A stretch of 64,000 bases of DNA from Nitrospinia bacterium (GTDB taxonomy: Bacteria; Nitrospinota; Nitrospinia; Nitrospinales; JAJDAT01), in contig JAJDAT010000049.1 of the NCBI GenBank assembly GCA_029261715.1, positions 248,001-312,000 on the forward strand, given 5' to 3'. The translations under genes and the position numbers were made by a program. How positions within the stretch are numbered: the stretch's first letter is position 1; every line of letters begins with the position of its first letter. This document shows positions 1-64,000 of the stretch, piece by piece. Below the pieces are notes generated by a model. That model was given only the letters and a program-made list of their open reading frames with translations. It made no database searches and was not told the DNA's origin.

Positions 1-443
1 AGAGATAAAACGTTTTTCCTTTCAGATATCCAAGCTACGCTTTCTACGTTAACTGGGTGAACAAGAAATAATAAGCCTGTCCATAGCGCAATTTTTTTAT
101 TTCCTAGAACTAATAGAATTAACTGATACGTTAGAAAAGCATTAACGATGTGTAGTGAAATATTTGTGATTCGATATCCCATTGGATTTAACCCGAATAG
201 GAAATAATCGACGCTTAACGATATATGGGTAAGAGGCAGGTAATCCCATTTGTAAAAGGAAGAAAAAATTTCTTTCAGCGCTAGGATGTCCAAGTTTTTG
301 ATCAAATGGTTTTGAGTAACGTAATGATTGTCATCAAATACAAAACCGTTTCCTAGCGAGTTGAAATATATGAGAATTCCTAGTCCAGCAAATAGAAAAA
401 AAGCTTTTTCTGTTTCTGGCTTTGATTTTATGGGAGTTTTCAA
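1..443 (-). CDS. TMTC/PMT-like membrane glycosyltransferase, N-terminal part
   Basis: The gene runs leftward off the window, leaving about 147 N-terminal residues. A first membrane segment (FFLFAGLGILIYFNSLG) is followed by an FDDNHYV motif, the acidic luminal motif expected of GT-C glycosyltransferases. A later stretch reads HPVNVESVAWISERKNVLS, the hallmark of bacterial and eukaryotic TMTC-type proteins, which usually carry a long C-terminal TPR domain outside this window. These are polytopic membrane enzymes thought to move sugars from polyprenyl-phosphate donors. The start is taken as TTG at 443 with GGAG about 10 bases upstream, because no ATG lies in frame between it and upstream non-coding sequence. 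The family is well supported; the substrate is unknown. Confidence 0.75.
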   Translation of the reverse strand, partial: MKTPIKSKPETEKAFFLFAGLGILIYFNSLGNGFVFDDNHYVTQNHLIKNLDILALKEIFSSFYKWDYLPLTHISLSVDYFLFGLNPMGYRITNISLHIVNAFLTYQLILLVLGNKKIALWTGLLFLVHPVNVESVAWISERKNVLS

Positions 444-749
444 TGAGGAACGTCTCCGAATACAAAAAAATCTGAAGACATTAATAAAAGATTAATACTA
501 CTGATTTCTTATTTATTAGGCTTAATTGCGAATAAATATATTATTGCTAATTGCTTTATTTATAGATGTTTTTTTTAAACTTAAAGGGTTTAATTTTTTT
601 GTGCTAAAATTTTTTTCGATTTTAGTTTGCATAAGCGTTTTCAAAGAAATTTACGTCGCAAAAAATAACTAAAGTATAATTTACGCAATACAATTCTGAT
701 AACTTTAAATTTGTTCAAGTAGTTTAATCAGTAAAAGATTCCGAAAAAA
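444..749. other. AT-rich divergent intergenic region
   Basis: This gap separates the leftward glycosyltransferase from the rightward radical SAM gene. It is very AT-rich with long T runs. A TATAAT hexamer at 675-680 is the only convincing promoter element. I see no gene, RNA hairpin or repeat. Confidence 0.5.
651..680 (+). promoter_or_regulatory. Possible sigma-70 promoter for the PflA-like gene
   Basis: A perfect -10 hexamer TATAAT lies at 675-680, with a weak -35 (TTACGT, 651-656) 18 bases upstream. Transcription would start near 687, leaving a leader of about 60 bases before the ATG at 750. Confidence 0.4.
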
Positions 750-1745
750 ATGTTAAAGCAAGCGGATCAGTTTCGAGTTGATTCAAATTCTTTCGAACCA
801 GCTTATATGGAGCTTCATCGTGATGGGGAGTTGTGGAGACGTTCGCTTGAGGCGACCCGGGCTTTAGAATCTTGCGTTGTTTGCCCGAGAGATTGTGAAG
901 TAGATCGTTTAAGAGATGAAAAGGCGGTTTGTAAATCGGGACGTTTTGCAACTGTTTCAAGTTATTTTCCTCATTTTGGAGAGGAAGATTGCTTGCGTGG
1001 TTGGAAGGGGAGCGGCACGATTTTTTTTTCCATGTGTAACCTGCGATGCGTGTTTTGCCAAAATCATGATATCAGTCACGTTCCAAATGGAACTGAGACT
1101 CGCCCGATGATATTGGCAAAAATTATGTTAGACCTGCAAGCCAGAGGTTGTCATAACATAAATTTTGTAACTCCCGAGCATGTTGTTCCTCAAATTATAG
1201 AAGCTTTACCCCACGCAGTTGAAATGGGACTAAAAGTACCGTTGGTTTATAATACAGGGGCTTATGATTCGCTTGAGAGTTTGAAGGCGATGGAAGGAAT
1301 AGTTGATATTTATATGCCCGATTTAAAGTTTTTAGATTCGGAGCTTTCTAAAAAATATTTAAAGGCTAAAGATTATCCGCAAACGGCAAAAGCAGGAATC
1401 AAAGAAATGTTTTCTCAGGTTGGAAACCTCCGGTTTGATGAAAATGGATTGGCAAAAAGAGGCGTTTTAGTGCGTCATTTGGTTATGCCTGGTTTTTTGG
1501 ATGAAACGCAGAAAACAATGCAATTTTTAGCTAGTGAAGTATCGAGTCATACTTATGTAAATATTATGGATCAGTATCGACCATCGGGAAAAGTTAGTAA
1601 TAATAGATATATCGAGATAAACCGTCCAATTTCTAAAGAAGAATACGATTTAGCGATTCAGTTCGCGAAAGAAACTGGTCTTTACCGAATTGATGAAAAA
1701 AATCCAAGTATCCAAATTTCAATGGAAAACGATTTTGAAAATTGA
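750..1745 (+). CDS. PflA-like radical SAM protein (COG1313 type)
   Basis: This 331-residue protein has the radical SAM cluster motif CxxxCxxC at Cys96, Cys100 and Cys103 (MCNLRCVFCQNHDIS), so it should bind a [4Fe-4S] cluster and cleave S-adenosylmethionine. Four further cysteines near residues 42-61 (CVVCPRDC and a later Cys) may hold a second cluster. NFVTPEHVVPQI and YNTGAYDSLE are typical of the PflX/COG1313 group, whose target is not established. These proteins resemble pyruvate-formate-lyase activating enzyme, but no glycyl radical enzyme is encoded nearby. No strong ribosome site precedes the ATG, yet the cysteine spacing shows the N terminus is complete. The gene stands alone. Confidence 0.85.
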   Translation: MLKQADQFRVDSNSFEPAYMELHRDGELWRRSLEATRALESCVVCPRDCEVDRLRDEKAVCKSGRFATVSSYFPHFGEEDCLRGWKGSGTIFFSMCNLRCVFCQNHDISHVPNGTETRPMILAKIMLDLQARGCHNINFVTPEHVVPQIIEALPHAVEMGLKVPLVYNTGAYDSLESLKAMEGIVDIYMPDLKFLDSELSKKYLKAKDYPQTAKAGIKEMFSQVGNLRFDENGLAKRGVLVRHLVMPGFLDETQKTMQFLASEVSSHTYVNIMDQYRPSGKVSNNRYIEINRPISKEEYDLAIQFAKETGLYRIDEKNPSIQISMENDFEN

Positions 1746-1844
1746 AGTCTAGGGTAATTGAGCCACAAAACTTTGTAGGTTTCAAAAGTAAGAATTGAAG
1801 AATTATTTGAATTAGTTTTTATTAACGATTTTTGGTGAGTTCTT

Positions 1845-2264
1845 ATGTCGAGCACAGACGTTTCATCTTTTGAAGATGACAATCAATGCGCAAAGTGTCT
1901 TCCTTCTAAGTGTTGTACTTATTTTGCATTTGAAGTTGACGAACCTGTTACCCGAAAAGATTTTGAAGCCCTGTTATGGCAAATAGCCCATGAAAAAGTC
2001 ACTTTTTATATACATAGAAAAAATTGGCATATCATGATTCATAATCGTTGTCGGTTTTTGACTACACAAAACCAATGCGGTATTTACGAGCAAAGACCTT
2101 ATATTTGCAAAGAGCACAGCACAGAGGACTGTGAATATACTGGGGACGATTATGGATTCTCAGAACATTTTAGGAGTTACGACGAACTTTTGATTTATAT
2201 AAAAGAAAATTATAATTTTCGTTTAAAAGCAAAGCCAACGGGTATGGCGCCCAACGCTTTATAA
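1845..2264 (+). CDS. YkgJ-family cysteine cluster protein
   Basis: A 139-residue soluble protein with the zinc/iron-chelating pattern of the YkgJ (CxxCxxxxCC) family: Cys15, Cys18, Cys23 and Cys24 near the N terminus, then CRFL, QCGIYEQRPYIC and a final Cys pair region. The family probably binds a metal ion or Fe-S cluster; its biochemical role is not established. The ATG follows a GGTGAG-like ribosome site. It is about 100 bases downstream of the radical SAM gene on the same strand and could be co-transcribed, though I see no direct evidence of that. The family call is firm from cysteine spacing; the function is unknown. Confidence 0.8.
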   Translation: MSSTDVSSFEDDNQCAKCLPSKCCTYFAFEVDEPVTRKDFEALLWQIAHEKVTFYIHRKNWHIMIHNRCRFLTTQNQCGIYEQRPYICKEHSTEDCEYTGDDYGFSEHFRSYDELLIYIKENYNFRLKAKPTGMAPNAL

Positions 2265-2301
2265 AACGGAGACCGAATGAGAGTTCTACTAATCCAGTTT
2301 A

Positions 2302-2330
2302 TTGAGAACGGTCACCCCATTTGGTATAAT
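2302..2330 (+). promoter_or_regulatory. Sigma-70 promoter of the pilT/pilC operon
   Basis: TTGAGA (2302-2307) and TATAAT (2325-2330) are separated by exactly 17 bases, and a TGG precedes the -10. The expected start near 2337 gives a short leader to the AAGGAG ribosome site at 2367-2372. It is well placed to drive the tightly spaced genes from the TPR lipoprotein to pilC. Confidence 0.75.
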
Positions 2331-2379
2331 CTTTTTATCTTTATCCCGCTAGTTTGTTGTCAAAATAAGGAGTTTTATT

Positions 2380-3135
2380 TTGACTTTAACCTCAATTAGG
2401 TTAAATTTTTTCTTTTGTTTGTTTGGAGCGTCAACGCTATGGTCGTGTTTGGGGAATCAGGTAAACCCGATACAAGCCAAAAGCGAATATAAGCAAGCTA
2501 TTGAAGCTAAATCCATTAACGCTAAATCGGAGATGTATTCCCATTTGAACAAGGCTATTCAAATGGACCCTAGCGAGCCGAATTTCCATTTGGCTCTTGG
2601 AACCGCTTATTTGGAAGATGGAGATTTGAAAAATGCGGAAAAAGAATTTTACGAAACACTTAAAATAGATTCCAATTATGTTGAAGCTCATCGTAGTTTA
2701 GGTAGATTACATATGGCTGCAGGAAAGTGGGATAAGGCCATTCTTGAGCTAAAAGGGAGTTTGGCTAAGCCAGGAGTTTCTTCTCCACAAGAAGTGCATA
2801 ATTGGTTAGCTCTTTGTTATTATTCTAAAAAAGATATGAATCTTGCCATGGTTGAATGGCAAAATGCGTTGAAAATTCAAGAAAACGCTCTTATAAGGCT
2901 TAATCTGGCGTTAGCTTTAAAAGATTTAGAAAATGATGAATTAGCGGTTCAATCTCTGAAGAAAGCTATAAATTTAAGGCCAAAGTTAGTTCGCGCTCGT
3001 CATGAGTTAGCTTTATTGCTTCTGAAGAAAAAAGAATTTGATGAAGCAAAAAAACAATTTAACCAAGTTTTGAAACTCGATAAGGAAGGCAAATTTGCGC
3101 TAGAAGCGCGGGAATATTTGCGATTAATACCTTAA
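2380..3135 (+). CDS. TPR lipoprotein, PilF/PilW-like pilotin candidate
   Basis: A 251-residue protein starting at TTG, chosen because AAGGAG sits 7 bases upstream. A hydrophobic leader (FFFCLFGAS) ends in LWSC, an imperfect lipobox, so it is probably an outer-membrane lipoprotein. The mature part is almost wholly tetratricopeptide repeats of about 34 residues (for example HLALGTAYLEDGDLKNAEKE and VEAHRSLGRLHMAAGKWDKA). Its place at the head of an operon with pilT and pilC suggests the role of PilF/PilW pilotins, which help the secretin reach and assemble in the outer membrane. That role is inference from context, since TPR sequence alone does not identify function. The downstream RodZ-like gene starts 11 bases after the stop. 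Confidence 0.7.
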   Translation: MTLTSIRLNFFFCLFGASTLWSCLGNQVNPIQAKSEYKQAIEAKSINAKSEMYSHLNKAIQMDPSEPNFHLALGTAYLEDGDLKNAEKEFYETLKIDSNYVEAHRSLGRLHMAAGKWDKAILELKGSLAKPGVSSPQEVHNWLALCYYSKKDMNLAMVEWQNALKIQENALIRLNLALALKDLENDELAVQSLKKAINLRPKLVRARHELALLLLKKKEFDEAKKQFNQVLKLDKEGKFALEAREYLRLIP

Positions 3136-3146
3136 GCTTAGAATTC

Positions 3147-4085
3147 ATGATTGAGGATTTTGGAAAACATTTAAGGAGCGAGCGCGAAATGCGCGGTATC
3201 CCTCTTGAAGAAATAGCTCAAAGTACAAAGATCCAAAAGCGTTTTCTTGAGGCTTTGGAAACTAATAATTACGAGGCTATTCCTGGCGAAGTTTTTGTCC
3301 GTGGTTTTGTCCATTCATATGCAAAAGCAATTGGCGCTGATATAGAGGAGATATTAGAGAAATTTGACGAAACCGTAGGTCATAAGAGAAAAGATGAAAT
3401 TCAAAAAGGGGAACTCGGCAAAAATCAAGCTTATTTAAGGAATCGGAAAACTTATCGTTTTATAAGCGTGGTTGTTATAGTTTTGATTTTTGGCATTGTT
3501 GCTTTTGGGGTTTCGAAGTTAATTGATGTTTTTGACGGCCCTCAAGTTTCTTCGTCTGAATCCGAGGTTGTTGTTAAACCTCAGATTTCAGCTGCTTTAA
3601 AAAGAGGTGACCAGGAATTAAAACCTTCTAAGTCAATATCGGTTGATATTAAACAATCTAATTCGCCGGCTAACATTTCTGCGGCTATAGCTGAAGAAAC
3701 CCCTGAACCGCCTATTAGTTCCACTAAAAATATTGAGGTTGTTGACGAAACAGAAAAACAAAAAAGCCTGGAAGTAGTTAATAAAAATGATACAATTGAG
3801 ACTTTGGAAAGCAGAACTGAATCCAAGATCTTGAAACCGCTAGAATTAACTATTAGAGCAAAAAAAGAATCGTGGTTTAATTTAGTTATTGACGATCAAG
3901 AGGAACAAGATTTTATTTTACCTGAAAACACAGGTAAAACATTTCGGGGGAAACTTAAATTCAAAATAACCGTTGGAAACCGCGAAGGAGTTCAACTCGC
4001 TTTGAATGGGAAAATTTTGAATTTACCTGAAAGCGAAGGTAATGTGTTAAGGGATTTTTTAATCGAACCAGGAACCTCGGGGTAA
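3147..4085 (+). CDS. rodZ: RodZ-like protein (HTH + membrane segment + DUF4115)
   Basis: A 312-residue protein with RodZ architecture. An N-terminal HTH_25 domain (about 1-75; LRSEREMRGIPLEEIAQST and GEVFVRGFVHSYAKAIG) is followed by a single membrane helix near residues 108-132, a Ser/Glu/Pro-rich linker and a C-terminal beta domain of the DUF4115 type (about 230-312). RodZ normally links MreB filaments to the cell-wall elongation machinery, with the C-terminal domain in the periplasm. Here it lies in a type IV pilus operon, 8 bases before pilT, so it could be a pilus-dedicated paralogue or the ordinary cell-shape protein. The window does not show whether another copy or mreB exists. Confidence 0.8.
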   Translation: MIEDFGKHLRSEREMRGIPLEEIAQSTKIQKRFLEALETNNYEAIPGEVFVRGFVHSYAKAIGADIEEILEKFDETVGHKRKDEIQKGELGKNQAYLRNRKTYRFISVVVIVLIFGIVAFGVSKLIDVFDGPQVSSSESEVVVKPQISAALKRGDQELKPSKSISVDIKQSNSPANISAAIAEETPEPPISSTKNIEVVDETEKQKSLEVVNKNDTIETLESRTESKILKPLELTIRAKKESWFNLVIDDQEEQDFILPENTGKTFRGKLKFKITVGNREGVQLALNGKILNLPESEGNVLRDFLIEPGTSG

Positions 4086-4092
4086 CCCTTTT

Positions 4093-5166
4093 ATGGCTAA
4101 AATTGACGCTTTTTTTAAATTAATGAACGAGCAAGGGGCTTCAGACTTGCATCTAGTTTCTGGCTCGCAACCTATCCTTCGTGTTCATGGGGAAATGGAG
4201 AGAGTTAAATTCAAGCCATTTACCAACGATGATCTTAAGGCAATGCTTTATGAGATAGCTCCAGAGAATAAAATCAAAATTTTTGAAGAAACTGGAGATA
4301 TTGATTTCGCTTATGAAATTCCAAATTTAGCGAGGTATCGAGCTAACTTTTTCCAGCAAAAATGGGGTATTGGCGCTGTTTTTCGAGAAATTCCCAGTAC
4401 AATTTTGACTTCGGAACAACTAGGACTTCCTTCAATTGTTACCAAACTTTCCATGATTCATAAGGGATTAGTTTTAGTGACAGGGCCTACTGGCAGTGGA
4501 AAATCCACTACTTTGGCTGCAATGATGGATTACGCTAATAAAAATAGAAAAGACCACATTCTGACTATTGAAGATCCTGTTGAGTTTGTCCATAAGAGCC
4601 AAGGTTGTATAATCAATCATCGAGAAGTGGGAATTCATACTCAAAGCTTTTCTTCTGCTTTAAGAGGGGCTCTTCGAGAGGACCCAGATGTTATACTAGT
4701 AGGGGAAATGCGTGATTTAGAAACTATTTCTCTTGCTTTAGAAGCGGCTTCGACAGGCCATTTAGTTTTTGGAACCTTGCATACTCAAAGTGCTGGTAAG
4801 ACAATTGATCGTGTAATCGACGTATTCCCAGCCAATCAACAAGCTCAGATTAGGACCACATTATCCGAAGCCTTAAAGGGAGTTATTGCTCAAAATCTTT
4901 TTAAGCGGATTGATAAAAAGGGGCGAATGGCCGTGCTAGAAATTTTGGTTGTTACTGCCGCTGTTTCTAATTTAATTCGAGAGGGAAAAACCTTCCAGAT
5001 CCCTTCAGTTATTCAAACAGGGAAAAAATATGGAATGCAATCTCTCGATGATTCAATTTTAAAAGCGTTAGAAGAAAAGAAAATTAGCGCTGAAGATGCC
5101 TTTGATAAGGCGATAGTAAAAGATCGCTTTATTCCTTTTTTGAAAACACCTCCAGAGTTTTTTTAG
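4093..5166 (+). CDS. pilT: Type IV pilus retraction ATPase PilT
   Basis: A 357-residue GspE/PilT-superfamily ATPase of normal PilT length. It shows the N-terminal PAS-like start (QGASDLHL), Walker A GPTGSGKSTT near residue 131, the Asp box (LTIEDPVEFVH), Walker B (DPDVILVGEMRD) and the His box (GHLVFGTLHTQSA). As a cytoplasmic hexamer it powers pilus disassembly and retraction at the inner-membrane platform PilC, encoded downstream. The canonical C-terminal AIRNLIRE motif appears as AVSNLIREGK. A second PilT-type gene follows after 5 bases, so both are surely co-transcribed. I see no sign of inactivation. Confidence 0.95.
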   Translation: MAKIDAFFKLMNEQGASDLHLVSGSQPILRVHGEMERVKFKPFTNDDLKAMLYEIAPENKIKIFEETGDIDFAYEIPNLARYRANFFQQKWGIGAVFREIPSTILTSEQLGLPSIVTKLSMIHKGLVLVTGPTGSGKSTTLAAMMDYANKNRKDHILTIEDPVEFVHKSQGCIINHREVGIHTQSFSSALRGALREDPDVILVGEMRDLETISLALEAASTGHLVFGTLHTQSAGKTIDRVIDVFPANQQAQIRTTLSEALKGVIAQNLFKRIDKKGRMAVLEILVVTAAVSNLIREGKTFQIPSVIQTGKKYGMQSLDDSILKALEEKKISAEDAFDKAIVKDRFIPFLKTPPEFF

Positions 5167-5171
5167 ACACC

Positions 5172-6338
5172 ATGCGAAAAGCGGAAATCGATTACATTCT
5201 AACTACGATGCTCGAAGCATTTGGAAATATTTCCGATTTAAATATAACCGTGGGAAAACCTTTCCAGGTTGAATCTTCTGGTGAGCTAACGGGAGTTCCA
5301 TTAAATCCGCCAATTGAGAAACTTACTCCATTTCAGGCCGAAACTTTTGCTTTAAATTTGATCAATTCAGATCGTAGGTTGACTGAGATATTATTGCGAG
5401 AGGGATCATGTGACTGCTCCTATTTTTTAGTTGGTAAAGCGCGCTTTCGCGTGAATATTTTTTCGCAACGAGGTAATTACACCATTGTTTTAAGGAAACT
5501 AGAGACCCGTATTCCTTCTATTGAAGATTTAAAGCTACCTCCTCAGTTTGCAAAAGCCGGAGAAGAGAAAAATGGATTGATTTTGGTGACAGGAGCGACT
5601 GGTAGCGGAAAATCCACCACTCTTGCTGCTCTTTTAAACAAAATGAACTGCGAAAGATCGATCCATATTGTTACTTTGGAAGATCCCGTTGAGTTTGTTC
5701 ATCCCCATAAAAAAGCAACTTTTAACCAACGAGAATTAGGAAGCGATTACGACGCTTTTTCTTCGGGGCTTCGTGCGGCTTTGCGACAGGCTCCCAAGGT
5801 CATCTTAGTCGGTGAAATGAGAGATCGAGAAACCGTTGAAATTGGCATGAGCGCCGCCGAAACAGGCCATCTTGTTTTAAGTACTTTACATACCGTTGAC
5901 GCGGGACAAACGATCAACCGAATAGTAGGTATGTTTGAACAAGAAGAAGAGCAGCAAATTAGACTTAGACTGGCCGATACTGTTAGGTACATTATTTGCC
6001 AAAGGTTATTGCCTAAAAAAGGTGGAGGAAGAGTCGCTTTATTAGAGATAATGACTTCCAACTTAAGGGTTAAAGACACCATCATAAACGGAGAATCAGA
6101 AGGTAAGTCTTTTTACGAAATTATTTCCAATGGCGACGCTTATGGGATGTGGACTTTTGACCAACACATTTTAAAGCTTTTTAAAGAAAACTTGATTACT
6201 GAAGAAACTGCGATGGCTTACGCCTCTCGTAAAGCGGTTGTCGGTCGTGGTTTGGATACCCATAAAGCTGAAAGAGGAGAGAAAACGACAGATATTGAGG
6301 GTTTGAGTATGGATAGTGAATATGGCGACCCCTCTTAA
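5172..6338 (+). CDS. Second PilT/PilU-type retraction ATPase
   Basis: A 388-residue paralogue of the preceding PilT, with Walker A GATGSGKSTT, Asp box VTLEDPVEFVH, Walker B APKVILVGEMRD and His box GHLVLSTLHTVDAG. The N-terminal domain has diverged (ISDLNITVGKPFQV in place of SDLHL), and a charged tail of about 35 residues extends past the usual PilT end. Tandem pilT/pilU pairs are common in pilus operons, where PilU assists retraction under load but needs PilT. This gene probably fills the PilU role, though I cannot assign orthology from sequence inspection. It begins 5 bases after pilT and ends 33 bases before the zinc-ribbon gene. Confidence 0.9.
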   Translation: MRKAEIDYILTTMLEAFGNISDLNITVGKPFQVESSGELTGVPLNPPIEKLTPFQAETFALNLINSDRRLTEILLREGSCDCSYFLVGKARFRVNIFSQRGNYTIVLRKLETRIPSIEDLKLPPQFAKAGEEKNGLILVTGATGSGKSTTLAALLNKMNCERSIHIVTLEDPVEFVHPHKKATFNQRELGSDYDAFSSGLRAALRQAPKVILVGEMRDRETVEIGMSAAETGHLVLSTLHTVDAGQTINRIVGMFEQEEEQQIRLRLADTVRYIICQRLLPKKGGGRVALLEIMTSNLRVKDTIINGESEGKSFYEIISNGDAYGMWTFDQHILKLFKENLITEETAMAYASRKAVVGRGLDTHKAERGEKTTDIEGLSMDSEYGDPS

Positions 6339-6371
6339 TAATGATTGTCGTCGAATTGAAAGGGGACTTTG

Positions 6372-7061
6372 ATGATTGTTAAATGTTCTTCATGCGAGTA
6401 TGAAATAAATATTCCAGATAAAAAGGTACCCGAAGGTAAAGCGTTCAATGTTTCTTGTCCAAAATGTAAAAATAAAGTCCGCGTAGATGGTCGCTTAAAA
6501 AAAGATTCTGAACCTGAACAAGAACCTATAGCGGCTACAGTCCCCTCAAAAGCTGATGATAGTGCAAGCGAAATTGATACAGGGCTCGTTGTTGATTCTG
6601 GGTTTGAGGAAGATGAGATTCCATTTTACAACGAAAACGATAAAGTCGCTTTAGTCTTGGTTGATAAAGAACTGGACTCATGGACTAAAACGTTAGAAAC
6701 AATGGATTATAAAATCCAAATTGCTAAATCTCCTGAACAAGCTGCGCACAAAATGAAATTTACACAATTTCATTTTGTAGTTTTAACTGAAACATTTGAA
6801 CGGAAGAATTTAGAAGAAAACGAAGGGTATCAATTTATTATAGAAATGCCAATGTCTACTAGGCGAAAAATGTTTGTTGCTTTGATGGGATCTGATTTTA
6901 AATCTGGTCACAACATGCAGGCCTTCGCATGTAGCGTTAATTTAGTAGTCAACGAAAAAGACATGACTAAACTTCCCGATTTACTAAAACAGTCAATTAT
7001 TGAAACCGACACTTTTTACAAAGTATATAAAGAAACCTTAACGGCTTTAGGTAAAATATGA
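6372..7061 (+). CDS. Zinc-ribbon protein with receiver-like C-terminal domain
   Basis: A 229-residue soluble protein. The first about 40 residues form an MJ0042-type zinc ribbon (CSSCEYEINIPD and CPKCKNKVRVDGR, two CxxC pairs). An acidic linker follows. Residues about 90-200 look like a degenerate response-regulator receiver fold (KVALVLVDKELDSWTKTLETM, then FVVLTETF), but I do not see the full acidic pocket with a phospho-Asp and conserved Lys. ATG 6372 is preferred over an adjacent TTG because AGGGG lies 6 bases upstream. Its ATG/TGA overlap with the cNMP-binding gene and its position between pilT2 and pilC make a pilus-regulatory role likely. The molecular function is unknown. Confidence 0.7.
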   Translation: MIVKCSSCEYEINIPDKKVPEGKAFNVSCPKCKNKVRVDGRLKKDSEPEQEPIAATVPSKADDSASEIDTGLVVDSGFEEDEIPFYNENDKVALVLVDKELDSWTKTLETMDYKIQIAKSPEQAAHKMKFTQFHFVVLTETFERKNLEENEGYQFIIEMPMSTRRKMFVALMGSDFKSGHNMQAFACSVNLVVNEKDMTKLPDLLKQSIIETDTFYKVYKETLTALGKI

Positions 7062-7480
7062 CACTCGAAGATACCCCATACATCCAAAGATATTCGGATG
7101 GAGACGTTATTATCTCAGAAGGTGTAATTAGCAACAATGCTTGCGTTTTATTATCTGGTAAAGTAAAAATTACCAAAAAAATAGAAAAGAAAACGGTAGT
7201 TATTAGCACCCTTAAAGAAGGCGATGTTTTTGGAGAAATGGGGTTAATTTCTAATTCCTTAAGAAGCGCTAATGTTACGGCAGTTGGAGACGTGACTATA
7301 GGAATTATTGATAAAGAGCGATTTGATACTCTCCTAAATGATGTGCCAGAAGATTTGCGATTAGTTTTCTCGGCTTTGGTTGAAAGATTAAGAGTAACGA
7401 CGGAAAAGCTGAGTCGCATCGGGATCGAATTAGAGAGTACAAGAAATATTATTCATTCCATTTCCTTAAAAAACGGTTAG
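7058..7480 (+). CDS. Small cyclic-nucleotide-binding-domain protein
   Basis: A 140-residue protein that is essentially one cNMP-binding (CAP_ED) domain. YSDGDVIISEGVISNNACVL and LKEGDVFGEMGLISNSLRSA match the beta-barrel and phosphate-binding cassette, except that the usual Arg-Ser/Thr-Ala appears as LRSANVTA. There is no HTH, kinase or channel domain, so it may act as a stand-alone sensor subunit. It overlaps the zinc-ribbon gene by 4 bases and ends 12 bases before pilC, which implies translational coupling and a shared job. Whether it binds cAMP, cGMP, c-di-GMP or nothing cannot be read from the sequence. Confidence 0.8.
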   Translation: MTLEDTPYIQRYSDGDVIISEGVISNNACVLLSGKVKITKKIEKKTVVISTLKEGDVFGEMGLISNSLRSANVTAVGDVTIGIIDKERFDTLLNDVPEDLRLVFSALVERLRVTTEKLSRIGIELESTRNIIHSISLKNG

Positions 7481-7492
7481 CTTAAGCCGTAT

Positions 7493-8695
7493 ATGCCCAA
7501 ATTCCAATATGAAGCTCGTATTCGAGGCAAAAAACAAGTAGGTGTAATAGAAGCAGATAATGAACGTGCCGCGATAACCCTCCTCGCTAAAAAAAATATA
7601 AAAGTACAGTCAGTTCAACTAAAAAAAAGTTGGACTGAAGTCGAACTCTTCGCATCCAAGCAACCAATTACCGAAAAAGATGTCGTTTTGTTTACTCGTC
7701 AATTTTCTACAATGATTGACGCTGGTTTGCCTATGGTTCAGTGTTTAGATATATTCGCAAAACAGGCAGATAATAAAACCTTTGGAGAAATTATTCGAGA
7801 TGTAAAAACAAATATTGAAGTGGGGTCAAATTTATCAGACGCATTAAGAAAACATCCTGATACGTTCGATAGCCTTTATTGCAATATGGTCGATGCTGGA
7901 GAGTCGGGAGGCACTTTAGACGTTATTTTACAGAGATTAGCTGGGTATATTGAAAAAGCTTTAGCCTTAAAAGCAAAAGTTAAATCGGCTATGGTGTATC
8001 CGGGAGTGATTGTCTCAGTTGCGTTTATTGTGGTGGCATTTCTAATGGTTTTTGTAATTCCATCATTCGCCACAATGTTTGAGAAAGGCGGAGCTGAATT
8101 ACCTTGGCCTACGGCGGTAGTAATGGATGTCAGTAATTTTTTTCGTTACGGCTGGTATTATATGATCGCTGGTTTTGTCGCTTTTGTTTTTATTTTTAAG
8201 AAGGTTTATGCGACTGATAAAGGGCGATATGAGATTGATAAGTATTCCCTAAAAGCGCCTGTTTTTGGACCTTTGTTAAGAAAAGTTGCAGTAGCTAAAT
8301 TTTGCCGGACTCTGGCAACTTTGATTTCCGGAGGGGTTCCCATTATTGAGGGATTAAATATTTGCGCCAGAATTGCCGGGAATAAAATTATTGAAATTGC
8401 AATTTTCAAGACGATAGAAGCAATTAAAGAAGGGGAAACAATCGCGGCTCCTTTGGAACGTCAGGGAATATTTCCGCCAATGGTAGTTCAAATGATTGAT
8501 GTTGGAGAAGCTTCTGGAGCTTTAGATACTATGCTCGAGAAAATTGCCGATTTTTATGATGAAGAAGTTGATAATGCCGTCGATGCTATGACAGCTTTAT
8601 TAGAACCAATGCTTATGGTTTTTTTAGGGATTATTATTGGATTTATTGTTGTAGCGATGTATTTGCCCATATTCAAAATGGGAGAAGCGACTTAA
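7493..8695 (+). CDS. pilC: Type IV pilus inner-membrane platform protein PilC
   Basis: A 400-residue GspF/PilC-family protein. Two homologous T2SSF helical bundles are visible (about residues 65-190 and 270-395). The first has FTRQFSTMIDAGLPMVQCLD and the second FCRTLATLISGGVPIIEGLN. There are three membrane segments, near residues 168-192, 217-237 and 370-395. PilC is the membrane platform on which the PilB and PilT motors act to polymerise and depolymerise pilin. It ends the co-directional retraction operon. No pilB or major pilA gene is present in the window, so the extension motor must be encoded elsewhere. Confidence 0.95.
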   Translation: MPKFQYEARIRGKKQVGVIEADNERAAITLLAKKNIKVQSVQLKKSWTEVELFASKQPITEKDVVLFTRQFSTMIDAGLPMVQCLDIFAKQADNKTFGEIIRDVKTNIEVGSNLSDALRKHPDTFDSLYCNMVDAGESGGTLDVILQRLAGYIEKALALKAKVKSAMVYPGVIVSVAFIVVAFLMVFVIPSFATMFEKGGAELPWPTAVVMDVSNFFRYGWYYMIAGFVAFVFIFKKVYATDKGRYEIDKYSLKAPVFGPLLRKVAVAKFCRTLATLISGGVPIIEGLNICARIAGNKIIEIAIFKTIEAIKEGETIAAPLERQGIFPPMVVQMIDVGEASGALDTMLEKIADFYDEEVDNAVDAMTALLEPMLMVFLGIIIGFIVVAMYLPIFKMGEAT

Positions 8696-8809
8696 GATAA
8701 GTTGCCCAAATGTGTCGAATGCATTTTCATAAAACTGGCGAAACTCAAATAGGTTTCAAACCTTCTTTTAGCGACCTTCAGGTTTATTGAGACCAGGGGA
8801 AATTTCCCG

Positions 8810-10510
8810 ATGGATCACAACCCAGCAAAATTGGATAAAGATTTATCCTTAAGGTTCAAGACTATCTTGATCCTTAGAGCCGCTCTGCTGACAGGTTTAG
8901 TCGTTCTTCTTTTTATCTTCCAAATGCAGGCTAGCGGTCCAGTACCAATTCAACCTATAAGCGTTGTTATTGGGTTCGCTTACTTTTTATTTTTAATTTA
9001 CATATTACTTTTAAGGTTTTGCTCTAATTTTGTCTGGGTTGCAACAGCTTTAGTTTCGGGCGATTTGGCTATTGTTGCGGGCATTTTGTATTCTACAGGT
9101 GGAATAGAAAGTCCATTTTCTTTTTTAAATATCTTAACGATTATCGCTACTGGAATTATCCTTCCAAGAACTGCCTGTTATTTAGCCGCTTCGGCAGCTG
9201 GTATAGTCTACGGCTTATTATTGGATTTTCAATTTTATGGTATTTTAAATCCAATTTTTTTATTCCCAAACGCAGCAAGTTTTTATGAACGCGGATATGT
9301 TTTTTACATAATATTCATTAATATTATTTCTTACTACAGCGTAGCTTTTTTAAGTTCTATTTTGGCGCAACGTCTTAAATCGATTAAGGATGAGTTAGAA
9401 GATAAAAGCGCCAATTTGCAAAAGTTACAAGCATTCCATCAAAATATTTTACAGAATATGGGCAATGGAATTTGTACGACAGATATGGAAGGTAGGATAA
9501 CATCCGTAAACCCTGCGGCTGAGCAAATTATTGGTTCCCGTGACTCTGAAATATTGGATAAGTATTGCTTTGAGATTCTTCAACTAAACGGTTTTGAAAG
9601 TTTCTTTAAATTTAATGATGAACCGCTTCCATTTCAGTTAGAAGGTGAGTGTTCAACAAAAGATAAACAAAATATCCGCATTAGAATGAAGATTAGTGGG
9701 CTAAGAGATGAAAACGGGAATTCAGTTGGTTTCATTTGTGTATTTGAAGATCTTACTGAGTTGCGCGCGATGGAAAATAAAATCGCTCAATCGCAAAGAT
9801 TAGTTGAAGTAGGGAAAATATCAGCCGGGTTGGCGCACGAAATACGAAACCCTTTGGCTTCTTTGAGTGGTTCTATTCAAGTTTTGCGGAACGGACTTAG
9901 TTTAGAACAAACCGATAAACGTTTGATGGATATTGTTATTCGAGAAACGGATAGGCTCAATTCTATTGTGTCTGATTTTTTAAATTACGCAAATCCGAGA
10001 CCTCCTAAAGTTGTTTTGATTAATTTGACTCAAGTTTTGGAGGACGTGGTTACTTTATTAAAAAACGATCAAGCTTATAATCAATCGGTTAATGTTATTT
10101 TAGATTGCCCTGACGAACGAAATTATTTAAAAGGGGATCCTCAACTGTTCCGCCAACTAATATGGAATTTATCCATCAATGCTCTACAAGCGATGTCTGA
10201 AGGTGGCGAATTAAAAATTTCATTAAAGGAAGCGCCAAACTTTTTCCGGGAAAATTATCAATCGAAACAAGCTGGTATTTTTTTAACTGTTGAAGATGAT
10301 GGGTACGGTATAGAGCCTGGTTTGAAAAATAAAATTTTTGATCCTTTTTTTTCAACTAAAGAAAAAGGGGTTGGGTTGGGGTTAGCGGTCGTATATAAAA
10401 TTGTTAATCAATTTGACGGTTATATTGGATGCAAAAGTAAAAAACCTCATGGTTCATGTTTTGAAATTTATTTGCCAAACGCTAAGGTTCTTAAAGAAAT
10501 TTTGGTTTAG
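8810..10510 (+). CDS. pilS: Membrane sensor histidine kinase PilS-like
   Basis: A 566-residue kinase. The first about 200 residues hold roughly six membrane helices, the layout of PilS. A coiled stretch leads to a PAS domain (about 215-330; NMGNGICTTDMEGRITSVNP), then a HisKA box with the phospho-acceptor in AGLAHEIRNPLASLSG and a HATPase_c domain (DDGYGIEPGL, KEKGVGLGLAVVYKI). PilS senses pilin in the membrane and signals to the sigma-54 activator PilR, which drives pilin transcription. No pilR lies next to it; the only NtrC-type regulator here is the flagellar FlrC-like gene at 22.4 kb. It follows pilC after 114 bases and may have its own promoter. Confidence 0.85.
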   Translation: MDHNPAKLDKDLSLRFKTILILRAALLTGLVVLLFIFQMQASGPVPIQPISVVIGFAYFLFLIYILLLRFCSNFVWVATALVSGDLAIVAGILYSTGGIESPFSFLNILTIIATGIILPRTACYLAASAAGIVYGLLLDFQFYGILNPIFLFPNAASFYERGYVFYIIFINIISYYSVAFLSSILAQRLKSIKDELEDKSANLQKLQAFHQNILQNMGNGICTTDMEGRITSVNPAAEQIIGSRDSEILDKYCFEILQLNGFESFFKFNDEPLPFQLEGECSTKDKQNIRIRMKISGLRDENGNSVGFICVFEDLTELRAMENKIAQSQRLVEVGKISAGLAHEIRNPLASLSGSIQVLRNGLSLEQTDKRLMDIVIRETDRLNSIVSDFLNYANPRPPKVVLINLTQVLEDVVTLLKNDQAYNQSVNVILDCPDERNYLKGDPQLFRQLIWNLSINALQAMSEGGELKISLKEAPNFFRENYQSKQAGIFLTVEDDGYGIEPGLKNKIFDPFFSTKEKGVGLGLAVVYKIVNQFDGYIGCKSKKPHGSCFEIYLPNAKVLKEILV

Positions 10511-10698
10511 TTCGCGGCTTCATAATAAGGTTTTCGAATTTTTTGATTCATTTGACAGCTTCTTTGCTATATTTACGAATATCCAATATAATTAATTAGA
10601 AGTTTTTCGATAACTTTATTCTGTGAAGCTTTATATTTCGATTATTATTTTTGAATGCTCCTTTTAGTGAGCTAGTCAAATTTTGAAAAGGGAAAAAC

Positions 10699-10926
10699 AT
10701 GAGTTCTAATGGACCCATAAAAATTACAGGCGAAGAAGAAATTGCTGTTTGCATGTGTATGCAGTCAAATCATTGGCCTTTTTGTGATGCTTCTCATCAT
10801 ACTTTAGCGGGAAGTGGAGATTTAGGTCCCAAATTAGTTACGTTAGACCCTAATAAAACATATTATCTTTGCGGATGTTATCGAACAAAAAATAAACCCT
10901 TCTGCGATGGAAGCCACGAAAAATAA
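10699..10926 (+). CDS. Double CDGSH iron-sulfur protein
   Basis: A 75-residue protein made of two zf-CDGSH motifs. The first has Cys18, Cys20, Cys29 and His33 (CMCMQSNHWPFCDASHH); the second has Cys58, Cys60, Cys69 and His73 (CGCYRTKNKPFCDGSH). Each 3Cys-1His set should hold a labile [2Fe-2S] cluster, as in bacterial mitoNEET-like proteins. The family is linked to electron transfer and iron or redox homeostasis, without a defined partner here. A GGGAAAAAC ribosome site region precedes the ATG. It stands alone between pilS and a glycosyltransferase. A consensus -35 (TTGACA, 10552-10557) lies upstream, but I find no matching -10. Confidence 0.9.
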   Translation: MSSNGPIKITGEEEIAVCMCMQSNHWPFCDASHHTLAGSGDLGPKLVTLDPNKTYYLCGCYRTKNKPFCDGSHEK

Positions 10927-11059
10927 ATTTAATGCTTTTATTGCCGTATTAAACCTCTATAGTTCTACATATTTATAGCCAATCATTTTTATTGTTGGTT
11001 TCCCTCCCATAAGCTTGTATACCCCTGTTTAGTTTGAATTATTTTTTAGGTTTTTAGAG

Positions 11060-12793
11060 ATGAAAAATGCTGTATTAGGCGTGGTTTTTATTTGGGCAAC
11101 TATTTGTTGGGCAGCTTATTCTTTTGGGATCAACGAAGTTCCGCCATACCATACAGATGAAAACTACTATGTAGAATCCGTGAATAATATGATTGAAACG
11201 GGAGACTATTTCACCCCCTATTATCATGGTCAAAAGCGTTTTTCAAAACCAATTTTTACTTATTGGTTAATGGCGATTTCCAATAAATTGTTTGGCCCAG
11301 GATTGGTTGCGGCAAGATTTTGGTCGGCTTTTTTAGGCGCAGGATGCACTATTTTGACATTTTTATTAACCCGAAGATTATTCGGAACAAAACCTGCTCT
11401 AATAAGCTCTTTAATATTACCCGGAACTTTTATCCATTTTATGGTTGCGAGATGGGCGACCACGGATATGATTCTAAACTTTTTTATTTTGGCGGCTTTT
11501 TATTTTTTTATTCGAGGTTACCAAGAAGACTCTGTTGCTTCTAAAAGTTATTTGTTCGCTTATACATCGTTATCTTTAGGGTTTTTGACTAAAGGTCCAC
11601 CCGCAATTTTGATTCCTTCTCTTGTTATATTGTTTTTTTTGGTTTTAAGCGGTCAAGGGAAAAAGTTGTTTTGTTTAAAGTTTCCTTTGGGGCTTGCGAT
11701 TTTTTTGGCGATTAATTTGCCCTGGTTTGGGGGAATGTGGCTTGTTCATGGTCAAGAGTTTTTGGACCATATAGTTAATATAGAAATTAAAAATCGTTTA
11801 TCAGATCAAACTCCATTTAGCTTTTATTATTTCGGGTCATTATTTCGTTATTCCCTTCCATGGTCTTTTTTCTTACTCTCGGCGGTTTTGGTTTACTTTG
11901 GTTTTGTTTCTTGGCAAGACGATAAGACGAAAGAAAAATTTTTTTTAGAAAAAGTGAAAACCGAATTCTTGAGATTATTTAATACTGAATCTCGACCTCT
12001 TTTATTTTGTCTTCTTGGTATTGCTATACCTTTATTGTTGTTTTTTGGTCTTAGGACTGAACACAGTCGATATTTATTACCTGTTTTTCCCTTTGTTTGC
12101 GCCATTTTGGGATTGTTTTTTGTCCAACTTGAAAATTTAAGTAATTGGAGGGGAAGAAACTTTTTTAAAATACCTTTTTTATTTACTGTATTGTTTTACA
12201 TTCTAATAGCGATTGGAATGGGCGTATTAATGGCTTTTTATAAAAAAATAGGGCCAATTCCATTTCGATTGGGCATAGTTCCTTTGACGTTGGCATTTGG
12301 AATTTCTCTACTTACTTTTTTGTTTTTTTATAAGAGAATTTTTGGAATTGTTGTGACTTTGGCGCTGATGCAAATGATGACTTTGACCTTTATTTTTGGC
12401 GATGCGCTTTCATTTTATAGCGGATATCCTATGAAAAAATTTAAAGAGATTGCAACCGTATCTTTAGAAGAGAATGCAACGTTAGCGGTTTTGAATTTAG
12501 GGAATGATAGAGCTAAGTGGAGTATCTTAACTGGTAAGCCTGTATATGGATTTGACGAGCCTGAAGAACTTTTTGCAGATTTAGAAATCAAAAATATCGC
12601 ATTAATTGCAATGAAAGAAAACGATTGGAAACAAAGTTTTAGCGATAAGCGTTTTGTTTTGATTCAAAAAGATCTTAGGTGGAAATGGAAAGGAGAATTG
12701 TGGATGAGCTTGACTGATTTATTTGAAAACGGGATAAAAGATTATTTAGACAGTTTGGCAGAAACAGTAGTGTTGTTAAAATATGAAAAATAG
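11060..12793 (+). CDS. GT39/ArnT-like membrane glycosyltransferase
   Basis: A 577-residue polytopic membrane protein with about 11-12 hydrophobic segments, and the GT-C/ArnT-PMT pattern at its N terminus. The acidic luminal motif DENYYVESVNNM is followed by a KRFSKPIFTYWLMA stretch (typical K-P-P/PPL-type region) and AARFWSAFLGAG. Such enzymes transfer a sugar (aminoarabinose, mannose or similar) from undecaprenyl phosphate to lipid A, protein or glycan at the periplasmic face. The C-terminal about 110 residues form a soluble domain (EENATLAVLNLG and following). No arn or lipid A gene is nearby, so the acceptor is unknown. It is distinct from the TMTC-like gene at the left edge. Confidence 0.85.
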   Translation: MKNAVLGVVFIWATICWAAYSFGINEVPPYHTDENYYVESVNNMIETGDYFTPYYHGQKRFSKPIFTYWLMAISNKLFGPGLVAARFWSAFLGAGCTILTFLLTRRLFGTKPALISSLILPGTFIHFMVARWATTDMILNFFILAAFYFFIRGYQEDSVASKSYLFAYTSLSLGFLTKGPPAILIPSLVILFFLVLSGQGKKLFCLKFPLGLAIFLAINLPWFGGMWLVHGQEFLDHIVNIEIKNRLSDQTPFSFYYFGSLFRYSLPWSFFLLSAVLVYFGFVSWQDDKTKEKFFLEKVKTEFLRLFNTESRPLLFCLLGIAIPLLLFFGLRTEHSRYLLPVFPFVCAILGLFFVQLENLSNWRGRNFFKIPFLFTVLFYILIAIGMGVLMAFYKKIGPIPFRLGIVPLTLAFGISLLTFLFFYKRIFGIVVTLALMQMMTLTFIFGDALSFYSGYPMKKFKEIATVSLEENATLAVLNLGNDRAKWSILTGKPVYGFDEPEELFADLEIKNIALIAMKENDWKQSFSDKRFVLIQKDLRWKWKGELWMSLTDLFENGIKDYLDSLAETVVLLKYEK

Positions 12794-12846
12794 ACACAGA
12801 CCTCTTAACTTATAAGCCATTTGATTCAAAGTTGATAGATTTTTGA

Positions 12847-13104
12847 TCAGGTCTTTTTTTGTTGGTCGTTCAAATTTGAAGCGAACAAAAAACCAAAGGT
12901 TTCTAACCGCCAAACTAAAACATCTAAGCCTTTAAGCATATAAAACCAATATGGAATAGCTATAATTAGCGGTTTTTTATTTAGTCCATTTTTACATAAA
13001 ATGAATTCCAATAGCTGTTTTTTAGATCGTCTAATTAAAGGCCAGTTCCCTCTTGCCTTAATGATTTGAATTAACTTAATTAAATTAATAATTCTCTTTA
13101 CCAT
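12847..13104 (-). CDS. Possible small basic hypothetical protein
   Basis: An 85-codon frame convergent with the glycosyltransferase. The predicted protein is basic at the N terminus and carries a hydrophobic stretch (KPLIIAIPYWFYMLKG). A weak AAGAGA ribosome-site-like sequence lies upstream of its ATG. I recognise no family. The surroundings are AT-rich non-coding sequence, so this may be a real short gene or a chance frame. Confidence 0.3.
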   Translation of the reverse strand: MVKRIINLIKLIQIIKARGNWPLIRRSKKQLLEFILCKNGLNKKPLIIAIPYWFYMLKGLDVLVWRLETFGFLFASNLNDQQKKT

Positions 13105-13349
13105 ATAAAATTTCTCTTAAGTTTTTGTATCTAAACTGCAATGTTTTTTTTATTTAAAATAAACTTTGATGCTATTTACTAATATTACCGTAGTATTTCT
13201 TTTTTTAAAGATTTTTTAATAGTTGTTTCCCTAATTTTTCTGGGGGGCTCTAAGTTATTGCTCTTAATTAATTTTTACACTTTTTTGAAAGTCGCGTTGT
13301 CTTTCAATTAAAATATAATTTTAATCAATTTTAATTTAGGAAATTAGTT

Positions 13350-15206
13350 TTGAAAATTGAAGAGTTAGATCAGAAAGCCAGAGAGTTGATTCAACCTGGG
13401 TCTTCGCTTGTGGAATGGCATTGTGAATATTTAAGAAGGATGGTTGCGATTGATAGTAGAAGTTTTGGCGTCAATGAGTTTATAGGCGATAGAAAAGTTC
13501 CCAGCGATATGACAGAGATTTTATCTTTAGCTGAGGAGTATTTACTAAAAATCGGTTTTGATTTTGTGAAAATAAATAAAAAACCTGATGGAAGTTCGTT
13601 GCCCAATCCCATTTTAATGGCGGAATTATTTTCAGGGAAAAATAAACCAACATTGTTGCTATATGCTCATTTGGATAAGCAACCTTATATGGATGACGAA
13701 AAATTTGAAAAATGGGGAGGGACTCCACCAACCGAGTTAAGATGGAGTGAAGATAAATCTAGGGCTTATGGACGTGGAGCTGCCGATGATTTAGCTGGAG
13801 TGACTGCAATAGGAATGGCTGTCGATGCTCTACTTAAGGTGTCAGGTTTCGACGCAGAAGCTCCGAATAAGGAAATCATAGATAGTCTACCTTGTAATAT
13901 AAAGGTGATTTATGAAACAGAAGAAGAAGCAGGTTCTAAAACTTTGATCGAGCAAATTACGCAAAACCGTGAATTTTTTGAATCGTCTGATTGCGTGTTA
14001 ATTACTGATGTGATTAATCCAGATCAAGGAATTCCAGGTTTAACGACCTGTTTACGCGGTCTTGTTCAAATTAATATATCTTTCGAGGCAAAAAAAGATT
14101 CCGAAGTAAAGATTAGTGCACAAACGGCGTTATATAAATTATTAGCAACTTTAATTCACGATGATCATTCGTTGGCAATTGAAGAAATTGTTGCGGCAGA
14201 TATACCGCTAACAGTAAAAGAACGAGAAGGATTTGCGCGAATTCCTACTTCTGTAGATTTTTTAAGGCAAACAGGAGGATTACTCCCGGAAACAATTTTG
14301 ACAGTCGCTTCCGATCGGGAAAGTATTATTGAAGCCCAATTGCGAAAATCATACGTTAATGTTCGCCCTGGCAATCGTGTTTCAGGTAGCGTTATTTTTG
14401 GTTCTGCGGCGGTTAGATTGAAAATTAAACTACCAGATGGTTTGAAGAATGACGATTTGTTAGCTTTGCTTCAGAAAAAAATCGATCAATTAAATAGATT
14501 TCGTCTCAAAACTTTGATCAAAAGTTTTTTAAGTGACGAAAATATGATTATTGATTTGTTCACGCAATCTTCTACAAAAAATCCTCATTCGGGAACAAAT
14601 GGAGGGCCATTTCCAGTTGCTGAATTACAACTAGCTAAAATTATTGATAACCTCATAGGAGAAGATGGGTTTCTAATTTTAGAGGATATAGAAAATTCAA
14701 AACGTTATTCAATTCCACTTATAGAAGTTCAATCTTTGTGGGCAGACAATGATGAAAGTTATAGGTTATTTGATTCTCAAGAAGCTAGAGCTATTGTCGA
14801 GATTCGTTTGGCAGCTGGAAATAATGATGAGCAAGCTGCGGACGCTTTGAGTAAATATTTATTAAAGAAGGCCCATAAAGGTTTTAAAATTAATATTTTG
14901 ACTGATAAGGGCGCTCCTCCTTGGATGACGGGAATAGATCGCCCTGCATTTTCACTAATTTTAGAAGCCTTAGAAGCAGGTTATGGCGAAAAACCTTGTT
15001 TGTATGGTTGCGGAGGAACTATTCCATTTGTTCCCAAATTGACCGATGCTCTAGGCCCGATTCCTCCACTCTGTTTAGGCGCTTACGACCCAGATTCAAA
15101 AATGCATGAACCGGGAGAGAGTATGTCGATGAAAGACTGGCTCGGATGCGTTAGATCAATGATTTACTTCGCATACAGGTCTGCTGATATATTCCCAAAA
15201 AGTTAG
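13350..15206 (+). CDS. M20-family metallopeptidase
   Basis: A 618-residue M20/DapE-ArgE-type zinc hydrolase. Metal ligands are visible in order: YAHLDKQPYMD (His and Asp), YGRGAADDLAG (bridging Asp and neighbour) and YETEEEAGSKTL (catalytic Glu and ligand), with further ligands expected in ITDV and the C-terminal GGTIPF region. Members cleave acyl-amino acid or dipeptide bonds in the cytoplasm. It is longer than the 380-480 residues usual for the family, with an enlarged dimerisation region (about 250-480). The TTG start is supported by an AGGA site 8 bases upstream. The gene is monocistronic. The substrate cannot be inferred; a carnosinase/CPG2-like dipeptidase is the closest guess. Confidence 0.85.
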   Translation: MKIEELDQKARELIQPGSSLVEWHCEYLRRMVAIDSRSFGVNEFIGDRKVPSDMTEILSLAEEYLLKIGFDFVKINKKPDGSSLPNPILMAELFSGKNKPTLLLYAHLDKQPYMDDEKFEKWGGTPPTELRWSEDKSRAYGRGAADDLAGVTAIGMAVDALLKVSGFDAEAPNKEIIDSLPCNIKVIYETEEEAGSKTLIEQITQNREFFESSDCVLITDVINPDQGIPGLTTCLRGLVQINISFEAKKDSEVKISAQTALYKLLATLIHDDHSLAIEEIVAADIPLTVKEREGFARIPTSVDFLRQTGGLLPETILTVASDRESIIEAQLRKSYVNVRPGNRVSGSVIFGSAAVRLKIKLPDGLKNDDLLALLQKKIDQLNRFRLKTLIKSFLSDENMIIDLFTQSSTKNPHSGTNGGPFPVAELQLAKIIDNLIGEDGFLILEDIENSKRYSIPLIEVQSLWADNDESYRLFDSQEARAIVEIRLAAGNNDEQAADALSKYLLKKAHKGFKINILTDKGAPPWMTGIDRPAFSLILEALEAGYGEKPCLYGCGGTIPFVPKLTDALGPIPPLCLGAYDPDSKMHEPGESMSMKDWLGCVRSMIYFAYRSADIFPKS

Positions 15207-15230
15207 AAACTAAAATATTTAGTTTATTTT
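15207..15230 (+). terminator. AT-rich hairpin after the M20 peptidase
   Basis: AAACTAAA (15207-15214) and TTTAGTTT (15218-15225) pair perfectly around a 3-base loop, starting just after the stop codon and followed by ATTTTC. It has the shape of an intrinsic terminator, but the stem holds one G-C pair only. Confidence 0.4.
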
Positions 15231-15247
15231 CTGTTACTATTGTAATT

Positions 15248-15256
15248 TGGTATAAT
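15248..15256 (+). promoter_or_regulatory. Extended -10 promoter of the HD-GYP gene
   Basis: TGGTATAAT contains a perfect -10 (TATAAT, 15251-15256) with the extended -10 TGn motif; there is no good -35. The likely start near 15263 leaves a 35-base leader. The same TTTGGTATAATC core occurs at the pilT operon promoter. Confidence 0.55.
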
Positions 15257-15297
15257 CATTGGCTAAGAATTGACCATTTTAGGTATTTTTTAAAAAA

Positions 15298-16266
15298 ATG
15301 AGTGAAGAAAACGGTTTATATCGCCCTATCAATTTGGAAAATATAAGTAAGGGCTCAAATTTAACTTTTGACGTTTATTACGAATCGAAATCTGTGGGGG
15401 GTACCTACGTAAAATTCGCAAGCGCAGACAATCCAAGGCATCAAGAAAAAGTTAAGGAGTTTCTGGGTAATCCAGATTTTAATATCCAGCTATATATTGA
15501 AGAAAAAGATTTATTCAAATATTACGATCAGACCACTGTTTCATTGAAGAAAATGATGGAAAGTGATGTGGTGCCGCTGAAAGAAAAGACTAAAAAAGTT
15601 TATTCAGTGTCAAAAGAAATTATGCAGGACTTTTTTGAGTTTTCCGCTACAGACAAAGTATTAGGTTCCTCCGAAAAAGTAATGGAAATTATGGAGGATT
15701 GTATTTCCGACAATAATGTGGGTTTTAAGGCGATTTCTCAAATAACGAACAAAGATTATTATACCTACACTCATAGCGTAAACGTTGGGTTGTATTGTAT
15801 GACATTTGGCGTAAAGCTTAAGATGGGCAGAGATGACGTTCGTGAATTAGGTTTGGGAGGTATGTTGCATGATGTTGGGAAAGCTGAAGTGCCTCATGAT
15901 CTGATAAATAAAAATGGAGCTTTAACAGACGAGGAATTTAAGATTATTCAGAATCATTCTCCTAAAGGAGAGGAATATCTTTCCAATTTAAATTGTTATA
16001 GCCAAAAAGTTACTTGTATGGCTGGTCAGCATCATGAGAAGTGGAAGGGTGGAGGTTATCCTAAAAACCTCATGGGAGATCAAATTGCAGTTAATGCTAG
16101 GATTTGCAAAATAATGGATGTTTACGATGCATTATCCACAAGGCGTTCTTATAAAAAAGCGATGAATTCTTTTGAAGCCTTAACTCTTATGAAGCAGAAA
16201 ATGAACGATCATTTTGACCCCAAGCTTTTAAATGCATTTATCAGGTTAATGGGACCTGATATGTAA
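15298..16266 (+). CDS. HD-GYP domain c-di-GMP phosphodiesterase
   Basis: A 322-residue cytoplasmic protein. The first about 120 residues form an N-terminal region I cannot assign firmly (PilZ/DUF3391-like position). The HD-GYP catalytic domain then shows YTHSVNVGLYC, MLHDVGKAEVP (the HD pair), NHSPKGEEYL and QHHEKWKGGGYP (the HHE...GYP motif). All diagnostic residues appear intact, so it should hydrolyse c-di-GMP to GMP. It has no receiver domain, so the input signal is unclear. It faces a GGDEF cyclase and an HDOD protein on the other strand, so synthesis and breakdown are encoded side by side, near the pilus and flagellar genes they probably regulate. Confidence 0.9.
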   Translation: MSEENGLYRPINLENISKGSNLTFDVYYESKSVGGTYVKFASADNPRHQEKVKEFLGNPDFNIQLYIEEKDLFKYYDQTTVSLKKMMESDVVPLKEKTKKVYSVSKEIMQDFFEFSATDKVLGSSEKVMEIMEDCISDNNVGFKAISQITNKDYYTYTHSVNVGLYCMTFGVKLKMGRDDVRELGLGGMLHDVGKAEVPHDLINKNGALTDEEFKIIQNHSPKGEEYLSNLNCYSQKVTCMAGQHHEKWKGGGYPKNLMGDQIAVNARICKIMDVYDALSTRRSYKKAMNSFEALTLMKQKMNDHFDPKLLNAFIRLMGPDM

Positions 16267-16286
16267 TTAGCTAGTTTTGCTAATTA
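16264..16286. terminator. Hairpin between convergent HD-GYP and HDOD genes
   Basis: TAATTAGC (16264-16271, including the stop codon) and GCTAATTA (16279-16286) form a perfect 8-base stem with a 7-base loop. No U tract follows on either strand, so termination is plausible but weak. Confidence 0.35.
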
Positions 16287-16313
16287 CCCTACCGTTTAAT
16301 CTTCAAAAATTTT

Positions 16314-17165
16314 TTAGTCTTCGAAGGCAACTGCCGCTAATTCCGCAACTTCTTTTAATCTCGGAATCCAACCATTTAAATTTGATTGATCAAATTCTAA
16401 GGTTTCAAAAATCCATGGTTCTATGGATACTTCTGAAGTATGCCATCCATCATGATAATTAAGATTGTCCGCTAAACAGTCAGATAAGTAAACTAAAGCA
16501 GATAACTTTCTAGATTCGTCATTATCTGGTTCTAAATTATGATTAAGTTTTACCGCATTAATTAATTTTTCAGGGAAGCCCCAGATAGAAGCCAAATGTC
16601 CTGAAATTTCTGAAATTGGCCAACCTAAAGTTTCACTACCTGCCTGAGATAAAGAGATCTTCTCCTTTTTTGCTTTCTTTGCGATTATTGAAAAGATTTT
16701 AGGTTGATAAACCAATAGAGCAATTTTTCCAATATCATGAATTAGACCTGCCGTGAAACATTCGTCTGATGCATAGCTTTGGGACAACTCAGCGATTTCT
16801 AAAGCGAATGTCGCCGTAATTATCATATGACGCCATAAAGATTTAACTGCGATATCATAATCTTCAAAAACTTCGCTGCTATTTTCCAATATAGGGGTTG
16901 TCAAAATTATGTTTTTTATTGGTCCAGGCCCTAAAAGGTTAGAAGCTTGTTGCAAAGAAACAATTTGAGAGGGATAACCATAAAATGGAGCATTGGCAAT
17001 TTTGAGAATTTGACAAGTGATTGCTGGGTCGTTTTGAATCATTGTTTCAGCTCTAAAATCTTTAAACGACATTGTGTTTACTTGATTCAATACCCTCTTA
17101 ATCTGGAATGGAGGGGAAGGAAGAATTTCAATTTCCCTAAAAACGTCTATTTCTATTTGTTTCAT
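16314..17165 (-). CDS. HDOD domain protein
   Basis: A 283-residue protein with an HDOD domain (about 20-220). PPFQIKRVLNQVNTMSFKDF and ITCQILKIANAPFYGYPSQI are followed by LIHDIGKIALLVYQP, where the HD pair survives as HD. HDOD proteins are usually non-catalytic signalling scaffolds in two-component and c-di-GMP pathways. A longer reading to 17231 is possible, but it would overlap the upstream cyclase by 62 bases. The ATG at 17165 begins 4 bases after the cyclase stop, so I prefer it. Co-transcription with the cyclase links this protein to c-di-GMP output. Confidence 0.85.
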   Translation of the reverse strand: MKQIEIDVFREIEILPSPPFQIKRVLNQVNTMSFKDFRAETMIQNDPAITCQILKIANAPFYGYPSQIVSLQQASNLLGPGPIKNIILTTPILENSSEVFEDYDIAVKSLWRHMIITATFALEIAELSQSYASDECFTAGLIHDIGKIALLVYQPKIFSIIAKKAKKEKISLSQAGSETLGWPISEISGHLASIWGFPEKLINAVKLNHNLEPDNDESRKLSALVYLSDCLADNLNYHDGWHTSEVSIEPWIFETLEFDQSNLNGWIPRLKEVAELAAVAFED

Positions 17166-17169
17166 TAAT

Positions 17170-18246
17170 TTATCCAATGATCGTCTGATTTCTTCCGTTT
17201 TCTTTAGCTTTATATAAAGCTTGATCCGCAACCTTTAAAAGGTCGTCTTTATTTTTCATCTTTTTGAAATCAATTTCAGCAACGCCACAACTAATTGTCA
17301 CGTTCCAATCTTCTGCGTCGCTACCAAAAGATAAATTTTCGACTTGGTTTCGAATTCTTTCAGCAATTGGAAATGCCCCTTTGATATTGGTTTCCGGCAA
17401 AACAATTACAAATTCTTCGCCGCCATAGCGAGCGATAGTATCGTGAGCCCTGCAAATTACGTTTAATACTTTTCCAATTTCTATAAGGACCTGGTCTCCT
17501 TTTTGGTGGCCATATGTATCATTTACAGACTTAAAGTGGTCAACATCTATGATAACTGCAGATAGTGGGCTTTTGTAACGTAGACTTCTAGAAAATTCCG
17601 AAACAAATATATTCTCAAGATACTGTCTATTCTTGATACCTGTTAAGCCGTCGGTCACAGATAGATCTTCTACTTTTTCAAATAGTAGGGCATTACTAAT
17701 TGTTAAGGATAAAAATTCGGTGATATTGATAACAAAGTCTAATTCTCCGACTGAAAAAAAACCTTTAATATTGTCGTTTAAATTTAGAATTCCTACGATT
17801 TCATTTTCGACCATCAAAGGAGCGCAGACTAAAAAGTTATTTTGAAAAAGACTATTGCGTTTTCCTTGGAAGAATTTTGAGTTTTGATAATTAGCTTCGA
17901 CAATATATTTTCCGTGGTTGAGAGCGTCTCTCATAACAGGAGAATCTTCGACTGCAATCGACATGTTTTTTGGTAAGTCAGGCCTGTTGTGGCAAGCTAA
18001 GTTTAGTTTGTTATTTTTCTTGTCGAATAAAAACAAGGTAAAATATCTGATAGATAAAATGTGAGGTAACTTTTCTACAAGAACGCGCTTGATTTCTTCA
18101 AGGTCGAGGAGGCTGATGCTTTTTTGTAGGTAAAGTAAGTGATTCGAAAATATTAAAGATTGTCCTAGCATTCCGTTTTGCTTTTTGAGCAAATCTCGAA
18201 TTACGGAGAGTTCTAAATCTTTTTTATCGTCACGTTTATCATTCAT
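17170..18246 (-). CDS. GAF-GGDEF diguanylate cyclase
   Basis: A 358-residue cytoplasmic protein. A GAF domain spans about residues 35-180 (LPHILSIRYFTLFLFDKKN and MVENEIVGILNLND). A GGDEF domain follows (LSVTDGLTGIKNRQYLENIF, VDHFKSVNDTYGHQKGDQVL), with the active-site loop as RYGGEEF. An RxxD inhibitory site (RAHD) lies five residues before GGEEF, so the enzyme should be active and feedback-inhibited by c-di-GMP. The GAF domain probably senses a small ligand. It precedes the HDOD gene by 4 bases and is divergent from the large TPR gene. Confidence 0.92.
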   Translation of the reverse strand: MNDKRDDKKDLELSVIRDLLKKQNGMLGQSLIFSNHLLYLQKSISLLDLEEIKRVLVEKLPHILSIRYFTLFLFDKKNNKLNLACHNRPDLPKNMSIAVEDSPVMRDALNHGKYIVEANYQNSKFFQGKRNSLFQNNFLVCAPLMVENEIVGILNLNDNIKGFFSVGELDFVINITEFLSLTISNALLFEKVEDLSVTDGLTGIKNRQYLENIFVSEFSRSLRYKSPLSAVIIDVDHFKSVNDTYGHQKGDQVLIEIGKVLNVICRAHDTIARYGGEEFVIVLPETNIKGAFPIAERIRNQVENLSFGSDAEDWNVTISCGVAEIDFKKMKNKDDLLKVADQALYKAKENGRNQTIIG

Positions 18247-18504
18247 TAATTAGAATCAGTTTAAATTGAGGATTTTTTTTAGATTTACATTCAGATAAGT
18301 CAAAAAAATGACGAAAAAGAAATGTAAGGAAAAGAGTTTTTTGTGATTTCTGATTTTGAATAGCTAAATTTATAATATATTTTCAATGAAATCGCAATTC
18401 CAACTGCTTATTTTACCCTAAAGTCTAATAAAGTAAATTAATGAGTGCTTTAGGTATGTTTTTTGCTGTATTTGGTGCAAGATAAAATATAACTTAATGA
18501 GTTT

Positions 18505-21120
18505 ATGCGGTTAGAAAAAACTTTAAAAAATAAAATAATCCTTTTTCTGTTCCTTTTCCTAAGTGCAGGGAGCTTTGTTCCTTTATCTAGCCCCTCTCAA
18601 GAAATTCAGTATTCTGGAGAAGGTTCAGGTATTGCTATTCTTGAAGAAGTTTTAATTGGTCCTCATCCAGATTATTCGCGGTTATTAATTAAAATAGATA
18701 AGTCCGTTAAATATACGGTTGATGCTGATTTTCTCAAAAAACAGATAACATTAGTAATAAAAAATGCAAAGTTAGGCCCTAAAGCTCGGCCTAGGATATT
18801 TAAAGATTTAAATTTACAAATGGTAGAGCTTTTAGAGCCGAGTCCTGGAACTGTTCAAATTGCCCTGCATCTGCAAAATCAAAACAGCAGGTTTTTTCAT
18901 TTTCAAAAATCCGGTCCACAACAAATTGTTGTCGATGTTCTTGGTAAAGGCAAACCTTTTATTAAGGCTCGGATTAAAGAACCTTCAAAAGGCTCTAAGG
19001 CAGCTGAAACTTTAAAGTTAGCTTCAAAAGGAACCTCAAAGTCAGCCTCAAAGGCAGATAAAAAAATAGATGGAAAAGAAAAAAGCGATAAGGGGGATGG
19101 AGCTCTCAGACGAGGCTTGAAAATTCCAGGTTTTACACAAGCGGACATCCAGGAAGCGGTTGTAAGAGATAGAGAGGACCGTGTTAGGAACGGTCGTGAT
19201 GACTTTAAAGAAGCCCTGTTGCGTTTTCAGCAAAAAAGATATCCAGAGTCCCTTCGATTATTCAAGCAATTTCGTGAAAAGTACCCTGGTAGCAGACACC
19301 TTGCCGATATTGCGTATTTGACCGCCCAAGCTGAGTATGCTCTAACTTTCCGACAAGAGATTCCAATATTTGAAAGGACGATTGAAGCGTTAAATTTTGC
19401 TTTAAGAGAATATCCTGAGTCTAAGTTTTCCGATCAGGCCTTGGCTCAATTAGCTTCTATTTATGATGAAATGAATTTGACTTTAGAGGCCAAAGCTCTC
19501 TATGAAGGAGGTTTGAGAAAAGATCCAAAAGGATTATTTTCAAATTATTTTAATACTCAATTAGCTCTTTTGCAGTTGAGAGAAAATCAATATGAAAAAG
19601 CTTACATAGCTTTAAATAGTATTTTGGAAAGGTCTCCCAGAGATGAAAATGCAAGAGACGGAATTTTTAGGATAGCAAAATGGTATTTTGATCAAGAGGA
19701 ATACGATAAAGCTCTTGAAATTTATGAAGACGGCGAAAAGAGATGGCCCAGATACCTAAATGAAAAAGCCGAAGTTAAATACTTTATGGGAGAAATTTAT
19801 TTTAAAAATGAAGACTTTAATAAAGCGCGGCGACATTATTTTGATTACATCAATCTTTTGCCTGATACGCCATTATCCTTTAAAGCTCTGAATCGAATTG
19901 GCGACTCTTTTTTTATTGAAGGAAATGATCGTGCAGGATTGGCTATATTTGACGAATCCGCTAAGAGAAAAACGGGTGGTCGCGAAGCTCAATATGGAAA
20001 GATAAGATTAGCTGATATTGGGATTAGGAACCCAAATCTTAAAATAAATAATATTGTATTTGATTTGGATCCCTATTTTAATCCTTTTAAAACTTACAAT
20101 CAGATATTTGAATCTGCCGCCGATGCGAATATTGAAGCAGAGGTTCTTTTGAGTCGCGGAATTGCTTACCTCCGTAGTCAAAGATATTTAGATTCCATCG
20201 CGCAATTTAAAAAGTTGTTGGCTGCTGAACCGCAAATAAACTTTGTTCGAGCGGCGGAAAAATATTTAAAGCAGTCTTTGATATTTTTAGTGGAAAAGCT
20301 TTCCAAACAAAGAGGTTATTTACCTGTTTTATATGCCTATAGCGACTATTTAAGTCTTTCTTTGGGAGATATAAATAACGTTAAAACAGTCCTCCTTATC
20401 GGCGAGGCCTATCAGAAAATTGGTATGGAGCAAGAAGCTATTAAGCATTACGAAAGAGTAAAACGGCTAGATACTCACAAAACATATAGCGATAGAATCT
20501 TTCTTAATCTTGGGAGAATTCATTTAAGCGAGAAACAATTTAAAGAAGCTGAAAGGGTTGCACGAGCATTTGTAAATAAGTTTCCAAGGAGTGATTTGAT
20601 GTCTCAAGCCCTTTTATTAAAGGCAGAGGCTCTTGCTGGTAAAAAAGAACCTGATTTAGCGGTTGGAGTGTATAGAGAAATCCTTAAAAAAGGTTTAGGA
20701 GATCGTTCAGAAATTCACTATCGAATCGCTCAAATCCGAATGAACACAGATAACTCCAAAGAAGCTATTGAGTCTTTTAACCAATCTATTCAAACTTTTG
20801 ATCGTTCTATCAAACCGCCTCCCGAGCATGTGCCTAATGCTTATTATAATTATGGAGTCGCATTGTATAACAGTGAGAACTATGAAGAGGCGGTAAAAGC
20901 CTTAGATAGAGCCCGAAAACTATACCCGGATCACCCTTTAAATGATTGGGCGGAATTTTTGATAGCAGATTCTTTTTCCAAGTTAAAAGAGTCGGGAAAA
21001 TCGATCGAGCGAATGGAAAAATTTATTAAAGTTGAGAAGTACGACCGATTACTAAAAAGAGCTGCGCAAAATAAGCTAGATATCATTAAATGGGAAAAAG
21101 ATTCCAAAGATTTAGGTTAA
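18505..21120 (+). CDS. Exported AMIN-domain and TPR protein
   Basis: An 871-residue protein with an N-terminal signal segment (KIILFLFLFLSAGSFVPLSS). Residues about 45-150 resemble an AMIN domain (YSRLLIKIDKSVKYTV, QQIVVDVLGKGKP), which binds peptidoglycan or positions envelope complexes. A Lys/Ser-rich linker follows. From about residue 230 to the end are many TPR units (SLRLFKQFREKYPGSRHLAD, KALEIYEDGEKRWPRYLNEK and others), some of the YbgF/tol-pal type. It sits just upstream of the flrB/flrC-like pair and the fli operon, so a role in flagellar or envelope assembly is likely. No exact orthologue is recognised. Confidence 0.75.
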   Translation: MRLEKTLKNKIILFLFLFLSAGSFVPLSSPSQEIQYSGEGSGIAILEEVLIGPHPDYSRLLIKIDKSVKYTVDADFLKKQITLVIKNAKLGPKARPRIFKDLNLQMVELLEPSPGTVQIALHLQNQNSRFFHFQKSGPQQIVVDVLGKGKPFIKARIKEPSKGSKAAETLKLASKGTSKSASKADKKIDGKEKSDKGDGALRRGLKIPGFTQADIQEAVVRDREDRVRNGRDDFKEALLRFQQKRYPESLRLFKQFREKYPGSRHLADIAYLTAQAEYALTFRQEIPIFERTIEALNFALREYPESKFSDQALAQLASIYDEMNLTLEAKALYEGGLRKDPKGLFSNYFNTQLALLQLRENQYEKAYIALNSILERSPRDENARDGIFRIAKWYFDQEEYDKALEIYEDGEKRWPRYLNEKAEVKYFMGEIYFKNEDFNKARRHYFDYINLLPDTPLSFKALNRIGDSFFIEGNDRAGLAIFDESAKRKTGGREAQYGKIRLADIGIRNPNLKINNIVFDLDPYFNPFKTYNQIFESAADANIEAEVLLSRGIAYLRSQRYLDSIAQFKKLLAAEPQINFVRAAEKYLKQSLIFLVEKLSKQRGYLPVLYAYSDYLSLSLGDINNVKTVLLIGEAYQKIGMEQEAIKHYERVKRLDTHKTYSDRIFLNLGRIHLSEKQFKEAERVARAFVNKFPRSDLMSQALLLKAEALAGKKEPDLAVGVYREILKKGLGDRSEIHYRIAQIRMNTDNSKEAIESFNQSIQTFDRSIKPPPEHVPNAYYNYGVALYNSENYEEAVKALDRARKLYPDHPLNDWAEFLIADSFSKLKESGKSIERMEKFIKVEKYDRLLKRAAQNKLDIIKWEKDSKDLG

Positions 21121-21173
21121 TTCTTTATAATGTCAAAGCCTAAAAGATTTTCTTATTTTAATCGTTTCTGAAT

Positions 21174-22439
21174 ATGGTTGAAAACTTGGTCGAAAAAAAA
21201 AGAGAACAAGAAATCCAAGTTCTACACAAAGCTTTCGAATCCTTTAATGAGGCTTCACAACAGCTTCAAGGCTCTTATGATAAGCTTCAAGAAAGAATTA
21301 AAGAGCTAGACTCTCAACTTGCAGATAAGAATCTGGAGTTAAAACAAAATTTAAATGAAAAAGATAAAGTAAAAAATTATTTAAATAATATTTTAGAAAG
21401 CCTTCATAACGGCGTTGTTGTTATTGACTCTAATGAAAAAATCACCGCTTTTAACCAATCGGCTGGCGTGATAATGGGTAAATCTCCCGGCAAGTGTGTA
21501 GGAAAAAAACTGAAAGATGTTTTTTCTCCAGATTTTTTTGAATCGACTTTTGCCCCTCTTATTCAAACTAAAGAAAAAAATGAAAGTCTGGATCGAGTTT
21601 ATTATTTAGAGGATAACGAGAAGGTTGATATACGAGTATCCGCTTCGCCAATGAAAGATAATAAAGATAAGGAAGTTGGTACAGTTTTGATAGTTCAAGA
21701 TGTCACTGATTTAAAAAGATTAGAAGAAGAAGTGCAGAGAAATCAGCGGCTCACAGCCATGGGAGAAATGGCGGCTGGTATTGCTCATGAAATTCGAAAT
21801 CCATTAGGAAGCATTGAGCTTTTTGCTTCGCTTTTGCGCAAAGACCTAGAGGAAGACGTCGATAAGCAGCTTTTAGCGGACCATATTTGTTCTGGCGTTA
21901 AGAATATGGATAGAATTATTTCAAGTATTCTCTTATTCGCAAAATCTCCGGAACCTTCCTGTCAAAGATGCGATATTAATGCGATGTTACAAGAGCTATT
22001 AGAATTCTCTTCTAATATTATTTATCCAGAAAATATTAAAATTATTCGCAAGTTTGGCAAAGGGAAATTATTTTGTAGAGGCGACGCAGATTTGTTGAGG
22101 CAGGTGTTTCTAAATTTTATTCGAAACGCCATACAGGCCATGCAAGAAGAGGGAGAATTAATACTAAAAAGCGAAGAAATTGGGATTAGTAAGAAGGGGA
22201 AAAGAGAAGGCGCATGTATTGCTATTTCAATATCAGATACCGGAATTGGTATTTCTCCTGAAAATATAAGAAAGATTTTCAATCCATTTTTTACTACAAA
22301 AGCGCGCGGAACAGGGCTTGGTATGGCTATTGCCTATAACATCATTAAAGCGCATCAAGGTACAATAGAAGTTGAAAGTCAACAAAATGTGGGTACAACA
22401 TTTACCGTGAAGATTCCAATTTGGGATACGAAAAGATGA
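21174..22439 (+). CDS. flrB: Cytoplasmic PAS histidine kinase, FlrB-like
   Basis: A 421-residue soluble kinase without membrane helices. A coiled coil (about 1-70, heptad-rich) leads to a PAS domain (about 75-180; ILESLHNGVVVIDSNEKITA). A HisKA domain with the phosphorylated His in AAGIAHEIRNPLGSIELFAS and a HATPase_c domain (SDTGIGISPENI, ARGTGLGMAIAYNII) complete it. The architecture fits FlrB/FleS, which control the sigma-54 flagellar tier. It overlaps the response-regulator gene by ATGA, so the two proteins are made as a pair. The flagellar assignment rests on context: the fli operon starts 226 bases beyond its partner. Confidence 0.85.
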   Translation: MVENLVEKKREQEIQVLHKAFESFNEASQQLQGSYDKLQERIKELDSQLADKNLELKQNLNEKDKVKNYLNNILESLHNGVVVIDSNEKITAFNQSAGVIMGKSPGKCVGKKLKDVFSPDFFESTFAPLIQTKEKNESLDRVYYLEDNEKVDIRVSASPMKDNKDKEVGTVLIVQDVTDLKRLEEEVQRNQRLTAMGEMAAGIAHEIRNPLGSIELFASLLRKDLEEDVDKQLLADHICSGVKNMDRIISSILLFAKSPEPSCQRCDINAMLQELLEFSSNIIYPENIKIIRKFGKGKLFCRGDADLLRQVFLNFIRNAIQAMQEEGELILKSEEIGISKKGKREGACIAISISDTGIGISPENIRKIFNPFFTTKARGTGLGMAIAYNIIKAHQGTIEVESQQNVGTTFTVKIPIWDTKR

Positions 22440-23821
22440 GCGAGCAAGAAACCAAGAAGATATTGATTGTTGACGATGAAATAGAAATGAGGATTGCCTT
22501 AGAAGCTACACTCAAACGGGAAGGTTATGAGACTGTTACTGCTGAAAATGGACAAGTAGGATTAGATCGTTTAGGAAAAGAGCCTTTTGACTTGGTTTTA
22601 ACCGATATGAGAATGCCCGAAATGGGTGGTATGGATCTGTTGCGGTCTTTAAAGAAACATTATCCAAATGTTCAAGTAGTGATGATGACAGCTTATGGAA
22701 CAATTGACAGCGCTGTAGAAAGTATGAAAGTTGGAGCGTTTGATTATTTACTAAAACCGTTTTCCGCTGAAATTGTCGCCTCGACTATAAAAAGAGCTTT
22801 TTTGAAAGGCGCAAGTGGCGCTATTCCTGAACCAATTGATGAAGAGATTGAAACTCAGCCAGAAAAAAGGCCTCCAGAGCGGAGAATAGTTACGGCGAAC
22901 GCTAAAATGAAAGAAAAATTAGAATTTGTCGAAAATGTTGCGTACAGCAAATCGACTATTTTGATTTCTGGAGAAAGTGGAACAGGTAAAGAGATGTTTG
23001 CGCGTTATGTTCATCATTGTAGCCCTAGAAAAGATAAGCCATTTGTCGCTGTAAATTGTGCGGCGTTACCTGAAGGATTGCTTGAAAGCGAACTATTCGG
23101 GCATGAAAAAGGAGCTTTTACCGGAGCGACAACTCGTAAAGAAGGTAAATTTGAAATAGCCAATAAAGGCACTCTTTTATTAGATGAAATTACTGAAATG
23201 GGCGTAAAGCTGCAAGCCAAATTATTGCGCGCTTTGCAAGAGCATGAAATTGACCGCGTTGGAGGTAGGGAATCCATACCAGTTGATGTGCGAGTGATTG
23301 CGACAACCAATCGCGATATAAAGCAAAGAATTAGAGAAAATGAATTCCGTGAAGACCTATTTTATCGTTTAAATGTTATCCCTATGAATTTGCCATCGTT
23401 AAGAGAAAGAAAAGAGGATTTGGCTGTCTTAGCTGAATTTTTCATAGAAAAGCATGGCAAAGAAGTGAATAAAAAAATATCTAATATTGCGCCAGCGACT
23501 TTAGATCTTTTGAAAAAATATAGCTGGCCTGGTAACGTTCGGGAACTTGAAAATACAATTGAACGCGCTGTTCTACTTTGTCGTGGAGAGACTATTCAAC
23601 CTGCGGATCTTTTTCTAGATGAAGAGGAGGTTTCTACGACTTCAAGTCCTTCTGGAGCTGAGGCGTTTGTTGGTAAAACCCTTCACCAGATGGAAAAGGA
23701 AATGATTCTTCAAACGCTTGAAGAAGTTGATAACAATAAAACAAAGTGCGCCGAAATTTTGGGTATAAGTATTAGAACTTTAAGAAATAAATTAACTGAA
23801 TATGAAGCCAAATCTAAATAA
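22436..23821 (+). CDS. flrC: NtrC-family sigma-54 activator, FlrC-like
   Basis: A 461-residue response regulator starting at the ATG that overlaps the kinase stop (ATGA). The receiver domain has phospho-Asp57 (DLVLTDMRMPEMGG) and the conserved Lys (FDYLLKPFSAE). The AAA+ domain has Walker A GESGTGKEMFARYVH and the GAFTGA loop (HEKGAFTGATTRKEG) that contacts sigma-54. A Fis-type HTH ends the protein (CAEILGISIRTLRNKLTEY). It should activate sigma-54 promoters when phosphorylated by the adjoining kinase. The obvious target is the -24/-12 promoter at 23976-23991 before flgC. It could also serve pilus promoters, since no pilR is visible. Confidence 0.9.
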   Translation: MSEQETKKILIVDDEIEMRIALEATLKREGYETVTAENGQVGLDRLGKEPFDLVLTDMRMPEMGGMDLLRSLKKHYPNVQVVMMTAYGTIDSAVESMKVGAFDYLLKPFSAEIVASTIKRAFLKGASGAIPEPIDEEIETQPEKRPPERRIVTANAKMKEKLEFVENVAYSKSTILISGESGTGKEMFARYVHHCSPRKDKPFVAVNCAALPEGLLESELFGHEKGAFTGATTRKEGKFEIANKGTLLLDEITEMGVKLQAKLLRALQEHEIDRVGGRESIPVDVRVIATTNRDIKQRIRENEFREDLFYRLNVIPMNLPSLRERKEDLAVLAEFFIEKHGKEVNKKISNIAPATLDLLKKYSWPGNVRELENTIERAVLLCRGETIQPADLFLDEEEVSTTSSPSGAEAFVGKTLHQMEKEMILQTLEEVDNNKTKCAEILGISIRTLRNKLTEYEAKSK

Positions 23822-23975
23822 AGGTTTGCTGATCATATCTGAACAAAATTTTAATTCTTACGACAAAGAAATAGTTTTATTTATAGAAATTACTTAGTAA
23901 TAAACCACTCCTCTTCTTTTTACCTTCCTTCTTACCTCTCGAAATCCACTTAGTCAAAATATTGGCAAAATCCTT

Positions 23976-23991
23976 TGGCATGGCATTTGCT
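23976..23991 (+). promoter_or_regulatory. Sigma-54 (-24/-12) promoter of the flagellar operon
   Basis: TGGCATG-GCAT-TTGCT matches the RpoN consensus TGGCACG-N4-TTGCW with one mismatch. The GG and GC dinucleotides are exactly 10 bases apart. Transcription would begin near 24002, 46 bases before the flgC ATG. The gene immediately upstream encodes the matching activator type. Confidence 0.85.
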
Positions 23992-24047
23992 CTTAGTAGT
24001 TTAGGAACAAATTTTGTCAAAAAATTGTCTATGAAAGGCCAAAGGAT

Positions 24048-24485
24048 ATGGATTTTTTATCTTCAATGAAGATTAGCTCTTCCGGATTATCAGTACAACG
24101 TAAACGGATGGAGACTATTTCTAGTAATCTGGCGAATATTGAGACAACTCGAACTCCAGAGGGTGGGCCCTATAGAAGAAAAGATGTTGTTATCACGGCC
24201 CTTCCTTTAGAAGATCAGTTTAGTCAAAACCTTAGCAGAGAAATGCAATCCAATGTAAATCGAGTTGTAATAACCGATATTGTTGAGGATCAGGAAGAAC
24301 CGAGATTGGAATTCCAACCTAACCACCCCGACGCAAATGAGTTGGGTTATGTTGCAAAGCCTAATATTGATTTGATGAGCGAAATGGTGGATTTAATGAC
24401 CGCTTCTCGTTCGTATGAAGCTAACGTAACTGCTATTAACGCAACGAAGAATATGGCTTTAAGAGCTATTGATCTCGGAAGATAA
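24048..24485 (+). CDS. flgC: Flagellar proximal rod protein FlgC
   Basis: A 145-residue rod protein of standard length. The N-terminal rod motif (SSSGLSVQRKRMETISSNLANIE, shortened here to key residues SSNLANIE) and the C-terminal motif (NHPDANELGYVAKPNID, then SEMVDLMTASRSYEANVTA) identify FlgC rather than FlgB or FlgF/G. It is exported by the flagellar type III system to build the proximal rod on the MS ring. It is the first gene after the sigma-54 promoter. flgB, which usually precedes it, and fliE, which usually follows, are absent from this position; fliF starts 35 bases later. Confidence 0.95.
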   Translation: MDFLSSMKISSSGLSVQRKRMETISSNLANIETTRTPEGGPYRRKDVVITALPLEDQFSQNLSREMQSNVNRVVITDIVEDQEEPRLEFQPNHPDANELGYVAKPNIDLMSEMVDLMTASRSYEANVTAINATKNMALRAIDLGR

Positions 24486-24520
24486 ACGAATATTAAAAAC
24501 TAACTAAACCCGCAAATCCC

Positions 24521-26116
24521 ATGGAACAGATTCTAGCTTTTATCGAAAATCTTAAAAATAGATACCAAGAATTTACAGCAGGTCAAAAAGGAGCTGTCTG
24601 GGCATTAGTAACCATAGGAATTTCTGCTTTGGTTGCGATGTCTTTTTGGGTTCAAGAACCTGATTTTCAACTTCTTTACTCGAATTTAGCCGCAGAGGAT
24701 GCTGCAGCTATAGTAGAAGATTTGAAAACTCAAAAGATACCTTATGAGTTAGGAGCTAGTGGGACCATTGTTAGGGTGCCTTCCAATAAAGTTCATGAAT
24801 TGCGTTTACAACTTGCTGCGAAAGGTTTGCCAGAAGGCGGCGAAGTGGGAATGGAATTATTTGAGGACTCCTCTCTTGGAATGACAGAATTCGTTCAAAA
24901 ATTAAGTTTTCAACGAGCATTAGAAGGTGAATTGATAAGAACAATTAAAGCGTTAGATTCAATCAGTCAAGCTCGAGTTCATTTAGTTATTCCGGAAGAT
25001 AATATCTTTCTTAGAGAAAAGCCTAAAGGTAAGGCCTCGGTTACTTTAAAAATTAAAACGGGACGAACCTTATCAGAAAGCCAAGTTCAAGGGATTGTTC
25101 ATTTGGTGTCAGGTAGCGTAAAAGGAATTTCTCCAGAAAATGTGGCTATTGTTGATATGAAAGGAAATATTCTTTCTGGAGATCAAAAGTCTTCCCGCGA
25201 GGCAATGATCACCGGGAGTAATTACAAGCATCAAAGAAACCTCGAAATGGAATTTGAAAATAGCGTTACTAAGATGTTAGAGAGCGCTTTAGGGTCAGGA
25301 AAAGTAATCGCTCGGGTAACTGCAAAACTCAATTTTGATAAAGTTGAAAGAACTGAAGAGATTTACGATCCTGAATCCCAAGTAATACGAAGCGAACAAA
25401 GAGCTACAGAAGCTGTTGTAGGAGCGACGCCTCCTGGCGGTGTGCCTGGCGTTCAGGCTTTACTACCGACAGGACAAACTCCAGGCGGCAAGGCTGGAAA
25501 TGCCGCAAAAAGAAATAATGAAAAACAAACGCTTAACTATGAAATTAATAAAGTAATTCGTCGAATTACCAAGCCAACTGGCGGACTCACCAATATTTCA
25601 GTAAGTGTTATGGTTGATGGAACGCTTGATCAGGATGGGGTTTATAAAGCAAGAACGCCGGAAGAAATGGCAACCTATCTAGATTTAGTTAAGCGTGCTG
25701 TTGGTTACAATGCTCAACGTGGCGATAAAATTAAAGTTGAAAATGTTCAATTTGATAAAACCCTGCAGTTGCAAGAAGCGGAACGTTTAAAGCAAGCTGA
25801 GCAATTGGAACTTGGTTTAGAAATTGGTAAAATATTATTAGGTTTCATCTTTGTTTTCTTGTTCTATACTCGATTAGTTCGACCTTTGGTTACTTGGATG
25901 ACCACAAGCGTAGAAGTAGTTCCTGAAGAAGGGGCCGCTCCTGAAATCCTAGCGACTGAGGAAGACCTAGAAGAGGAACGACAACGATTAGCTGAATTGG
26001 GACCAGCCGCTCAAGAAATCAGGAATGCCGTTAACGAATTTGTAGAAACAGACCCAGCGTTTTCCGCTAGCATTGTTCGTAAGTGGATGAGAGAACGCAA
26101 AGGGGTAGACGAGTAA
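24521..26116 (+). CDS. fliF: Flagellar MS-ring protein FliF
   Basis: A 531-residue protein of typical FliF length. An N-terminal membrane helix (residues about 24-43) is followed by the YscJ/RBM1-RBM2 modules (LQLLYSNLAAEDAAAIVEDL-like region, VSGSVKGISPENVAIVD) and the large periplasmic RBM3 beta-collar region. A second membrane helix lies near 435-455 (IGKILLGFIFVFLFYTRLV), then the cytoplasmic FliG-binding tail (ETDPAFSASIVRKWMRE). It forms the base ring for the export gate and rotor. The fliG gene starts 14 bases after its stop, behind AAGGAG. Confidence 0.97.
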   Translation: MEQILAFIENLKNRYQEFTAGQKGAVWALVTIGISALVAMSFWVQEPDFQLLYSNLAAEDAAAIVEDLKTQKIPYELGASGTIVRVPSNKVHELRLQLAAKGLPEGGEVGMELFEDSSLGMTEFVQKLSFQRALEGELIRTIKALDSISQARVHLVIPEDNIFLREKPKGKASVTLKIKTGRTLSESQVQGIVHLVSGSVKGISPENVAIVDMKGNILSGDQKSSREAMITGSNYKHQRNLEMEFENSVTKMLESALGSGKVIARVTAKLNFDKVERTEEIYDPESQVIRSEQRATEAVVGATPPGGVPGVQALLPTGQTPGGKAGNAAKRNNEKQTLNYEINKVIRRITKPTGGLTNISVSVMVDGTLDQDGVYKARTPEEMATYLDLVKRAVGYNAQRGDKIKVENVQFDKTLQLQEAERLKQAEQLELGLEIGKILLGFIFVFLFYTRLVRPLVTWMTTSVEVVPEEGAAPEILATEEDLEEERQRLAELGPAAQEIRNAVNEFVETDPAFSASIVRKWMRERKGVDE

Positions 26117-26130
26117 ATTAAGGAGAAAAA

Positions 26131-27141
26131 ATGGCTAGAGAATATACTGGACCTGAAAAAGCCGCAATTTTTTTGATGTCGTTAGGTGAAGAGCCTGCAG
26201 CTAAGGTTTTAGCGAATTTGGACGAACGGGAAATACAATCCATAGGTAACTACATGTCTGCCTTATCCGATGTAGATATTCAAACTATGGATAAAATTCG
26301 AAAAGAATTTCATGACGCTGTAGAGTCTGGTACTGGTGGTATTGGCTTAGGCGGCGTAGAGTTTTTAAAAGCAACTTTAATGAAAGCCTTAGATCCTGTT
26401 AAAGCGGCAGAAATTCTAAACAATATTTCTTCTCCCACAGATGAATTAGAAGGCGGTTTGGAAACAGTTAGGATGTTGGATCCTAGAACCATATCCAACT
26501 TTTTAGTGAACGAGCATCCTCAAACTGCCGCTATAATTATGGCTCATTTAGAACCTATTGTAGCGAGTTCAGTTTTAAAAGAACTTCCTGAAGATATGAG
26601 AACGGAAGTTGTTCATCGCCTTGCTACCTTAGAACGGGTTGCCCCTATGGTTATTAGAGAATTGGACGAAGCTCTGCAAAATGAATTACGCGCTTCGACT
26701 GCAGTTTCTGGTAGTAAAATGGGAGGCGTAGATAATGCGGCTAAAATTATGGGAACGTTAGATCGAACTACTGAGACTTCAATATTGACTGAGTTAGATG
26801 AAGTAGACCCTGATTTAGCGAACGAGATTAGGAATCTAAGGTTTACTTTTGAAGACGTTGTCAAAATCGACGATCATGGTTTACAAATGGTATTGAAGGA
26901 AGTAAACCAGGAAGATTTATTAATCGCCCTTAAAACTGCTAGCGATAAATTAAAAGATAAAATATTTAACAACATGTCAGAACGGGCGTCCATGATGCTT
27001 AAAGAAGATCTAGAAGCCATGGGGCCAAAAAAAATTAGCGAAGTAGAAACTAGTCAAGGTAAAGTAATTAATGTGTGTAAAAGGTTAGAAGAAGAAGGAA
27101 AAATTGTAATTGGCGGCGGAGCAGAGGATCAATATGTCTAA
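26131..27141 (+). CDS. fliG: Flagellar motor switch protein FliG
   Basis: A 336-residue rotor protein with the three FliG domains. The N-terminal FliF-binding domain begins TGPEKAAIFLMSLGEEPAAK. The middle domain contains NEHPQTAAIIMAHLEP, the EHPQT motif that binds FliM. The C-terminal torque domain has the charged helix around FEDVVKIDDHGLQMVLKEV. It sets rotation direction and transmits torque from the MotA stator. An AAGGAG site precedes the ATG, and the last 8 bases overlap fliH. Confidence 0.97.
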   Translation: MAREYTGPEKAAIFLMSLGEEPAAKVLANLDEREIQSIGNYMSALSDVDIQTMDKIRKEFHDAVESGTGGIGLGGVEFLKATLMKALDPVKAAEILNNISSPTDELEGGLETVRMLDPRTISNFLVNEHPQTAAIIMAHLEPIVASSVLKELPEDMRTEVVHRLATLERVAPMVIRELDEALQNELRASTAVSGSKMGGVDNAAKIMGTLDRTTETSILTELDEVDPDLANEIRNLRFTFEDVVKIDDHGLQMVLKEVNQEDLLIALKTASDKLKDKIFNNMSERASMMLKEDLEAMGPKKISEVETSQGKVINVCKRLEEEGKIVIGGGAEDQYV

Positions 27142-27982
27142 CGAATTCCAGGAAGACTTGAAAGGCAAATTGTCGGGAGGTTTTCAAAGAGATTTTCTTA
27201 AGAGCGAAACGGTTGAATCTGTTAAACCAAAAGAACAGTGGGAATACGAGCTTAAGGAGATTATCAACCCAGAAGAAGTTGGCGAGAAACGATTTGTTTA
27301 TGATTCCGACGACGCTCGTAATTTCGATCAAACAAACGTTAAACGCGCGCGCGAAGGCGTTAAAGAGATTCTTTCAGACGCTATCGATAAAGCCAAATTA
27401 AAGGCGACTCAGATAAGGGAAGAATCTCAGAAGTTAGGATATGATGAAGGTTATAAAGGGGGGTTTCAAAAGGGAGAAAATGAGTCCTCTCTTGAATTTG
27501 AGCCCTTTTTTAAAACATTTGATCAATGTGTCCGAGACCTAACTATTTTTAGAAAAAAGATGTATGGCAAAGTGGAAAGAGAAATGATGGAAATGGTGGT
27601 TGGTCTAACTAAGAAAATAGTCCACCATGAAATGAGTATTCGAGAAGATAGTATAAAAGATATGATTAGATTGGCTGTCGATTCGGTACTAGACAAGGAG
27701 ACTATGGTCATCAAAGTAAATCCTGCCGATAAAGGTTATGCTGAGAGTTTTAGACCTGAGTTACATTTGTTATTTGACGAAATTAGAAATATTACTTTTG
27801 AAGCTTCCCCTGCAATGGAACGTGGAGGATGTGTAATAGAAACGAACTTTGGAACTGTCGATGCACAGATTAAACATTTAGATGATGAAATCGATAAAAT
27901 TCTTAATTTAACTCCGCGGTCATTTGAAGAAGAAACTGATGTGGATGATGAGTTAGAGGAAGCTGAGCCCGATGGAAACTAG
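27134..27982 (+). CDS. fliH: Flagellar export regulator FliH
   Basis: A 282-residue FliH/YscL-type protein. The N-terminal half is charged and poorly conserved. A coiled region with glycine spacing (EESQKLGYDEGYKGGFQKGE) resembles the GxxxG repeats of FliH, and the C-terminal part (VGLTKKIVHHEMSIREDSI, VNPADKGYAE) is the ATPase-binding domain. FliH dimers bind FliI and hold it at the export gate. The start is the ATG at 27134, preceded by AGAGG, rather than an upstream TTG at 27110. It overlaps both fliG and fliI. Confidence 0.9.
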   Translation: MSNEFQEDLKGKLSGGFQRDFLKSETVESVKPKEQWEYELKEIINPEEVGEKRFVYDSDDARNFDQTNVKRAREGVKEILSDAIDKAKLKATQIREESQKLGYDEGYKGGFQKGENESSLEFEPFFKTFDQCVRDLTIFRKKMYGKVEREMMEMVVGLTKKIVHHEMSIREDSIKDMIRLAVDSVLDKETMVIKVNPADKGYAESFRPELHLLFDEIRNITFEASPAMERGGCVIETNFGTVDAQIKHLDDEIDKILNLTPRSFEEETDVDDELEEAEPDGN

Positions 27983-29291
27983 TATAGATATATCAAAGTA
28001 CCGATCTTTTATAGCCGATACTCGGTTAGTAAAAAAAAGCGGAAAGGTTAAAAGGATTGTTGGAATGATTATAGAGGGGGACGGTCCTCCCTGTGCCGTA
28101 GGAGCGACATGTACCATCTTTCCTTTGGGTGGAAAAGAACCTGTAAAAGCCCAAGTTGTTGGGTTTCAGGATAATAAGACGCTTTTAATGCCGTTAGGCG
28201 ATATATTTGGTATCGAACCTGGAAGCAAAATAGAAGCGGAAGAAGATTCTCCAAGTTTTTCTGTCACTCCCAATTTAATTGGGAGAGTTATTGATGGGAC
28301 AGGCGCGCCCTTAGACGGGAAAGGCCATATCCCACTAGGAGTTCAGTACCCTTTAATGGGAACCCCGATTAACCCTTTGGAAAGGAATCGTATTAACGAG
28401 CCTTTAAATATGGGAGTTCGCGCAATTAATGGATTATTGACATGCGCTAAAGGTCAACGCATTGGTATAATGGCCGGAACAGGAGTTGGTAAATCTGTTT
28501 TGATGGGAATGATTGCGCGTAATACCTCGGCGGACTTGAATGTAATTGCCTTAATAGGGGAAAGAGGACGAGAAGTTCGAGAGTTTATCGAAGAAAATTT
28601 AGGACCAGAAGGATTAAAAAAATCCATCGTTGTTGTTGCGACTTCGGATCAACCTCCTCCTGTCCGCTTGCGTGGAGCTTATATCGCTACTACGATAGCT
28701 GAATATTTCAGGGATCAGGGTAAACATGTAGTTTTGATGATGGACTCGGTTACCCGGTTTGCGATGGCGCAAAGAGAAATTGGTTTGTCCGCTGGAGAAC
28801 CCCCGACGACCCGAGGTTATACGCCATCCGTATTTTCTTTGTTGCCCAAGTTGCTAGAAAGGGCGGGGACTTCCAAGGCATCTGGAAGTATCACCGGACT
28901 TTATACTGTTTTAGTTGAAGGTGACGATTTGAGCGAGCCTGTAGCTGATTCTATTCGAGCGATTTTAGACGGGCATATTATACTTTCTAGAACGTTAGCG
29001 TCTCACAATCACTATCCGGCGATCGACGTTTTAAGTAGCATTAGTAGATTGATGATAGATGTTGCGTCGAAAGATCATCACCAAGATACAATGAAATTTA
29101 AAGATATTTTGGCGACTTACAAAGAAGCCGAAGACTTAATTAATATTGGAGCATACGCTAAAGGGAGTAACCCAAAAATAGATAGAGCTATGGAGAAAAT
29201 TGACGCTATGAATAATTTTCTTCGTCAGGGAATTATGGAAAAGTCCACTCTTGAAGAAAGTATTGGAGGATTAAGCCAAATTGTTAATTAA
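27972..29291 (+). CDS. fliI: Flagellar export ATPase FliI
   Basis: A 439-residue F1-beta-like ATPase of usual FliI length. It has Walker A (GIMAGTGVGKSVLMGM), the RGREVREF motif, Walker B (GKHVVLMMDSVTRFAMAQRE) and the PPTTRGYTPSVFSLLPKLLE stretch typical of type III export ATPases. It forms a hexamer below the export gate and helps unfold and deliver substrates. Its start lies within the last codons of fliH, giving translational coupling. Confidence 0.97.
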   Translation: METSIDISKYRSFIADTRLVKKSGKVKRIVGMIIEGDGPPCAVGATCTIFPLGGKEPVKAQVVGFQDNKTLLMPLGDIFGIEPGSKIEAEEDSPSFSVTPNLIGRVIDGTGAPLDGKGHIPLGVQYPLMGTPINPLERNRINEPLNMGVRAINGLLTCAKGQRIGIMAGTGVGKSVLMGMIARNTSADLNVIALIGERGREVREFIEENLGPEGLKKSIVVVATSDQPPPVRLRGAYIATTIAEYFRDQGKHVVLMMDSVTRFAMAQREIGLSAGEPPTTRGYTPSVFSLLPKLLERAGTSKASGSITGLYTVLVEGDDLSEPVADSIRAILDGHIILSRTLASHNHYPAIDVLSSISRLMIDVASKDHHQDTMKFKDILATYKEAEDLINIGAYAKGSNPKIDRAMEKIDAMNNFLRQGIMEKSTLEESIGGLSQIVN

Positions 29292-29320
29292 AATAACAAA
29301 CTTTTTAAAGAGAAAACATT

Positions 29321-29758
29321 ATGGCTTTTAAATTAGAAACTCTTTTAAAGATTAGGATTAATAGTGAAAATTCTTTAAAAAAGGAATTTTCAGAAATCCA
29401 GAATCATTTGATTTCTCAGCAAAAGAGACTCCAATTTATGGAAAACGTTACCAATAAAACAAAGGATAATTGGAACGCAGCCATGAGTCGTCAAGTAGAC
29501 CCTAGTATGTTGGAAGTTTATAATCAATTCTTTGATGGAATTGAGAGTCAAAAAAAACTTCAACAAAGTATAATTTCTGAGGTAGCCGAAAAGGCGGACG
29601 CTAAAAGAACCGTTTTGGCAGGAGCCATGCAAAAAAGAAAAACTTTGGAAATTCTAAAAGAAAAACAAATAAAAGAAGAGAAAGAAAGACGATTAAAAAT
29701 AGAAACGGCGATGTTGGACGAAGTTGCTACTTTGCAGTGGAACAGAAGGTCGCAATAA
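29321..29758 (+). CDS. fliJ: Flagellar export chaperone FliJ-like
   Basis: A 145-residue, highly charged, almost entirely coiled-coil protein beginning MAFKLETLLKIRIN, the usual FliJ opening (F-x-L-x-x-L/V-L-x-x-R). FliJ resembles the gamma subunit of F1 ATPase and sits in the centre of the FliI hexamer. Sequence similarity in this family is low, so gene order (directly after fliI) carries much of the call. It overlaps the next gene by one base (TAATG). Confidence 0.85.
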   Translation: MAFKLETLLKIRINSENSLKKEFSEIQNHLISQQKRLQFMENVTNKTKDNWNAAMSRQVDPSMLEVYNQFFDGIESQKKLQQSIISEVAEKADAKRTVLAGAMQKRKTLEILKEKQIKEEKERRLKIETAMLDEVATLQWNRRSQ

Positions 29759-30357
29759 TGCTTCGAACTTTTTTCTTTGGCTTAACTGTCTTCTTTTTTT
29801 ACTTTATGCCATTTTCCATTTCTGATTTTAAATTGTTAAGTTGGAAGCTGGGGCCGGAAATTGCTTTTGCGCAAATATCAGATAAAAAAGAGCCGAAAAC
29901 GGCAAAAAAGCCTCCAAATGTTTCTCAAAGACCGCAAAGCGTTAACATTGAAACACTTCGGCTTATCGAAAGAATTGAGTCAAAAACTAAAGAATTAAAG
30001 AGACGAGAAGAAGCTGTTAAGTTAAAGGAGCAACAGCTTAAAAATCTTGAGAAAAAAGTAGAAAAAGACTTAAAAAAAATTGAAGACGCGATAAACCAAG
30101 GGCAAGTATTACTTGGAATTTCTGAAGACTTAAATCAAGAAAACTTAGACCTTTTAGTAAATATTTATTCTTCTATGCGTCCTGAAGATGCGGCGCCTTT
30201 AATTGGCGCTTTAGATGAGCGCATTGGAATTCCAATAATTTCTCGTATGAAGAGTAAGATAGCGGCGCAAATTTTAAGTCAAATGGACCCAAAGGCAGTA
30301 AAAGTAATCAGCGAAAAGTTGGTAAATCCTGCGAAATATAAAGAACCAACACCTTAG
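29758..30357 (+). CDS. motE: MotE-like MgtE-N-domain periplasmic coiled-coil protein
   Basis: A 199-residue protein with an N-terminal membrane anchor or signal (LRTFFFGLTVFFFYFMPFS). A long coiled coil (about 70-130, Lys/Glu-rich) is followed by a C-terminal MgtE intracellular-N-like helical domain (IYSSMRPEDAAPLIGALDER, SKIAAQILSQMDPKAVK). This is the architecture of MotE, a periplasmic partner of the stator protein MotC in some bacteria, and of fli-operon proteins annotated only as MgtE-like. The ATG at 29758 overlaps the fliJ stop, so I choose it over a GTG at 29737. It ends the fli operon, one base from the convergent DUF502 gene. Confidence 0.75.
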   Translation: MLRTFFFGLTVFFFYFMPFSISDFKLLSWKLGPEIAFAQISDKKEPKTAKKPPNVSQRPQSVNIETLRLIERIESKTKELKRREEAVKLKEQQLKNLEKKVEKDLKKIEDAINQGQVLLGISEDLNQENLDLLVNIYSSMRPEDAAPLIGALDERIGIPIISRMKSKIAAQILSQMDPKAVKVISEKLVNPAKYKEPTP

Positions 30358-30358
30358 A

Positions 30359-31030
30359 TTAGAGTTTTTCTAAAGGGGGTGGTTCTTTTGATTGGTTTTT
30401 CGATATTTCAGGATTGTACATTCCCACCGAGACAATCATTTTTAATCCTTGTTCCACTGGAAAGTCTAAAGGAATAATTTTTTCTTTAGGTAAGATTACG
30501 GTAAAGCCGGTCGTAGGATTTGGAGTGGTTGGAACAAAAACATTTACAAAGCTCCCTCCCAGTTTACTTTCTATCTCTCCAAACGTATCACAACATATTA
30601 TTCCAAGGCTTTGTAGCCCTTCTCTTGGATAATCTAGCACAACGGCTTTTTGGAATTTTGGGGTTCCCGTTTCTGAAAAGGTTACCACTAGTTTTTTTAT
30701 AGCTATGTAGATATTTCGTACGAAAGGAATTCTTTGAACAAAAATATCACCGAAACTGACAAACTTTTTCCCATACCAATTAGTTGCAAAAAGACCGGCG
30801 ATAACAATCAGTATAAACAGAATGAAAAAGCCGGTTCCAGGGAGATAAAATTTATTGGGTATTTCAATGCCAGTTTTAAGTATTAGGTTGTTAATTACTG
30901 GAACCAACGATTCGTCTAGTCTGGAATTGACGAATGAAAAAAGAAAGTATGTTAGACCGGTAGGGATGACTACCAGAAGTCCTGCAATGATATTTTTTTT
31001 AATCTTTGTTTTGATAGAGGTCTGGGACAT
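30359..31030 (-). CDS. DUF502 family membrane protein
   Basis: A 223-residue protein with two membrane helices near the N terminus (NIIAGLLVVIPTGLTYFLFSF and FILFILIVIAGLFATNW) and a soluble C-terminal domain. IPFVRNIYIAIKKLVVTF, VVLDYPREGLQSLGIICCD and FVPTTPNPTTGFTVILPKE are highly typical of DUF502. The family is widespread and has no settled function; plant relatives are linked to membrane trafficking. It is tail-to-tail with motE, downstream of the MSHA-like genes, with a 124-base gap between. Confidence 0.9.
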   Translation of the reverse strand: MSQTSIKTKIKKNIIAGLLVVIPTGLTYFLFSFVNSRLDESLVPVINNLILKTGIEIPNKFYLPGTGFFILFILIVIAGLFATNWYGKKFVSFGDIFVQRIPFVRNIYIAIKKLVVTFSETGTPKFQKAVVLDYPREGLQSLGIICCDTFGEIESKLGGSFVNVFVPTTPNPTTGFTVILPKEKIIPLDFPVEQGLKMIVSVGMYNPEISKNQSKEPPPLEKL

Positions 31031-31154
31031 GAAAAAGCTATTTAAATAGTAAGGATTATTCTAATTTTATTTTAAGCTTTTTAAAATGCTTTAACAAGAG
31101 AGGTAATGAGATAAGGACGGTGTAGTGAAGTTGGAATTAATAATTCACAGAAAG

Positions 31155-32633
31155 CTAACCAACCAAGGACTCTAGATGGTTTTTTACTCGCGTTACTAAT
31201 TTTGGGTGGCGGTCGCCGCCAAGTTTGATAAACCTTCGGTAAAAATAAATGGCAGAGGTCATGTTGCCCATTTCTTCGTAAAGTAAACCTAAATTATAAT
31301 TTGTTCCTGGGTGTTCTGAATCTATTTTGAACGCTTTGTTATATACCGATTGGGCTTTTTCCAGCCAGTTTTGTTTTTTGTATATTATTCCTAAGTTATT
31401 ATAAGTTTCTAGATTGTCGGGTTCAGCCTGAATCGCCTTTTTGTAATTAGAAATAGCTCCTTTAATATTTCCCTTTTTATAATAGACGACTCCTATATTG
31501 TTATAGGCTTTTGAAAAATTAGGATCTATGTATAAAGCTCGCATAAACTGTTCAAGAGAAGCGTCATACATTCTTAACTTTTTATAAATTAATCCAATAT
31601 TGTTGTAGATTTCTGGATTTCTAGGATCTAATTCGGCGGCTTTTTGGTAATTGATCAAAGCTTCTTGATGATCTCCCGCTTCTTGATGGAAAGTTCCCAT
31701 GTTGAAGTAGTAATTTGAATCCTTAAAAATTTCAGGCGTCGTCGCTTTAGAAAGTGGAGGAGTGGACTCTAAACTTTTCATGGGAATCATTTCTTCGGGA
31801 GAAAAGTTCGCCATTTCCAATTTTTCTCGGCCCCCACCTGATATTTGTTCTAAAAATTCTTTCGGACTTAGAATGACAACATGTTTAATTTTTTCGTTTA
31901 GACTTTGTATATTAGACACGTTTGAGCTAGAGGTATTGGGTATTCGATTCTTCCGATATTTTTTCGCCGTTATTTTAGGGCCTCTTCTTATCTTGATCTC
32001 TAGGGGATGCAAATCTTTTACAGGAACAATTTCTGATGTTGTTCCTTGTTCGGAATTTGACATCTCATCTTCAGGTATTTCTATTTCAATCGGTTTTGCC
32101 TGAACCTGTGATTCTTTTTCCACCGCTGCAGGTTTGACCGGTTCATTTTCAGTAGGGTTTGAGCTTTCTGTATCGGTTGCAATATCGCTAGAATCTACAT
32201 CAGGTTCTGTTTGATCTAAGCTTTCGGCAGTTTGTGGAGGTACGAAAGGTTCTACTGTTTTAGTTTCTTTTACTGGGGGAACAGATGGAGCTGCAGGCTG
32301 TGGAGCTGAGGTCTGCGGAATTGGTTTAGGTTTTGGTTGCGCTGGAATTTTTGCGACTTGAGTTGGAATTTGTTTTTTACTTTTTAAACCCAGGGTTTCC
32401 CAAATAGATAGATCGGTAATTTTCACGCCTTTATCAAAAGCGCCAGAGAAAACTAGATAGGAAAAAACAATACCTAAGATTCCAATGGCTACCGCTTGCC
32501 CAAGCACTTTTTTGTCTGGAATCTTCCCAGAAGTCTTACCCTTTGACGCGATTAAATTAAACTGTGGGATTTTGGGTCCTAAAGATTCTTTAGCTTTTAA
32601 CGCTTTTTTAAGACTATCGGCTATTAAACTCAT
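31155..32633 (-). CDS. MshN/GspB-like anchor with TPR domain
   Basis: A 492-residue bitopic protein. The N terminus (SLIADSLKKALKAKES) resembles the ExeB/GspB/MshN opening. One membrane helix lies at about 45-65 (AVAIGILGIVFSYLVFSG), followed by a Pro/Glu/Thr-rich periplasmic linker. Residues about 305-490 carry at least five TPRs (NYYFNMGTFHQEAGDHQEAL, KAYNNIGVVYYKKGNIKGAI). In MSHA-type loci, MshN pairs with the ATPase MshM to couple the machine to the envelope. It starts 9 bases after the MshM-like gene, which supports that pairing. Assignment is by architecture and place; the TPR part alone would not define it. Confidence 0.75.
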   Translation of the reverse strand: MSLIADSLKKALKAKESLGPKIPQFNLIASKGKTSGKIPDKKVLGQAVAIGILGIVFSYLVFSGAFDKGVKITDLSIWETLGLKSKKQIPTQVAKIPAQPKPKPIPQTSAPQPAAPSVPPVKETKTVEPFVPPQTAESLDQTEPDVDSSDIATDTESSNPTENEPVKPAAVEKESQVQAKPIEIEIPEDEMSNSEQGTTSEIVPVKDLHPLEIKIRRGPKITAKKYRKNRIPNTSSSNVSNIQSLNEKIKHVVILSPKEFLEQISGGGREKLEMANFSPEEMIPMKSLESTPPLSKATTPEIFKDSNYYFNMGTFHQEAGDHQEALINYQKAAELDPRNPEIYNNIGLIYKKLRMYDASLEQFMRALYIDPNFSKAYNNIGVVYYKKGNIKGAISNYKKAIQAEPDNLETYNNLGIIYKKQNWLEKAQSVYNKAFKIDSEHPGTNYNLGLLYEEMGNMTSAIYFYRRFIKLGGDRHPKLVTRVKNHLESLVG

Positions 32634-32642
32634 AGCGGTCTC

Positions 32643-34079
32643 CTAACCGGAATTTGAAAGCGAAAGCAATAAAGGTTCTCGGCCAGAAGTTTTTAAACGC
32701 TTTAGGCTCGGTTTTGCTTCGGTTATTGTCCCAAATGGGCCTACGTAAACTACATACCAGATTTGCCCTGAAGAATTAATTTTTTTCCAATAGGTTTTGA
32801 ACCCTTCTGCTTTTAATATTCCCGCGTTTTTTTCAGCCTTTTTCTGTTTACTAAAAGCATAAACTTGTATTCTATAATCTTCTTTATAACTTTGTCCTAT
32901 CGGACTAGAAGGTCGACTGTTTTCTGTAGTTTGAACATTTGCATTACTTTTTGTTGGAGTTATGTTTTTCTTGATTTCAGCTAAATTCTCAGAGTTATTG
33001 GGCTGTAGAATAGGTGACGCTATCTCTTTATTTAAATTAGCGCCCCCCGAATTTGATTGTCCTGAAGTAAAGAAAATCAAACCTGCAATAAAAAATAGGA
33101 TTGAAAATGCCAAGCTTGAATTTTGTTTAATAAGTTCTTTCCAGGAACGTTCCATTGCGTCTACCCCGGAAAGACTTTTTATTCCTTGTTTCACATGACC
33201 GGATTCAATGGAGTCGGTTTGAGCGTTAAAAGCTGAAAGAAGAGCTCGATCGCTTACCAAATTAATGAGTCTTGGATAGCCTTTGGAATAGTTATATATT
33301 GTTTTTAATGCAGACGAATTAAATCGAATACGCGAAACGGTTCCAGCGATCATCACCCTATGATTAACGTAGTTGTATGTTTCTTCCCGAGTCAAAGGAG
33401 GAATTTGATAACGGATAGAAATCCTCTGATTTAATTGCTTTAATTCGGGGCGATTTAACTTTTCGGTTAATTCTAGCTGTCCAACGAAAATAATTTGGAG
33501 TAATTTTTCTTTTTCGGTTTCCAAGTTGGATAAAATCCGCACTTGCTCCATAACGTCGAAGGAAAGGTTTTGCGCTTCATCGATAATTAAAACCGTCGAT
33601 TTATTTTCTTCATGTTGTTTTAAAAGAAAAGCATTTAAAACGTCTATTAATTCTTTCTTTGAAAGGCAATCAATTAAAGATTTTTCTTCGATGGATTTTA
33701 AGTGACTTCCAGCTGTTGAATTTTGAGCCATTTGCCCAGTATCCCCAGGAATAACGTCTACAGGAGTATGGGCTAAATATAAACTAGGTTCTATCCGCAA
33801 GTCATAAAGGCATGTGCGAAGCAGATCTATATCGGAAAGCATTGGATTCAGTATAAGAGCGACTTGGACGGAGCTGTCCAGTCGGTCTAATAAGCAACGA
33901 CACAAAGTTGTTTTACCCGTGCCAACATCTCCGACAATGGTCATGAACCCTTCTTTTTGTTTTATTCCATATAACATATGATCCAAAGCTCCTTGGTGCT
34001 GCTTGCTCAAGTATAGAAACTTTGGGTCCGGAGTTAAACTAAAGGGTTTTTCTTTTAAACCATAAAAGCTTTCGTACAT
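32643..34079 (-). CDS. mshM: MshM/ExeA-family ATPase with C-terminal SPOR domain
   Basis: A 478-residue protein. It begins YGLKEKPFSLTPDPKFLYLS, the ExeA/MshM signature. Walker A (GDVGTGKTTL) spans residues 50-59, and the Walker B region reads STVLIIDEAQNLS. One membrane helix (SSLAFSILFFIAGLIFFTSG) lies near residue 325. The C-terminal about 75 residues form a SPOR domain (DYRIQVYAFSKQKKAEKNAG, WYVVYVGPFGTITEAK), which binds denuded peptidoglycan. ExeA itself usually has a peptidoglycan-binding domain of another fold, so SPOR gives an equivalent wall anchor. It should help the secretin pass the cell wall, using ATP in the cytoplasm. Confidence 0.88.
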   Translation of the reverse strand: MYESFYGLKEKPFSLTPDPKFLYLSKQHQGALDHMLYGIKQKEGFMTIVGDVGTGKTTLCRCLLDRLDSSVQVALILNPMLSDIDLLRTCLYDLRIEPSLYLAHTPVDVIPGDTGQMAQNSTAGSHLKSIEEKSLIDCLSKKELIDVLNAFLLKQHEENKSTVLIIDEAQNLSFDVMEQVRILSNLETEKEKLLQIIFVGQLELTEKLNRPELKQLNQRISIRYQIPPLTREETYNYVNHRVMIAGTVSRIRFNSSALKTIYNYSKGYPRLINLVSDRALLSAFNAQTDSIESGHVKQGIKSLSGVDAMERSWKELIKQNSSLAFSILFFIAGLIFFTSGQSNSGGANLNKEIASPILQPNNSENLAEIKKNITPTKSNANVQTTENSRPSSPIGQSYKEDYRIQVYAFSKQKKAEKNAGILKAEGFKTYWKKINSSGQIWYVVYVGPFGTITEAKPSLKRLKTSGREPLLLSLSNSG

Positions 34080-34141
34080 AAAAGACCAAAAATAGCGTTT
34101 AAAAAATTAAAGGTCAGTCAACAGGTGAGACCTTTTGCGAG

Positions 34142-36154
34142 TTAATTAAATTTTACTCCTAATTTTTTGGCATTCATAGATTCCGCAAGAACTCTTTCGT
34201 CGATTTTTTTCCCAGCTAAAACTTCAGGAGTTAATAAAATCACCAATTCGGTTTTTTCAGTAGTTTCCAGTTCTCGTTGGAATAGACGTCCAAAAATAGG
34301 AAGATCTTCTAAAAGAGGCACGCCGTTGGTTCCGGTAGTTTTCCGGTCTTGCATCAACCCCCCAATGATAATTGTCTGGCCATTTTGAGATAATACGACA
34401 TTGTTCGCTTCCCGAACATTTAGAATCGGGACTCGATTGATTCCGTCAGGAGAAACGGCTGTTCCAGTGCGTTCTGAAATACTGGTGTTAATGCTCATCA
34501 TAACCTGGCCATTGATATTTATTTGTGGCAACACGTCTAAAATAATACCCACCGTTACCGTAGCGGGTTGAAACGTCGTTGAAGAAGCGGTTGTCGTTGT
34601 CGCTGGAGTTACCTCGGGAACGAAGAAGACATCTTCCGTACCAACCTTAATAACAGCTCGTTGATTATTCAACGTCGCGATTTTAGGACTTGAAAGCACG
34701 GAAACAGAACCTTGATTTTGCAAAGCTTCCACTACTAAATTCAATTTGGCGTTGCTGATACCATAGGTCAAGTTAGAAGTCCCCTGTATCAGTGATGTTG
34801 CTGGATTACTGGCTAACCCATCGTGAATGATACTTATTGGGGTAACCGTGCTCCAATCGATACCCAAACGATACTCATCATTGAGATTGACTTCTAAAAT
34901 TTGAGCTTGGATATAGACTTGGCGTTGAGTTGACCCTTCGACCGCTTCTAAATATTCAGCGACACTAAGCAATTGTTCTGGATAGTCTTTTATTATAATT
35001 AATCCAGCTTGTTTATTAATCGAAACGAAACCATTTTCTGTTTTGCCATCGGCTCCACTATCTTCTTCAGCCTCAGCATCGCCTTCAGCTGGGGCTGCTG
35101 GGGCTGCCGCTCCACCTCCTAGTGATCCTAAAGCCGCGCTTAGAGGACTTGCCGCTGCCGCTGGCGCTGCCGCTCCTGCCGCCGCTCCCGCTCCTGCCGC
35201 TCCATCAGCTCCGCTATCTCCAACTCCGTCAATATTTGTTCCTGGGCTAAGAAATTGTCTAAGGCCAACTGTGATTTCGTTCCATAGATCGGTTTCTTCC
35301 GTAGAAATTAAGCTACTAGTTGTCCGCGCGTTGCCTGAACCGCTTGTACCTCCAGAAATACCAGCTCCAGAAATTTGAGAGCCACTGGAAGATTGAAGGT
35401 TACTGCTACCTTGACGGCGAGAAATAATATAATTTAAATGGAAAATCCGAGTTTCCATTTTATCTGCCGTTACTCGGATGTAATTTTTTTCTATGGTGTA
35501 TTTTAATTTTAGAGGGGTTAATAGAGCTTCCAATACCTCTCTGAGTGGAACATCTTTTAAGTCCACCGATGCTTTTTGTCTAATAGATGGATCAATTAAG
35601 ATGTTTTGGTCAATTTCCTTTGAGATTGAGAATAAAATTGTTTTTATGTCGACATCTTTTGCGGAGATACTAAACTTTGGTCCTCTATCCCTTAATCTTC
35701 TAGTTTCGGTATCGCTCTGAGTTAAAAGAATTTCTGTCGGGTCATCTTCAGGAAGCGAATTTTTATTTGATTTAGTTTTTCCAGAAGCAGGCTCTAACTC
35801 GTCGCTTAGGTCGGCTTCTGGGTATAGAAACGATTGTTGAGTTTCAACTAAGCTTCTTAGAGGCGATCTTCGTTTTCTCTTTTTGCTGCCACTCTTTTTT
35901 AATGTTCTCGCGACTTGCTCTGTTTCTATATCCTCATCCCAGTCTTCGTTAGATTCAGATTTTTCTGGTTTTTGAGCGTCAACGGAAAGAGCAGCTTCCG
36001 AAGCTGTTTTCGGATTTTCATTTTCTTTATAGGCGATTTTATTGGATATGCAAGCGGATAGATAAAAGATTCCTATAAAAAGAAATAAGGTTACCTTTTT
36101 AGCAGTATATATAAAAAACCCGTTACTTATCTGAACCAGGCGGCAGGAGGGCAT
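34142..36154 (-). CDS. mshL: MshL/PilQ-type secretin lipoprotein
   Basis: A 670-residue secretin. The N-terminal leader ends in a good lipobox (IFYLSAC), so the mature protein is probably acylated. A short STN/N0-like domain (IDQNILIDPSIRQKASVDLK, LREVLEALLTPLKLKYTI) precedes N1, then the secretin barrel domain (YIQAQILEVNLNDEYRLGID; LSSPKIATLNNQRAVIKVG; GGLMQDRKTTGTNGVPLLED). It forms the outer-membrane pore for the pilus. About residues 255-380 hold a Ser/Gly-rich then Ala/Gly/Pro-rich low-complexity insert splitting the N domains, which is unusual. It is preceded by a 322-base gap, so it may have its own promoter. Confidence 0.92.
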   Translation of the reverse strand: MPSCRLVQISNGFFIYTAKKVTLFLFIGIFYLSACISNKIAYKENENPKTASEAALSVDAQKPEKSESNEDWDEDIETEQVARTLKKSGSKKRKRRSPLRSLVETQQSFLYPEADLSDELEPASGKTKSNKNSLPEDDPTEILLTQSDTETRRLRDRGPKFSISAKDVDIKTILFSISKEIDQNILIDPSIRQKASVDLKDVPLREVLEALLTPLKLKYTIEKNYIRVTADKMETRIFHLNYIISRRQGSSNLQSSSGSQISGAGISGGTSGSGNARTTSSLISTEETDLWNEITVGLRQFLSPGTNIDGVGDSGADGAAGAGAAAGAAAPAAAASPLSAALGSLGGGAAAPAAPAEGDAEAEEDSGADGKTENGFVSINKQAGLIIIKDYPEQLLSVAEYLEAVEGSTQRQVYIQAQILEVNLNDEYRLGIDWSTVTPISIIHDGLASNPATSLIQGTSNLTYGISNAKLNLVVEALQNQGSVSVLSSPKIATLNNQRAVIKVGTEDVFFVPEVTPATTTTASSTTFQPATVTVGIILDVLPQININGQVMMSINTSISERTGTAVSPDGINRVPILNVREANNVVLSQNGQTIIIGGLMQDRKTTGTNGVPLLEDLPIFGRLFQRELETTEKTELVILLTPEVLAGKKIDERVLAESMNAKKLGVKFN

Positions 36155-36476
36155 TTTTTGCTTATATCTAAGGTTTTCGAATTGATGTATAATTAGTGTA
36201 AATTACAATGAATAATAATACATTAAATTAAAGAAATAGTCTAAATAAAATTGATTTTATTGAAGTTATTTAGTTTTTAGGTGGAAGGTAGAGTTCTGAT
36301 AAAAAAGCTATTTAGCATGAAAAGTTGAGAATTAGGACATTTTGAAGGAAGGAGTCTCTAGAAATGGAAATTTTTCGAGATTTAACTTGTTGAGGTTTTT
36401 CCTATTAGAAGGGGTAATTAACCTATTTTTTATGCGTGCAAAAGGAGAAAGTGTAATCTTCGAAATTGGAATCTTT
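36155..36476. other. Intergenic gap upstream of the secretin gene
   Basis: A 322-base AT-rich stretch between the PilP/MshK-like gene end and the secretin start. Several TATTAT/TATACA-like hexamers occur on the minus strand, none with a good -35. A 60-codon plus-strand frame crosses its edge but overlaps the end of the PilP-like gene and has no coding character. A secretin promoter may lie here. Confidence 0.4.
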
Positions 36477-36989
36477 TTAGTTTCTGTCTTTATTGACCTT
36501 AATTCTAAAGTAGCTATTTTTTAAAGTTAAGGTAGTGCGTTCTGCATCATTTTCGAGTATTACTCGATCACTTGAAATGGCGACTACTTTTTTCCCAAAA
36601 GCAATATCGCCGACTTCGAAATTAAAATTGTTAATAGTGGCAATTCGGTTTTTTTTGGTAATTGTGATGGCTTGTAAACTAGGTTCCCCTTCAGGCTCTG
36701 CAGGTTTTTCTTCATTAATTAGTTCAGATTTTAAATAAACGCCATCAGGTAATAAAAACGGATTTCGGACCTCTCCCTCACTTTCATCCTCGGTAGGAGG
36801 TCGTCTATCTGAAAAATTTTCTCCAGGTTTTCCCTGCATTGAAGGGTTTTTTCCTGGAGGCGGAGGGAGCTTTCCTAGATTAGATAAAGGGAGTTGGTTT
36901 TTAGGTTGTTGAGAATACGAAAATGGAGAAAAAGAAAAAAAACACATAAATAAAGAAACTAGAAATAAAACCAAACGCGAATGGATCAT
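36477..36989 (-). CDS. PilP/MshK-like periplasmic protein
   Basis: A 170-residue exported protein with a signal peptide (VLFLVSLFMCFFSFSPFSYS). A Pro/Glu-rich linker is followed by a small C-terminal beta domain (FEVGDIAFGKKVVAISSDRV, ERTTLTLKNSYF). The layout fits MshK/PilP/GspC-type proteins, which link the inner-membrane platform to the secretin. It starts inside the stop of the PilO-like gene (4-base overlap) and shares its operon. Family identity comes mainly from layout and position; primary sequence in this group is poorly conserved. Confidence 0.7.
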   Translation of the reverse strand: MIHSRLVLFLVSLFMCFFSFSPFSYSQQPKNQLPLSNLGKLPPPPGKNPSMQGKPGENFSDRRPPTEDESEGEVRNPFLLPDGVYLKSELINEEKPAEPEGEPSLQAITITKKNRIATINNFNFEVGDIAFGKKVVAISSDRVILENDAERTTLTLKNSYFRIKVNKDRN

Positions 36990-37570
36990 ATGAGTGCGTA
37001 AAGTTTTAAGGTTAGCTTAGTTTGAATATTAGGTAAAATTTCGTCTTTTCTTTTGATTTCTATCGTATCCAGAAAAATAATCGCGGGAATTTTCTCTAGA
37101 CCTTCAATAAAACTGGCAATTGCTTGGTAATCGCTATGAATAACCATTGTGACAGTTACTTCTTTATATTTTAATTTTCCCTTTTTTATTTCTTCGTCAG
37201 TGGTTTTAGTCGATTTTAGTATCGCCTTGCTTTTTTCAGCTTCGGCGTTCATGGCGTTTAATATTTCAAGGTAACTGCCCCTCATTCTACTTTTTGCAAA
37301 TTTAATATCCTTTTTCAATTGAGCGTTATTATCTTTAAACTTATTGATTTTTTGCTCTATATTTTTAACGCTGGCCGCCGCTGGAATTATTCTTGCCAAA
37401 GAATTTAAAGAAGTATTGGTTTTATTTATTTGAGAGGTAATTTTTTTTAGTTTTTTTTCTTGTACTTCGTACTCAAGTTTGAAAAAACCTAAGCCAACAA
37501 CCACTAATGTCATTGCGACCATGATTGCTTTCTCTCTCGGGGTAAGCTTTTTTATATCAAACTTATTCAT
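36986..37570 (-). CDS. pilO: PilO/MshJ-like inner-membrane protein
   Basis: A 194-residue bitopic protein. A short cytoplasmic N terminus (FDIKKLTPREKAIMVAM), a membrane helix near residues 15-32 and a periplasmic coiled coil (about 35-85) lead to a ferredoxin-like domain (LKYKEVTVTMVIHSDYQAIA, FIEGLEKIPAIIFLDTIEI). This is the PilO/GspM pattern. PilO pairs with PilN, here fused to PilM, and with PilP in the alignment complex. It overlaps both neighbours by 4 bases, indicating coupled translation. Confidence 0.85.
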   Translation of the reverse strand: MNKFDIKKLTPREKAIMVAMTLVVVGLGFFKLEYEVQEKKLKKITSQINKTNTSLNSLARIIPAAASVKNIEQKINKFKDNNAQLKKDIKFAKSRMRGSYLEILNAMNAEAEKSKAILKSTKTTDEEIKKGKLKYKEVTVTMVIHSDYQAIASFIEGLEKIPAIIFLDTIEIKRKDEILPNIQTKLTLKLYALI

Positions 37571-39402
37571 GTGGTAGATTTCGTAGCGCTTTTATTGTTT
37601 GATTTTCTAATAGATAGATTTTCTGATTCTTTAGGAAAAGCGGTGATTTTAAATTTCAAGCCAGGGCTAGTGTAAACTTCAGTTCCCTCGGCTTGTGTGT
37701 CTTCTAATTTAAAAACTGTAAAAAAAGGCGATTCTTTTAGGGAACTGAGAAAATCAGTGAGCGCTTGTAATGATGTTCTTTCGTTTCCAAAGAAAATGCC
37801 TTTAAGAAAAATATCTCCCCTTTTTTTATCCTTTTTGTCTCTTTTAGCTTTGTACACTAATTTTAATAGAGAGGTTTCAGGAGGAGTGATTTTTGCGATT
37901 GTATTTAACGTTTCCTTGATATCGATTACTCGATAAACACCGGGAAGGTTCTTAAGCTGTTTTTCTAAAGATTCTCTTTCTACAATAATTTTTTCCAAAA
38001 CTTTTGCGGGGTTTTGAGCCGCTTCAGCTGCAGCTTGCATAGTGGCAAACTGTTGTTGAATTTTATTTAATCGTTTTTCTGAAGTTTCAATTTTTCCTCT
38101 AACGCTAGAACTAACCAACATTATTGCAATGATAAATAGAGGAATTAATGAATAAGGAGCCCATTTAATAATATCTTTTTTAACAGAGTATCTAGATTCT
38201 TCAGGTAGTACATTAATTCGGCTAGCCTTTCCGAGCGCTAAACCTGCGGCGGTCGTTAAACTGGGGCCTAAAAGTTTGGTGTTTTCTTGCGATACATTAT
38301 CTAATGGTTTGGTTGATTGAAATAAAGGATTACATCTCTCGATAGGGATTTCCAAACTTCCAGAAAGAAATTGATAAAAACCCTTTAAGCTGCCGGAACC
38401 TCCAGAAAGTATGATGCGATGAACTGCATTTTGCTTATACTGATTTTTGAAATAATCAATAGAACGCATAAATTCTTCCAATTGCTTTTCTACAACAGGG
38501 AGAATTCTTTCTCGGATATCAAGAAGCGGAATTCCTTCTTGAGTGATTTCTAATGAATCCTCAGCGGGCAACCCATAAGTTTTTTTAATGGTCTCCGCTC
38601 GGACAGCGTCAACGCTGACCTTGGTTTCGTCTTCTAAAGTATAGTCTCCGGTAATAGCGCCAGTAACGTTTTTACCGCCATTAGGAATTTCTCTTGAAAA
38701 CCTTAGTTCGCCATCTATAACAAAATAAACTCTAGTTCGTTCGGCGCCCATATCAATATAACTAGTTACGGTGCCAGGCTCTAACTGATTGAAAGAACTG
38801 TCATAGTGCCATAAAGCTAAAGGAATTATTGTGACGCCTAAGGGTTTTAAACCTGCTTTTTCAGCAATAGAAACAAGGAATGGAACAATATCCGCTCGTA
38901 CAATAACGCTCAATAATTGGTAGTATGAAATGCCGTCGTCTTTAGTGATTTCGCCAGTAATATGGTAATCAGCAAAAGCGTCTTCAACAGAAAAAAGAAC
39001 TTCTTCCTTTGCGTTCCATCGGGTGGCGTCTAAGATCTCTTCTTTGGGGATTTGGGGTAGCTCTAAATGACGGATAACAACATTGTGTCCGCTCACCGAT
39101 AAATATATTTTGTCTGTATCGAAGTTTTTCTCTTCAAACATGTGCTTGATCATTTGACCAAGAGCTTGAGCGCGGTCTGGAACAGCTAAAACAGAAGGAG
39201 GAATTTCTTTTACGGCAAAATTAGTAATTTCAAACCCGGACGCGTGAGAAACTACTTCAACTATTTTTACAGAATGAAATCCAATATCTAAACCCACGCT
39301 CTTTCCAATAGCGCCTTTTCCCAACCCGGGGATTTTAAAAGGTGGGAACTTAAACGGGAGTTTAAATGGAAGTTTTATTGGAGGAAGTTTTAGTTTGCTC
39401 AT
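37567..39402 (-). CDS. pilM: PilM-PilN fusion protein
   Basis: A 611-residue protein joining two subunits that are usually separate. Residues about 30-390 form an actin-like PilM/GspL cytoplasmic domain (SVGLDIGFHSVKIVEV, YIDMGAERTRVYFV, ILSGGSGSLKGFYQFL). A membrane helix (WAPYSLIPLFIIAIMLVSSS) lies near 407-427, and the rest is a PilN-like periplasmic region with coiled coil and ferredoxin-like fold (LNTIAKITPPETSLLKLVY). The first about 30 residues are a Lys/Pro-rich repeat (KLPFKLPFKFPPFKIPG) not typical of PilM. GspL of type II secretion has the same fused layout. Overlap with the PilO gene supports a shared complex. Confidence 0.88.
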   Translation of the reverse strand: MSKLKLPPIKLPFKLPFKFPPFKIPGLGKGAIGKSVGLDIGFHSVKIVEVVSHASGFEITNFAVKEIPPSVLAVPDRAQALGQMIKHMFEEKNFDTDKIYLSVSGHNVVIRHLELPQIPKEEILDATRWNAKEEVLFSVEDAFADYHITGEITKDDGISYYQLLSVIVRADIVPFLVSIAEKAGLKPLGVTIIPLALWHYDSSFNQLEPGTVTSYIDMGAERTRVYFVIDGELRFSREIPNGGKNVTGAITGDYTLEDETKVSVDAVRAETIKKTYGLPAEDSLEITQEGIPLLDIRERILPVVEKQLEEFMRSIDYFKNQYKQNAVHRIILSGGSGSLKGFYQFLSGSLEIPIERCNPLFQSTKPLDNVSQENTKLLGPSLTTAAGLALGKASRINVLPEESRYSVKKDIIKWAPYSLIPLFIIAIMLVSSSVRGKIETSEKRLNKIQQQFATMQAAAEAAQNPAKVLEKIIVERESLEKQLKNLPGVYRVIDIKETLNTIAKITPPETSLLKLVYKAKRDKKDKKRGDIFLKGIFFGNERTSLQALTDFLSSLKESPFFTVFKLEDTQAEGTEVYTSPGLKFKITAFPKESENLSIRKSNNKSATKSTT

Positions 39403-39437
39403 AACTCATTCAAATAAAAGGTGATACCTTGTTTTGA

Positions 39438-39467
39438 ATTATGGCACAACTTTCCTGTTCTGGTCTA
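39438..39467 (-). promoter_or_regulatory. Possible promoter before the PilMN gene
   Basis: Read on the minus strand, TAGACC (39467-39462) and CATAAT (39443-39438) are 18 bases apart, giving a start near 39431 and a short leader to the ATG at 39402. It lies in the 135-base gap after the minor pilin genes and could strengthen expression of the assembly genes. Confidence 0.45.
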
Positions 39468-39537
39468 GTTTTTTTACAATGAAGGTAAAAAAACTTAAAT
39501 TAGGAAGGAGTTTAAAGTTTTTGAATCAAAAAACAGA

Positions 39538-40749
39538 TCAACCTGAATAGTCTGGTGGTAATTGCTCGCCGCCAGCTCCACCTTGGCATTGTCCATATCC
39601 TTCGGCTTCGGAACCAGCTAAACTACCGTAGACAAGGTTAGAGTTATTTTTTAAAGTGACGTTGTCGCCAAATAACGCGCCGTATGAGTCGTTATTGTTT
39701 TTAACCAATATATCGTCGTTAGCGATAATTCCGCCGACAAAAACTGTAGAATTTTCTGTCGTAGCATTTGTTCCGGCTAAGACTAAAACGTCTTCAACCC
39801 CAATTATAGGAGTTTGGTTTAGTCCATGAACTTGGTTAATTTTGCCTGTATTGTCCAGTTTAAATAACCCATTACTATGTAATGTTAACGCTCCATCTTT
39901 ATTAGTACTATCGTTAACGTCAAAATCAGCGTTATTTTTTACTTTAATAAAGCCGCGCGCTTTAAAAACTACCTTTGCGTTATTTCGAATTTTAATGGAG
40001 CTTTGGTTTTTTAAGATTAGATTATTTTCAATTTCAATCGTTTTGTTGGAAGAAATAGTGAACGAGTCTGATCCGTCAATTACAAGTTTACAAAACTTAA
40101 ATTGATTGAGCTCACCGGCAGTTACATGGGTTGCAAAATTAAAGTTCGGGTATGTAGCATTCGGACAAGACGCGTCAAATTCCGGTATAGATTCCACTAA
40201 AGGTAATTCGCAAGGTACAAGTCCAGTACTCGCGTCAGTTTCGGCGTTATTGAGTATATTAATACTTGTACAAGCTGAAACTGAATGAGTTGTAAAAGCA
40301 CACCCGCCAGCCATCGAAACAGTTTTTGCTATGATTCTTTCAGCCATATTAAATGTTCCAATGGAAGCCGCTCTAACCGAGCTAGCGCTTTTAGCTGAAA
40401 ATGCGACTGTAAACGCTCCACCGGAAATAGGGATTGGAGTTGTGATATCGGGAACTGTTGCCCAAGTAGAACAACTAGAACCGCCTTGATTACACCAACA
40501 TGACGTATTGGTTGGGTCTTTGATTAAACACCCTTCTACATAACGGATACCAGACTCAGCTATAAAAAAAGCATTTGTCGAAGTCCTTGTTAGAGCGCTG
40601 CCAGCATGTTTATGCTTGGATTCGACCCAAAAGTTTAAAGCTACCGTTCCTAAGACAACGACAGTTATTACCGCTCCCATTAAGGCCGCGATACCCGACT
40701 GTCCTTTTATGTAGCGAAAAAAATGTTTTTCAAAGAAACGCGATATCAT
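39538..40749 (-). CDS. PilX/MshP-like minor pilin-type protein with repeat C terminus
   Basis: A 403-residue protein. Near the N terminus, GQSGIAALMGAVITVVVLGT and the hydrophobic helix after it match PilX_N/MshP proteins, which lack the full GFTLxE motif. A short cysteine-rich region follows (SCWCNQGGSSCS). Residues about 210-385 are Asn/Val-rich, with spaced repeats (IEIENNLILKNQSSIKIRNN, KVKNNADFDVND, DILVKNNNDS, NVTLKNNSN), suggesting a beta-solenoid. It overlaps the PilW-like gene by 4 bases. Compared with ordinary PilX (about 170-200 residues) it is twice as long. A tip or adhesive role is inference. Confidence 0.75.
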   Translation of the reverse strand: MISRFFEKHFFRYIKGQSGIAALMGAVITVVVLGTVALNFWVESKHKHAGSALTRTSTNAFFIAESGIRYVEGCLIKDPTNTSCWCNQGGSSCSTWATVPDITTPIPISGGAFTVAFSAKSASSVRAASIGTFNMAERIIAKTVSMAGGCAFTTHSVSACTSINILNNAETDASTGLVPCELPLVESIPEFDASCPNATYPNFNFATHVTAGELNQFKFCKLVIDGSDSFTISSNKTIEIENNLILKNQSSIKIRNNAKVVFKARGFIKVKNNADFDVNDSTNKDGALTLHSNGLFKLDNTGKINQVHGLNQTPIIGVEDVLVLAGTNATTENSTVFVGGIIANDDILVKNNNDSYGALFGDNVTLKNNSNLVYGSLAGSEAEGYGQCQGGAGGEQLPPDYSG

Positions 40750-41261
40750 AAATATCCTCTAGGCCTTACAGAAGCTTGTAAAGAATAAGTTTCTCCCGTA
40801 GATTTTGACTGGGCAATAGTGAATTGAAATAGATTGGTCTCAACAACGTTTATAGTAAAACCGGACACGTTATTAACGATATTTTCGGATGCAGCGCCCG
40901 TCCTAACAATGCTTGAAGAGACTAAAGAATAAGAAACAGATCTTGGATTAGTCGTGTCTTGCAATAAACCGCCACGATCAAAAAATATTGCGCTATAAGT
41001 ACTGCCTACTAAACAGGCCCCTCCAAGAGTTCCACAAGAAATAACGGTGGTTCCATTTTGTGCAAATCTTAACTCTCTTATAAGGTATTCCATACCCAGC
41101 TTGGCTTCGTCGACCAAATCTTTTTTCTGTGCATGAGCTTGATTGAGGCTGATAATATCCAAAACATATTTCATGGATATAGTTCCAACCACAGAAGCTA
41201 AAACAATGCTTATGATTATTTCAATAAGCGTGAAGCCTTTTTTGTTTTTTAGTAATTTCAT
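40746..41261 (-). CDS. PilW/MshO-like prepilin
   Basis: A 171-residue prepilin with a class III-like N terminus: the short leader MKLLKNKKG, then FTLIEIIISIVLASVVGTI. Glu5 of the mature protein is present, so prepilin peptidase PilD should cleave after the Gly and methylate Phe. The soluble domain has FDRGGLLQDTTNPRSVSYSL, as in PilW/PulJ minor pilins, and one pair of cysteines (CGTLGGAC). Minor pilins prime fibre assembly. It lies between two other pilin-like genes in the same operon. Confidence 0.85.
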   Translation of the reverse strand: MKLLKNKKGFTLIEIIISIVLASVVGTISMKYVLDIISLNQAHAQKKDLVDEAKLGMEYLIRELRFAQNGTTVISCGTLGGACLVGSTYSAIFFDRGGLLQDTTNPRSVSYSLVSSSIVRTGAASENIVNNVSGFTINVVETNLFQFTIAQSKSTGETYSLQASVRPRGYL

Positions 41262-41270
41262 AATTTGAAA

Positions 41271-41693
41271 TTATTGCGTAAAAAGATTGACGAAACTAAG
41301 TTCTTCCATTTCTGGGTGGCTAATTCCCAGCGTTACTTTTTTCCCAAAACCTGCTGCGCCTAGCGCAGTGTCTAAATCTCCAGCGGCTACATCTATAATT
41401 GAACAAGTTAGAGTAAACGCGCCGTCTGCTCCATTCAAGCTTGAACAATCTGAAGTAATAGAAGTGACAGTTTTATCCGCTAATGTCTCCATATGTTTTT
41501 GAGCCAAGAAAGAAGCCTGAACCACAATTTCTGGAGATTGAGTATATTTTAAGCTGGTAAAAGGAACCATGATTGCCGGCACCGATATACCTATAAGAAC
41601 GATGGACATAATGATTTCTGGTAACGTAAAACCTCTAGCATTACAGAATATCTCAGTCTGTTTCCGAATAAATTTGTTTAGTAAGGTATTCAT
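41271..41693 (-). CDS. PilV/MshD-like prepilin
   Basis: A 141-residue prepilin. The N-terminal cleavage region reads NARGFTLPEIIMSIVLIGIS, with the G-F junction and Glu5 intact. The start is the ATG at 41693, 7 bases beyond the preceding stop. A longer frame reaching 41765 would run back into the GspH-like gene and lacks prepilin leader character. The soluble part has CSSLNGADGAFTLTCSI with a likely disulfide pair. It fits a PilV/GspI-type minor pilin of the MSHA-like operon. Confidence 0.85.
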   Translation of the reverse strand: MNTLLNKFIRKQTEIFCNARGFTLPEIIMSIVLIGISVPAIMVPFTSLKYTQSPEIVVQASFLAQKHMETLADKTVTSITSDCSSLNGADGAFTLTCSIIDVAAGDLDTALGAAGFGKKVTLGISHPEMEELSFVNLFTQ

Positions 41694-41700
41694 AACTCGT

Positions 41701-42183
41701 CTAAGGCTCGGTAATTGTAACAATCCCAGTATAGGGTTGAACCGTAATAGTATAAGTAACTGCATTTAGACCTAAATTAAGAGCCCATGCGGTCGCTCCA
41801 ATTTCAGGCTCTCCGTGTTTATTGAAGTAAAGCGAATTACTTGTTATGGAATTTACGGTAACCTCTGGGGCGAATTCTCTTAATTCTCCTAAGATACCAT
41901 TGGTATCAACTAAGTTATAAGTCCATTTACCACTTGGATCCTGGCTAAAAACAAGTCCTGCCTTGTTGGCTGCAGTTCCCATATTTCTAGACATCCCTAC
42001 TTCCTGCACCAGGCGAATATCAGATTCTAAAGCCTGCGCAGACAGCGTGGGATTAATAGATTCATTTTTGAAGTTAGGTACGGCAACTGCGGCAACAATA
42101 CCAGTCAACAAAACCACGATGATGATTTCCATCAACGTAAAGCCGTCGGATGCTTTTATTTTTTTATTTTCCAGAATTCTCAT
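41701..42183 (-). CDS. GspH/FimT-like prepilin
   Basis: A 160-residue prepilin with leader MRILENKKIKASDG and mature start FTLMEIIIVVLLTGIVAAVA; Glu5 is present. The region after the helix (LSAQALESDIRLVQEVGMSR) matches GspH/FimT minor pilins. An in-frame TTG at 42249 has been excluded as the start because it is the first three bases of the -35 element TTGACA. The ATG at 42183 leaves a leader RNA of about 30 bases. It is the first gene of the MSHA-like operon. No separate major pilin gene of the usual type was seen. Confidence 0.87.
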   Translation of the reverse strand: MRILENKKIKASDGFTLMEIIIVVLLTGIVAAVAVPNFKNESINPTLSAQALESDIRLVQEVGMSRNMGTAANKAGLVFSQDPSGKWTYNLVDTNGILGELREFAPEVTVNSITSNSLYFNKHGEPEIGATAWALNLGLNAVTYTITVQPYTGIVTITEP

Positions 42184-42220
42184 TTGGGAATCCAATTCAC
42201 ATTTTGTCTCTAAGTAAAAA

Positions 42221-42249
42221 ATTATAGGCTCAATGTTATAAGCTGTCAA
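42221..42249 (-). promoter_or_regulatory. Consensus sigma-70 promoter of the MSHA-like operon
   Basis: On the minus strand, TTGACA (42249-42244) and TATAAT (42226-42221) are separated by exactly 17 bases, a perfect match to the housekeeping consensus. The expected start is near 42214. This is unlike many pilin genes, which use sigma-54. Confidence 0.9.
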
Positions 42250-42525
42250 ATGCTTGATATCATTAAATTTACTGTTGTTTCTGAAATTGGTTGAAAAACG
42301 CTAAGTTAGACCAAGAAAAAAATAATTTTTTTTTAGCATTTTTTTTATTCTTACTTTAAGTATTTTAGGGTAACTCAAAAAAGTCCAGAGATTACAAAGG
42401 CTTTGGTGTTATTAAATTGTTTGATTTATGAATCTCTAGTCTTATAAGTCTACTTTAGGAGATAAATATAAGCTATAAAACTATTTTGCAAACTTGGAAA
42501 CAGTTGAAGAAAGGCGTGTATTTTC

Positions 42526-44085
42526 TTGATAAGCAATAAAATATCATTTCCATTTTATGGCAGAATTTTACTGACCAGCATTTCCTCTATACTTGCTTGG
42601 CTATTTTATCCAGGCGTAGAGGGGGAAGGTTTTTCTTTCTTAGCCTGGTTTGCAATGGTTCCGTGGGGTTTAGCGTTGGTTAATGCTAAACCAGCTGAAG
42701 GCGCAGTTTGTGGCTTTTTTTTCGCTTTTTTCGCTTTTTTTGCTATTTGTTCAGGGTTTATCAACGGGATAGAAAGTTGGCTTGAGTTTTCATTTGTTCT
42801 CACCGTATTATGGTATAGCTTAGTTTGCGCATTTCAGGCGATCCCTTATGCTTTGTTTGGTTGGTGCCAAGGCAAGTTTGGATGGTTAGGGAAACCTTTT
42901 GGCCCAATACGCGCCGCTGCATGTCATTGTTTGATTCTTGTGCTCGTCCCCGCCTTACTGCCAGGTAATATAACTCATGCTTTTTATAATTCTCCCCGTG
43001 TCATTCAAATTTTGGATTTGGGTGGAATTCCACTTTTGTTATTTACGATTATCTTGTCGAACTGGTTGGTCCTAGATTTAATCTTAAAGATAAAGAATAA
43101 ACAGAAACCAACAGGGGTTTTTATTTGCTTAGTATTACTTCATCTATTTATTTTAGGTTACGGTACTTTTCGGTTAGACCAGTTTCATAATCTAGAGAAG
43201 TCCGCAGATAAAAATCAGATCTTACGAGTTGAATCGATACAGCCCAATTTACCCATTCATTCGAATAAAACAGGAGTTGATTTATTAGACGTCGCCTTTG
43301 AGTTAACGGAAAAAAGCGCCGAAAGTAATCCTAAAGGGGAATTAGTGGTTTGGCCTGAAATTCCTTTAACGCCAACTTGCGATGATAGAGATTACCGGAA
43401 CAAGTTGAGCGCTTTGGCAAAAAAAATCAATCGTAGGATTTTAGCGCCTTGTACCTGGGTATTTAAAAAACCTTACCGTTATACAAATACTATGCGGATG
43501 ACATTGCCTTCGGGGGAATTTAGCAAAGAATATAATAAGATAATATTATTTCCTTTTGGAGAATACATCCCATTTGAGGACAAACTTCCTTTTTTGCGGA
43601 AATTATTTCAAAGGACCCGACATTATATTGCAGGAGAAGAACGTACAATATTCGACCTGAGCAAAGGAAAGAGAATAATACCGGTCATTTGTTATGAATC
43701 TGTTTTCACTGATCTAATTCGTGGATTTGTTGAGCAAGGGGGAAACGCGATCGTGAATATGTCTGATGACGCCTGGTTCGGGAAGAGCGGTCTTTCATTG
43801 ATTCATTTTTCATTAGCGGTCTTTCGCTCGGTAGAATATCGCGTGCCGATAGTTCGAGTCACAAACTCTGGGGTTGGGGCTTTTGTTAAAGCCACTGGAG
43901 AGATAATACCAGCGTCTGTAACACCTTTACTTAAGACTAAGACAACTTCATTTCCGTTATTTATTCCTAAAGATCGTTCAATTTACTTCTATACAGGCAA
44001 TATTTTCTTTTGGTTGTTATTAAGTTTATTTTGCGTGGATTTATTATGGAAACCAGCGCTTTGGATTTTCAATAAATCGTTATAA
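42526..44085 (+). CDS. lnt: Apolipoprotein N-acyltransferase Lnt
   Basis: A 519-residue protein with about six N-terminal membrane helices and a periplasmic nitrilase-type domain. The catalytic triad is visible: Glu278 (VVWPEIPLTPT), Lys338 (YNKIILFPFGEYIPF) and Cys389 (PVICYESVF). Lnt adds the third acyl chain to lipoproteins, needed for their export to the outer membrane. This fits the several lipoproteins in the window. The TTG start follows AAGG by 11 bases, so the exact start is less sure. It is divergent from the pilin operon. Confidence 0.95.
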   Translation: MISNKISFPFYGRILLTSISSILAWLFYPGVEGEGFSFLAWFAMVPWGLALVNAKPAEGAVCGFFFAFFAFFAICSGFINGIESWLEFSFVLTVLWYSLVCAFQAIPYALFGWCQGKFGWLGKPFGPIRAAACHCLILVLVPALLPGNITHAFYNSPRVIQILDLGGIPLLLFTIILSNWLVLDLILKIKNKQKPTGVFICLVLLHLFILGYGTFRLDQFHNLEKSADKNQILRVESIQPNLPIHSNKTGVDLLDVAFELTEKSAESNPKGELVVWPEIPLTPTCDDRDYRNKLSALAKKINRRILAPCTWVFKKPYRYTNTMRMTLPSGEFSKEYNKIILFPFGEYIPFEDKLPFLRKLFQRTRHYIAGEERTIFDLSKGKRIIPVICYESVFTDLIRGFVEQGGNAIVNMSDDAWFGKSGLSLIHFSLAVFRSVEYRVPIVRVTNSGVGAFVKATGEIIPASVTPLLKTKTTSFPLFIPKDRSIYFYTGNIFFWLLLSLFCVDLLWKPALWIFNKSL

Positions 44086-44197
44086 GGTTTTTGGGGAATT
44101 TGAATTTAAATATTTTTTCTTTATATTGAGTTTAAATCGGGCACTCGAAATTCTTTGAAAAACGGCATATTAATCCAAAACGACTAATAAAGTTTGA

Positions 44198-44212
44198 TAA
44201 AAGGTTGTTTTT
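44198..44212 (+). repeat. Shared 15-base upstream element, copy 1
   Basis: TAAAAGGTTGTTTTT occurs here and again at 45583-45597, upstream of the two paralogous Asp-Lys protein genes. It lies 64 bases before the first start codon. It may be a remnant of the duplication or a common regulatory site. Confidence 0.4.
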
Positions 44213-44275
44213 CAAAAGACTTAGGGATAGATTAATAGTAAGAAAAAACCTAATATTCAAATTGTGATAAGGCCA

Positions 44276-45475
44276 ATGAAAAATAAGCCCCTCGAAAATA
44301 ACAAGATAAAATTTGTTTTTAAGGATTCCCAATCTTTAAAAGCTTTGGGTTTTAGCTTGTTTTTTGCGCTGGCTTTATTGTTACCTAATCCTATAAGCAA
44401 TAATTTTGTCGGCAAGGCATATGCCGGAGGAGGAGACCCTTCGCCATCTCCGTCACCATCTCCGTCGCCTTCACCATCGCCATCTCCGTCACCATCGCCA
44501 ACTATTGATGAGTGTGAATTAGGTAGTTCAAATTCATGGAATTATGATTGGGATAATTGTTCTCGGTCTATCGATTGCGATTCTATCAATACCTTGAAAA
44601 TGCGTTACGACGAGCAGTTCACCGCTACCAATTTTCCGGCTCCCAATATAACCGTTACAGGGAAGGATGCAGGAGATAGTTGTACGATTGATGTTAATTT
44701 AACAAAAGTTTCCGGTGGAGATGATTGTGGGTATGCTTTATATAAGAGTGGCAGCACACAACTGAAGATAAATACGAAAGTAATTAATGGAGCTACTGAT
44801 TGTGAAATAAGGATTAATGTGACAGCTCCTAAGACAACGCATTTGGGTGTCAGCTCAGATACTAGCGAGTGGGGTTTTGGTATTCGGGCTAATAAGGCAT
44901 GGGCCTCTGTTGAAGGAATGAAAGGTTTTGTATCAGTACATTCAACAACAGGCGATTTACGAGCAGATGTTACTTCCGATAACGTTTTTATGACCTCAGT
45001 GACCGGAAACTTATGGGCCATAGGTTTAACCCAAAAAGCTGAATTAAGAACTTGTTCTGATATTAGAGCTGAATATTGCTCAATTCCAAGCGGATCTAAC
45101 TATCTAAGGGTAGATACGAAGAGAGCGGGGAATGGCGTTCGTAATAGCGGGACTACATGTAGCGTTGGCGATTCAGATAAGGATAAAGACAAAGACAAGG
45201 ATAAAGACAAAGACAAAGACAAGGATAAAGACAAGGATAAAGACAAAGACGACGATGAGGATGAAGATGAAGAAGATCCTCATGGAAATATAGACGCTCA
45301 ATATATTCCTACGACAGCCTTCAAAGAAGAGTTGAGTGTTGACTTAACCAAATATCGCAACGATATTGGAAATTGCCCAGGATGCTCCTATAAATTGGAC
45401 GCGGACAGTTTGGGTCATGTATATGTTATTAAGAAAAATGTTCCGTCTGGTACGACGAACATTTGCGCTTACTAA
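44276..45475 (+). CDS. Exported protein with Pro-Ser and Asp-Lys tracts, copy 1
   Basis: A 399-residue protein of no recognised family, with a signal peptide (ALGFSLFFALALLLPNPISN). After it come a Pro-Ser repeat (about residues 53-75), then a Cys-containing beta-rich domain (VDCD-like opening CDSINTLKMRYDEQF, NLTKVSG) and a part with SVHSTTGDLRADVTSDNVFM resembling DUF4097-type beta-solenoid adhesins. A tract of twelve Asp-Lys pairs, an Asp/Glu run and a conserved C-terminal domain (VDLTKYRNDIGNCPGCSYKL, LGHVYVIKKNVPSGTT) complete it. ATG 44276 is chosen over GTG 44264 because of its AAGG. It is paralogous to the next gene. A surface or matrix role is inference. Confidence 0.75.
   Translation: MKNKPLENNKIKFVFKDSQSLKALGFSLFFALALLLPNPISNNFVGKAYAGGGDPSPSPSPSPSPSPSPSPSPSPTIDECELGSSNSWNYDWDNCSRSIDCDSINTLKMRYDEQFTATNFPAPNITVTGKDAGDSCTIDVNLTKVSGGDDCGYALYKSGSTQLKINTKVINGATDCEIRINVTAPKTTHLGVSSDTSEWGFGIRANKAWASVEGMKGFVSVHSTTGDLRADVTSDNVFMTSVTGNLWAIGLTQKAELRTCSDIRAEYCSIPSGSNYLRVDTKRAGNGVRNSGTTCSVGDSDKDKDKDKDKDKDKDKDKDKDKDKDDDEDEDEEDPHGNIDAQYIPTTAFKEELSVDLTKYRNDIGNCPGCSYKLDADSLGHVYVIKKNVPSGTTNICAY
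45176..45280 (+). repeat. (Asp-Lys)12 plus acidic codon repeat
   Basis: Twelve consecutive GAY-AAR codon pairs run from 45176 to 45247, followed by GAY/GAR codons to about 45280. Third positions vary (gat/gac, aaa/aag), so the amino-acid pattern is better kept than the DNA pattern. This suggests selection on the peptide as well as slippage. Confidence 0.85.
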
Positions 45476-45787
45476 TTTCCCCCTTCCTTTAATTTTCAAA
45501 AAAGCTTATTGAGCTTCTTTTTCCTCTCAATAGATCTCTTCTGAAAAAGATTGAAAATCCTGTAGTTAAGCTAAATAATTTGTAAAAGGTTGTTTTTGAA
45601 TGCTTTGAAGCGTAAATTATAGTGAACTCTGATTTCTATTTAATAGACTCAATCGAATTCTTATGAATAAGATAGAGGTTGGTATAGGATGGATTCCTGG
45701 TTTCTTGGTTAAATTATTTTCAAAATAATATGGCCTACAGAGTGTCCCAATAAATCTTTAAATTTAAAATAATTTAGGTATTAAGCG
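45476..45787. other. Intergenic gap between the paralogous genes
   Basis: A 312-base AT-rich gap. It contains a short hairpin (AAGCT/AGCTT, 45502-45516) followed by TTTTT that may terminate the first gene, and the second copy of the 15-base element (45583-45597). No gene is seen; a promoter for the second gene is likely but not clear. Confidence 0.4.
45583..45597 (+). repeat. Shared 15-base upstream element, copy 2
   Basis: TAAAAGGTTGTTTTT, identical to 44198-44212. It lies 191 bases before the start of the second paralogue, against 64 bases for the first, so spacing is not kept. Confidence 0.4.
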
Positions 45788-46852
45788 ATGAATCAAATAT
45801 CAAAATACATTAAAACGCTTGTTCGGATTTTTTCATTTTGTGTCGTGGCAATATCATTGCTTTTTATCCCTCTGAATTTTTCGTTAGTTAGTGAAGCGCA
45901 AGCCGTAGATTGTGAAATAGGATCATGGGAATATGACTGGAGTAGCTGCACGGTGTCGGTTGATTGCGATTCAATCAATCGACTAAGAGTTATTTACAAC
46001 GTGCAATTTACTGCAACTGATTATTCAGCTCCGAATATTTTTGTGGAAGGAAAAGACACTCCAGATGAATGTACTTTTGATTTTAATTTAACGAAAGTGA
46101 CTGGAGACGACGATTGTGCCTATAAGATTTATAAAGATAGTAGTGACAGCAGACTGAATTTGAATACCAAGCGTCGAAACGGGGCTACCAATTGCGAAAT
46201 TAGAGCGAATATTACAGCCCCTCGAACTATGAAAATAAATAATATTACCGCGAATAAGGCTTGGGCGTCCGTTGAAGGAATGACAAATGAAGTTATTGCT
46301 AAGTCTACCACGGGAGATCTTCGAGCCGATGTTACCTCTAATAAGGTAGTTTTATTATCTGAAACCGGTAATCTATGGGCTTCTGGCTTAAAAAAGACAG
46401 CAACGTTAAGGACTTGTTCGGATATACGAGCATTTTATTGTGTGATTCCGACTACGAATCATTCTCTTATAACTAATACAAAAATATCTGGGACACAGCT
46501 TGCTTGTGTTGTAGAAGATTCCGATAAAGACAAAGACAAAGATTCAGACAAAGACAAGGATTCAGACAAAGACAAGGATAAGGACAAAGACAAAGATTCA
46601 GACAAAGATAAGGACAAAGACAAGGATAAGGACGAGGATGAAGACGAAGAAGACAGTCACGGAAATATAGACGTCCAGTTTCTTCCAACAACTGAATTTA
46701 GAGAAGTCCTGGATGTAGATTTAACCAAATATCGTAATGATATGAGTAACTGTCCTACCTGTAGGTTTAAATATAAACCAAGCAGTTTGGGGCATGTTTA
46801 TGTCATTGAGAAAAATGTTCCAGCCGGAACCACAAACGATTGCCCATATTAA
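45788..46852 (+). CDS. Exported protein with Asp-Lys/Asp-Ser tract, copy 2
   Basis: A 354-residue paralogue of the preceding protein. Signal peptide (VVAISLLFIPLNFSLVSEAQA) and no Pro-Ser repeat. The Cys-rich N domain (VDCDSINRLRVIYNVQF), the solenoid-like part (IAKSTTGDLRADVTSNKVVL, SETGNLWASGL), the CSDIRA motif and the C-terminal domain (VDLTKYRNDMSNCPTCRFKY) are well conserved. The charged tract is built as Asp-Ser followed by 3, 2, 5 and 5 Asp-Lys pairs, then Asp/Glu. Both end in a lone Cys plus Pro/Ala-Tyr. No family is recognised. Regular Asp spacing might bind calcium, but the Gly expected of true calcium loops is missing. Confidence 0.75.
   Translation: MNQISKYIKTLVRIFSFCVVAISLLFIPLNFSLVSEAQAVDCEIGSWEYDWSSCTVSVDCDSINRLRVIYNVQFTATDYSAPNIFVEGKDTPDECTFDFNLTKVTGDDDCAYKIYKDSSDSRLNLNTKRRNGATNCEIRANITAPRTMKINNITANKAWASVEGMTNEVIAKSTTGDLRADVTSNKVVLLSETGNLWASGLKKTATLRTCSDIRAFYCVIPTTNHSLITNTKISGTQLACVVEDSDKDKDKDSDKDKDSDKDKDKDKDKDSDKDKDKDKDKDEDEDEEDSHGNIDVQFLPTTEFREVLDVDLTKYRNDMSNCPTCRFKYKPSSLGHVYVIEKNVPAGTTNDCPY
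46517..46656 (+). repeat. Asp-Ser/Asp-Lys codon repeat
   Basis: Four blocks open with an Asp-Ser pair and continue with 3, 2, 5 and 5 Asp-Lys pairs, then Asp/Glu codons. An 18-base unit (gattcagacaaagacaag) recurs, so this copy shows more DNA-level duplication than copy 1. Confidence 0.85.
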
Positions 46853-47051
46853 AATACTTATAAAGATTTAAATATTAAATCGAATTCAATAAAAAAATTT
46901 AGCTGGAGAGTTTTTATTGGATTTTTGACGATCTATCAACTTCACGTTTCCGCATTTGATTCAGAGGTAGAAGAATTCAAAAACTATAAAAACGCAGTAA
47001 CCATCGATAGACCATTCTCCAGTAGCTGCACACTGTGTACTACAAAAATAG

Positions 47052-47783
47052 TTATAACTTCACCCCTTCAATAATTGATATTGCATCTTCAATGCTAACA
47101 ATTGGTAAGGAAGCTACTTCTTTCACGAACCTATCGAATTCAGCATCTAATAACTCACTAGACATATCGGGTATATTGTACTTCTCTGCAGTTTTCCTCA
47201 GTAAACCGACGCCGTGATCAATTTCAATTATTTTAAATTCAAGCCCATTTGCTTTACTTAACTCTACGGCTGCCTTCCAACAATCTCCAGTCCATACATT
47301 TTGCAACCGTGGCACATGGTGCTCCTTCCAAGACGACGGTGAAAAGTCGTGGAAAGCTATCCACCCCCCCTTATTCAGAGCTTCGAGTGCATTAATTGCG
47401 TCGCGCCGAACTTGCTGATACTCGTGTAATCCATCAATAAACACAACATCAAACGATTCACTATTCTGCATAAAAAAGTCATCAGATGTCATTCGGTGTG
47501 TCCCACCTGTAGCAGGATCAACCCCAACTTTGTTCTTTACAGCAACTGAGTCAAACAGGGAATTCGTCTCACACCCAATCTCTAAGTACTTTGAATTCCA
47601 TCCATGAGTTTTCGATATAAGAAAATTAACAATAGCGATTCTATTAAAATTCTTTTCTTTCCAAGCCCAATTAAATGTCTTATCGCAGGCATGATGTTTA
47701 TACTTCGCTTCGATAAGCTTATAACTCAGATGAGTTGGAATTAAATTGACAGAAAAGTTAAACAATTTTCTTGTGATACTCAT
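47052..47783 (-). CDS. Class I SAM-dependent methyltransferase (Methyltransf_24 type)
   Basis: A 243-residue protein with a Rossmann methyltransferase core: motif I YLEIGCETNSLFDSV, an acidic strand end (KVGVDPATGGTH), VVFIDGLHEYQQVRRDAINA (motif III/IV with Asp-Gly-Leu-His) and GGWIAFHDFSP. FIDGLH...HD is characteristic of the Methyltransf_24 group, often found in glycan, surface and antibiotic loci. AAGGAAG precedes the ATG. The gene lies in an accessory patch beside decayed genes, on the strand opposite the Asp-Lys proteins, so it may be a recent arrival. The acceptor is unknown. Confidence 0.8.
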   Translation of the reverse strand: MSITRKLFNFSVNLIPTHLSYKLIEAKYKHHACDKTFNWAWKEKNFNRIAIVNFLISKTHGWNSKYLEIGCETNSLFDSVAVKNKVGVDPATGGTHRMTSDDFFMQNSESFDVVFIDGLHEYQQVRRDAINALEALNKGGWIAFHDFSPSSWKEHHVPRLQNVWTGDCWKAAVELSKANGLEFKIIEIDHGVGLLRKTAEKYNIPDMSSELLDAEFDRFVKEVASLPIVSIEDAISIIEGVKL

Positions 47784-47954
47784 TTTTTCTTCCTTCCCTC
47801 AATCAAAGTATCCTTCAAGGGCCCAGCAGTAATCTTAAATTCTTTTCAAAGCTCATGTACTTGCTTGATGACAGTTTGACGCTCACGTTTCTTAGCTTCT
47901 GCCATCTGTGCTTCAAGTTGTTATTTTTGCTTTCAGTTTTTCATATCTTTTCAT
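47780..47954 (-). pseudogene. Remnant of an H-NS-family gene
   Basis: Reading leftward from an ATG at 47954 gives MKRYEKLKAKI, a stop, and then, one frame over from about 47923, LEAQMAEAKKRERQTVIKQV followed by HEL, an in-frame TGA at 47848-47846, and KEFKITAGPLKD. This is the central part of H-NS histone-like proteins (EAxxAEARKxER...IxELxxEFxxTAxDL). The C-terminal DNA-binding motif is missing, replaced by the methyltransferase start, which overlaps the final stop. One frameshift plus one nonsense codon indicate a dead gene. The assignment is by eye. Confidence 0.5.
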
Positions 47955-48530
47955 TTCAACAACTTCCGTTAGTTCAGTCTCAATATATATACTAATGTTA
48001 TTGCCAATTATGTTCCAGCACGTTTTTTTGCTGTCTATAGATGTGTTAGGGACCTGTTATAGATTATTTCAACCAGGTTTCGCTATACCAGTACTTCGTT
48101 CTTTCAAATATGTAGGTATACGCAAAGGAAGGGAACTGTTTGATTTTGATACGTTTTCGCTTTTTTTCAGTCGTCGTGTTGATTTGGTAACGGTGGAGTG
48201 AATTTGATTGGCTTTAGTACTGGCGGTTTATTCTACGGTTCTTTCCCTTTTTCTTCAGTTGTGGGTTTACTGCGAGTGCGGAGGCTTTTGCGTGTGTATT
48301 TACGCTTGTTGTTCAGCCACATTCTAAAGCGCCAATAGGGACTTTTTTTGTAGACGAAGGTTTCATCAGAGGGGGGGCTTTATTGCAGTTCTACCTTTTA
48401 AAAGCCAGTTCTTACGCTTTACTTTACTATGCGTTTTAATAGTTACAGTTTTGTGTGATTTTTTGTGTAACGCTATGAGAAAAGTTTTATAGAAAACGGT
48501 AGGAGCTTTGGGTGGCAAGTTTGATGAGAA
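47955..48530. other. Gene-poor accessory stretch
   Basis: About 575 bases hold only the frameshifted remnant at 48233-48486 and a doubtful 97-codon plus-strand frame (47908-48201) that overlaps the H-NS remnant. Base composition is more GC-rich and less T-run-dominated than nearby gaps, which fits decayed foreign genes. No terminal inverted repeats or transposase motifs were seen. Confidence 0.4.
48233..48486 (-). pseudogene. Frameshifted small basic protein remnant
   Basis: Two good reading frames join if one base is skipped at a run of seven C on the minus strand (48377-48371). The first gives KRKNWLLKGRTAIKPP, the second continues SDETFVYKKSPYWRFRMWLN and then a basic Lys/Arg-rich stretch, ending at a stop at 48235-48233. 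No ATG, GTG or TTG is available at the 5' end before the stop at 48489-48487, so it is probably a decayed gene. No family is recognised. Confidence 0.4.
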
Positions 48531-48851
48531 CTAGTTTTCTGGGCATTTATAAATTTCAAAATCGATTACAGCCACAAGACCTGGATATCCTAAATTCATT
48601 ACGTATGCATTGCCACCTTGTGCTGCGACCTTATTTTTCATTGCTATCGTTGTTTTTCTAAAATCGCTTGCTTTTCCCATTGAGACAAAACCTGCCGAAT
48701 TAACACTATCTGAACCTAAAAACTTACATTTATTTTTCCAGTCTGGTTGGATTTCTCGAACCATTCTACCTTGTGGAGATAAAGTGGCGCTAGCGCATCC
48801 GGTAATCATAAAACTTATTGTAATAAGAAATAATAGAAGTTTTTTAACCAA
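48531..48851 (-). CDS. DUF4156-type lipoprotein
   Basis: A 106-residue lipoprotein. The leader ends in the lipobox MITGC. The mature part has CKFLGSDSVNSAG and KNKVAAQGGNAYVMNLGY, the pattern of the DUF4156 family (small Gram-negative lipoproteins of unknown function, related to RcsF-like cysteine-containing folds). The TTG start is well supported: AGGAGG lies 6 bases upstream. It is separated from guaA by 135 bases on the same strand. Confidence 0.8.
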   Translation of the reverse strand: MVKKLLLFLITISFMITGCASATLSPQGRMVREIQPDWKNKCKFLGSDSVNSAGFVSMGKASDFRKTTIAMKNKVAAQGGNAYVMNLGYPGLVAVIDFEIYKCPEN

Positions 48852-48986
48852 TTTTACCTCCTAATGATTGTTTATTAGTAAATAACTTGCTCTTATCCTG
48901 TGTTTTCCGAAAAAGAGCATAAAAATTTCCAGTAGCCAAGTTGGTCTAATTTATTGAGATTTATTATTTTTTGAGGCAGAAAAAAA

Positions 48987-50540
48987 TTATTCCCACTCAA
49001 TGGTGGCTGGCGGTTTTGAACTGATATCGTAAGTGACGCGATTGATTCCGCGTACTTCGTTTATTATTCGATTTGAAATTTTTCCAAGTAAGTCGTATGG
49101 GAGTTGGACCCAATCGGCTGTCATACCATCTGCGCTGTTTACCGCTCGAAATGCAATCACGTTTTCGTAAGTTCGAGAATCTCCCATTACTCCAACCGTT
49201 TTAATAGGAAGAAGAACGGCAAATGATTGCCAAATTTCGTAATACAACCCAGCTTCTTTGATTTCTTCTAGAATAATTTTGTCAGCTTCACGTAAAACTT
49301 CTAATCTTTCTTCGGTAACTTCTCCGAGTATTCTGATAGCTAAGCCTGGCCCAGGAAAAGGTTGACGATTTACTATTTCTTCCGGCATTCCAATTTCTCT
49401 GCCAAGAATCCGCACCTCGTCTTTAAATAACTCTCTTAGAGGTTCAACCAGTAGTAAGTTCATTTTTTCTGGTAATCCGCCCACGTTATGATGAGTTTTT
49501 ATTGCTGCAGAGGGGCCTTTGACCGATACCGATTCGATAACATCTGGGTATAAAGTGCCTTGAGCAAGAAAAGTAAAGTTCCCGAGTTTTTTGGCTTTTT
49601 CTTCGAAAATCTCAATAAAGGTCCTGCCAATTATTTTTCTTTTTTGTTCAGGATCGGTAATCCCTTCCAAGTTTTTGAGGAATCTGTCTCCAGCCTGCAC
49701 AACTTCTAAATTAAGTTGAAAGTGATTTTTAAACGTCTCAGCTACTTTATCTCGTTCGCCAAGCCGTAACAGGCCATTATCTATAAAAATACAAGCAAGA
49801 TTTTTCCCTATTGCTTTATGTAAAAGCAAAGCGACAACTGAGGAATCCACGCCCCCGCTAAGGGCGCATAAAACTTTGCTATCGCCAACAGTTGATTTAA
49901 TTTTATTGATAGCAAAGCTTGCAAAAGATTCTATCTTCCAATTTGCTTCAACAGCACAAATTTTAAAAAGAAAGTTTTCTAGAATTTTTTTTCCTTCAAC
50001 GGTATGGGCCACTTCAGGATGAAATTGCAGCCCATAAATTTTGTTGATGGAATGTTCAACTGCGGCAATAGGTGAATTTAAAGTAAATCCAGGAGACTTG
50101 AAACCATTTGGATTTTTACTAATTCGATCTCCATGACTCATCCATACGGTGGTTTTGTTGTGAATATTCTGGAAAAGATGTGAAAACTCTCGAACCATTA
50201 GTTCTGCTTTGCCGAATTCTCTCTTGGGCGCTGGGTCTACTATGCCGCCAAGAGTGTGGACAATTAGCTGCATACCGTAGCAAAGACCTAAAATCGGTAT
50301 TTTTAAGTCGAATAACTTTCGATCAACTTTGGGGGCTCCATCTTCAAGAACGCTACTTGGTCCGCCAGAAAGTATTATACCTTTTGGCTGGAAGCGAACT
50401 ATTTGGTCGAGGGTCATAGTGTAAGGATGTATTTCGCAATAAACCTGGCATTCCCTAATTCGTCGGGCAATATTTTGAGTGTATTGAGAACCAAAGTCGA
50501 GGACTAGAATTTTTTCGTCGCAAAGAGATTCAGGAAGCAT
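48987..50540 (-). CDS. guaA: GMP synthase (glutamine-hydrolysing)
   Basis: A 517-residue enzyme of standard length. The N-terminal class I amidotransferase domain has the nucleophile in GLCYGMQLI and the His-Glu pair in FHPEVAHT. The PP-loop ATP pyrophosphatase domain has [20 protein letters not shown], and the C-terminal dimerisation domain ends IEWE. It converts XMP to GMP in the last step of guanine nucleotide synthesis. The gene for the previous step, guaB, lies just upstream on the same strand. Confidence 0.98.
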
Positions 50541-50576
50541 AAAGTTTGAAAACGCTATAAATTTAAAAAATTAAAT

Positions 50577-50605
50577 AAAATAAAAGTTAAGACAGTCTCT
50601 ATCAA
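50577..50605 (-). promoter_or_regulatory. Probable sigma-70 promoter of guaA
   Basis: On the minus strand, TTGATA (50605-50600) and TATTTT (50582-50577) are 17 bases apart, giving a start near 50570 and a leader of about 30 bases. guaA therefore need not depend on read-through from guaB. Confidence 0.55.
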
Positions 50606-50734
50606 TTAGTTATATTACTGGTTTGCTAGGTTTTATCTTTGGTTTTCAAAGACAGACTTTAGCAAATATAACTTTTTAGAGGTTCCATTAGGATAAAACA
50701 AACTTAGCTGAGGCTAGATTTTGAGTAGATTTTT

Positions 50735-52198
50735 TTACTCTAAATTATAATTTGGAGCTTCTTTGGTCACCATCACATTATGGACGTGGCTTTCCTTTAA
50801 CCCAGAAGAGGTTATTCTGATGAAGGAAGCTTTTTCTCTTAATTCTTCTATGGTTGCGCAGCCACAGTAGCCCATTCCAGCTCGTAACCCGCCTAAGAAT
50901 TGGTGTACAGAAAACGCAAGTGGACCTCTATAAGGAACCCGCGCCTCCACTCCTTCGGGAACGAGTTTGCTTTTTGAAAGTCCTTTGTCCTGAAAGTATC
51001 GGTCTCCGCTACCTTCGGACATAGCCGCAATCGATCCCATCCCTCTATATTCTTTGTAGCTTCTGCCTTGGTAAAAAATTTTTTCGCCAGGGCTTTCGTC
51101 TGTTCCGGCTAAAAGAGATCCAAGCATCACCGTATGAGCGCCTGCGGCAATGGCTTTTACGATATCTCCCGATTGTTTTATTCCACCATCGGAAATTATA
51201 GGAATTCCTTTCTTGGAAGCGACTTTTGTGCATTCCGCAACAGCGCTGATTTGAGGAACTCCCACTCCACTTACAACTCTGGTGGTGCATATAGAGCCAG
51301 GACCTATGCCTACTTTGACGGCGTCTGCTCCAGCGTCAATCAAAGCCTGGGTTCCTTCTGCTGTCGCTACGTTTCCTCCGATAACGGGTAAATCTGGAAA
51401 ATGATTTTTAATTTCTCTAATAGACGAAAGTATTTTTTCTGAGTGACCATGAGCGCTGTCAACGACCAATACATCAAGCCCTACGTTTACAAAGCTTTGT
51501 ATGGCTTCTAAATATTCTTTAGCTACTCCAATTGCCGCTCCTACCAAAAGATGTCCGTCAGAATCTTTTGCCGCTTTTGGGAATTTCCCCATTTGCTCAA
51601 TATCTTTAATCGTGATTAAGCCTTTTAAATTCCCTTGCTGATCGACAATAGGTAATTTTTCAATTCTATTTTCGTGAAGTTTTTTTCTAGACTCTTCTAT
51701 AGGAGCGCCTTCAAGGGCAGTTACTAGGCCTTCCTTGGTCATTAATTCCGAAATAGGTCGATCGTGATTGGTTTCTACTCTTAGGTCTCTGTTGGTTAAT
51801 ATGCCAACTAATTTTTCGCCTTTAGTAATAGGAATTCCCGTAATTTGATACTTTCCCATCACCTTTAAAGCTTCATTGATTGTTTGTTCTGGATTCATCG
51901 TGATTGGATCGGAAATTATCACGCTCACAGCCCTTTTGACTTTTTCTATTTGCTTCTTTTGTTGGTTAAAAGGCATATTGCGATGAATGATACCTATTCC
52001 CCCTTCCTGAGCAAGGGCTATTGCCATAGCCGCTTCTGTCACAGTATCCATTGGGGAGCTCATCAAAGGGCAATTCAATTTGATGTTTTGTGTCAGTTGA
52101 GTGGATATATCCACATCTGTAGGCAAAACCTCTGAATAGCCAGGCAGTAAAAGTACGTCGTCAAAGGTAAGATAAGTAGGAATTTCCTGGGCAAGCAT
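50735..52198 (-). CDS. guaB: IMP dehydrogenase
   Basis: A 487-residue enzyme. [15 protein letters not shown] opens the TIM barrel, two CBS domains are inserted (about 90-205; [20 protein letters not shown]), and the catalytic loop reads [17 protein letters not shown] with the active-site Cys. The flap and IMP-binding parts ([27 protein letters not shown]) are intact. It oxidises IMP to XMP with NAD+. I prefer the ATG at 52198 over a TTG 9 bases upstream. A TATAAT lies upstream on the minus strand (52257-52252) without a clear -35. Confidence 0.97.
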
Positions 52199-52391
52199 AG
52201 CAGGCAAAACGAAAGCAGAATGAATAAACGAAAAATTTTATTAAAAACGTCATTATATTATCATGTCCTTAGGGATTCCGTTTCATAAAATTTTCGTGGC
52301 TATGAAGAGCTATTTTGATAAGCTATTGTGATCAAAAGCCTTTTAACCAAAATCAAGTTCTTTAGAATTTATTTTTATTGGTAAATATTTT

Positions 52392-53819
52392 ATGAAGCGA
52401 TTAGCTTATTGCGTATTACTAAATACTTTTATCTTTTTTTGTAGTTCAGGAGTTTTTGCTACTCCGCTATTCCCTGATCAGGAGGGATGGTCGGGAATTT
52501 ATTACAAAGGTAAAAAGCTGGGATTTTCCAGCTACTCCCTTAAAAACCTGACAGATACGATTCAAGTTAAATCTAAAGTGTTTTTTCGGATTAATGTCGC
52601 TGGAGCTGACCAAACCACTTCTTTTATCCAGGAAACAATTCTAAATGACAATTTAGATCCTAAGAGTTTTTACCTTTTACAAGAAGTAATGGGTACCCGT
52701 CATCAAACGCAGGGTAAATTGGAAGAAAATCGCTTGGTTTTGACAGTTTCAACTAAGGGGTTTAAAAAAAGCAAAACTATATCTTATAAAAAAAATAGCG
52801 CTCTTTCGTCCTCATTTTTATTAAAGATTCTTAGTAATGGATTGGAAGTTGGCAAAGGTGGGAAGCTACCCGTTTTTATGGAGGCCTTTCGAGCTTACTC
52901 TAAAGCTCAATTTCAAACGATTGGAAAGGAAGTTTTGAATGTAAGGGGAGTTGATGAAGAAACGTTTATTTTGAAGCAAAATATTGGTGGGATGGAGGTC
53001 AAAACTTGGGTTACTCGTGAAGGCAGAGTTTTAAAAGAAATATCGGCTGATGGTTTTGAATCTTTTTTAGAAACTAAGGAAAAAGCCCAGGATATGGGTA
53101 GTCAGTCTTTTTCAGCTTCTAGTCTTATTACGTTAAGCGTAATCAAACCTCAAAAAATAATTCATTTTCCATCTTCTAAAAAGTTTTTGAAAATTAAGTT
53201 AAGCAACCTTTTGGGGCCGACTTCTATTCCTGAGGATCACCGCCAAAAAATTATAAAAACCGAAGAACTTCCAGATAAAACTTTTACATCTGTATTAACG
53301 ATTAAGGTTGAGACTGAAAAACAGGCTAGCAAAGAGGTATCAGACCCCAAAGCATTAGAGGAAACGGCCGAAATTCAGCATAATCACCCAATGATCAAGG
53401 CGCTAGCGCGAGAAATTGTGCAGAAAGGTTGGAGTCCCTGGAGAGCCGCTTTGGGAATTAATGATTGGGTTTATAAAAACTTAGATAAAGTCCTAGAAGA
53501 TTCTGTTTCCGCTTTAGACGCTCTTCAGAAGAGAAAAGGGGAATGTCAGTCTCATACCAATTTATTTGTTGCTTTGGCAAGAGCGACTGGAATACCGGCC
53601 CGGGTAGTTAATGGATTAGTTTACTCTAGTGAATTCAAAGGGTTTGCCTATCATGCTTGGCCAGAAGTGTATGTTGGTCAATGGCGATCGTTAGACCCTA
53701 CGCTAGGGCAGGCTGCTGCTGACGCGACACACATTAAATTGGCTAAAGGAGATGACACTGGTCCTTTAAAGCTCTTAGAGTTTATGGGGAAGCTTAAAAT
53801 TCAAATTCTGGAGAATTAA
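52392..53819 (+). CDS. Exported transglutaminase-like protein
   Basis: A 475-residue protein with a signal peptide (CVLLNTFIFFCSSGVFA). An N-terminal beta-rich region (WSGIYYKGKKLGFSSYSL) leads to a C-terminal transglutaminase-like papain-fold domain (about 335-460). The triad is Cys in RKGECQSHTNLFVAL, His in FAYHAWPEVYVG and Asp in RSLDPTLGQ. Such periplasmic proteins may cleave or modify peptide bonds; substrates are unknown. It is monocistronic, divergent from guaB and followed by a hairpin at 53958-54002. Confidence 0.85.
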   Translation: MKRLAYCVLLNTFIFFCSSGVFATPLFPDQEGWSGIYYKGKKLGFSSYSLKNLTDTIQVKSKVFFRINVAGADQTTSFIQETILNDNLDPKSFYLLQEVMGTRHQTQGKLEENRLVLTVSTKGFKKSKTISYKKNSALSSSFLLKILSNGLEVGKGGKLPVFMEAFRAYSKAQFQTIGKEVLNVRGVDEETFILKQNIGGMEVKTWVTREGRVLKEISADGFESFLETKEKAQDMGSQSFSASSLITLSVIKPQKIIHFPSSKKFLKIKLSNLLGPTSIPEDHRQKIIKTEELPDKTFTSVLTIKVETEKQASKEVSDPKALEETAEIQHNHPMIKALAREIVQKGWSPWRAALGINDWVYKNLDKVLEDSVSALDALQKRKGECQSHTNLFVALARATGIPARVVNGLVYSSEFKGFAYHAWPEVYVGQWRSLDPTLGQAAADATHIKLAKGDDTGPLKLLEFMGKLKIQILEN

Positions 53820-53957
53820 GGTTCTTCCATGGATAGTTTTAAATCGTTATCAGTCAATTGTTTATAGGTTTTTCTATGTCTTTTATTGACTTTTGTTTTG
53901 TGGTTTTTGCATCCTCCTCAAAAAAAACATTCGATGAAAAAAAATCTTTTTCATTGG

Positions 53958-54002
53958 AAGCCTTATTGGGTTTAGGGCCTCTTAAAAGTCAAGGCTTTTT
54001 TT
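53958..54002 (+). terminator. Terminator-like hairpin after the transglutaminase gene
   Basis: AAGCCTT (53958-53964) pairs with AAGGCTT (53991-53997), followed by TTTTT. The loop is long (26 bases) and may contain further pairing. Confidence 0.5.
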
Positions 54003-54015
54003 GAGTAAAAAGTCA

Positions 54016-54044
54016 TTGACAACCCAATATATTGTGTTTATTTT
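54016..54044 (+). promoter_or_regulatory. nrdJ: Sigma-70 promoter of nrdJ
   Basis: TTGACA (54016-54021) and TATTTT (54039-54044) are 17 bases apart. The first NrdR box fills the spacer and the second lies across the expected start near 54051, an arrangement suited to repression. Confidence 0.75.
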
Positions 54045-54069
54045 GAGGGGTGGGCACAAAATGTTGTTG
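54022..54069 (+). promoter_or_regulatory. Tandem NrdR boxes
   Basis: Box 1, ACCCAATATATTGTGT (54022-54037), matches the NrdR consensus ACACWATATWTWGTGT at 15 of 16 positions. Box 2, GCACAAAATGTTGTTG (54054-54069), matches 11 of 16. The starts are 32 bases apart, three helical turns, as in known paired NrdR sites. NrdR is an ATP/dATP-sensing repressor of ribonucleotide reductase genes; its gene is not in the window. Confidence 0.8.
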
Positions 54070-54156
54070 CCTTGATTAATTTAAGTTTTATTTAACATCA
54101 ATCAATTTGATTAAATAGACTAAAATTTAAACTCATATTTCCCCCAGTCTAAATCC

Positions 54157-57100
54157 ATGAAAATCATCCGAATATTTACTAAAAATCTCAAAGATCCATT
54201 TGAAGCTTTTAATTTTGTTGAGCGTACTTCAAAAATTACCAACACGGATGGTTCTACCGTTTCCGAAATGAAGGAGTTAATTGCTCCTGACTCTTGGTCT
54301 CAAGTTGCGGTAGATATCATGGCCCAAAAGTATTTCCGGAAAGCGGGAATTCCATATAATTTGAAAAAGAAATTAGAAGAGGGAGTGCCAGAATGGCTTT
54401 GCCCCTCAGTTCCTGACTTTACAGCGCTAAATCAATTGCCAAAAGCTAGTCAATATGGTGGGGAAACTGACGCAAGACAGGTTTTTCGACGTTTGGCCGG
54501 TTGTTGGACTTATTGGGGATGGAAGAATAACTACTTTGAAGATGAAGAGTCCGCCCAGGTTTATTTTGATGAAATGTGTTTTCAGTTGGCGGGTCAATTA
54601 GCCGCTCCAAACTCACCTCAATGGTTTAATACGGGCTTAAATTGGGCTTACGGGATAGAAGGTCCCGCCCAAGGTCATTACTATTATGACTCGGATATGT
54701 CTAAGGTAGTGCAATCGAAATCAGCTTATGAAAGACCTCAGCCTCATGCTTGTTTTATCTTGTCGTGTGAAGATAATTTGGTTAATGAAGGCGGCATAAT
54801 GGATTTGTGGCGTCAAGAAGCCCGTTTATTTAAGTACGGTTCAGGTAGCGGTACTAACTTTTCTAGTCTTCGCGGCGAAGGAGAACCTCTTTCAGGGGGC
54901 GGCAAGTCCTCTGGCTTGATGAGCTTTTTGAAGATTGGCGATCGAGCGGCTGGAGCTATAAAATCTGGTGGGACCACGCGAAGAGCGGCAAAGATGGTGA
55001 CTTTGGATATTGATCACCCTGATATTGAAGAGTTTATAGAGTGGAAGGTAAAAGAAGAAAGAAAAGTGGCCGCTCTTGTTGCTGGTAGTAAGATTACCCG
55101 AAAAAGATTGAAGCAGGTTATCAAAGCTTGTTGGGCTGAAGAAGACGAAGCCTTGCGTTTCGATTTGCAACAGAATCGAGATTTGCGCAGAGCTGTTAAG
55201 CAGGGATTAGATGATTGTATTCCTGAAAATTATATTTATAGGGTGATTCAGTTAGCTAAGCAGGGAGTTCGAGATATTGAGTTTGATGAATACGATACTA
55301 ATTGGAATTCAGAGGCCTATGCCACAGTTTCTGGTCAAAATTCGAATAATTCGATTCGACTCACAAATGAGTTTTTGAGGGCTGAGGAGTGTGGCGGCGA
55401 TTGGAATTTATTAAACCGGGTTGATGGGAAAGTTAACAAGACTGTTTCTGCCGATAGTTTGTGGGAAAAAATAAATGAATCAGCTTGGGCTAGCGCTGAC
55501 CCTGGATTGCAGTTTGATACGACGATCAATGAATGGCATACCTGTCCAGAGGGAGGTCGAATTCGAGCTTCGAATCCTTGCTCTGAGTATATGTTTCTAG
55601 ATAATACAGCCTGCAATTTGGCTTCATTGAATTTGATTAAGTTTTTTGATGCAAAGAACGGCAAGTTTGCTATTCATAACTTTAGGCATGCTTGTAGGCT
55701 TTGGACATTGACCTTGGAGATCTCGGTGGCAATGGCTCAGTTTCCAAATAAAGCTATTGCAGAAAAAAGCTTTGATTATAGGACCTTGGGGTTAGGTTAT
55801 GCGAACCTTGGTTCTTTATTGATGGTTTCTGGTATACCGTATGATTCTGAGGAAGCTAAGTCTATTACAGGGACTATAACGGCTTTGTTAACTGGGGCTT
55901 CTTATTCGATGTCGGCGGATATGGCAAAGGAGCAAGGGGCTTTTTCTGAGTATGAATCGAATAAGTCTCATATGTTAAGGGTTATGAGAAATCATAGGAG
56001 AGCTTCGTATAATGATTCAGAGCAAGAGTATGAAGGTCTTACGGTATTCCCAAGAGGGATTAAGCCTGAGTTTTGCCAAGACTCTCTTTTAAGGGCGGCA
56101 AAAAAGGAATGGGACGACGTTATAGAAAAAGGCGAAAGATTTGGTTTCAGGAATGCTCAGGTAACCTGCATTGCTCCGACAGGGACAATTGGTTTATTGA
56201 TGGATTGTGACACCACTGGGATTGAGCCTGATTACGCTTTGGTTAAATTCAAAAAGCTTGCTGGTGGAGGGTATTTTAAGATTATAAATCAGTCCGTTCC
56301 GTCAGCTCTTAATCATCTTGGTTACAGTGATGATGAAGCGGAAGAAATTGTAAAATATTGCGTAGGATCTGGGAGCTTAAATGATTCGCCTTTTATTAAC
56401 CGGGAATCTTTAAAGAAAAAAGGGTTTAGCGATAAGGTTTTAGAAAAAATCGAGACGGAGCTTCCGAAGGTTTTTGATATTTTATTTGCTTTTAATAAGT
56501 TCACGCTTGGCGAAGAGTTTTGTAAGTCTACGTTTGGTATTTCGGAAGCTCAATTGGAATCGCCCGCATTTAACTTTTTAGAATTTATTGGCTTTTCGTC
56601 TGATGAAATTTCTAAAGCCAACGACGCTATTTGCGGGACAATGACGATTGAGGACGCTCCTCATCTGAAAGAAGAGCATTACCCTGTATTTGACTGCGCA
56701 AATAAATGTGGCAAATATGGAAAACGTTTTATACCGCATGAAGCGCATATTCGGATGATGGCCGCCGCTCAGCCTTTTATTTCTGGCGCTATTTCAAAGA
56801 CTATAAATATGCCGGCTGAGTCTTCTATTGAAGACGTTAAAAAAGCGCATATCCTTTCTTGGAAGCTTATGCTTAAGGGGACCGCGATTTATCGTGACGG
56901 CTCCAAGTTAAGTCAACCTCTTAATAGCGTAACTAATCAAGATTTTAGGATGATTGAAACTGAGGAAGAAGATCGAAGCAAAAGAAAGGCTCCTGCTCTT
57001 ACTGTTGCTGAAAGAATTGTCCATCAAATGGGATATCGTAAAAAGCTTCCTTACAGACGAAAAGGATATACGCAAAAAGCCATGATTGCCGGCCATAAGG

Positions 57101-57759
57101 TATATCTACGCACTGGCGATTATGAGGATGGAAGTTTAGGTGAGATTTTCATAGATATGCATAAGGAGGGAGCGGCTTTCCGGAGTCTTATGAACTGCTT
57201 TGCAATTTCAATTTCTTTAGGGCTTCAACATGGAGTTCCCTTAGAAGAGTTCGTAGACGCTTTTGTATTCACTCGTTTCGAGCCGAATGGCATTGTTTCT
57301 GGAAATAAGAATATTAGTATGTCGACATCTATCATTGATTATATTTTTAGAGATCTTGCGATTTCCTACTTAGATCGTAATGACTTGTCTCAAGTGACTC
57401 AGGAAGATTTACGTGCAGACGCTATTCAGAAAGACTCTGAATGCGTCCCCGAAAGTGACAGGCCTGTTGTTGAGCCAGTTCAAGATTCGAATGTTGCTTT
57501 AGAAAAAACAAAGGTAGTTTCTGAAGCTCCAAAAGTAGCGAAGAAAACTAATGGAAACGGAAATGGAAACGGGGCTTCGTTGCAAAAGAATACGGATGTT
57601 GCGGTAGGATTAGCTCAGCCTAAGGTTTCTGCCTTTGAAATAGCTAGAATGAAGGGATATGAAGGCGACCCCTGTAATGAGTGCGGTCAGATGACCCTTG
57701 TGCGTAATGGAACCTGCCTAAAATGCTTGTCTTGTGGCGCCACTTCAGGTTGTTCTTAA
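54157..57759 (+). CDS. nrdJ: B12-dependent (class II) ribonucleotide reductase
   Basis: A 1200-residue enzyme of the long NrdJ type. [16 protein letters not shown] and the loop [20 protein letters not shown] mark the substrate region. [20 protein letters not shown] carries the active-site Cys and Glu, and [20 protein letters not shown] is also typical. A TSCPD domain (about 960-1085; [20 protein letters not shown]) follows, then a low-complexity linker and a C-terminal zinc ribbon ([20 protein letters not shown]) thought to relay electrons. It reduces ribonucleotides using adenosylcobalamin, independent of oxygen. Regulation by NrdR is indicated upstream. No class I or III gene is in the window. 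Confidence 0.97.
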
Positions 57760-57795
57760 CGGTTGATTAGTTGTATCAAAGCTTTTTCTAAAATA

Positions 57796-57830
57796 GCCCT
57801 AAACCTCAGTAGTTTAGGGCCGTTCTTTGC
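57796..57830 (+). terminator. Terminator after nrdJ
   Basis: GCCCTAAAC (57796-57804) and GTTTAGGGC (57812-57820) pair perfectly over 9 bases with a 7-base loop. The U tract (CGTTCTTTG) is weak. Confidence 0.65.
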
Positions 57831-57898
57831 CTGCCTTTATCTGTTTCAAAAAAAATCTTGCCGTACAGTTTGTTAAGGTCAACCCACCCTACAAAACC

Positions 57899-57927
57899 TT
57901 GACACTATTGAACTAAAATAATATACT
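57899..57927 (+). promoter_or_regulatory. Near-consensus sigma-70 promoter of the 58-kb gene
   Basis: TTGACA (57899-57904), 17 bases, TATACT (57922-57927). Transcription should start near 57934, leaving a 75-base leader to the TTG at 58009. Confidence 0.85.
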
Positions 57928-58008
57928 CCAAAATTCACATCCTTAGACCTGAAAGAAATTTCAATTTATTACCTAGCGTTAACCTGGGTATTTGAAGGAG
58001 CAAATCCA

Positions 58009-58629
58009 TTGAGCGAAAAAGAAAGTAATCAAGCAGAACAACCAGGAACCGAAGGCGATGAAGAATCCCTTAGAGGAGATTCGTCTAAAGAAGGTGGTTT
58101 AGCCGACCTTAGTGAGTTGGAGAAAATTAAAAAAGAGCTAGAGCTTGAAAAAGTTAAAGCTGCCCAAGAGCTTGAAGTGGGAGATGAAGATGAAGACGAA
58201 GACGCTAGAGAAGCTGATTATCTTCAAAAGTTAATTAATTTAACTATCAAGTTTGATCATCATTTAGGTATGTTTTTGATGCCTTCATATATTGACTGTG
58301 GTTTAAAATATGATCATCGCTTAGTTGAGAGTTATACAACTCAATTGGTTACCATCCAAAGTTTCTTAAGATTGTTAGAGAAAGTTGATGGGGTTACGCG
58401 CGAACAAGTTACCAAAGAGTGCGTTGTTAAATTAAGAAACGTTCTCCAGCAAGTTTCTAAAAACTTGGTAAAACCGCTTTTTAAAGAAGTAAAGCTCATG
58501 AAGAAAAAGCCTAAAATGGAAAACTTAGATACGTTTAAAGATAATTGGAACGATAGATTGCTCGATTTTCAAAAGGTTTGTGATTTTGAGTATCAGATTT
58601 TAGACGTAAAAGGCTTTCAGATAAAATAG
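58009..58629 (+). CDS. Acidic coiled-coil hypothetical protein
   Basis: A 206-residue soluble protein of no family I recognise. The first about 70 residues are acidic and disordered, with a Lys/Glu coiled coil (ELEKIKKELELEKVKAAQEL) and an Asp/Glu run. The rest is helical (YLQKLINLTIKFDHHLGMFL, YTTQLVTIQSFLRLLEKVDG, VVKLRNVLQQVSKNLVKPLF). The TTG start is well supported by GAAGGAG 8 bases upstream. It has a strong promoter and opens the series of acidic or repeat proteins that follows. Confidence 0.7.
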   Translation: MSEKESNQAEQPGTEGDEESLRGDSSKEGGLADLSELEKIKKELELEKVKAAQELEVGDEDEDEDAREADYLQKLINLTIKFDHHLGMFLMPSYIDCGLKYDHRLVESYTTQLVTIQSFLRLLEKVDGVTREQVTKECVVKLRNVLQQVSKNLVKPLFKEVKLMKKKPKMENLDTFKDNWNDRLLDFQKVCDFEYQILDVKGFQIK

Positions 58630-58724
58630 CTTTTAGTTGTTTGTAGAACTTGAAACTGCTTGGAGGGTGGCCATTTCGTGAGAGATTAATTAGGTTTTTT
58701 TGCGAAAATAAACTCGCCGTGGAT

Positions 58725-58759
58725 ACAATCGCTTTTTTAAAAACGCGATTGTTTTCCAA
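58725..58759 (+). terminator. Long near-perfect hairpin after the acidic gene
   Basis: ACAATCGC...GCGATTGT flanks a T6/A5 core, making an almost complete palindrome at 58725-58753, followed by TTTTCC. It lies about 100 bases after the stop and probably ends the transcript of the acidic gene; it could also slow RNA polymerase or mark mRNA ends. Confidence 0.5.
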
Positions 58760-58866
58760 GACCTCCAAGAGTTTTCCCCCCTGGGCGGAATTTTTAAATC
58801 GTCCTCATGGCCTTCTGTTAGAAAAAATTCCGAATTAACTTTATTAATAATTATTGCCTGGGAAAA

Positions 58867-59859
58867 ATGGAAAAAGACAAAGCCGAAAAAGAAGAATTAG
58901 AAGTTGGGCAGAAATTGGTTGCGGTAGAGGAAACTTTACCTGAAGAAAAACCGGTCGTCGATCACTCTAAGTTGTATGTTTGGATTGCCGATGCCGGAAA
59001 TAATCGCATCCAAAAGTTTGACGGGAATGGGAAGTTCTTGATGCAGTTTGGCCGGCCTGCCGGTACGCGAGCTCCTTATAATCCAGGTGAATTCAAAACT
59101 CCAATGGGAGTTGCGGTCGACTCATATGGGAATATCTGGGTGTCGGATACAGGTTGCCATCGGATACAAAAGTTCGACGAAGAAGGTAATTTTCTTCTGG
59201 AGTTTGGAGTGGAAGGTTGGGGGCCAGATAAGTTCTATATGCCTGAAGGTATAGCGGTGGAAGCTTCAGGAACCATTCTTGTTGCCGATACAGCAAATCA
59301 TTGCTTTAAACGTTTTGACGATGACGGAGAATTTCTTTTAGGTTTTGGTTTTTCGGGCGATTTTGACGGTTTTCTGAAATATCCTACTGGTGTGGCCCTT
59401 GATCGAGAAGGTAATATTTATGTTGCCGATAGAGACAACCAGCGCATTCAAATTTTTAATGAAGACGGCCAATACGTTTCGAAATTTGGTCAATATGGGT
59501 TTGAAGAAGGATTTGTTAATTTCCCAAATGGTATTGTGGTGCGGAAAGACGGCACAATAATCATTTCAGAAAAAAGCCAAAATCGTTGTCAGGTTTTTGA
59601 TAACGACGGGAATTTTATTTTAAGCTTTGGTGAGTTAGGCAAACGAGAAGGGCAATTTAATTGTCCGATGTCTTTGTCCCAAGACCCATATGGTTTTCTC
59701 TTTGTCGTAGATACGCTAAATAATCGAATTCAAAAATTTGATAAAGAATTTAATTTTGTAGGTAAATGGGGATCTGTTGGAAAAGAATCGGGGCAACTTA
59801 GAGATCCTGCAGGAATTTGCCTTACATGGGAGCCAGATTGGGCTCCAAAAGACGAATAA
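58867..59859 (+). CDS. Cytoplasmic six-bladed NHL-repeat propeller protein
   Basis: A 330-residue protein without a signal peptide. Six NHL repeats are visible, with cores VWIADAGNNRIQKFDGNGKF, NIWVSDTGCHRIQKFDEEGN, TILVADTANHCFKRF, NIYVADRDNQRIQIF, TIIISEKSQNRCQVF and FLFVVDTLNNRIQKF. They would close a single beta-propeller. An acidic N-terminal tail of about 35 residues precedes them. NHL propellers bind proteins, RNA or small ligands; many bacterial ones are exported, so lack of a leader is notable. It is followed by DUF1566, TPR and LRR genes on the same strand. Confidence 0.85.
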   Translation: MEKDKAEKEELEVGQKLVAVEETLPEEKPVVDHSKLYVWIADAGNNRIQKFDGNGKFLMQFGRPAGTRAPYNPGEFKTPMGVAVDSYGNIWVSDTGCHRIQKFDEEGNFLLEFGVEGWGPDKFYMPEGIAVEASGTILVADTANHCFKRFDDDGEFLLGFGFSGDFDGFLKYPTGVALDREGNIYVADRDNQRIQIFNEDGQYVSKFGQYGFEEGFVNFPNGIVVRKDGTIIISEKSQNRCQVFDNDGNFILSFGELGKREGQFNCPMSLSQDPYGFLFVVDTLNNRIQKFDKEFNFVGKWGSVGKESGQLRDPAGICLTWEPDWAPKDE

Positions 59860-59893
59860 GTTTATCTAAACTGTTTTGATAGAATTCGAGAAT

Positions 59894-60538
59894 ATGGAAA
59901 GACTATTTCCCAGGAGTATTTTGCAAAACTTAGAGTTTAAATGTTTTGGTCTCTATCCGCTTGTCTTAATAATAGTTTTGTCTTGGACTTTGTTGGGTTC
60001 TGTCGCCTTTGGCGATGAGGGATATTATTATGGGCATAAGGTTGAGGTTAAGCCTTCTAAGCCAAAATTGGGGCCTGACGGTCTTCCTGTGCCTGAAAGG
60101 TTTGCTGATAATGGTGATGGGACAATTACCGACCTCAAAGGAACTCTAATGTGGAAAGCGCGAGACTCCTATCAAGAAAGAAAAAAGTGGTTGAATTGGC
60201 ATGACGCGCAAAAATACATCAAAGAAATGAATGAAAAGAAGTTCGCTGGGCATTCAGATTGGCGGTTGCCCTTAAAAAAAGAACTGAAATCTCTTTATGA
60301 GGAAGATAAGGAAATTCCTTGGAAATATTACTGGACAGAAAACGTTGTCCATATTGATCCAGTTTTTGGAGATACTAGTTGTTGTTTTTGGACTAGCGAG
60401 GAATATAAAGAAAAATACGCGTACGGTTTTAATTTTATTAGAGGGCAGGCATACTTAAGCCTCAAAGGTGGTATTATGCAATCTTTAACCGTAATACGTC
60501 CCGTAAGGGCTTTAGCAAATAAGTCGGCCTCCAAATGA
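59894..60538 (+). CDS. Membrane-anchored DUF1566 protein
   Basis: A 214-residue protein with an N-terminal hydrophobic segment (LVLIIVLSWTLLGSVAFG) serving as signal or anchor. The rest is a DUF1566 (Lcl C-terminal) domain: DNGDGTITDLKGTLMWKA, WHDAQKYIKEMNEKKFAGHS, DWRLPLKKELKSLY and FWTSEEY...VRPVRA. Such domains occur in surface and fibrobacter-type proteins; ligand is unknown. ATG 59894 is chosen, though an upstream TTG at 59876 is in frame. Its stop overlaps the next start (ATGA), so it is co-translated with the TPR gene. Confidence 0.82.
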   Translation: MERLFPRSILQNLEFKCFGLYPLVLIIVLSWTLLGSVAFGDEGYYYGHKVEVKPSKPKLGPDGLPVPERFADNGDGTITDLKGTLMWKARDSYQERKKWLNWHDAQKYIKEMNEKKFAGHSDWRLPLKKELKSLYEEDKEIPWKYYWTENVVHIDPVFGDTSCCFWTSEEYKEKYAYGFNFIRGQAYLSLKGGIMQSLTVIRPVRALANKSASK

Positions 60539-61341
60539 GCGATCAAAATAATTTAGAAGAGCAAGAGAAAGAAAATAAGGACCTTGTGGAAGATGAAGAT
60601 CTTGAGCTTGAAGAAAATGAACTTCTAGAAGATGAGGAGCCAGATTTACAGGAAGAGCTTGATGATGAGGAAGTTGAATTTGACGTAGAAGCTCAAATTG
60701 AGCTTTTTAGGCAACAGATTGAAGAAGAGCCTGATAATTGTATTCACCATTATAATTTAGGCGAGGCTCTAGAGGAACTGAGGCATTACGATGAAGCTCT
60801 AGAAGAATTTCAGATAGCATTGAAATGCGATGAAGATAATTCCTTTGGAGGAGTGATTCATTTTGGGTTAGGTAATTTATATTACAATCAACTCTTGAGC
60901 GGAGCCTCTTCAAGCGTAATTAAAAGCTCTATTGGTTTGATGAATGAGCATAAGGATAAAGATTCAATAACAGAGGTTCTGGCTGAAGATTATCAAAATC
61001 CAATTAGTGAATTTGAACGGGCTTTAGAATGTTTGCCGATGCTTAAAGCGGATGATGACTTAGCGGAATATATTTCAGAAAATGCTCCCTTATCAATAGC
61101 TAATATTTATTATAAGTGGGCATCTGATTTAGTCGATAAGTCGAGACAGATTATCCATTATGGTGATGAGATAAATGATATTAAGAGAGCTTTAAAGCAC
61201 TTAAAGAAAGTTTTAGAAATTGATCCAAACAATTCTCCTGCCGCCCTCTTGGAAAAACTGGGGAAAAAAATGCTGGCAGAAGGATGGATGATCTATGATG
61301 AATACGGTTTTGAAGCAAAAAATATTCAAGGCATAGGTTAA
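60535..61341 (+). CDS. Acidic TPR protein
   Basis: A 268-residue soluble protein. The first about 55 residues are almost wholly Glu/Asp with Leu. Then come TPR units (CIHHYNLGEALEELRHYDEA, GGVIHFGLGNLYYNQLLSGA, and DIKRALKHLKKVLEIDPNN near the end). The ATGA overlap with the DUF1566 gene suggests the two products work together. The TPR region is an expected protein-binding scaffold. No specific family is recognised. Confidence 0.8.
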   Translation: MSDQNNLEEQEKENKDLVEDEDLELEENELLEDEEPDLQEELDDEEVEFDVEAQIELFRQQIEEEPDNCIHHYNLGEALEELRHYDEALEEFQIALKCDEDNSFGGVIHFGLGNLYYNQLLSGASSSVIKSSIGLMNEHKDKDSITEVLAEDYQNPISEFERALECLPMLKADDDLAEYISENAPLSIANIYYKWASDLVDKSRQIIHYGDEINDIKRALKHLKKVLEIDPNNSPAALLEKLGKKMLAEGWMIYDEYGFEAKNIQGIG

Positions 61342-61375
61342 TCGTTGTTAAAGTAGAAAAGGATTAAAGAGAAAT

Positions 61376-61771
61376 ATGGCCGATATTTTAGAATTAATTA
61401 ATGAGCGGTTGAGCAAAGACGGTCAGGTTTTGAATCTAAAAGCCCAATTTATTCGTGAAGTAGGAGCAAGGAAGCTGGCGGAATGTGAGGAGCTTTCGAA
61501 TTTACGAGCGTTGGATTTAACTCAAAACGCAATTGGAGACGATGGAGCTAAGGCTATAGCAGAGTCACCTCATTTTTCCAAAGTTAGGACTTTGAATTTA
61601 AAATCGAATGGAATCACTGATATTGGCGCTGAGTACCTTGCGAATTCTAAAACTTTGAAAAGCTTAAAAAGCCTACAGTTAGTGGTCAATGATATTTCAG
61701 AAAAAGGCGAAAAGCTGTTGATTAATTCTAAAAGTTTAACAAGTTTGACTTCCTTGAAGTTTCGAGTTTGA
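61376..61771 (+). CDS. Small leucine-rich-repeat protein
   Basis: A 131-residue protein with ribonuclease-inhibitor-type leucine-rich repeats: LRALDLTQNAIGDDGAKAIA, VRTLNLKSNGITDIGAEYLA and LKSLQLVVNDISEKGEKLL, about 28 residues each. It lacks a signal peptide. It starts 34 bases after the TPR gene behind AAAGAG, so it is probably in the same transcript. It is short for an LRR fold (about four repeats), so it may pack against a partner. Confidence 0.8.
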   Translation: MADILELINERLSKDGQVLNLKAQFIREVGARKLAECEELSNLRALDLTQNAIGDDGAKAIAESPHFSKVRTLNLKSNGITDIGAEYLANSKTLKSLKSLQLVVNDISEKGEKLLINSKSLTSLTSLKFRV

Positions 61772-61865
61772 GTAATTTTATTTTGAAAAAGCAATAGAAT
61801 TAATGCCTTGTAACTTGTTGTTTTTTGAGTCCTTATGGTGTGTGCTGAAAATAGTAAAATAGCGC

Positions 61866-61894
61866 TTGACTTATTTTGCCCATTTTGATACTTT
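61866..61894 (+). promoter_or_regulatory. Candidate promoter of the 62-kb exported protein gene
   Basis: TTGACT (61866-61871) is followed by GATACT (61887-61892, 15-base spacer) or TACTTT (61889-61894, 17-base spacer). The leader would be about 120 bases. Confidence 0.4.
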
Positions 61895-62022
61895 CGGTCC
61901 ACAATCAAAGCCCAAAGACCCGGGCATAAAAAACGAATATTAGGGTTCTTAGCCAATTTGAATATTTGTTAGGGATTATTTGGAGTTAGTTTAACTTTTC
62001 AATTTTTTGAAAGGGGGAGACC

Positions 62023-62514
62023 ATGATGAGAAGGACGACTACCGTGGTTATCACGGCGTTAGCGTTTTTTGCGCTTACCTCAATTGCTGCTGCTAATGTT
62101 TCAACTTTAAAAGCTGGCGAGACGAGTGTATGTGAAGACGCTTCTTGGATTATCTACAATGTAAGTGAGTCTGATACCACCAATGTTCAGTTTGATATTG
62201 GACCTCATTCTTATGGTTGGGGTAAATGGTACAAAAGAGACTTAACGCCTGGCGGGTATCAAACCAATGCTATTGCTGTTAAGACAGATTTTAAAAACAA
62301 TGGCCCTGGAGTAGTTCAAGTCAACTGCCAACGCCAACGTTTTGATCGCCATGACTGGAAAATTGATGCTGGTTCTGGTAAAACTTACCAAAGCGACTAC
62401 CATATGGACCATGTTCGACCTGGTACGTATGTTGAGCCTGGTTTAGGATTGCCTGAAGGTACGGAAAGAGGAATTTTCTCTAACCAAAACCAAAAGCCAG
62501 AGCATCAAAGATAA
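62023..62514 (+). CDS. Small exported protein, probably highly expressed
   Basis: A 163-residue protein with a clear signal peptide (VVITALAFFALTSIAAA, cleavage after AAA/N). The mature part is beta-rich, with two cysteines (TSVCEDASW and VQVNCQRQRF) that may form a disulfide, and many aromatics (SYGWGKWYKR). No family is recognised. AGGGGGAG lies 3 bases from the first ATG and 6 from a second, so translation may start at 62026. The strong ribosome site and a perfect terminator imply a monocistronic, abundant message. It could be a structural or surface-layer-associated protein, but that is inference. Confidence 0.75.
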   Translation: MMRRTTTVVITALAFFALTSIAAANVSTLKAGETSVCEDASWIIYNVSESDTTNVQFDIGPHSYGWGKWYKRDLTPGGYQTNAIAVKTDFKNNGPGVVQVNCQRQRFDRHDWKIDAGSGKTYQSDYHMDHVRPGTYVEPGLGLPEGTERGIFSNQNQKPEHQR

Positions 62515-62535
62515 GCCGTATTTAGTTTTATAAAA

Positions 62536-62569
62536 GCCGGAGGGGTTTTCCCCTCCGGCTTTTTTTTTT
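62536..62569 (+). terminator. Strong intrinsic terminator
   Basis: GCCGGAGGGG (62536-62545) and CCCCTCCGGC (62550-62559) form a perfect 10-base GC-rich stem with a TTTT loop, followed by ten T (62560-62569). It is the best terminator in the window. Confidence 0.95.
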
Positions 62570-63112
62570 GGCTTTAATAAAAGTGTAAAAAAAAATACTA
62601 AAAGGTTCTCTTAAAACTGTTATGCCTGTCGGTTAAAAAGCTTAGCTTTATTTTGACGAATAAAGATATGCTGGCAAAAGTAGAGCAATGGGTAGAGCGT
62701 TTTTAATGGAATCTGTTCAAGATTGGTTATATTGAAGAAGGCTGTTTTTTTGCAAGCTTGTGCGTTTGACAAGAGACTAAGGTTGAAAATTTATTTGATT
62801 TTTTAGTAAGAGAAAAATAGGATTATACTAATAGAAGAAATTGGTTTTAAATATTTGAGAGTATATTATTTCCAGCGAAACAGTAGACTTTTGAATGGTT
62901 TTTGCCTTGAAAATTGCGTTCGCTGATGGTACTTTATCAAGATTCGATTTTAATTTTGGTTGAATCTTTCTAGGGAAGCACTCTAATTATTGGCATATGT
63001 TGTCTTGGGAAGTTTGGCTCTTTATAGTAGGAGCCGAAATACTTTTTATTTCCGGGAAAACCGTCGATAGGGGTGTTTTTTTTATTTCAAGCTGATTGGT
63101 TTGGTTTTAATT
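62570..63112. other. Long intergenic gap
   Basis: About 540 bases without a credible gene in any frame. A small hairpin (GGCTC/GAGCC, about 63019-63038) precedes the next gene. The sequence is AT-rich with scattered stops on both strands. A promoter for the DUF1566 gene probably lies here, but I cannot place it. Confidence 0.5.
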
Positions 63113-63550
63113 ATGACTCAAGTGTCAAATTTTAAAGATAATGATGATGGTACTGTGACCGATCTTGAAGAAGATCTCTGTTGGTGCAAAAAAGATTCTA
63201 GAGCAGAGCTTGAAAAATGGCTTAACTGGGATGAATCCATGGAATATGTCCGCGTATGTAACGACCAAAAATACTTGGGCTTTGGAGATTGGAGAATACC
63301 GACCAAAAGTGAACTGCGGGCTTTGCTAAAAAATAAGAAAGACTATCGGCAAATATTTTTGAATGAACCTCCTAAAGCAAATCGTAAAGTATCCGATTAT
63401 AAATCGGGAGGAGAACAGAGTCTTTGGAGTTCCGAGACTAGATATGGGTCGTATGCATGGAAATCGTATTTTCCTTCTGGTAAAGAGGTATGTGTTGATC
63501 AAAGCGTAGCGACAACCGGCACTTCAGTGCGTCTAGTTCGAGATATTTAA
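63113..63550 (+). CDS. Cytoplasmic DUF1566 protein
   Basis: A 145-residue protein that is a bare DUF1566 domain: NDDGTVTDLEEDLCWCKKDS, NWDESMEYVRVCNDQKYLGF, DWRIPTKSELRALL and a C-terminal TSVRLVRD. There is no signal peptide, unlike the homologue at 59.9 kb. ATG 63113 is chosen; a TTG at 63101 is in frame. No clear ribosome site precedes either. It is 70 bases upstream of a third DUF1566 gene. Confidence 0.75.
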   Translation: MTQVSNFKDNDDGTVTDLEEDLCWCKKDSRAELEKWLNWDESMEYVRVCNDQKYLGFGDWRIPTKSELRALLKNKKDYRQIFLNEPPKANRKVSDYKSGGEQSLWSSETRYGSYAWKSYFPSGKEVCVDQSVATTGTSVRLVRDI

Positions 63551-63620
63551 TAGCTGATTTATAATTTTTTATTTATAAAATTAATAACTGCACCAGTTTT
63601 ATAATATATAGGTGGTTTTT

Positions 63621-64000
63621 ATGGGCGATGAAAATCTAACAGATCAAGGGGAAGATGAACTTGATAAAACCGACCAAACTGTGGAAGATTCCGTAGAAGA
63701 CGAAGACCATGTAGTCGACGAGTGGGAGGGAGACGAAGGTTGGGGGGAAGAGGATGAAGAAGAAGACGATCTAATAGCTCCAGACCTCCCTAGTTATGTA
63801 GATAACGGAAATGAAACTATCAGCGACGCGCGTAACAATGTTATGTGGGCTAAATCAGATTCTTTTGAAGAATTTAAGTACGGTATTAATTGGTATGAAG
63901 CTCATGATTACTGCGAAAGCTTAAATGAAAAAAAGTTTGCAGGGTTTGATGATTGGAGGTTGCCGGGATTTGATGAAGCTAAAACTTTATTTTCCTTTGA
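63621..64000 (+). CDS. Acidic DUF1566 protein, 5' part
   Basis: The gene runs off the right edge; about 126 residues are visible. The first about 55 residues are a Glu/Asp-rich tail with Trp (DEWEGDEGWGEEDEEED). Then a DUF1566 domain begins (YVDNGNETISDARNNVMWAK, NWYEAHDYCESLNEKKFAGF, DDWRLPG). GGTGG precedes the ATG. It has no signal peptide. The acidic tail plus a repeat or binding domain repeats the design of the TPR and NHL proteins upstream. Confidence 0.82.
   Translation, partial: MGDENLTDQGEDELDKTDQTVEDSVEDEDHVVDEWEGDEGWGEEDEEEDDLIAPDLPSYVDNGNETISDARNNVMWAKSDSFEEFKYGINWYEAHDYCESLNEKKFAGFDDWRLPGFDEAKTLFSF

Follow-up and report, generated by a model that had tools for sequence, protein, structure and literature searches.

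An Exported, Remotely Toastrack-like Protein Family with Asp-Lys Tracts, Encoded beside Minor-Pilin Genes in a Single Nitrospinota Order

Results and Discussion

The window, a 64,000-nucleotide stretch of a Nitrospinia genome, contains tandem copies of a gene for an exported, strongly diverged Toastrack adhesin-like protein. In our preferred reading, to which we give a probability of roughly 0.5, this protein acts together with the neighbouring type IV pilus machine and is probably a secreted adhesin, at the tip or as an accessory, that stands in for PilY1. The window proteins are probably not an isolated curiosity but pilus-associated surface proteins. They belong to a family of remote, exported Toastrack proteins, found in a single Nitrospinota order, whose genes are linked to those of minor pilins and which shows movable Asp-Lys (DK) spacers, gene fission and probable gene re-fusion.

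Two Tandem Genes for Exported Paralogues

The features of the two genes are as follows.

44198..44212, + strand: 15-mer TAAAAGGTTGTTTTT, first occurrence, upstream of gene 1
44276..45475, + strand: gene 1, exported Toastrack-like protein, copy 1, 399 aa (ORF, translation; relatives in 16 other genomes of the order)
44276..44425, + strand: signal peptide of copy 1, MKNK...KAYA (by inspection: a hydrophobic stretch, then AYA)
44438..44500, + strand: (Ser-Pro)10 linker after the leader, copy 1 only (tandem repeats 44441-44500, translation)
44537..44848, + strand: N-terminal Cys-rich part of the predicted Toastrack fold, copy 1 (alignments; seven strands in the model of a relative)
44876..45169, + strand: beta-helix part of the predicted fold, copy 1 (alignments; DUF4097 match of relative L034)
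45170..45277, + strand: DS(DK)12DDDEDEDEED tract, copy 1
45281..45472, + strand: C-terminal strands of the predicted fold, copy 1, ending CAY
45583..45597, + strand: 15-mer TAAAAGGTTGTTTTT, second occurrence, upstream of gene 2
45788..46852, + strand: gene 2, exported Toastrack-like protein, copy 2, 354 aa (ORF, translation, AlphaFold2 model)
45788..45904, + strand: signal peptide of copy 2, MNQI...SEAQA (by inspection)
45926..46240, + strand: N-terminal Cys-rich part of the predicted fold, copy 2 (alignments, AlphaFold2 model)
46241..46516, + strand: beta-helix part of the predicted fold, copy 2 (alignments, AlphaFold2 model)
46517..46654, + strand: DS-punctuated DK tract (3, 2, 5 and 5 pairs) followed by DEDEDEED, copy 2
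46658..46849, + strand: C-terminal strands of the predicted fold, copy 2, ending CPY

The initial annotation had described two adjacent, exported paralogues, and this description holds: the two proteins (44276-45475 and 45788-46852) are 62% identical, and a signal peptide is recognizable by inspection in each. They contain 12 and 13 cysteines (copies 1 and 2, respectively), and the 5.3 Mb genome contains no copies beyond these two. The start of copy 1 is ATG 44276, with GTG 44264 as an alternative; its (Ser-Pro)10 linker was absent from the initial annotation. The 15-mer TAAAAGGTTGTTTTT occurs in identical form upstream of both genes (2 occurrences found versus 0.08 expected), which would fit an old tandem duplication. 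Synonymous divergence (dS) between the copies is saturated. Scans for promoters and terminators gave matches no better than chance.

A Predicted Remote Toastrack Fold

The ordered parts of these proteins had been read as three separate domains of no known family. Neither point is supported: on the evidence of structure models, they are successive parts of one remote fold of the Toastrack superfamily (DUF4097/DUF2807 “putative adhesins”), namely a predicted seven-stranded N-terminal part, a beta-helix and C-terminal strands. Pfam, AlphaFold2 and Foldseek all point to this fold. When 16 tract-free rows, in which split genes had been joined in silico, were compared with Pfam, DUF4097 was matched in 8, the best at 2.2e-7. 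Among the proteins of the unmodified genomes, only the member from G003 (L034) exceeds the curated DUF4097 cut-off (29.3 versus 22.9 bits); other relatives are near misses, and the two window proteins have no Pfam Toastrack match.

The AlphaFold2 model of the relative from G002 (pLDDT 85.7, pTM 0.85) shows seven N-terminal strands followed by the strands of the helix. The model of window copy 2 is confident up to the tract, and its C-terminal part is unplaced; this part is placed in the model of the G002 relative, which has a short tract. For both models, the top Foldseek matches are putative adhesins of the Toastrack fold (DUF4097/DUF2807 type), with 4qrk (probability 0.99-1.00), 3ljy, 4opw, 3lyc and 3pet as targets and modest E-values of about 1e-3. 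Because two models, many targets and the Pfam match agree, the assignment is good as a fold; it is weaker as strict family membership. A profile search of PDB sequences gave no match. Matches of the whole window proteins to ZrgA, MSCRAMM, Vfa1 and other Pfam or NCBIfam entries were driven mainly by the low-complexity tracts and were set aside.

In its published definition, Toastrack consists of seven N-terminal strands and a beta-helix, with 4QRK and 4OPW named as examples (PMC11237479). The helix that characterizes the superfamily is right-handed and single-stranded. The window family shares the predicted seven-stranded N-terminal part and beta-helix with the DUF4097 (PF13349) and DUF2807 proteins of known structure (4QRK, 3PET, 4OPW, 3LJY). 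Unlike these proteins, its members are exported and Cys-rich, carry DK tracts inside the fold and are often encoded by two genes; they have no PspC or LiaF context, and most fall below the Pfam cut-off. The Toastrack proteins studied in connection with the phage-shock response are considered intracellular (PMC11237479), a point against our preferred reading. The coupling to PspC, LiaI-LiaF-TM or PspA and the intracellular topology that characterize the phage-shock (PSP/Lia) Toastrack proteins are not seen here, given the signal peptides recognized by inspection and the absence of PspA, PspC or LiaF partners among the genes listed next to the Toastrack gene.

Alternating Asp-Lys Tracts

Copy 1 contains exactly (DK)12, and copy 2 contains exactly 3, 2, 5 and 5 DK pairs with DS between the blocks, as the initial annotation had counted. 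Given the proteins' own frequencies of Asp and Lys, the log10 probability of (DK)12 arising by chance is approximately -24 per site. Both tracts continue into DEDEDEED, so that the charge balance is limited to the DK part and the whole region is acidic in both copies, with a net charge of -9 in copy 1 and -10 in copy 2. In the AlphaFold2 model of copy 2, the tract has low confidence and lacks secondary structure. Across the family, tract length varies, as the initial annotation had anticipated for relatives, and tract position shifts among three junctions.

The tract is maintained at the level of the peptide, as had been proposed. Summed across the tracts of the whole family, 54 adjacent 6-mer units are identical, as compared to approximately 72 expected under independent codon choice. 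This mixing of synonymous codons leaves no trace of recent slippage and indicates that the peptide is what is kept. Tracts of this kind are a feature of the lineage: of the 77 Nitrospinota genomes, 19 contain (DK)5, whereas (EK)5 is seen a single time, in one genome (1/77). Of 18 (DK)5 proteins examined that are not family members, 17 begin with a hydrophobic N-terminal stretch, versus 50 of 123 control ORFs (p 1.4e-5). Among them are a PilX_N protein, a prepilin-like protein, proteins with DUF2231, DUF4402 or PKD, and small exported proteins; DK tracts also occur in proteins with no known link to pili.

Asp in place of Glu should disfavour helix formation. This property, together with the expansion of the chain by alternating charges, leads us to prefer a spacer role over a sticky one. 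The tracts resemble the (Glu-Lys)n model polyampholytes in their one-by-one opposite charges (kappa = 0), an even alternation for which an expanded chain with weak inter-chain attraction is expected (PMC7503639). They differ from those models in being natural, in having Asp for Glu, in lying in exported proteins and, in the window, in having an acidic flank. The Ser-Asp stalks of MSCRAMM proteins (ClfA, SdrC, SdrD) offer another likeness, in that their surface spacer is a dipeptide repeat of low complexity that contains Asp; the window proteins, however, have Asp-Lys rather than Ser-Asp, no LPXTG in their translations and a folded domain unrelated to the IgG-like A domain of those adhesins, and the NCBIfam MSCRAMM matches are weak, repeat-driven and far below cut-offs. 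The best reading of the DK tracts is that they are soluble, expanded, non-helical spacers at fold junctions. The initial annotation had favoured a spacer at the surface or in a matrix; a spacer is the likeliest role, and nothing beyond the export signal favours a matrix.

Relatives, Split Genes and Probable Re-fusion

In a profile search, the family was found in 17 of 77 Nitrospinota genomes, all from one order. The class and phylum sets consist of these same 77 genomes, 64 of them in the order and 13 elsewhere in the class. Relatives found in the first search of the order are remote, with 29-41% identity per segment. A narrower scan of contigs beyond this set, in which relatives were sought with alignment patterns of family f4 only, yielded 8 loci labelled Nitrospina, Nitrospinaceae or Nitrospinota. 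All complete relatives have the N-terminal Cys-rich part, the beta-helix part and the C-terminal part, which usually ends in C-P-[YF], C-K-[YF] or C-L-Y.

The genes occur in three arrangements. In the first, a single gene has the tract between the N-terminal part and the helix (G002, G003) or, as a variant, tracts at the N-terminus and at the junction of N-terminal part and helix (G058, G060, G061). The second is that of the window, with each protein encoded by one gene, two copies in tandem and the tract between the helix and the C-terminal part. In the third, two adjacent genes encode the N-terminal part and the helix plus C-terminal part, respectively; it is found in nine genomes of family f4 (G018, G032, G033, G034, G037, G038, G040, G042 and G044). 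Both halves are made with a leader of their own, and both carry a DK tract in nearly all of these genomes. By the definition of Toastrack in PMC11237479, the split point and the tract of the G002 and G003 proteins fall inside the fold, between its two main parts. The locus of G057 resembles a truncated split version, and that of G036 is cut by the contig end.

Sequencing error was rejected as the origin of the split genes, as in many genomes a separate leader precedes either half. The reading frames of the split pairs overlap in several cases and lie no more than 80 bp apart in others, which suggests that the halves may be translated in a coupled fashion. In four pairs, the leader of one half is clearly homologous to that of the other (z 11 to 28); the homology is weaker in other pairs and undetectable in G018. 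Such leaders are what one would expect if the whole gene had been duplicated and the copies had then undergone complementary loss, the probable origin of the split. A full-length tandem pair like that of the window is the kind of intermediate such a route would pass through, yet its own leaders are dissimilar. In the tree, on which some long branches may be misplaced, the window pair does not appear as the precursor of the split genes. The fused g16 genes are nested among split genes in this tree, in a fork with the split g12 genes (support 100/97), and three relatives therefore appear likely to have been re-fused. The number of DK pairs in one half correlates with that in the other (rho 0.73, p 0.025, n 9, kinship ignored).

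The initial annotation had suggested that a pair conserved in related genomes would support a real system. A conserved full-length pair is rejected, since it exists only in the source genome, which is the sole representative of its genus and family in the set. What is conserved beside the minor pilins is one Toastrack protein, either whole or split into adjacent genes, an arrangement absent from the initial annotation.

Linkage to Minor Pilins

The window contains the following type IV pilus genes and one context gene.

4093-6338: two PilT-family ATPases
7493-8695: PilC
31155..39402, - strand: PilM, PilO-like protein, PilP-position gene, MshL/PilQ-type secretin, AAA ATPase and TPR protein
39538..40749, - strand: PilX-like protein with a long beta-rich C-terminal part (alignment, weak DUF7305 match, co-occurrence with the family)
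40746..41261, - strand: PilW-type minor pilin (N_methyl)
41271..41765, - strand: PilV-type minor pilin (prepilin motif)
41701..42249, - strand: FimT/GspH-type minor pilin (N_methyl, weak GspH match, divergent arrangement)
42526..44085, + strand: apolipoprotein N-acyltransferase, lnt, context only (CN_hydrolase, LNT_N)

At each of the 13 loci whose flanking sequence is long enough, the Toastrack gene and a FimT/GspH-like gene are transcribed divergently, a pairing that spans several genera and families. Measured from the most upstream start codons, the divergent gap is 30-490 bp in 12 of the 13 loci; in the window it is 2.0 kb, with lnt in between. Among the order's 64 genomes, with kinship ignored, the PilX-like gene is present in 14 of 17 genomes with the family versus 9 of 47 without it (Fisher 6.6e-6). 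Several genomes have the pilin cluster or the PilX-like gene and lack the Toastrack gene. Given such genomes, and with carriers numbering 17 of 64, the Toastrack protein is an optional rather than an essential part of the pilus.

Elsewhere, PilY1 and minor pilins are described as forming a priming and tip complex (PMC7541494). No PilY1 (PF05567) was found in the 64 genomes of the order, as against 7 carriers among the 13 genomes elsewhere in the class, although many genomes are incomplete and divergent copies could partly be missed. The two window proteins have no PF05567 match, and the type IV pilin signature N_methyl, which is matched in three of their neighbours, is unmatched in both. Like the PilY1/PilC tip adhesin as portrayed in PMC7541494 and PMC13190605, the Toastrack protein is an exported non-pilin encoded with FimT/PilV/PilW/PilX-type minor pilins; unlike PilY1, it lacks the PilY1 domain and a beta-propeller, is much smaller and is divergently transcribed. 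By this analogy, it could be a functional replacement of PilY1 and not a member of the PilY1 family.

Proposed Mechanism and Alternatives

From these data, we infer both pilus association and adhesion. Since in relatives the gene lies near the minor-pilin operon and is transcribed away from it, the two are probably co-regulated. After export by the Sec pathway, the protein would bind the minor-pilin complex or be displayed at the surface, where the DK tract may serve as a hydrated, expanded, non-helical spacer that loosens or extends one part of the fold against the next. In family f4, the fold is cut at the same junction into two exported chains, which presumably reassemble outside the cytoplasm. 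The fuller proposal for f4, a Toastrack adhesin split at the junction of N-terminal strands and beta-helix, whose two secreted chains come together again beyond the cytoplasm, on a type IV pilus that lacks PilY1, with the DK tracts as matched spacers or a docking element, is speculative, and we think it quite unlikely to be correct in all its parts.

The protein could instead be a cell-surface or matrix protein unrelated to pili, with the neighbourhood reflecting conserved gene order and DK serving as the general surface spacer of the lineage. DK tracts are found in exported proteins of several kinds, PKD and DUF4402 proteins among them, which agrees with this explanation, as do the pilin clusters without a Toastrack gene and the 2 kb and lnt that separate the window genes from the pilins. 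However, the divergent FimT-type pairing at every testable locus (13/13), across several genera and families, and the co-occurrence of the PilX-like gene with the family speak against such a protein, and the DK tracts of relatives include those in a PilX_N protein and a prepilin-like protein. We regard this explanation as unlikely, though deserving of serious weight.

Two further explanations concern the fold and the tract rather than the neighbourhood. In envelope stress systems, Toastrack domains have been suggested to provide docking platforms (PMC11237479), and the protein could accordingly be a periplasmic or surface stress sensor or a cation binder, in which the Toastrack part docks envelope proteins and the Asp-rich tract binds Ca2+, Mg2+ or other metals. 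Cation binding is conceivable because the window tracts end in purely acidic stretches; PilY1 itself is reported to be calcium-dependent (PMC8833165), and three relatives have weak ZrgA-like matches and His-rich stretches. Yet in the DK part Lys balances each Asp, no PspA, PspC or LiaF is seen beside the gene, and ZrgA-like matches this weak are of a kind that tracks composition. A zinc-binding role suggested by the ZrgA-like match and the His-rich stretches is inapplicable to the window proteins, which have no such stretch. A sensor or cation binder appears improbable. The DK tracts could also be neutral, functionless low-complexity expansions on an ordinary exported protein, as their differing lengths among relatives and their location at loop positions tolerant of insertions might suggest. 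Such expansions would not be expected to show mixed synonymous codons with no excess of identical neighbouring units, to fall nearly always in envelope proteins, to involve (DK)5 commonly in an order where (EK)5 is nearly absent, or to persist on each half of the split protein in almost every genome; we consider neutrality improbable as well. A pilus-associated adhesin-like protein with DK spacers is our preferred reading.

Conclusions

Nitrospinota include important marine nitrite oxidisers, and few papers on their pili appear in the literature searched. The family described here is exported, order-wide and nearly all below the Pfam threshold, and it is tied to minor pilins where no PilY1 was found. 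Its DK tracts are a natural, lineage-specific, evenly alternating polyampholyte occurring mainly in exported proteins, a counterpart to the (Glu-Lys)n chains that polymer physicists study. Its split and apparently re-fused genes would be a useful case of protein fission via duplication and complementary loss. For the organisms themselves, the Toastrack family is a testable candidate for the attachment of Nitrospinota cells of this order.

Additional modules occur in relatives in which the Toastrack fold is split between two adjacent exported genes. In three genomes of group g12, from the same order, the second-half proteins carry a His-rich stretch (HTHTHSHGN..HSH) after the leader and before the alternating Asp-Lys (DK) tract, which is possibly metal-binding. 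In first-half proteins, a module, CHYPPGNPAN...CVGEDAVAAHIKNHADTVGKC, is placed between the DK tract and the N part.

Split Toastrack proteins with additional modules
L038:9893-10732, second half, His-rich stretch
L039:8257-9108, second half, His-rich stretch
L044:3087-3935, second half, His-rich stretch
L035:5037-5777, first half, CHYPPGNPAN...CVGEDAVAAHIKNHADTVGKC module
L040:9652-10419, first half, CHYPPGNPAN...CVGEDAVAAHIKNHADTVGKC module
L042:2764-3522, first half, CHYPPGNPAN...CVGEDAVAAHIKNHADTVGKC module

At locus L046 of relative G057 (8792-9930), a shortened Toastrack first half is followed directly by a truncated pilM-like frame, as if the minor pilins and part of the Toastrack gene had been lost jointly; alternatively, a chimeric assembly may lie behind this junction.

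In the PilX-like protein of the window (39538-40749), the C-terminal part is long, rich in beta structure and conserved across the order, with a weak match to DUF7305; the protein may itself be a tip component. Close to the window end (58009-64001), several more ORFs contain long acidic (Glu/Asp-rich) stretches.

Exported proteins of 68-115 aa at six loci of relatives (L115, L119, L123, L126, L128, and L095) consist of a leader, a DK tract, and little else, several of them ending in a Lys/Gly-rich tail (KKRGKSKGKGKKKGHNK). DK tracts also occur in two minor pilins encoded at loci other than the Toastrack locus:

L127:117-1850 (relative G042), PilX_N-type minor pilin
L129:848-1525 (relative G036), prepilin-like minor pilin

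The L127 pilin additionally has a motif resembling the first-half module. Because these minor pilins bear DK tracts of their own, they provide a second tie of the DK tract to pili.
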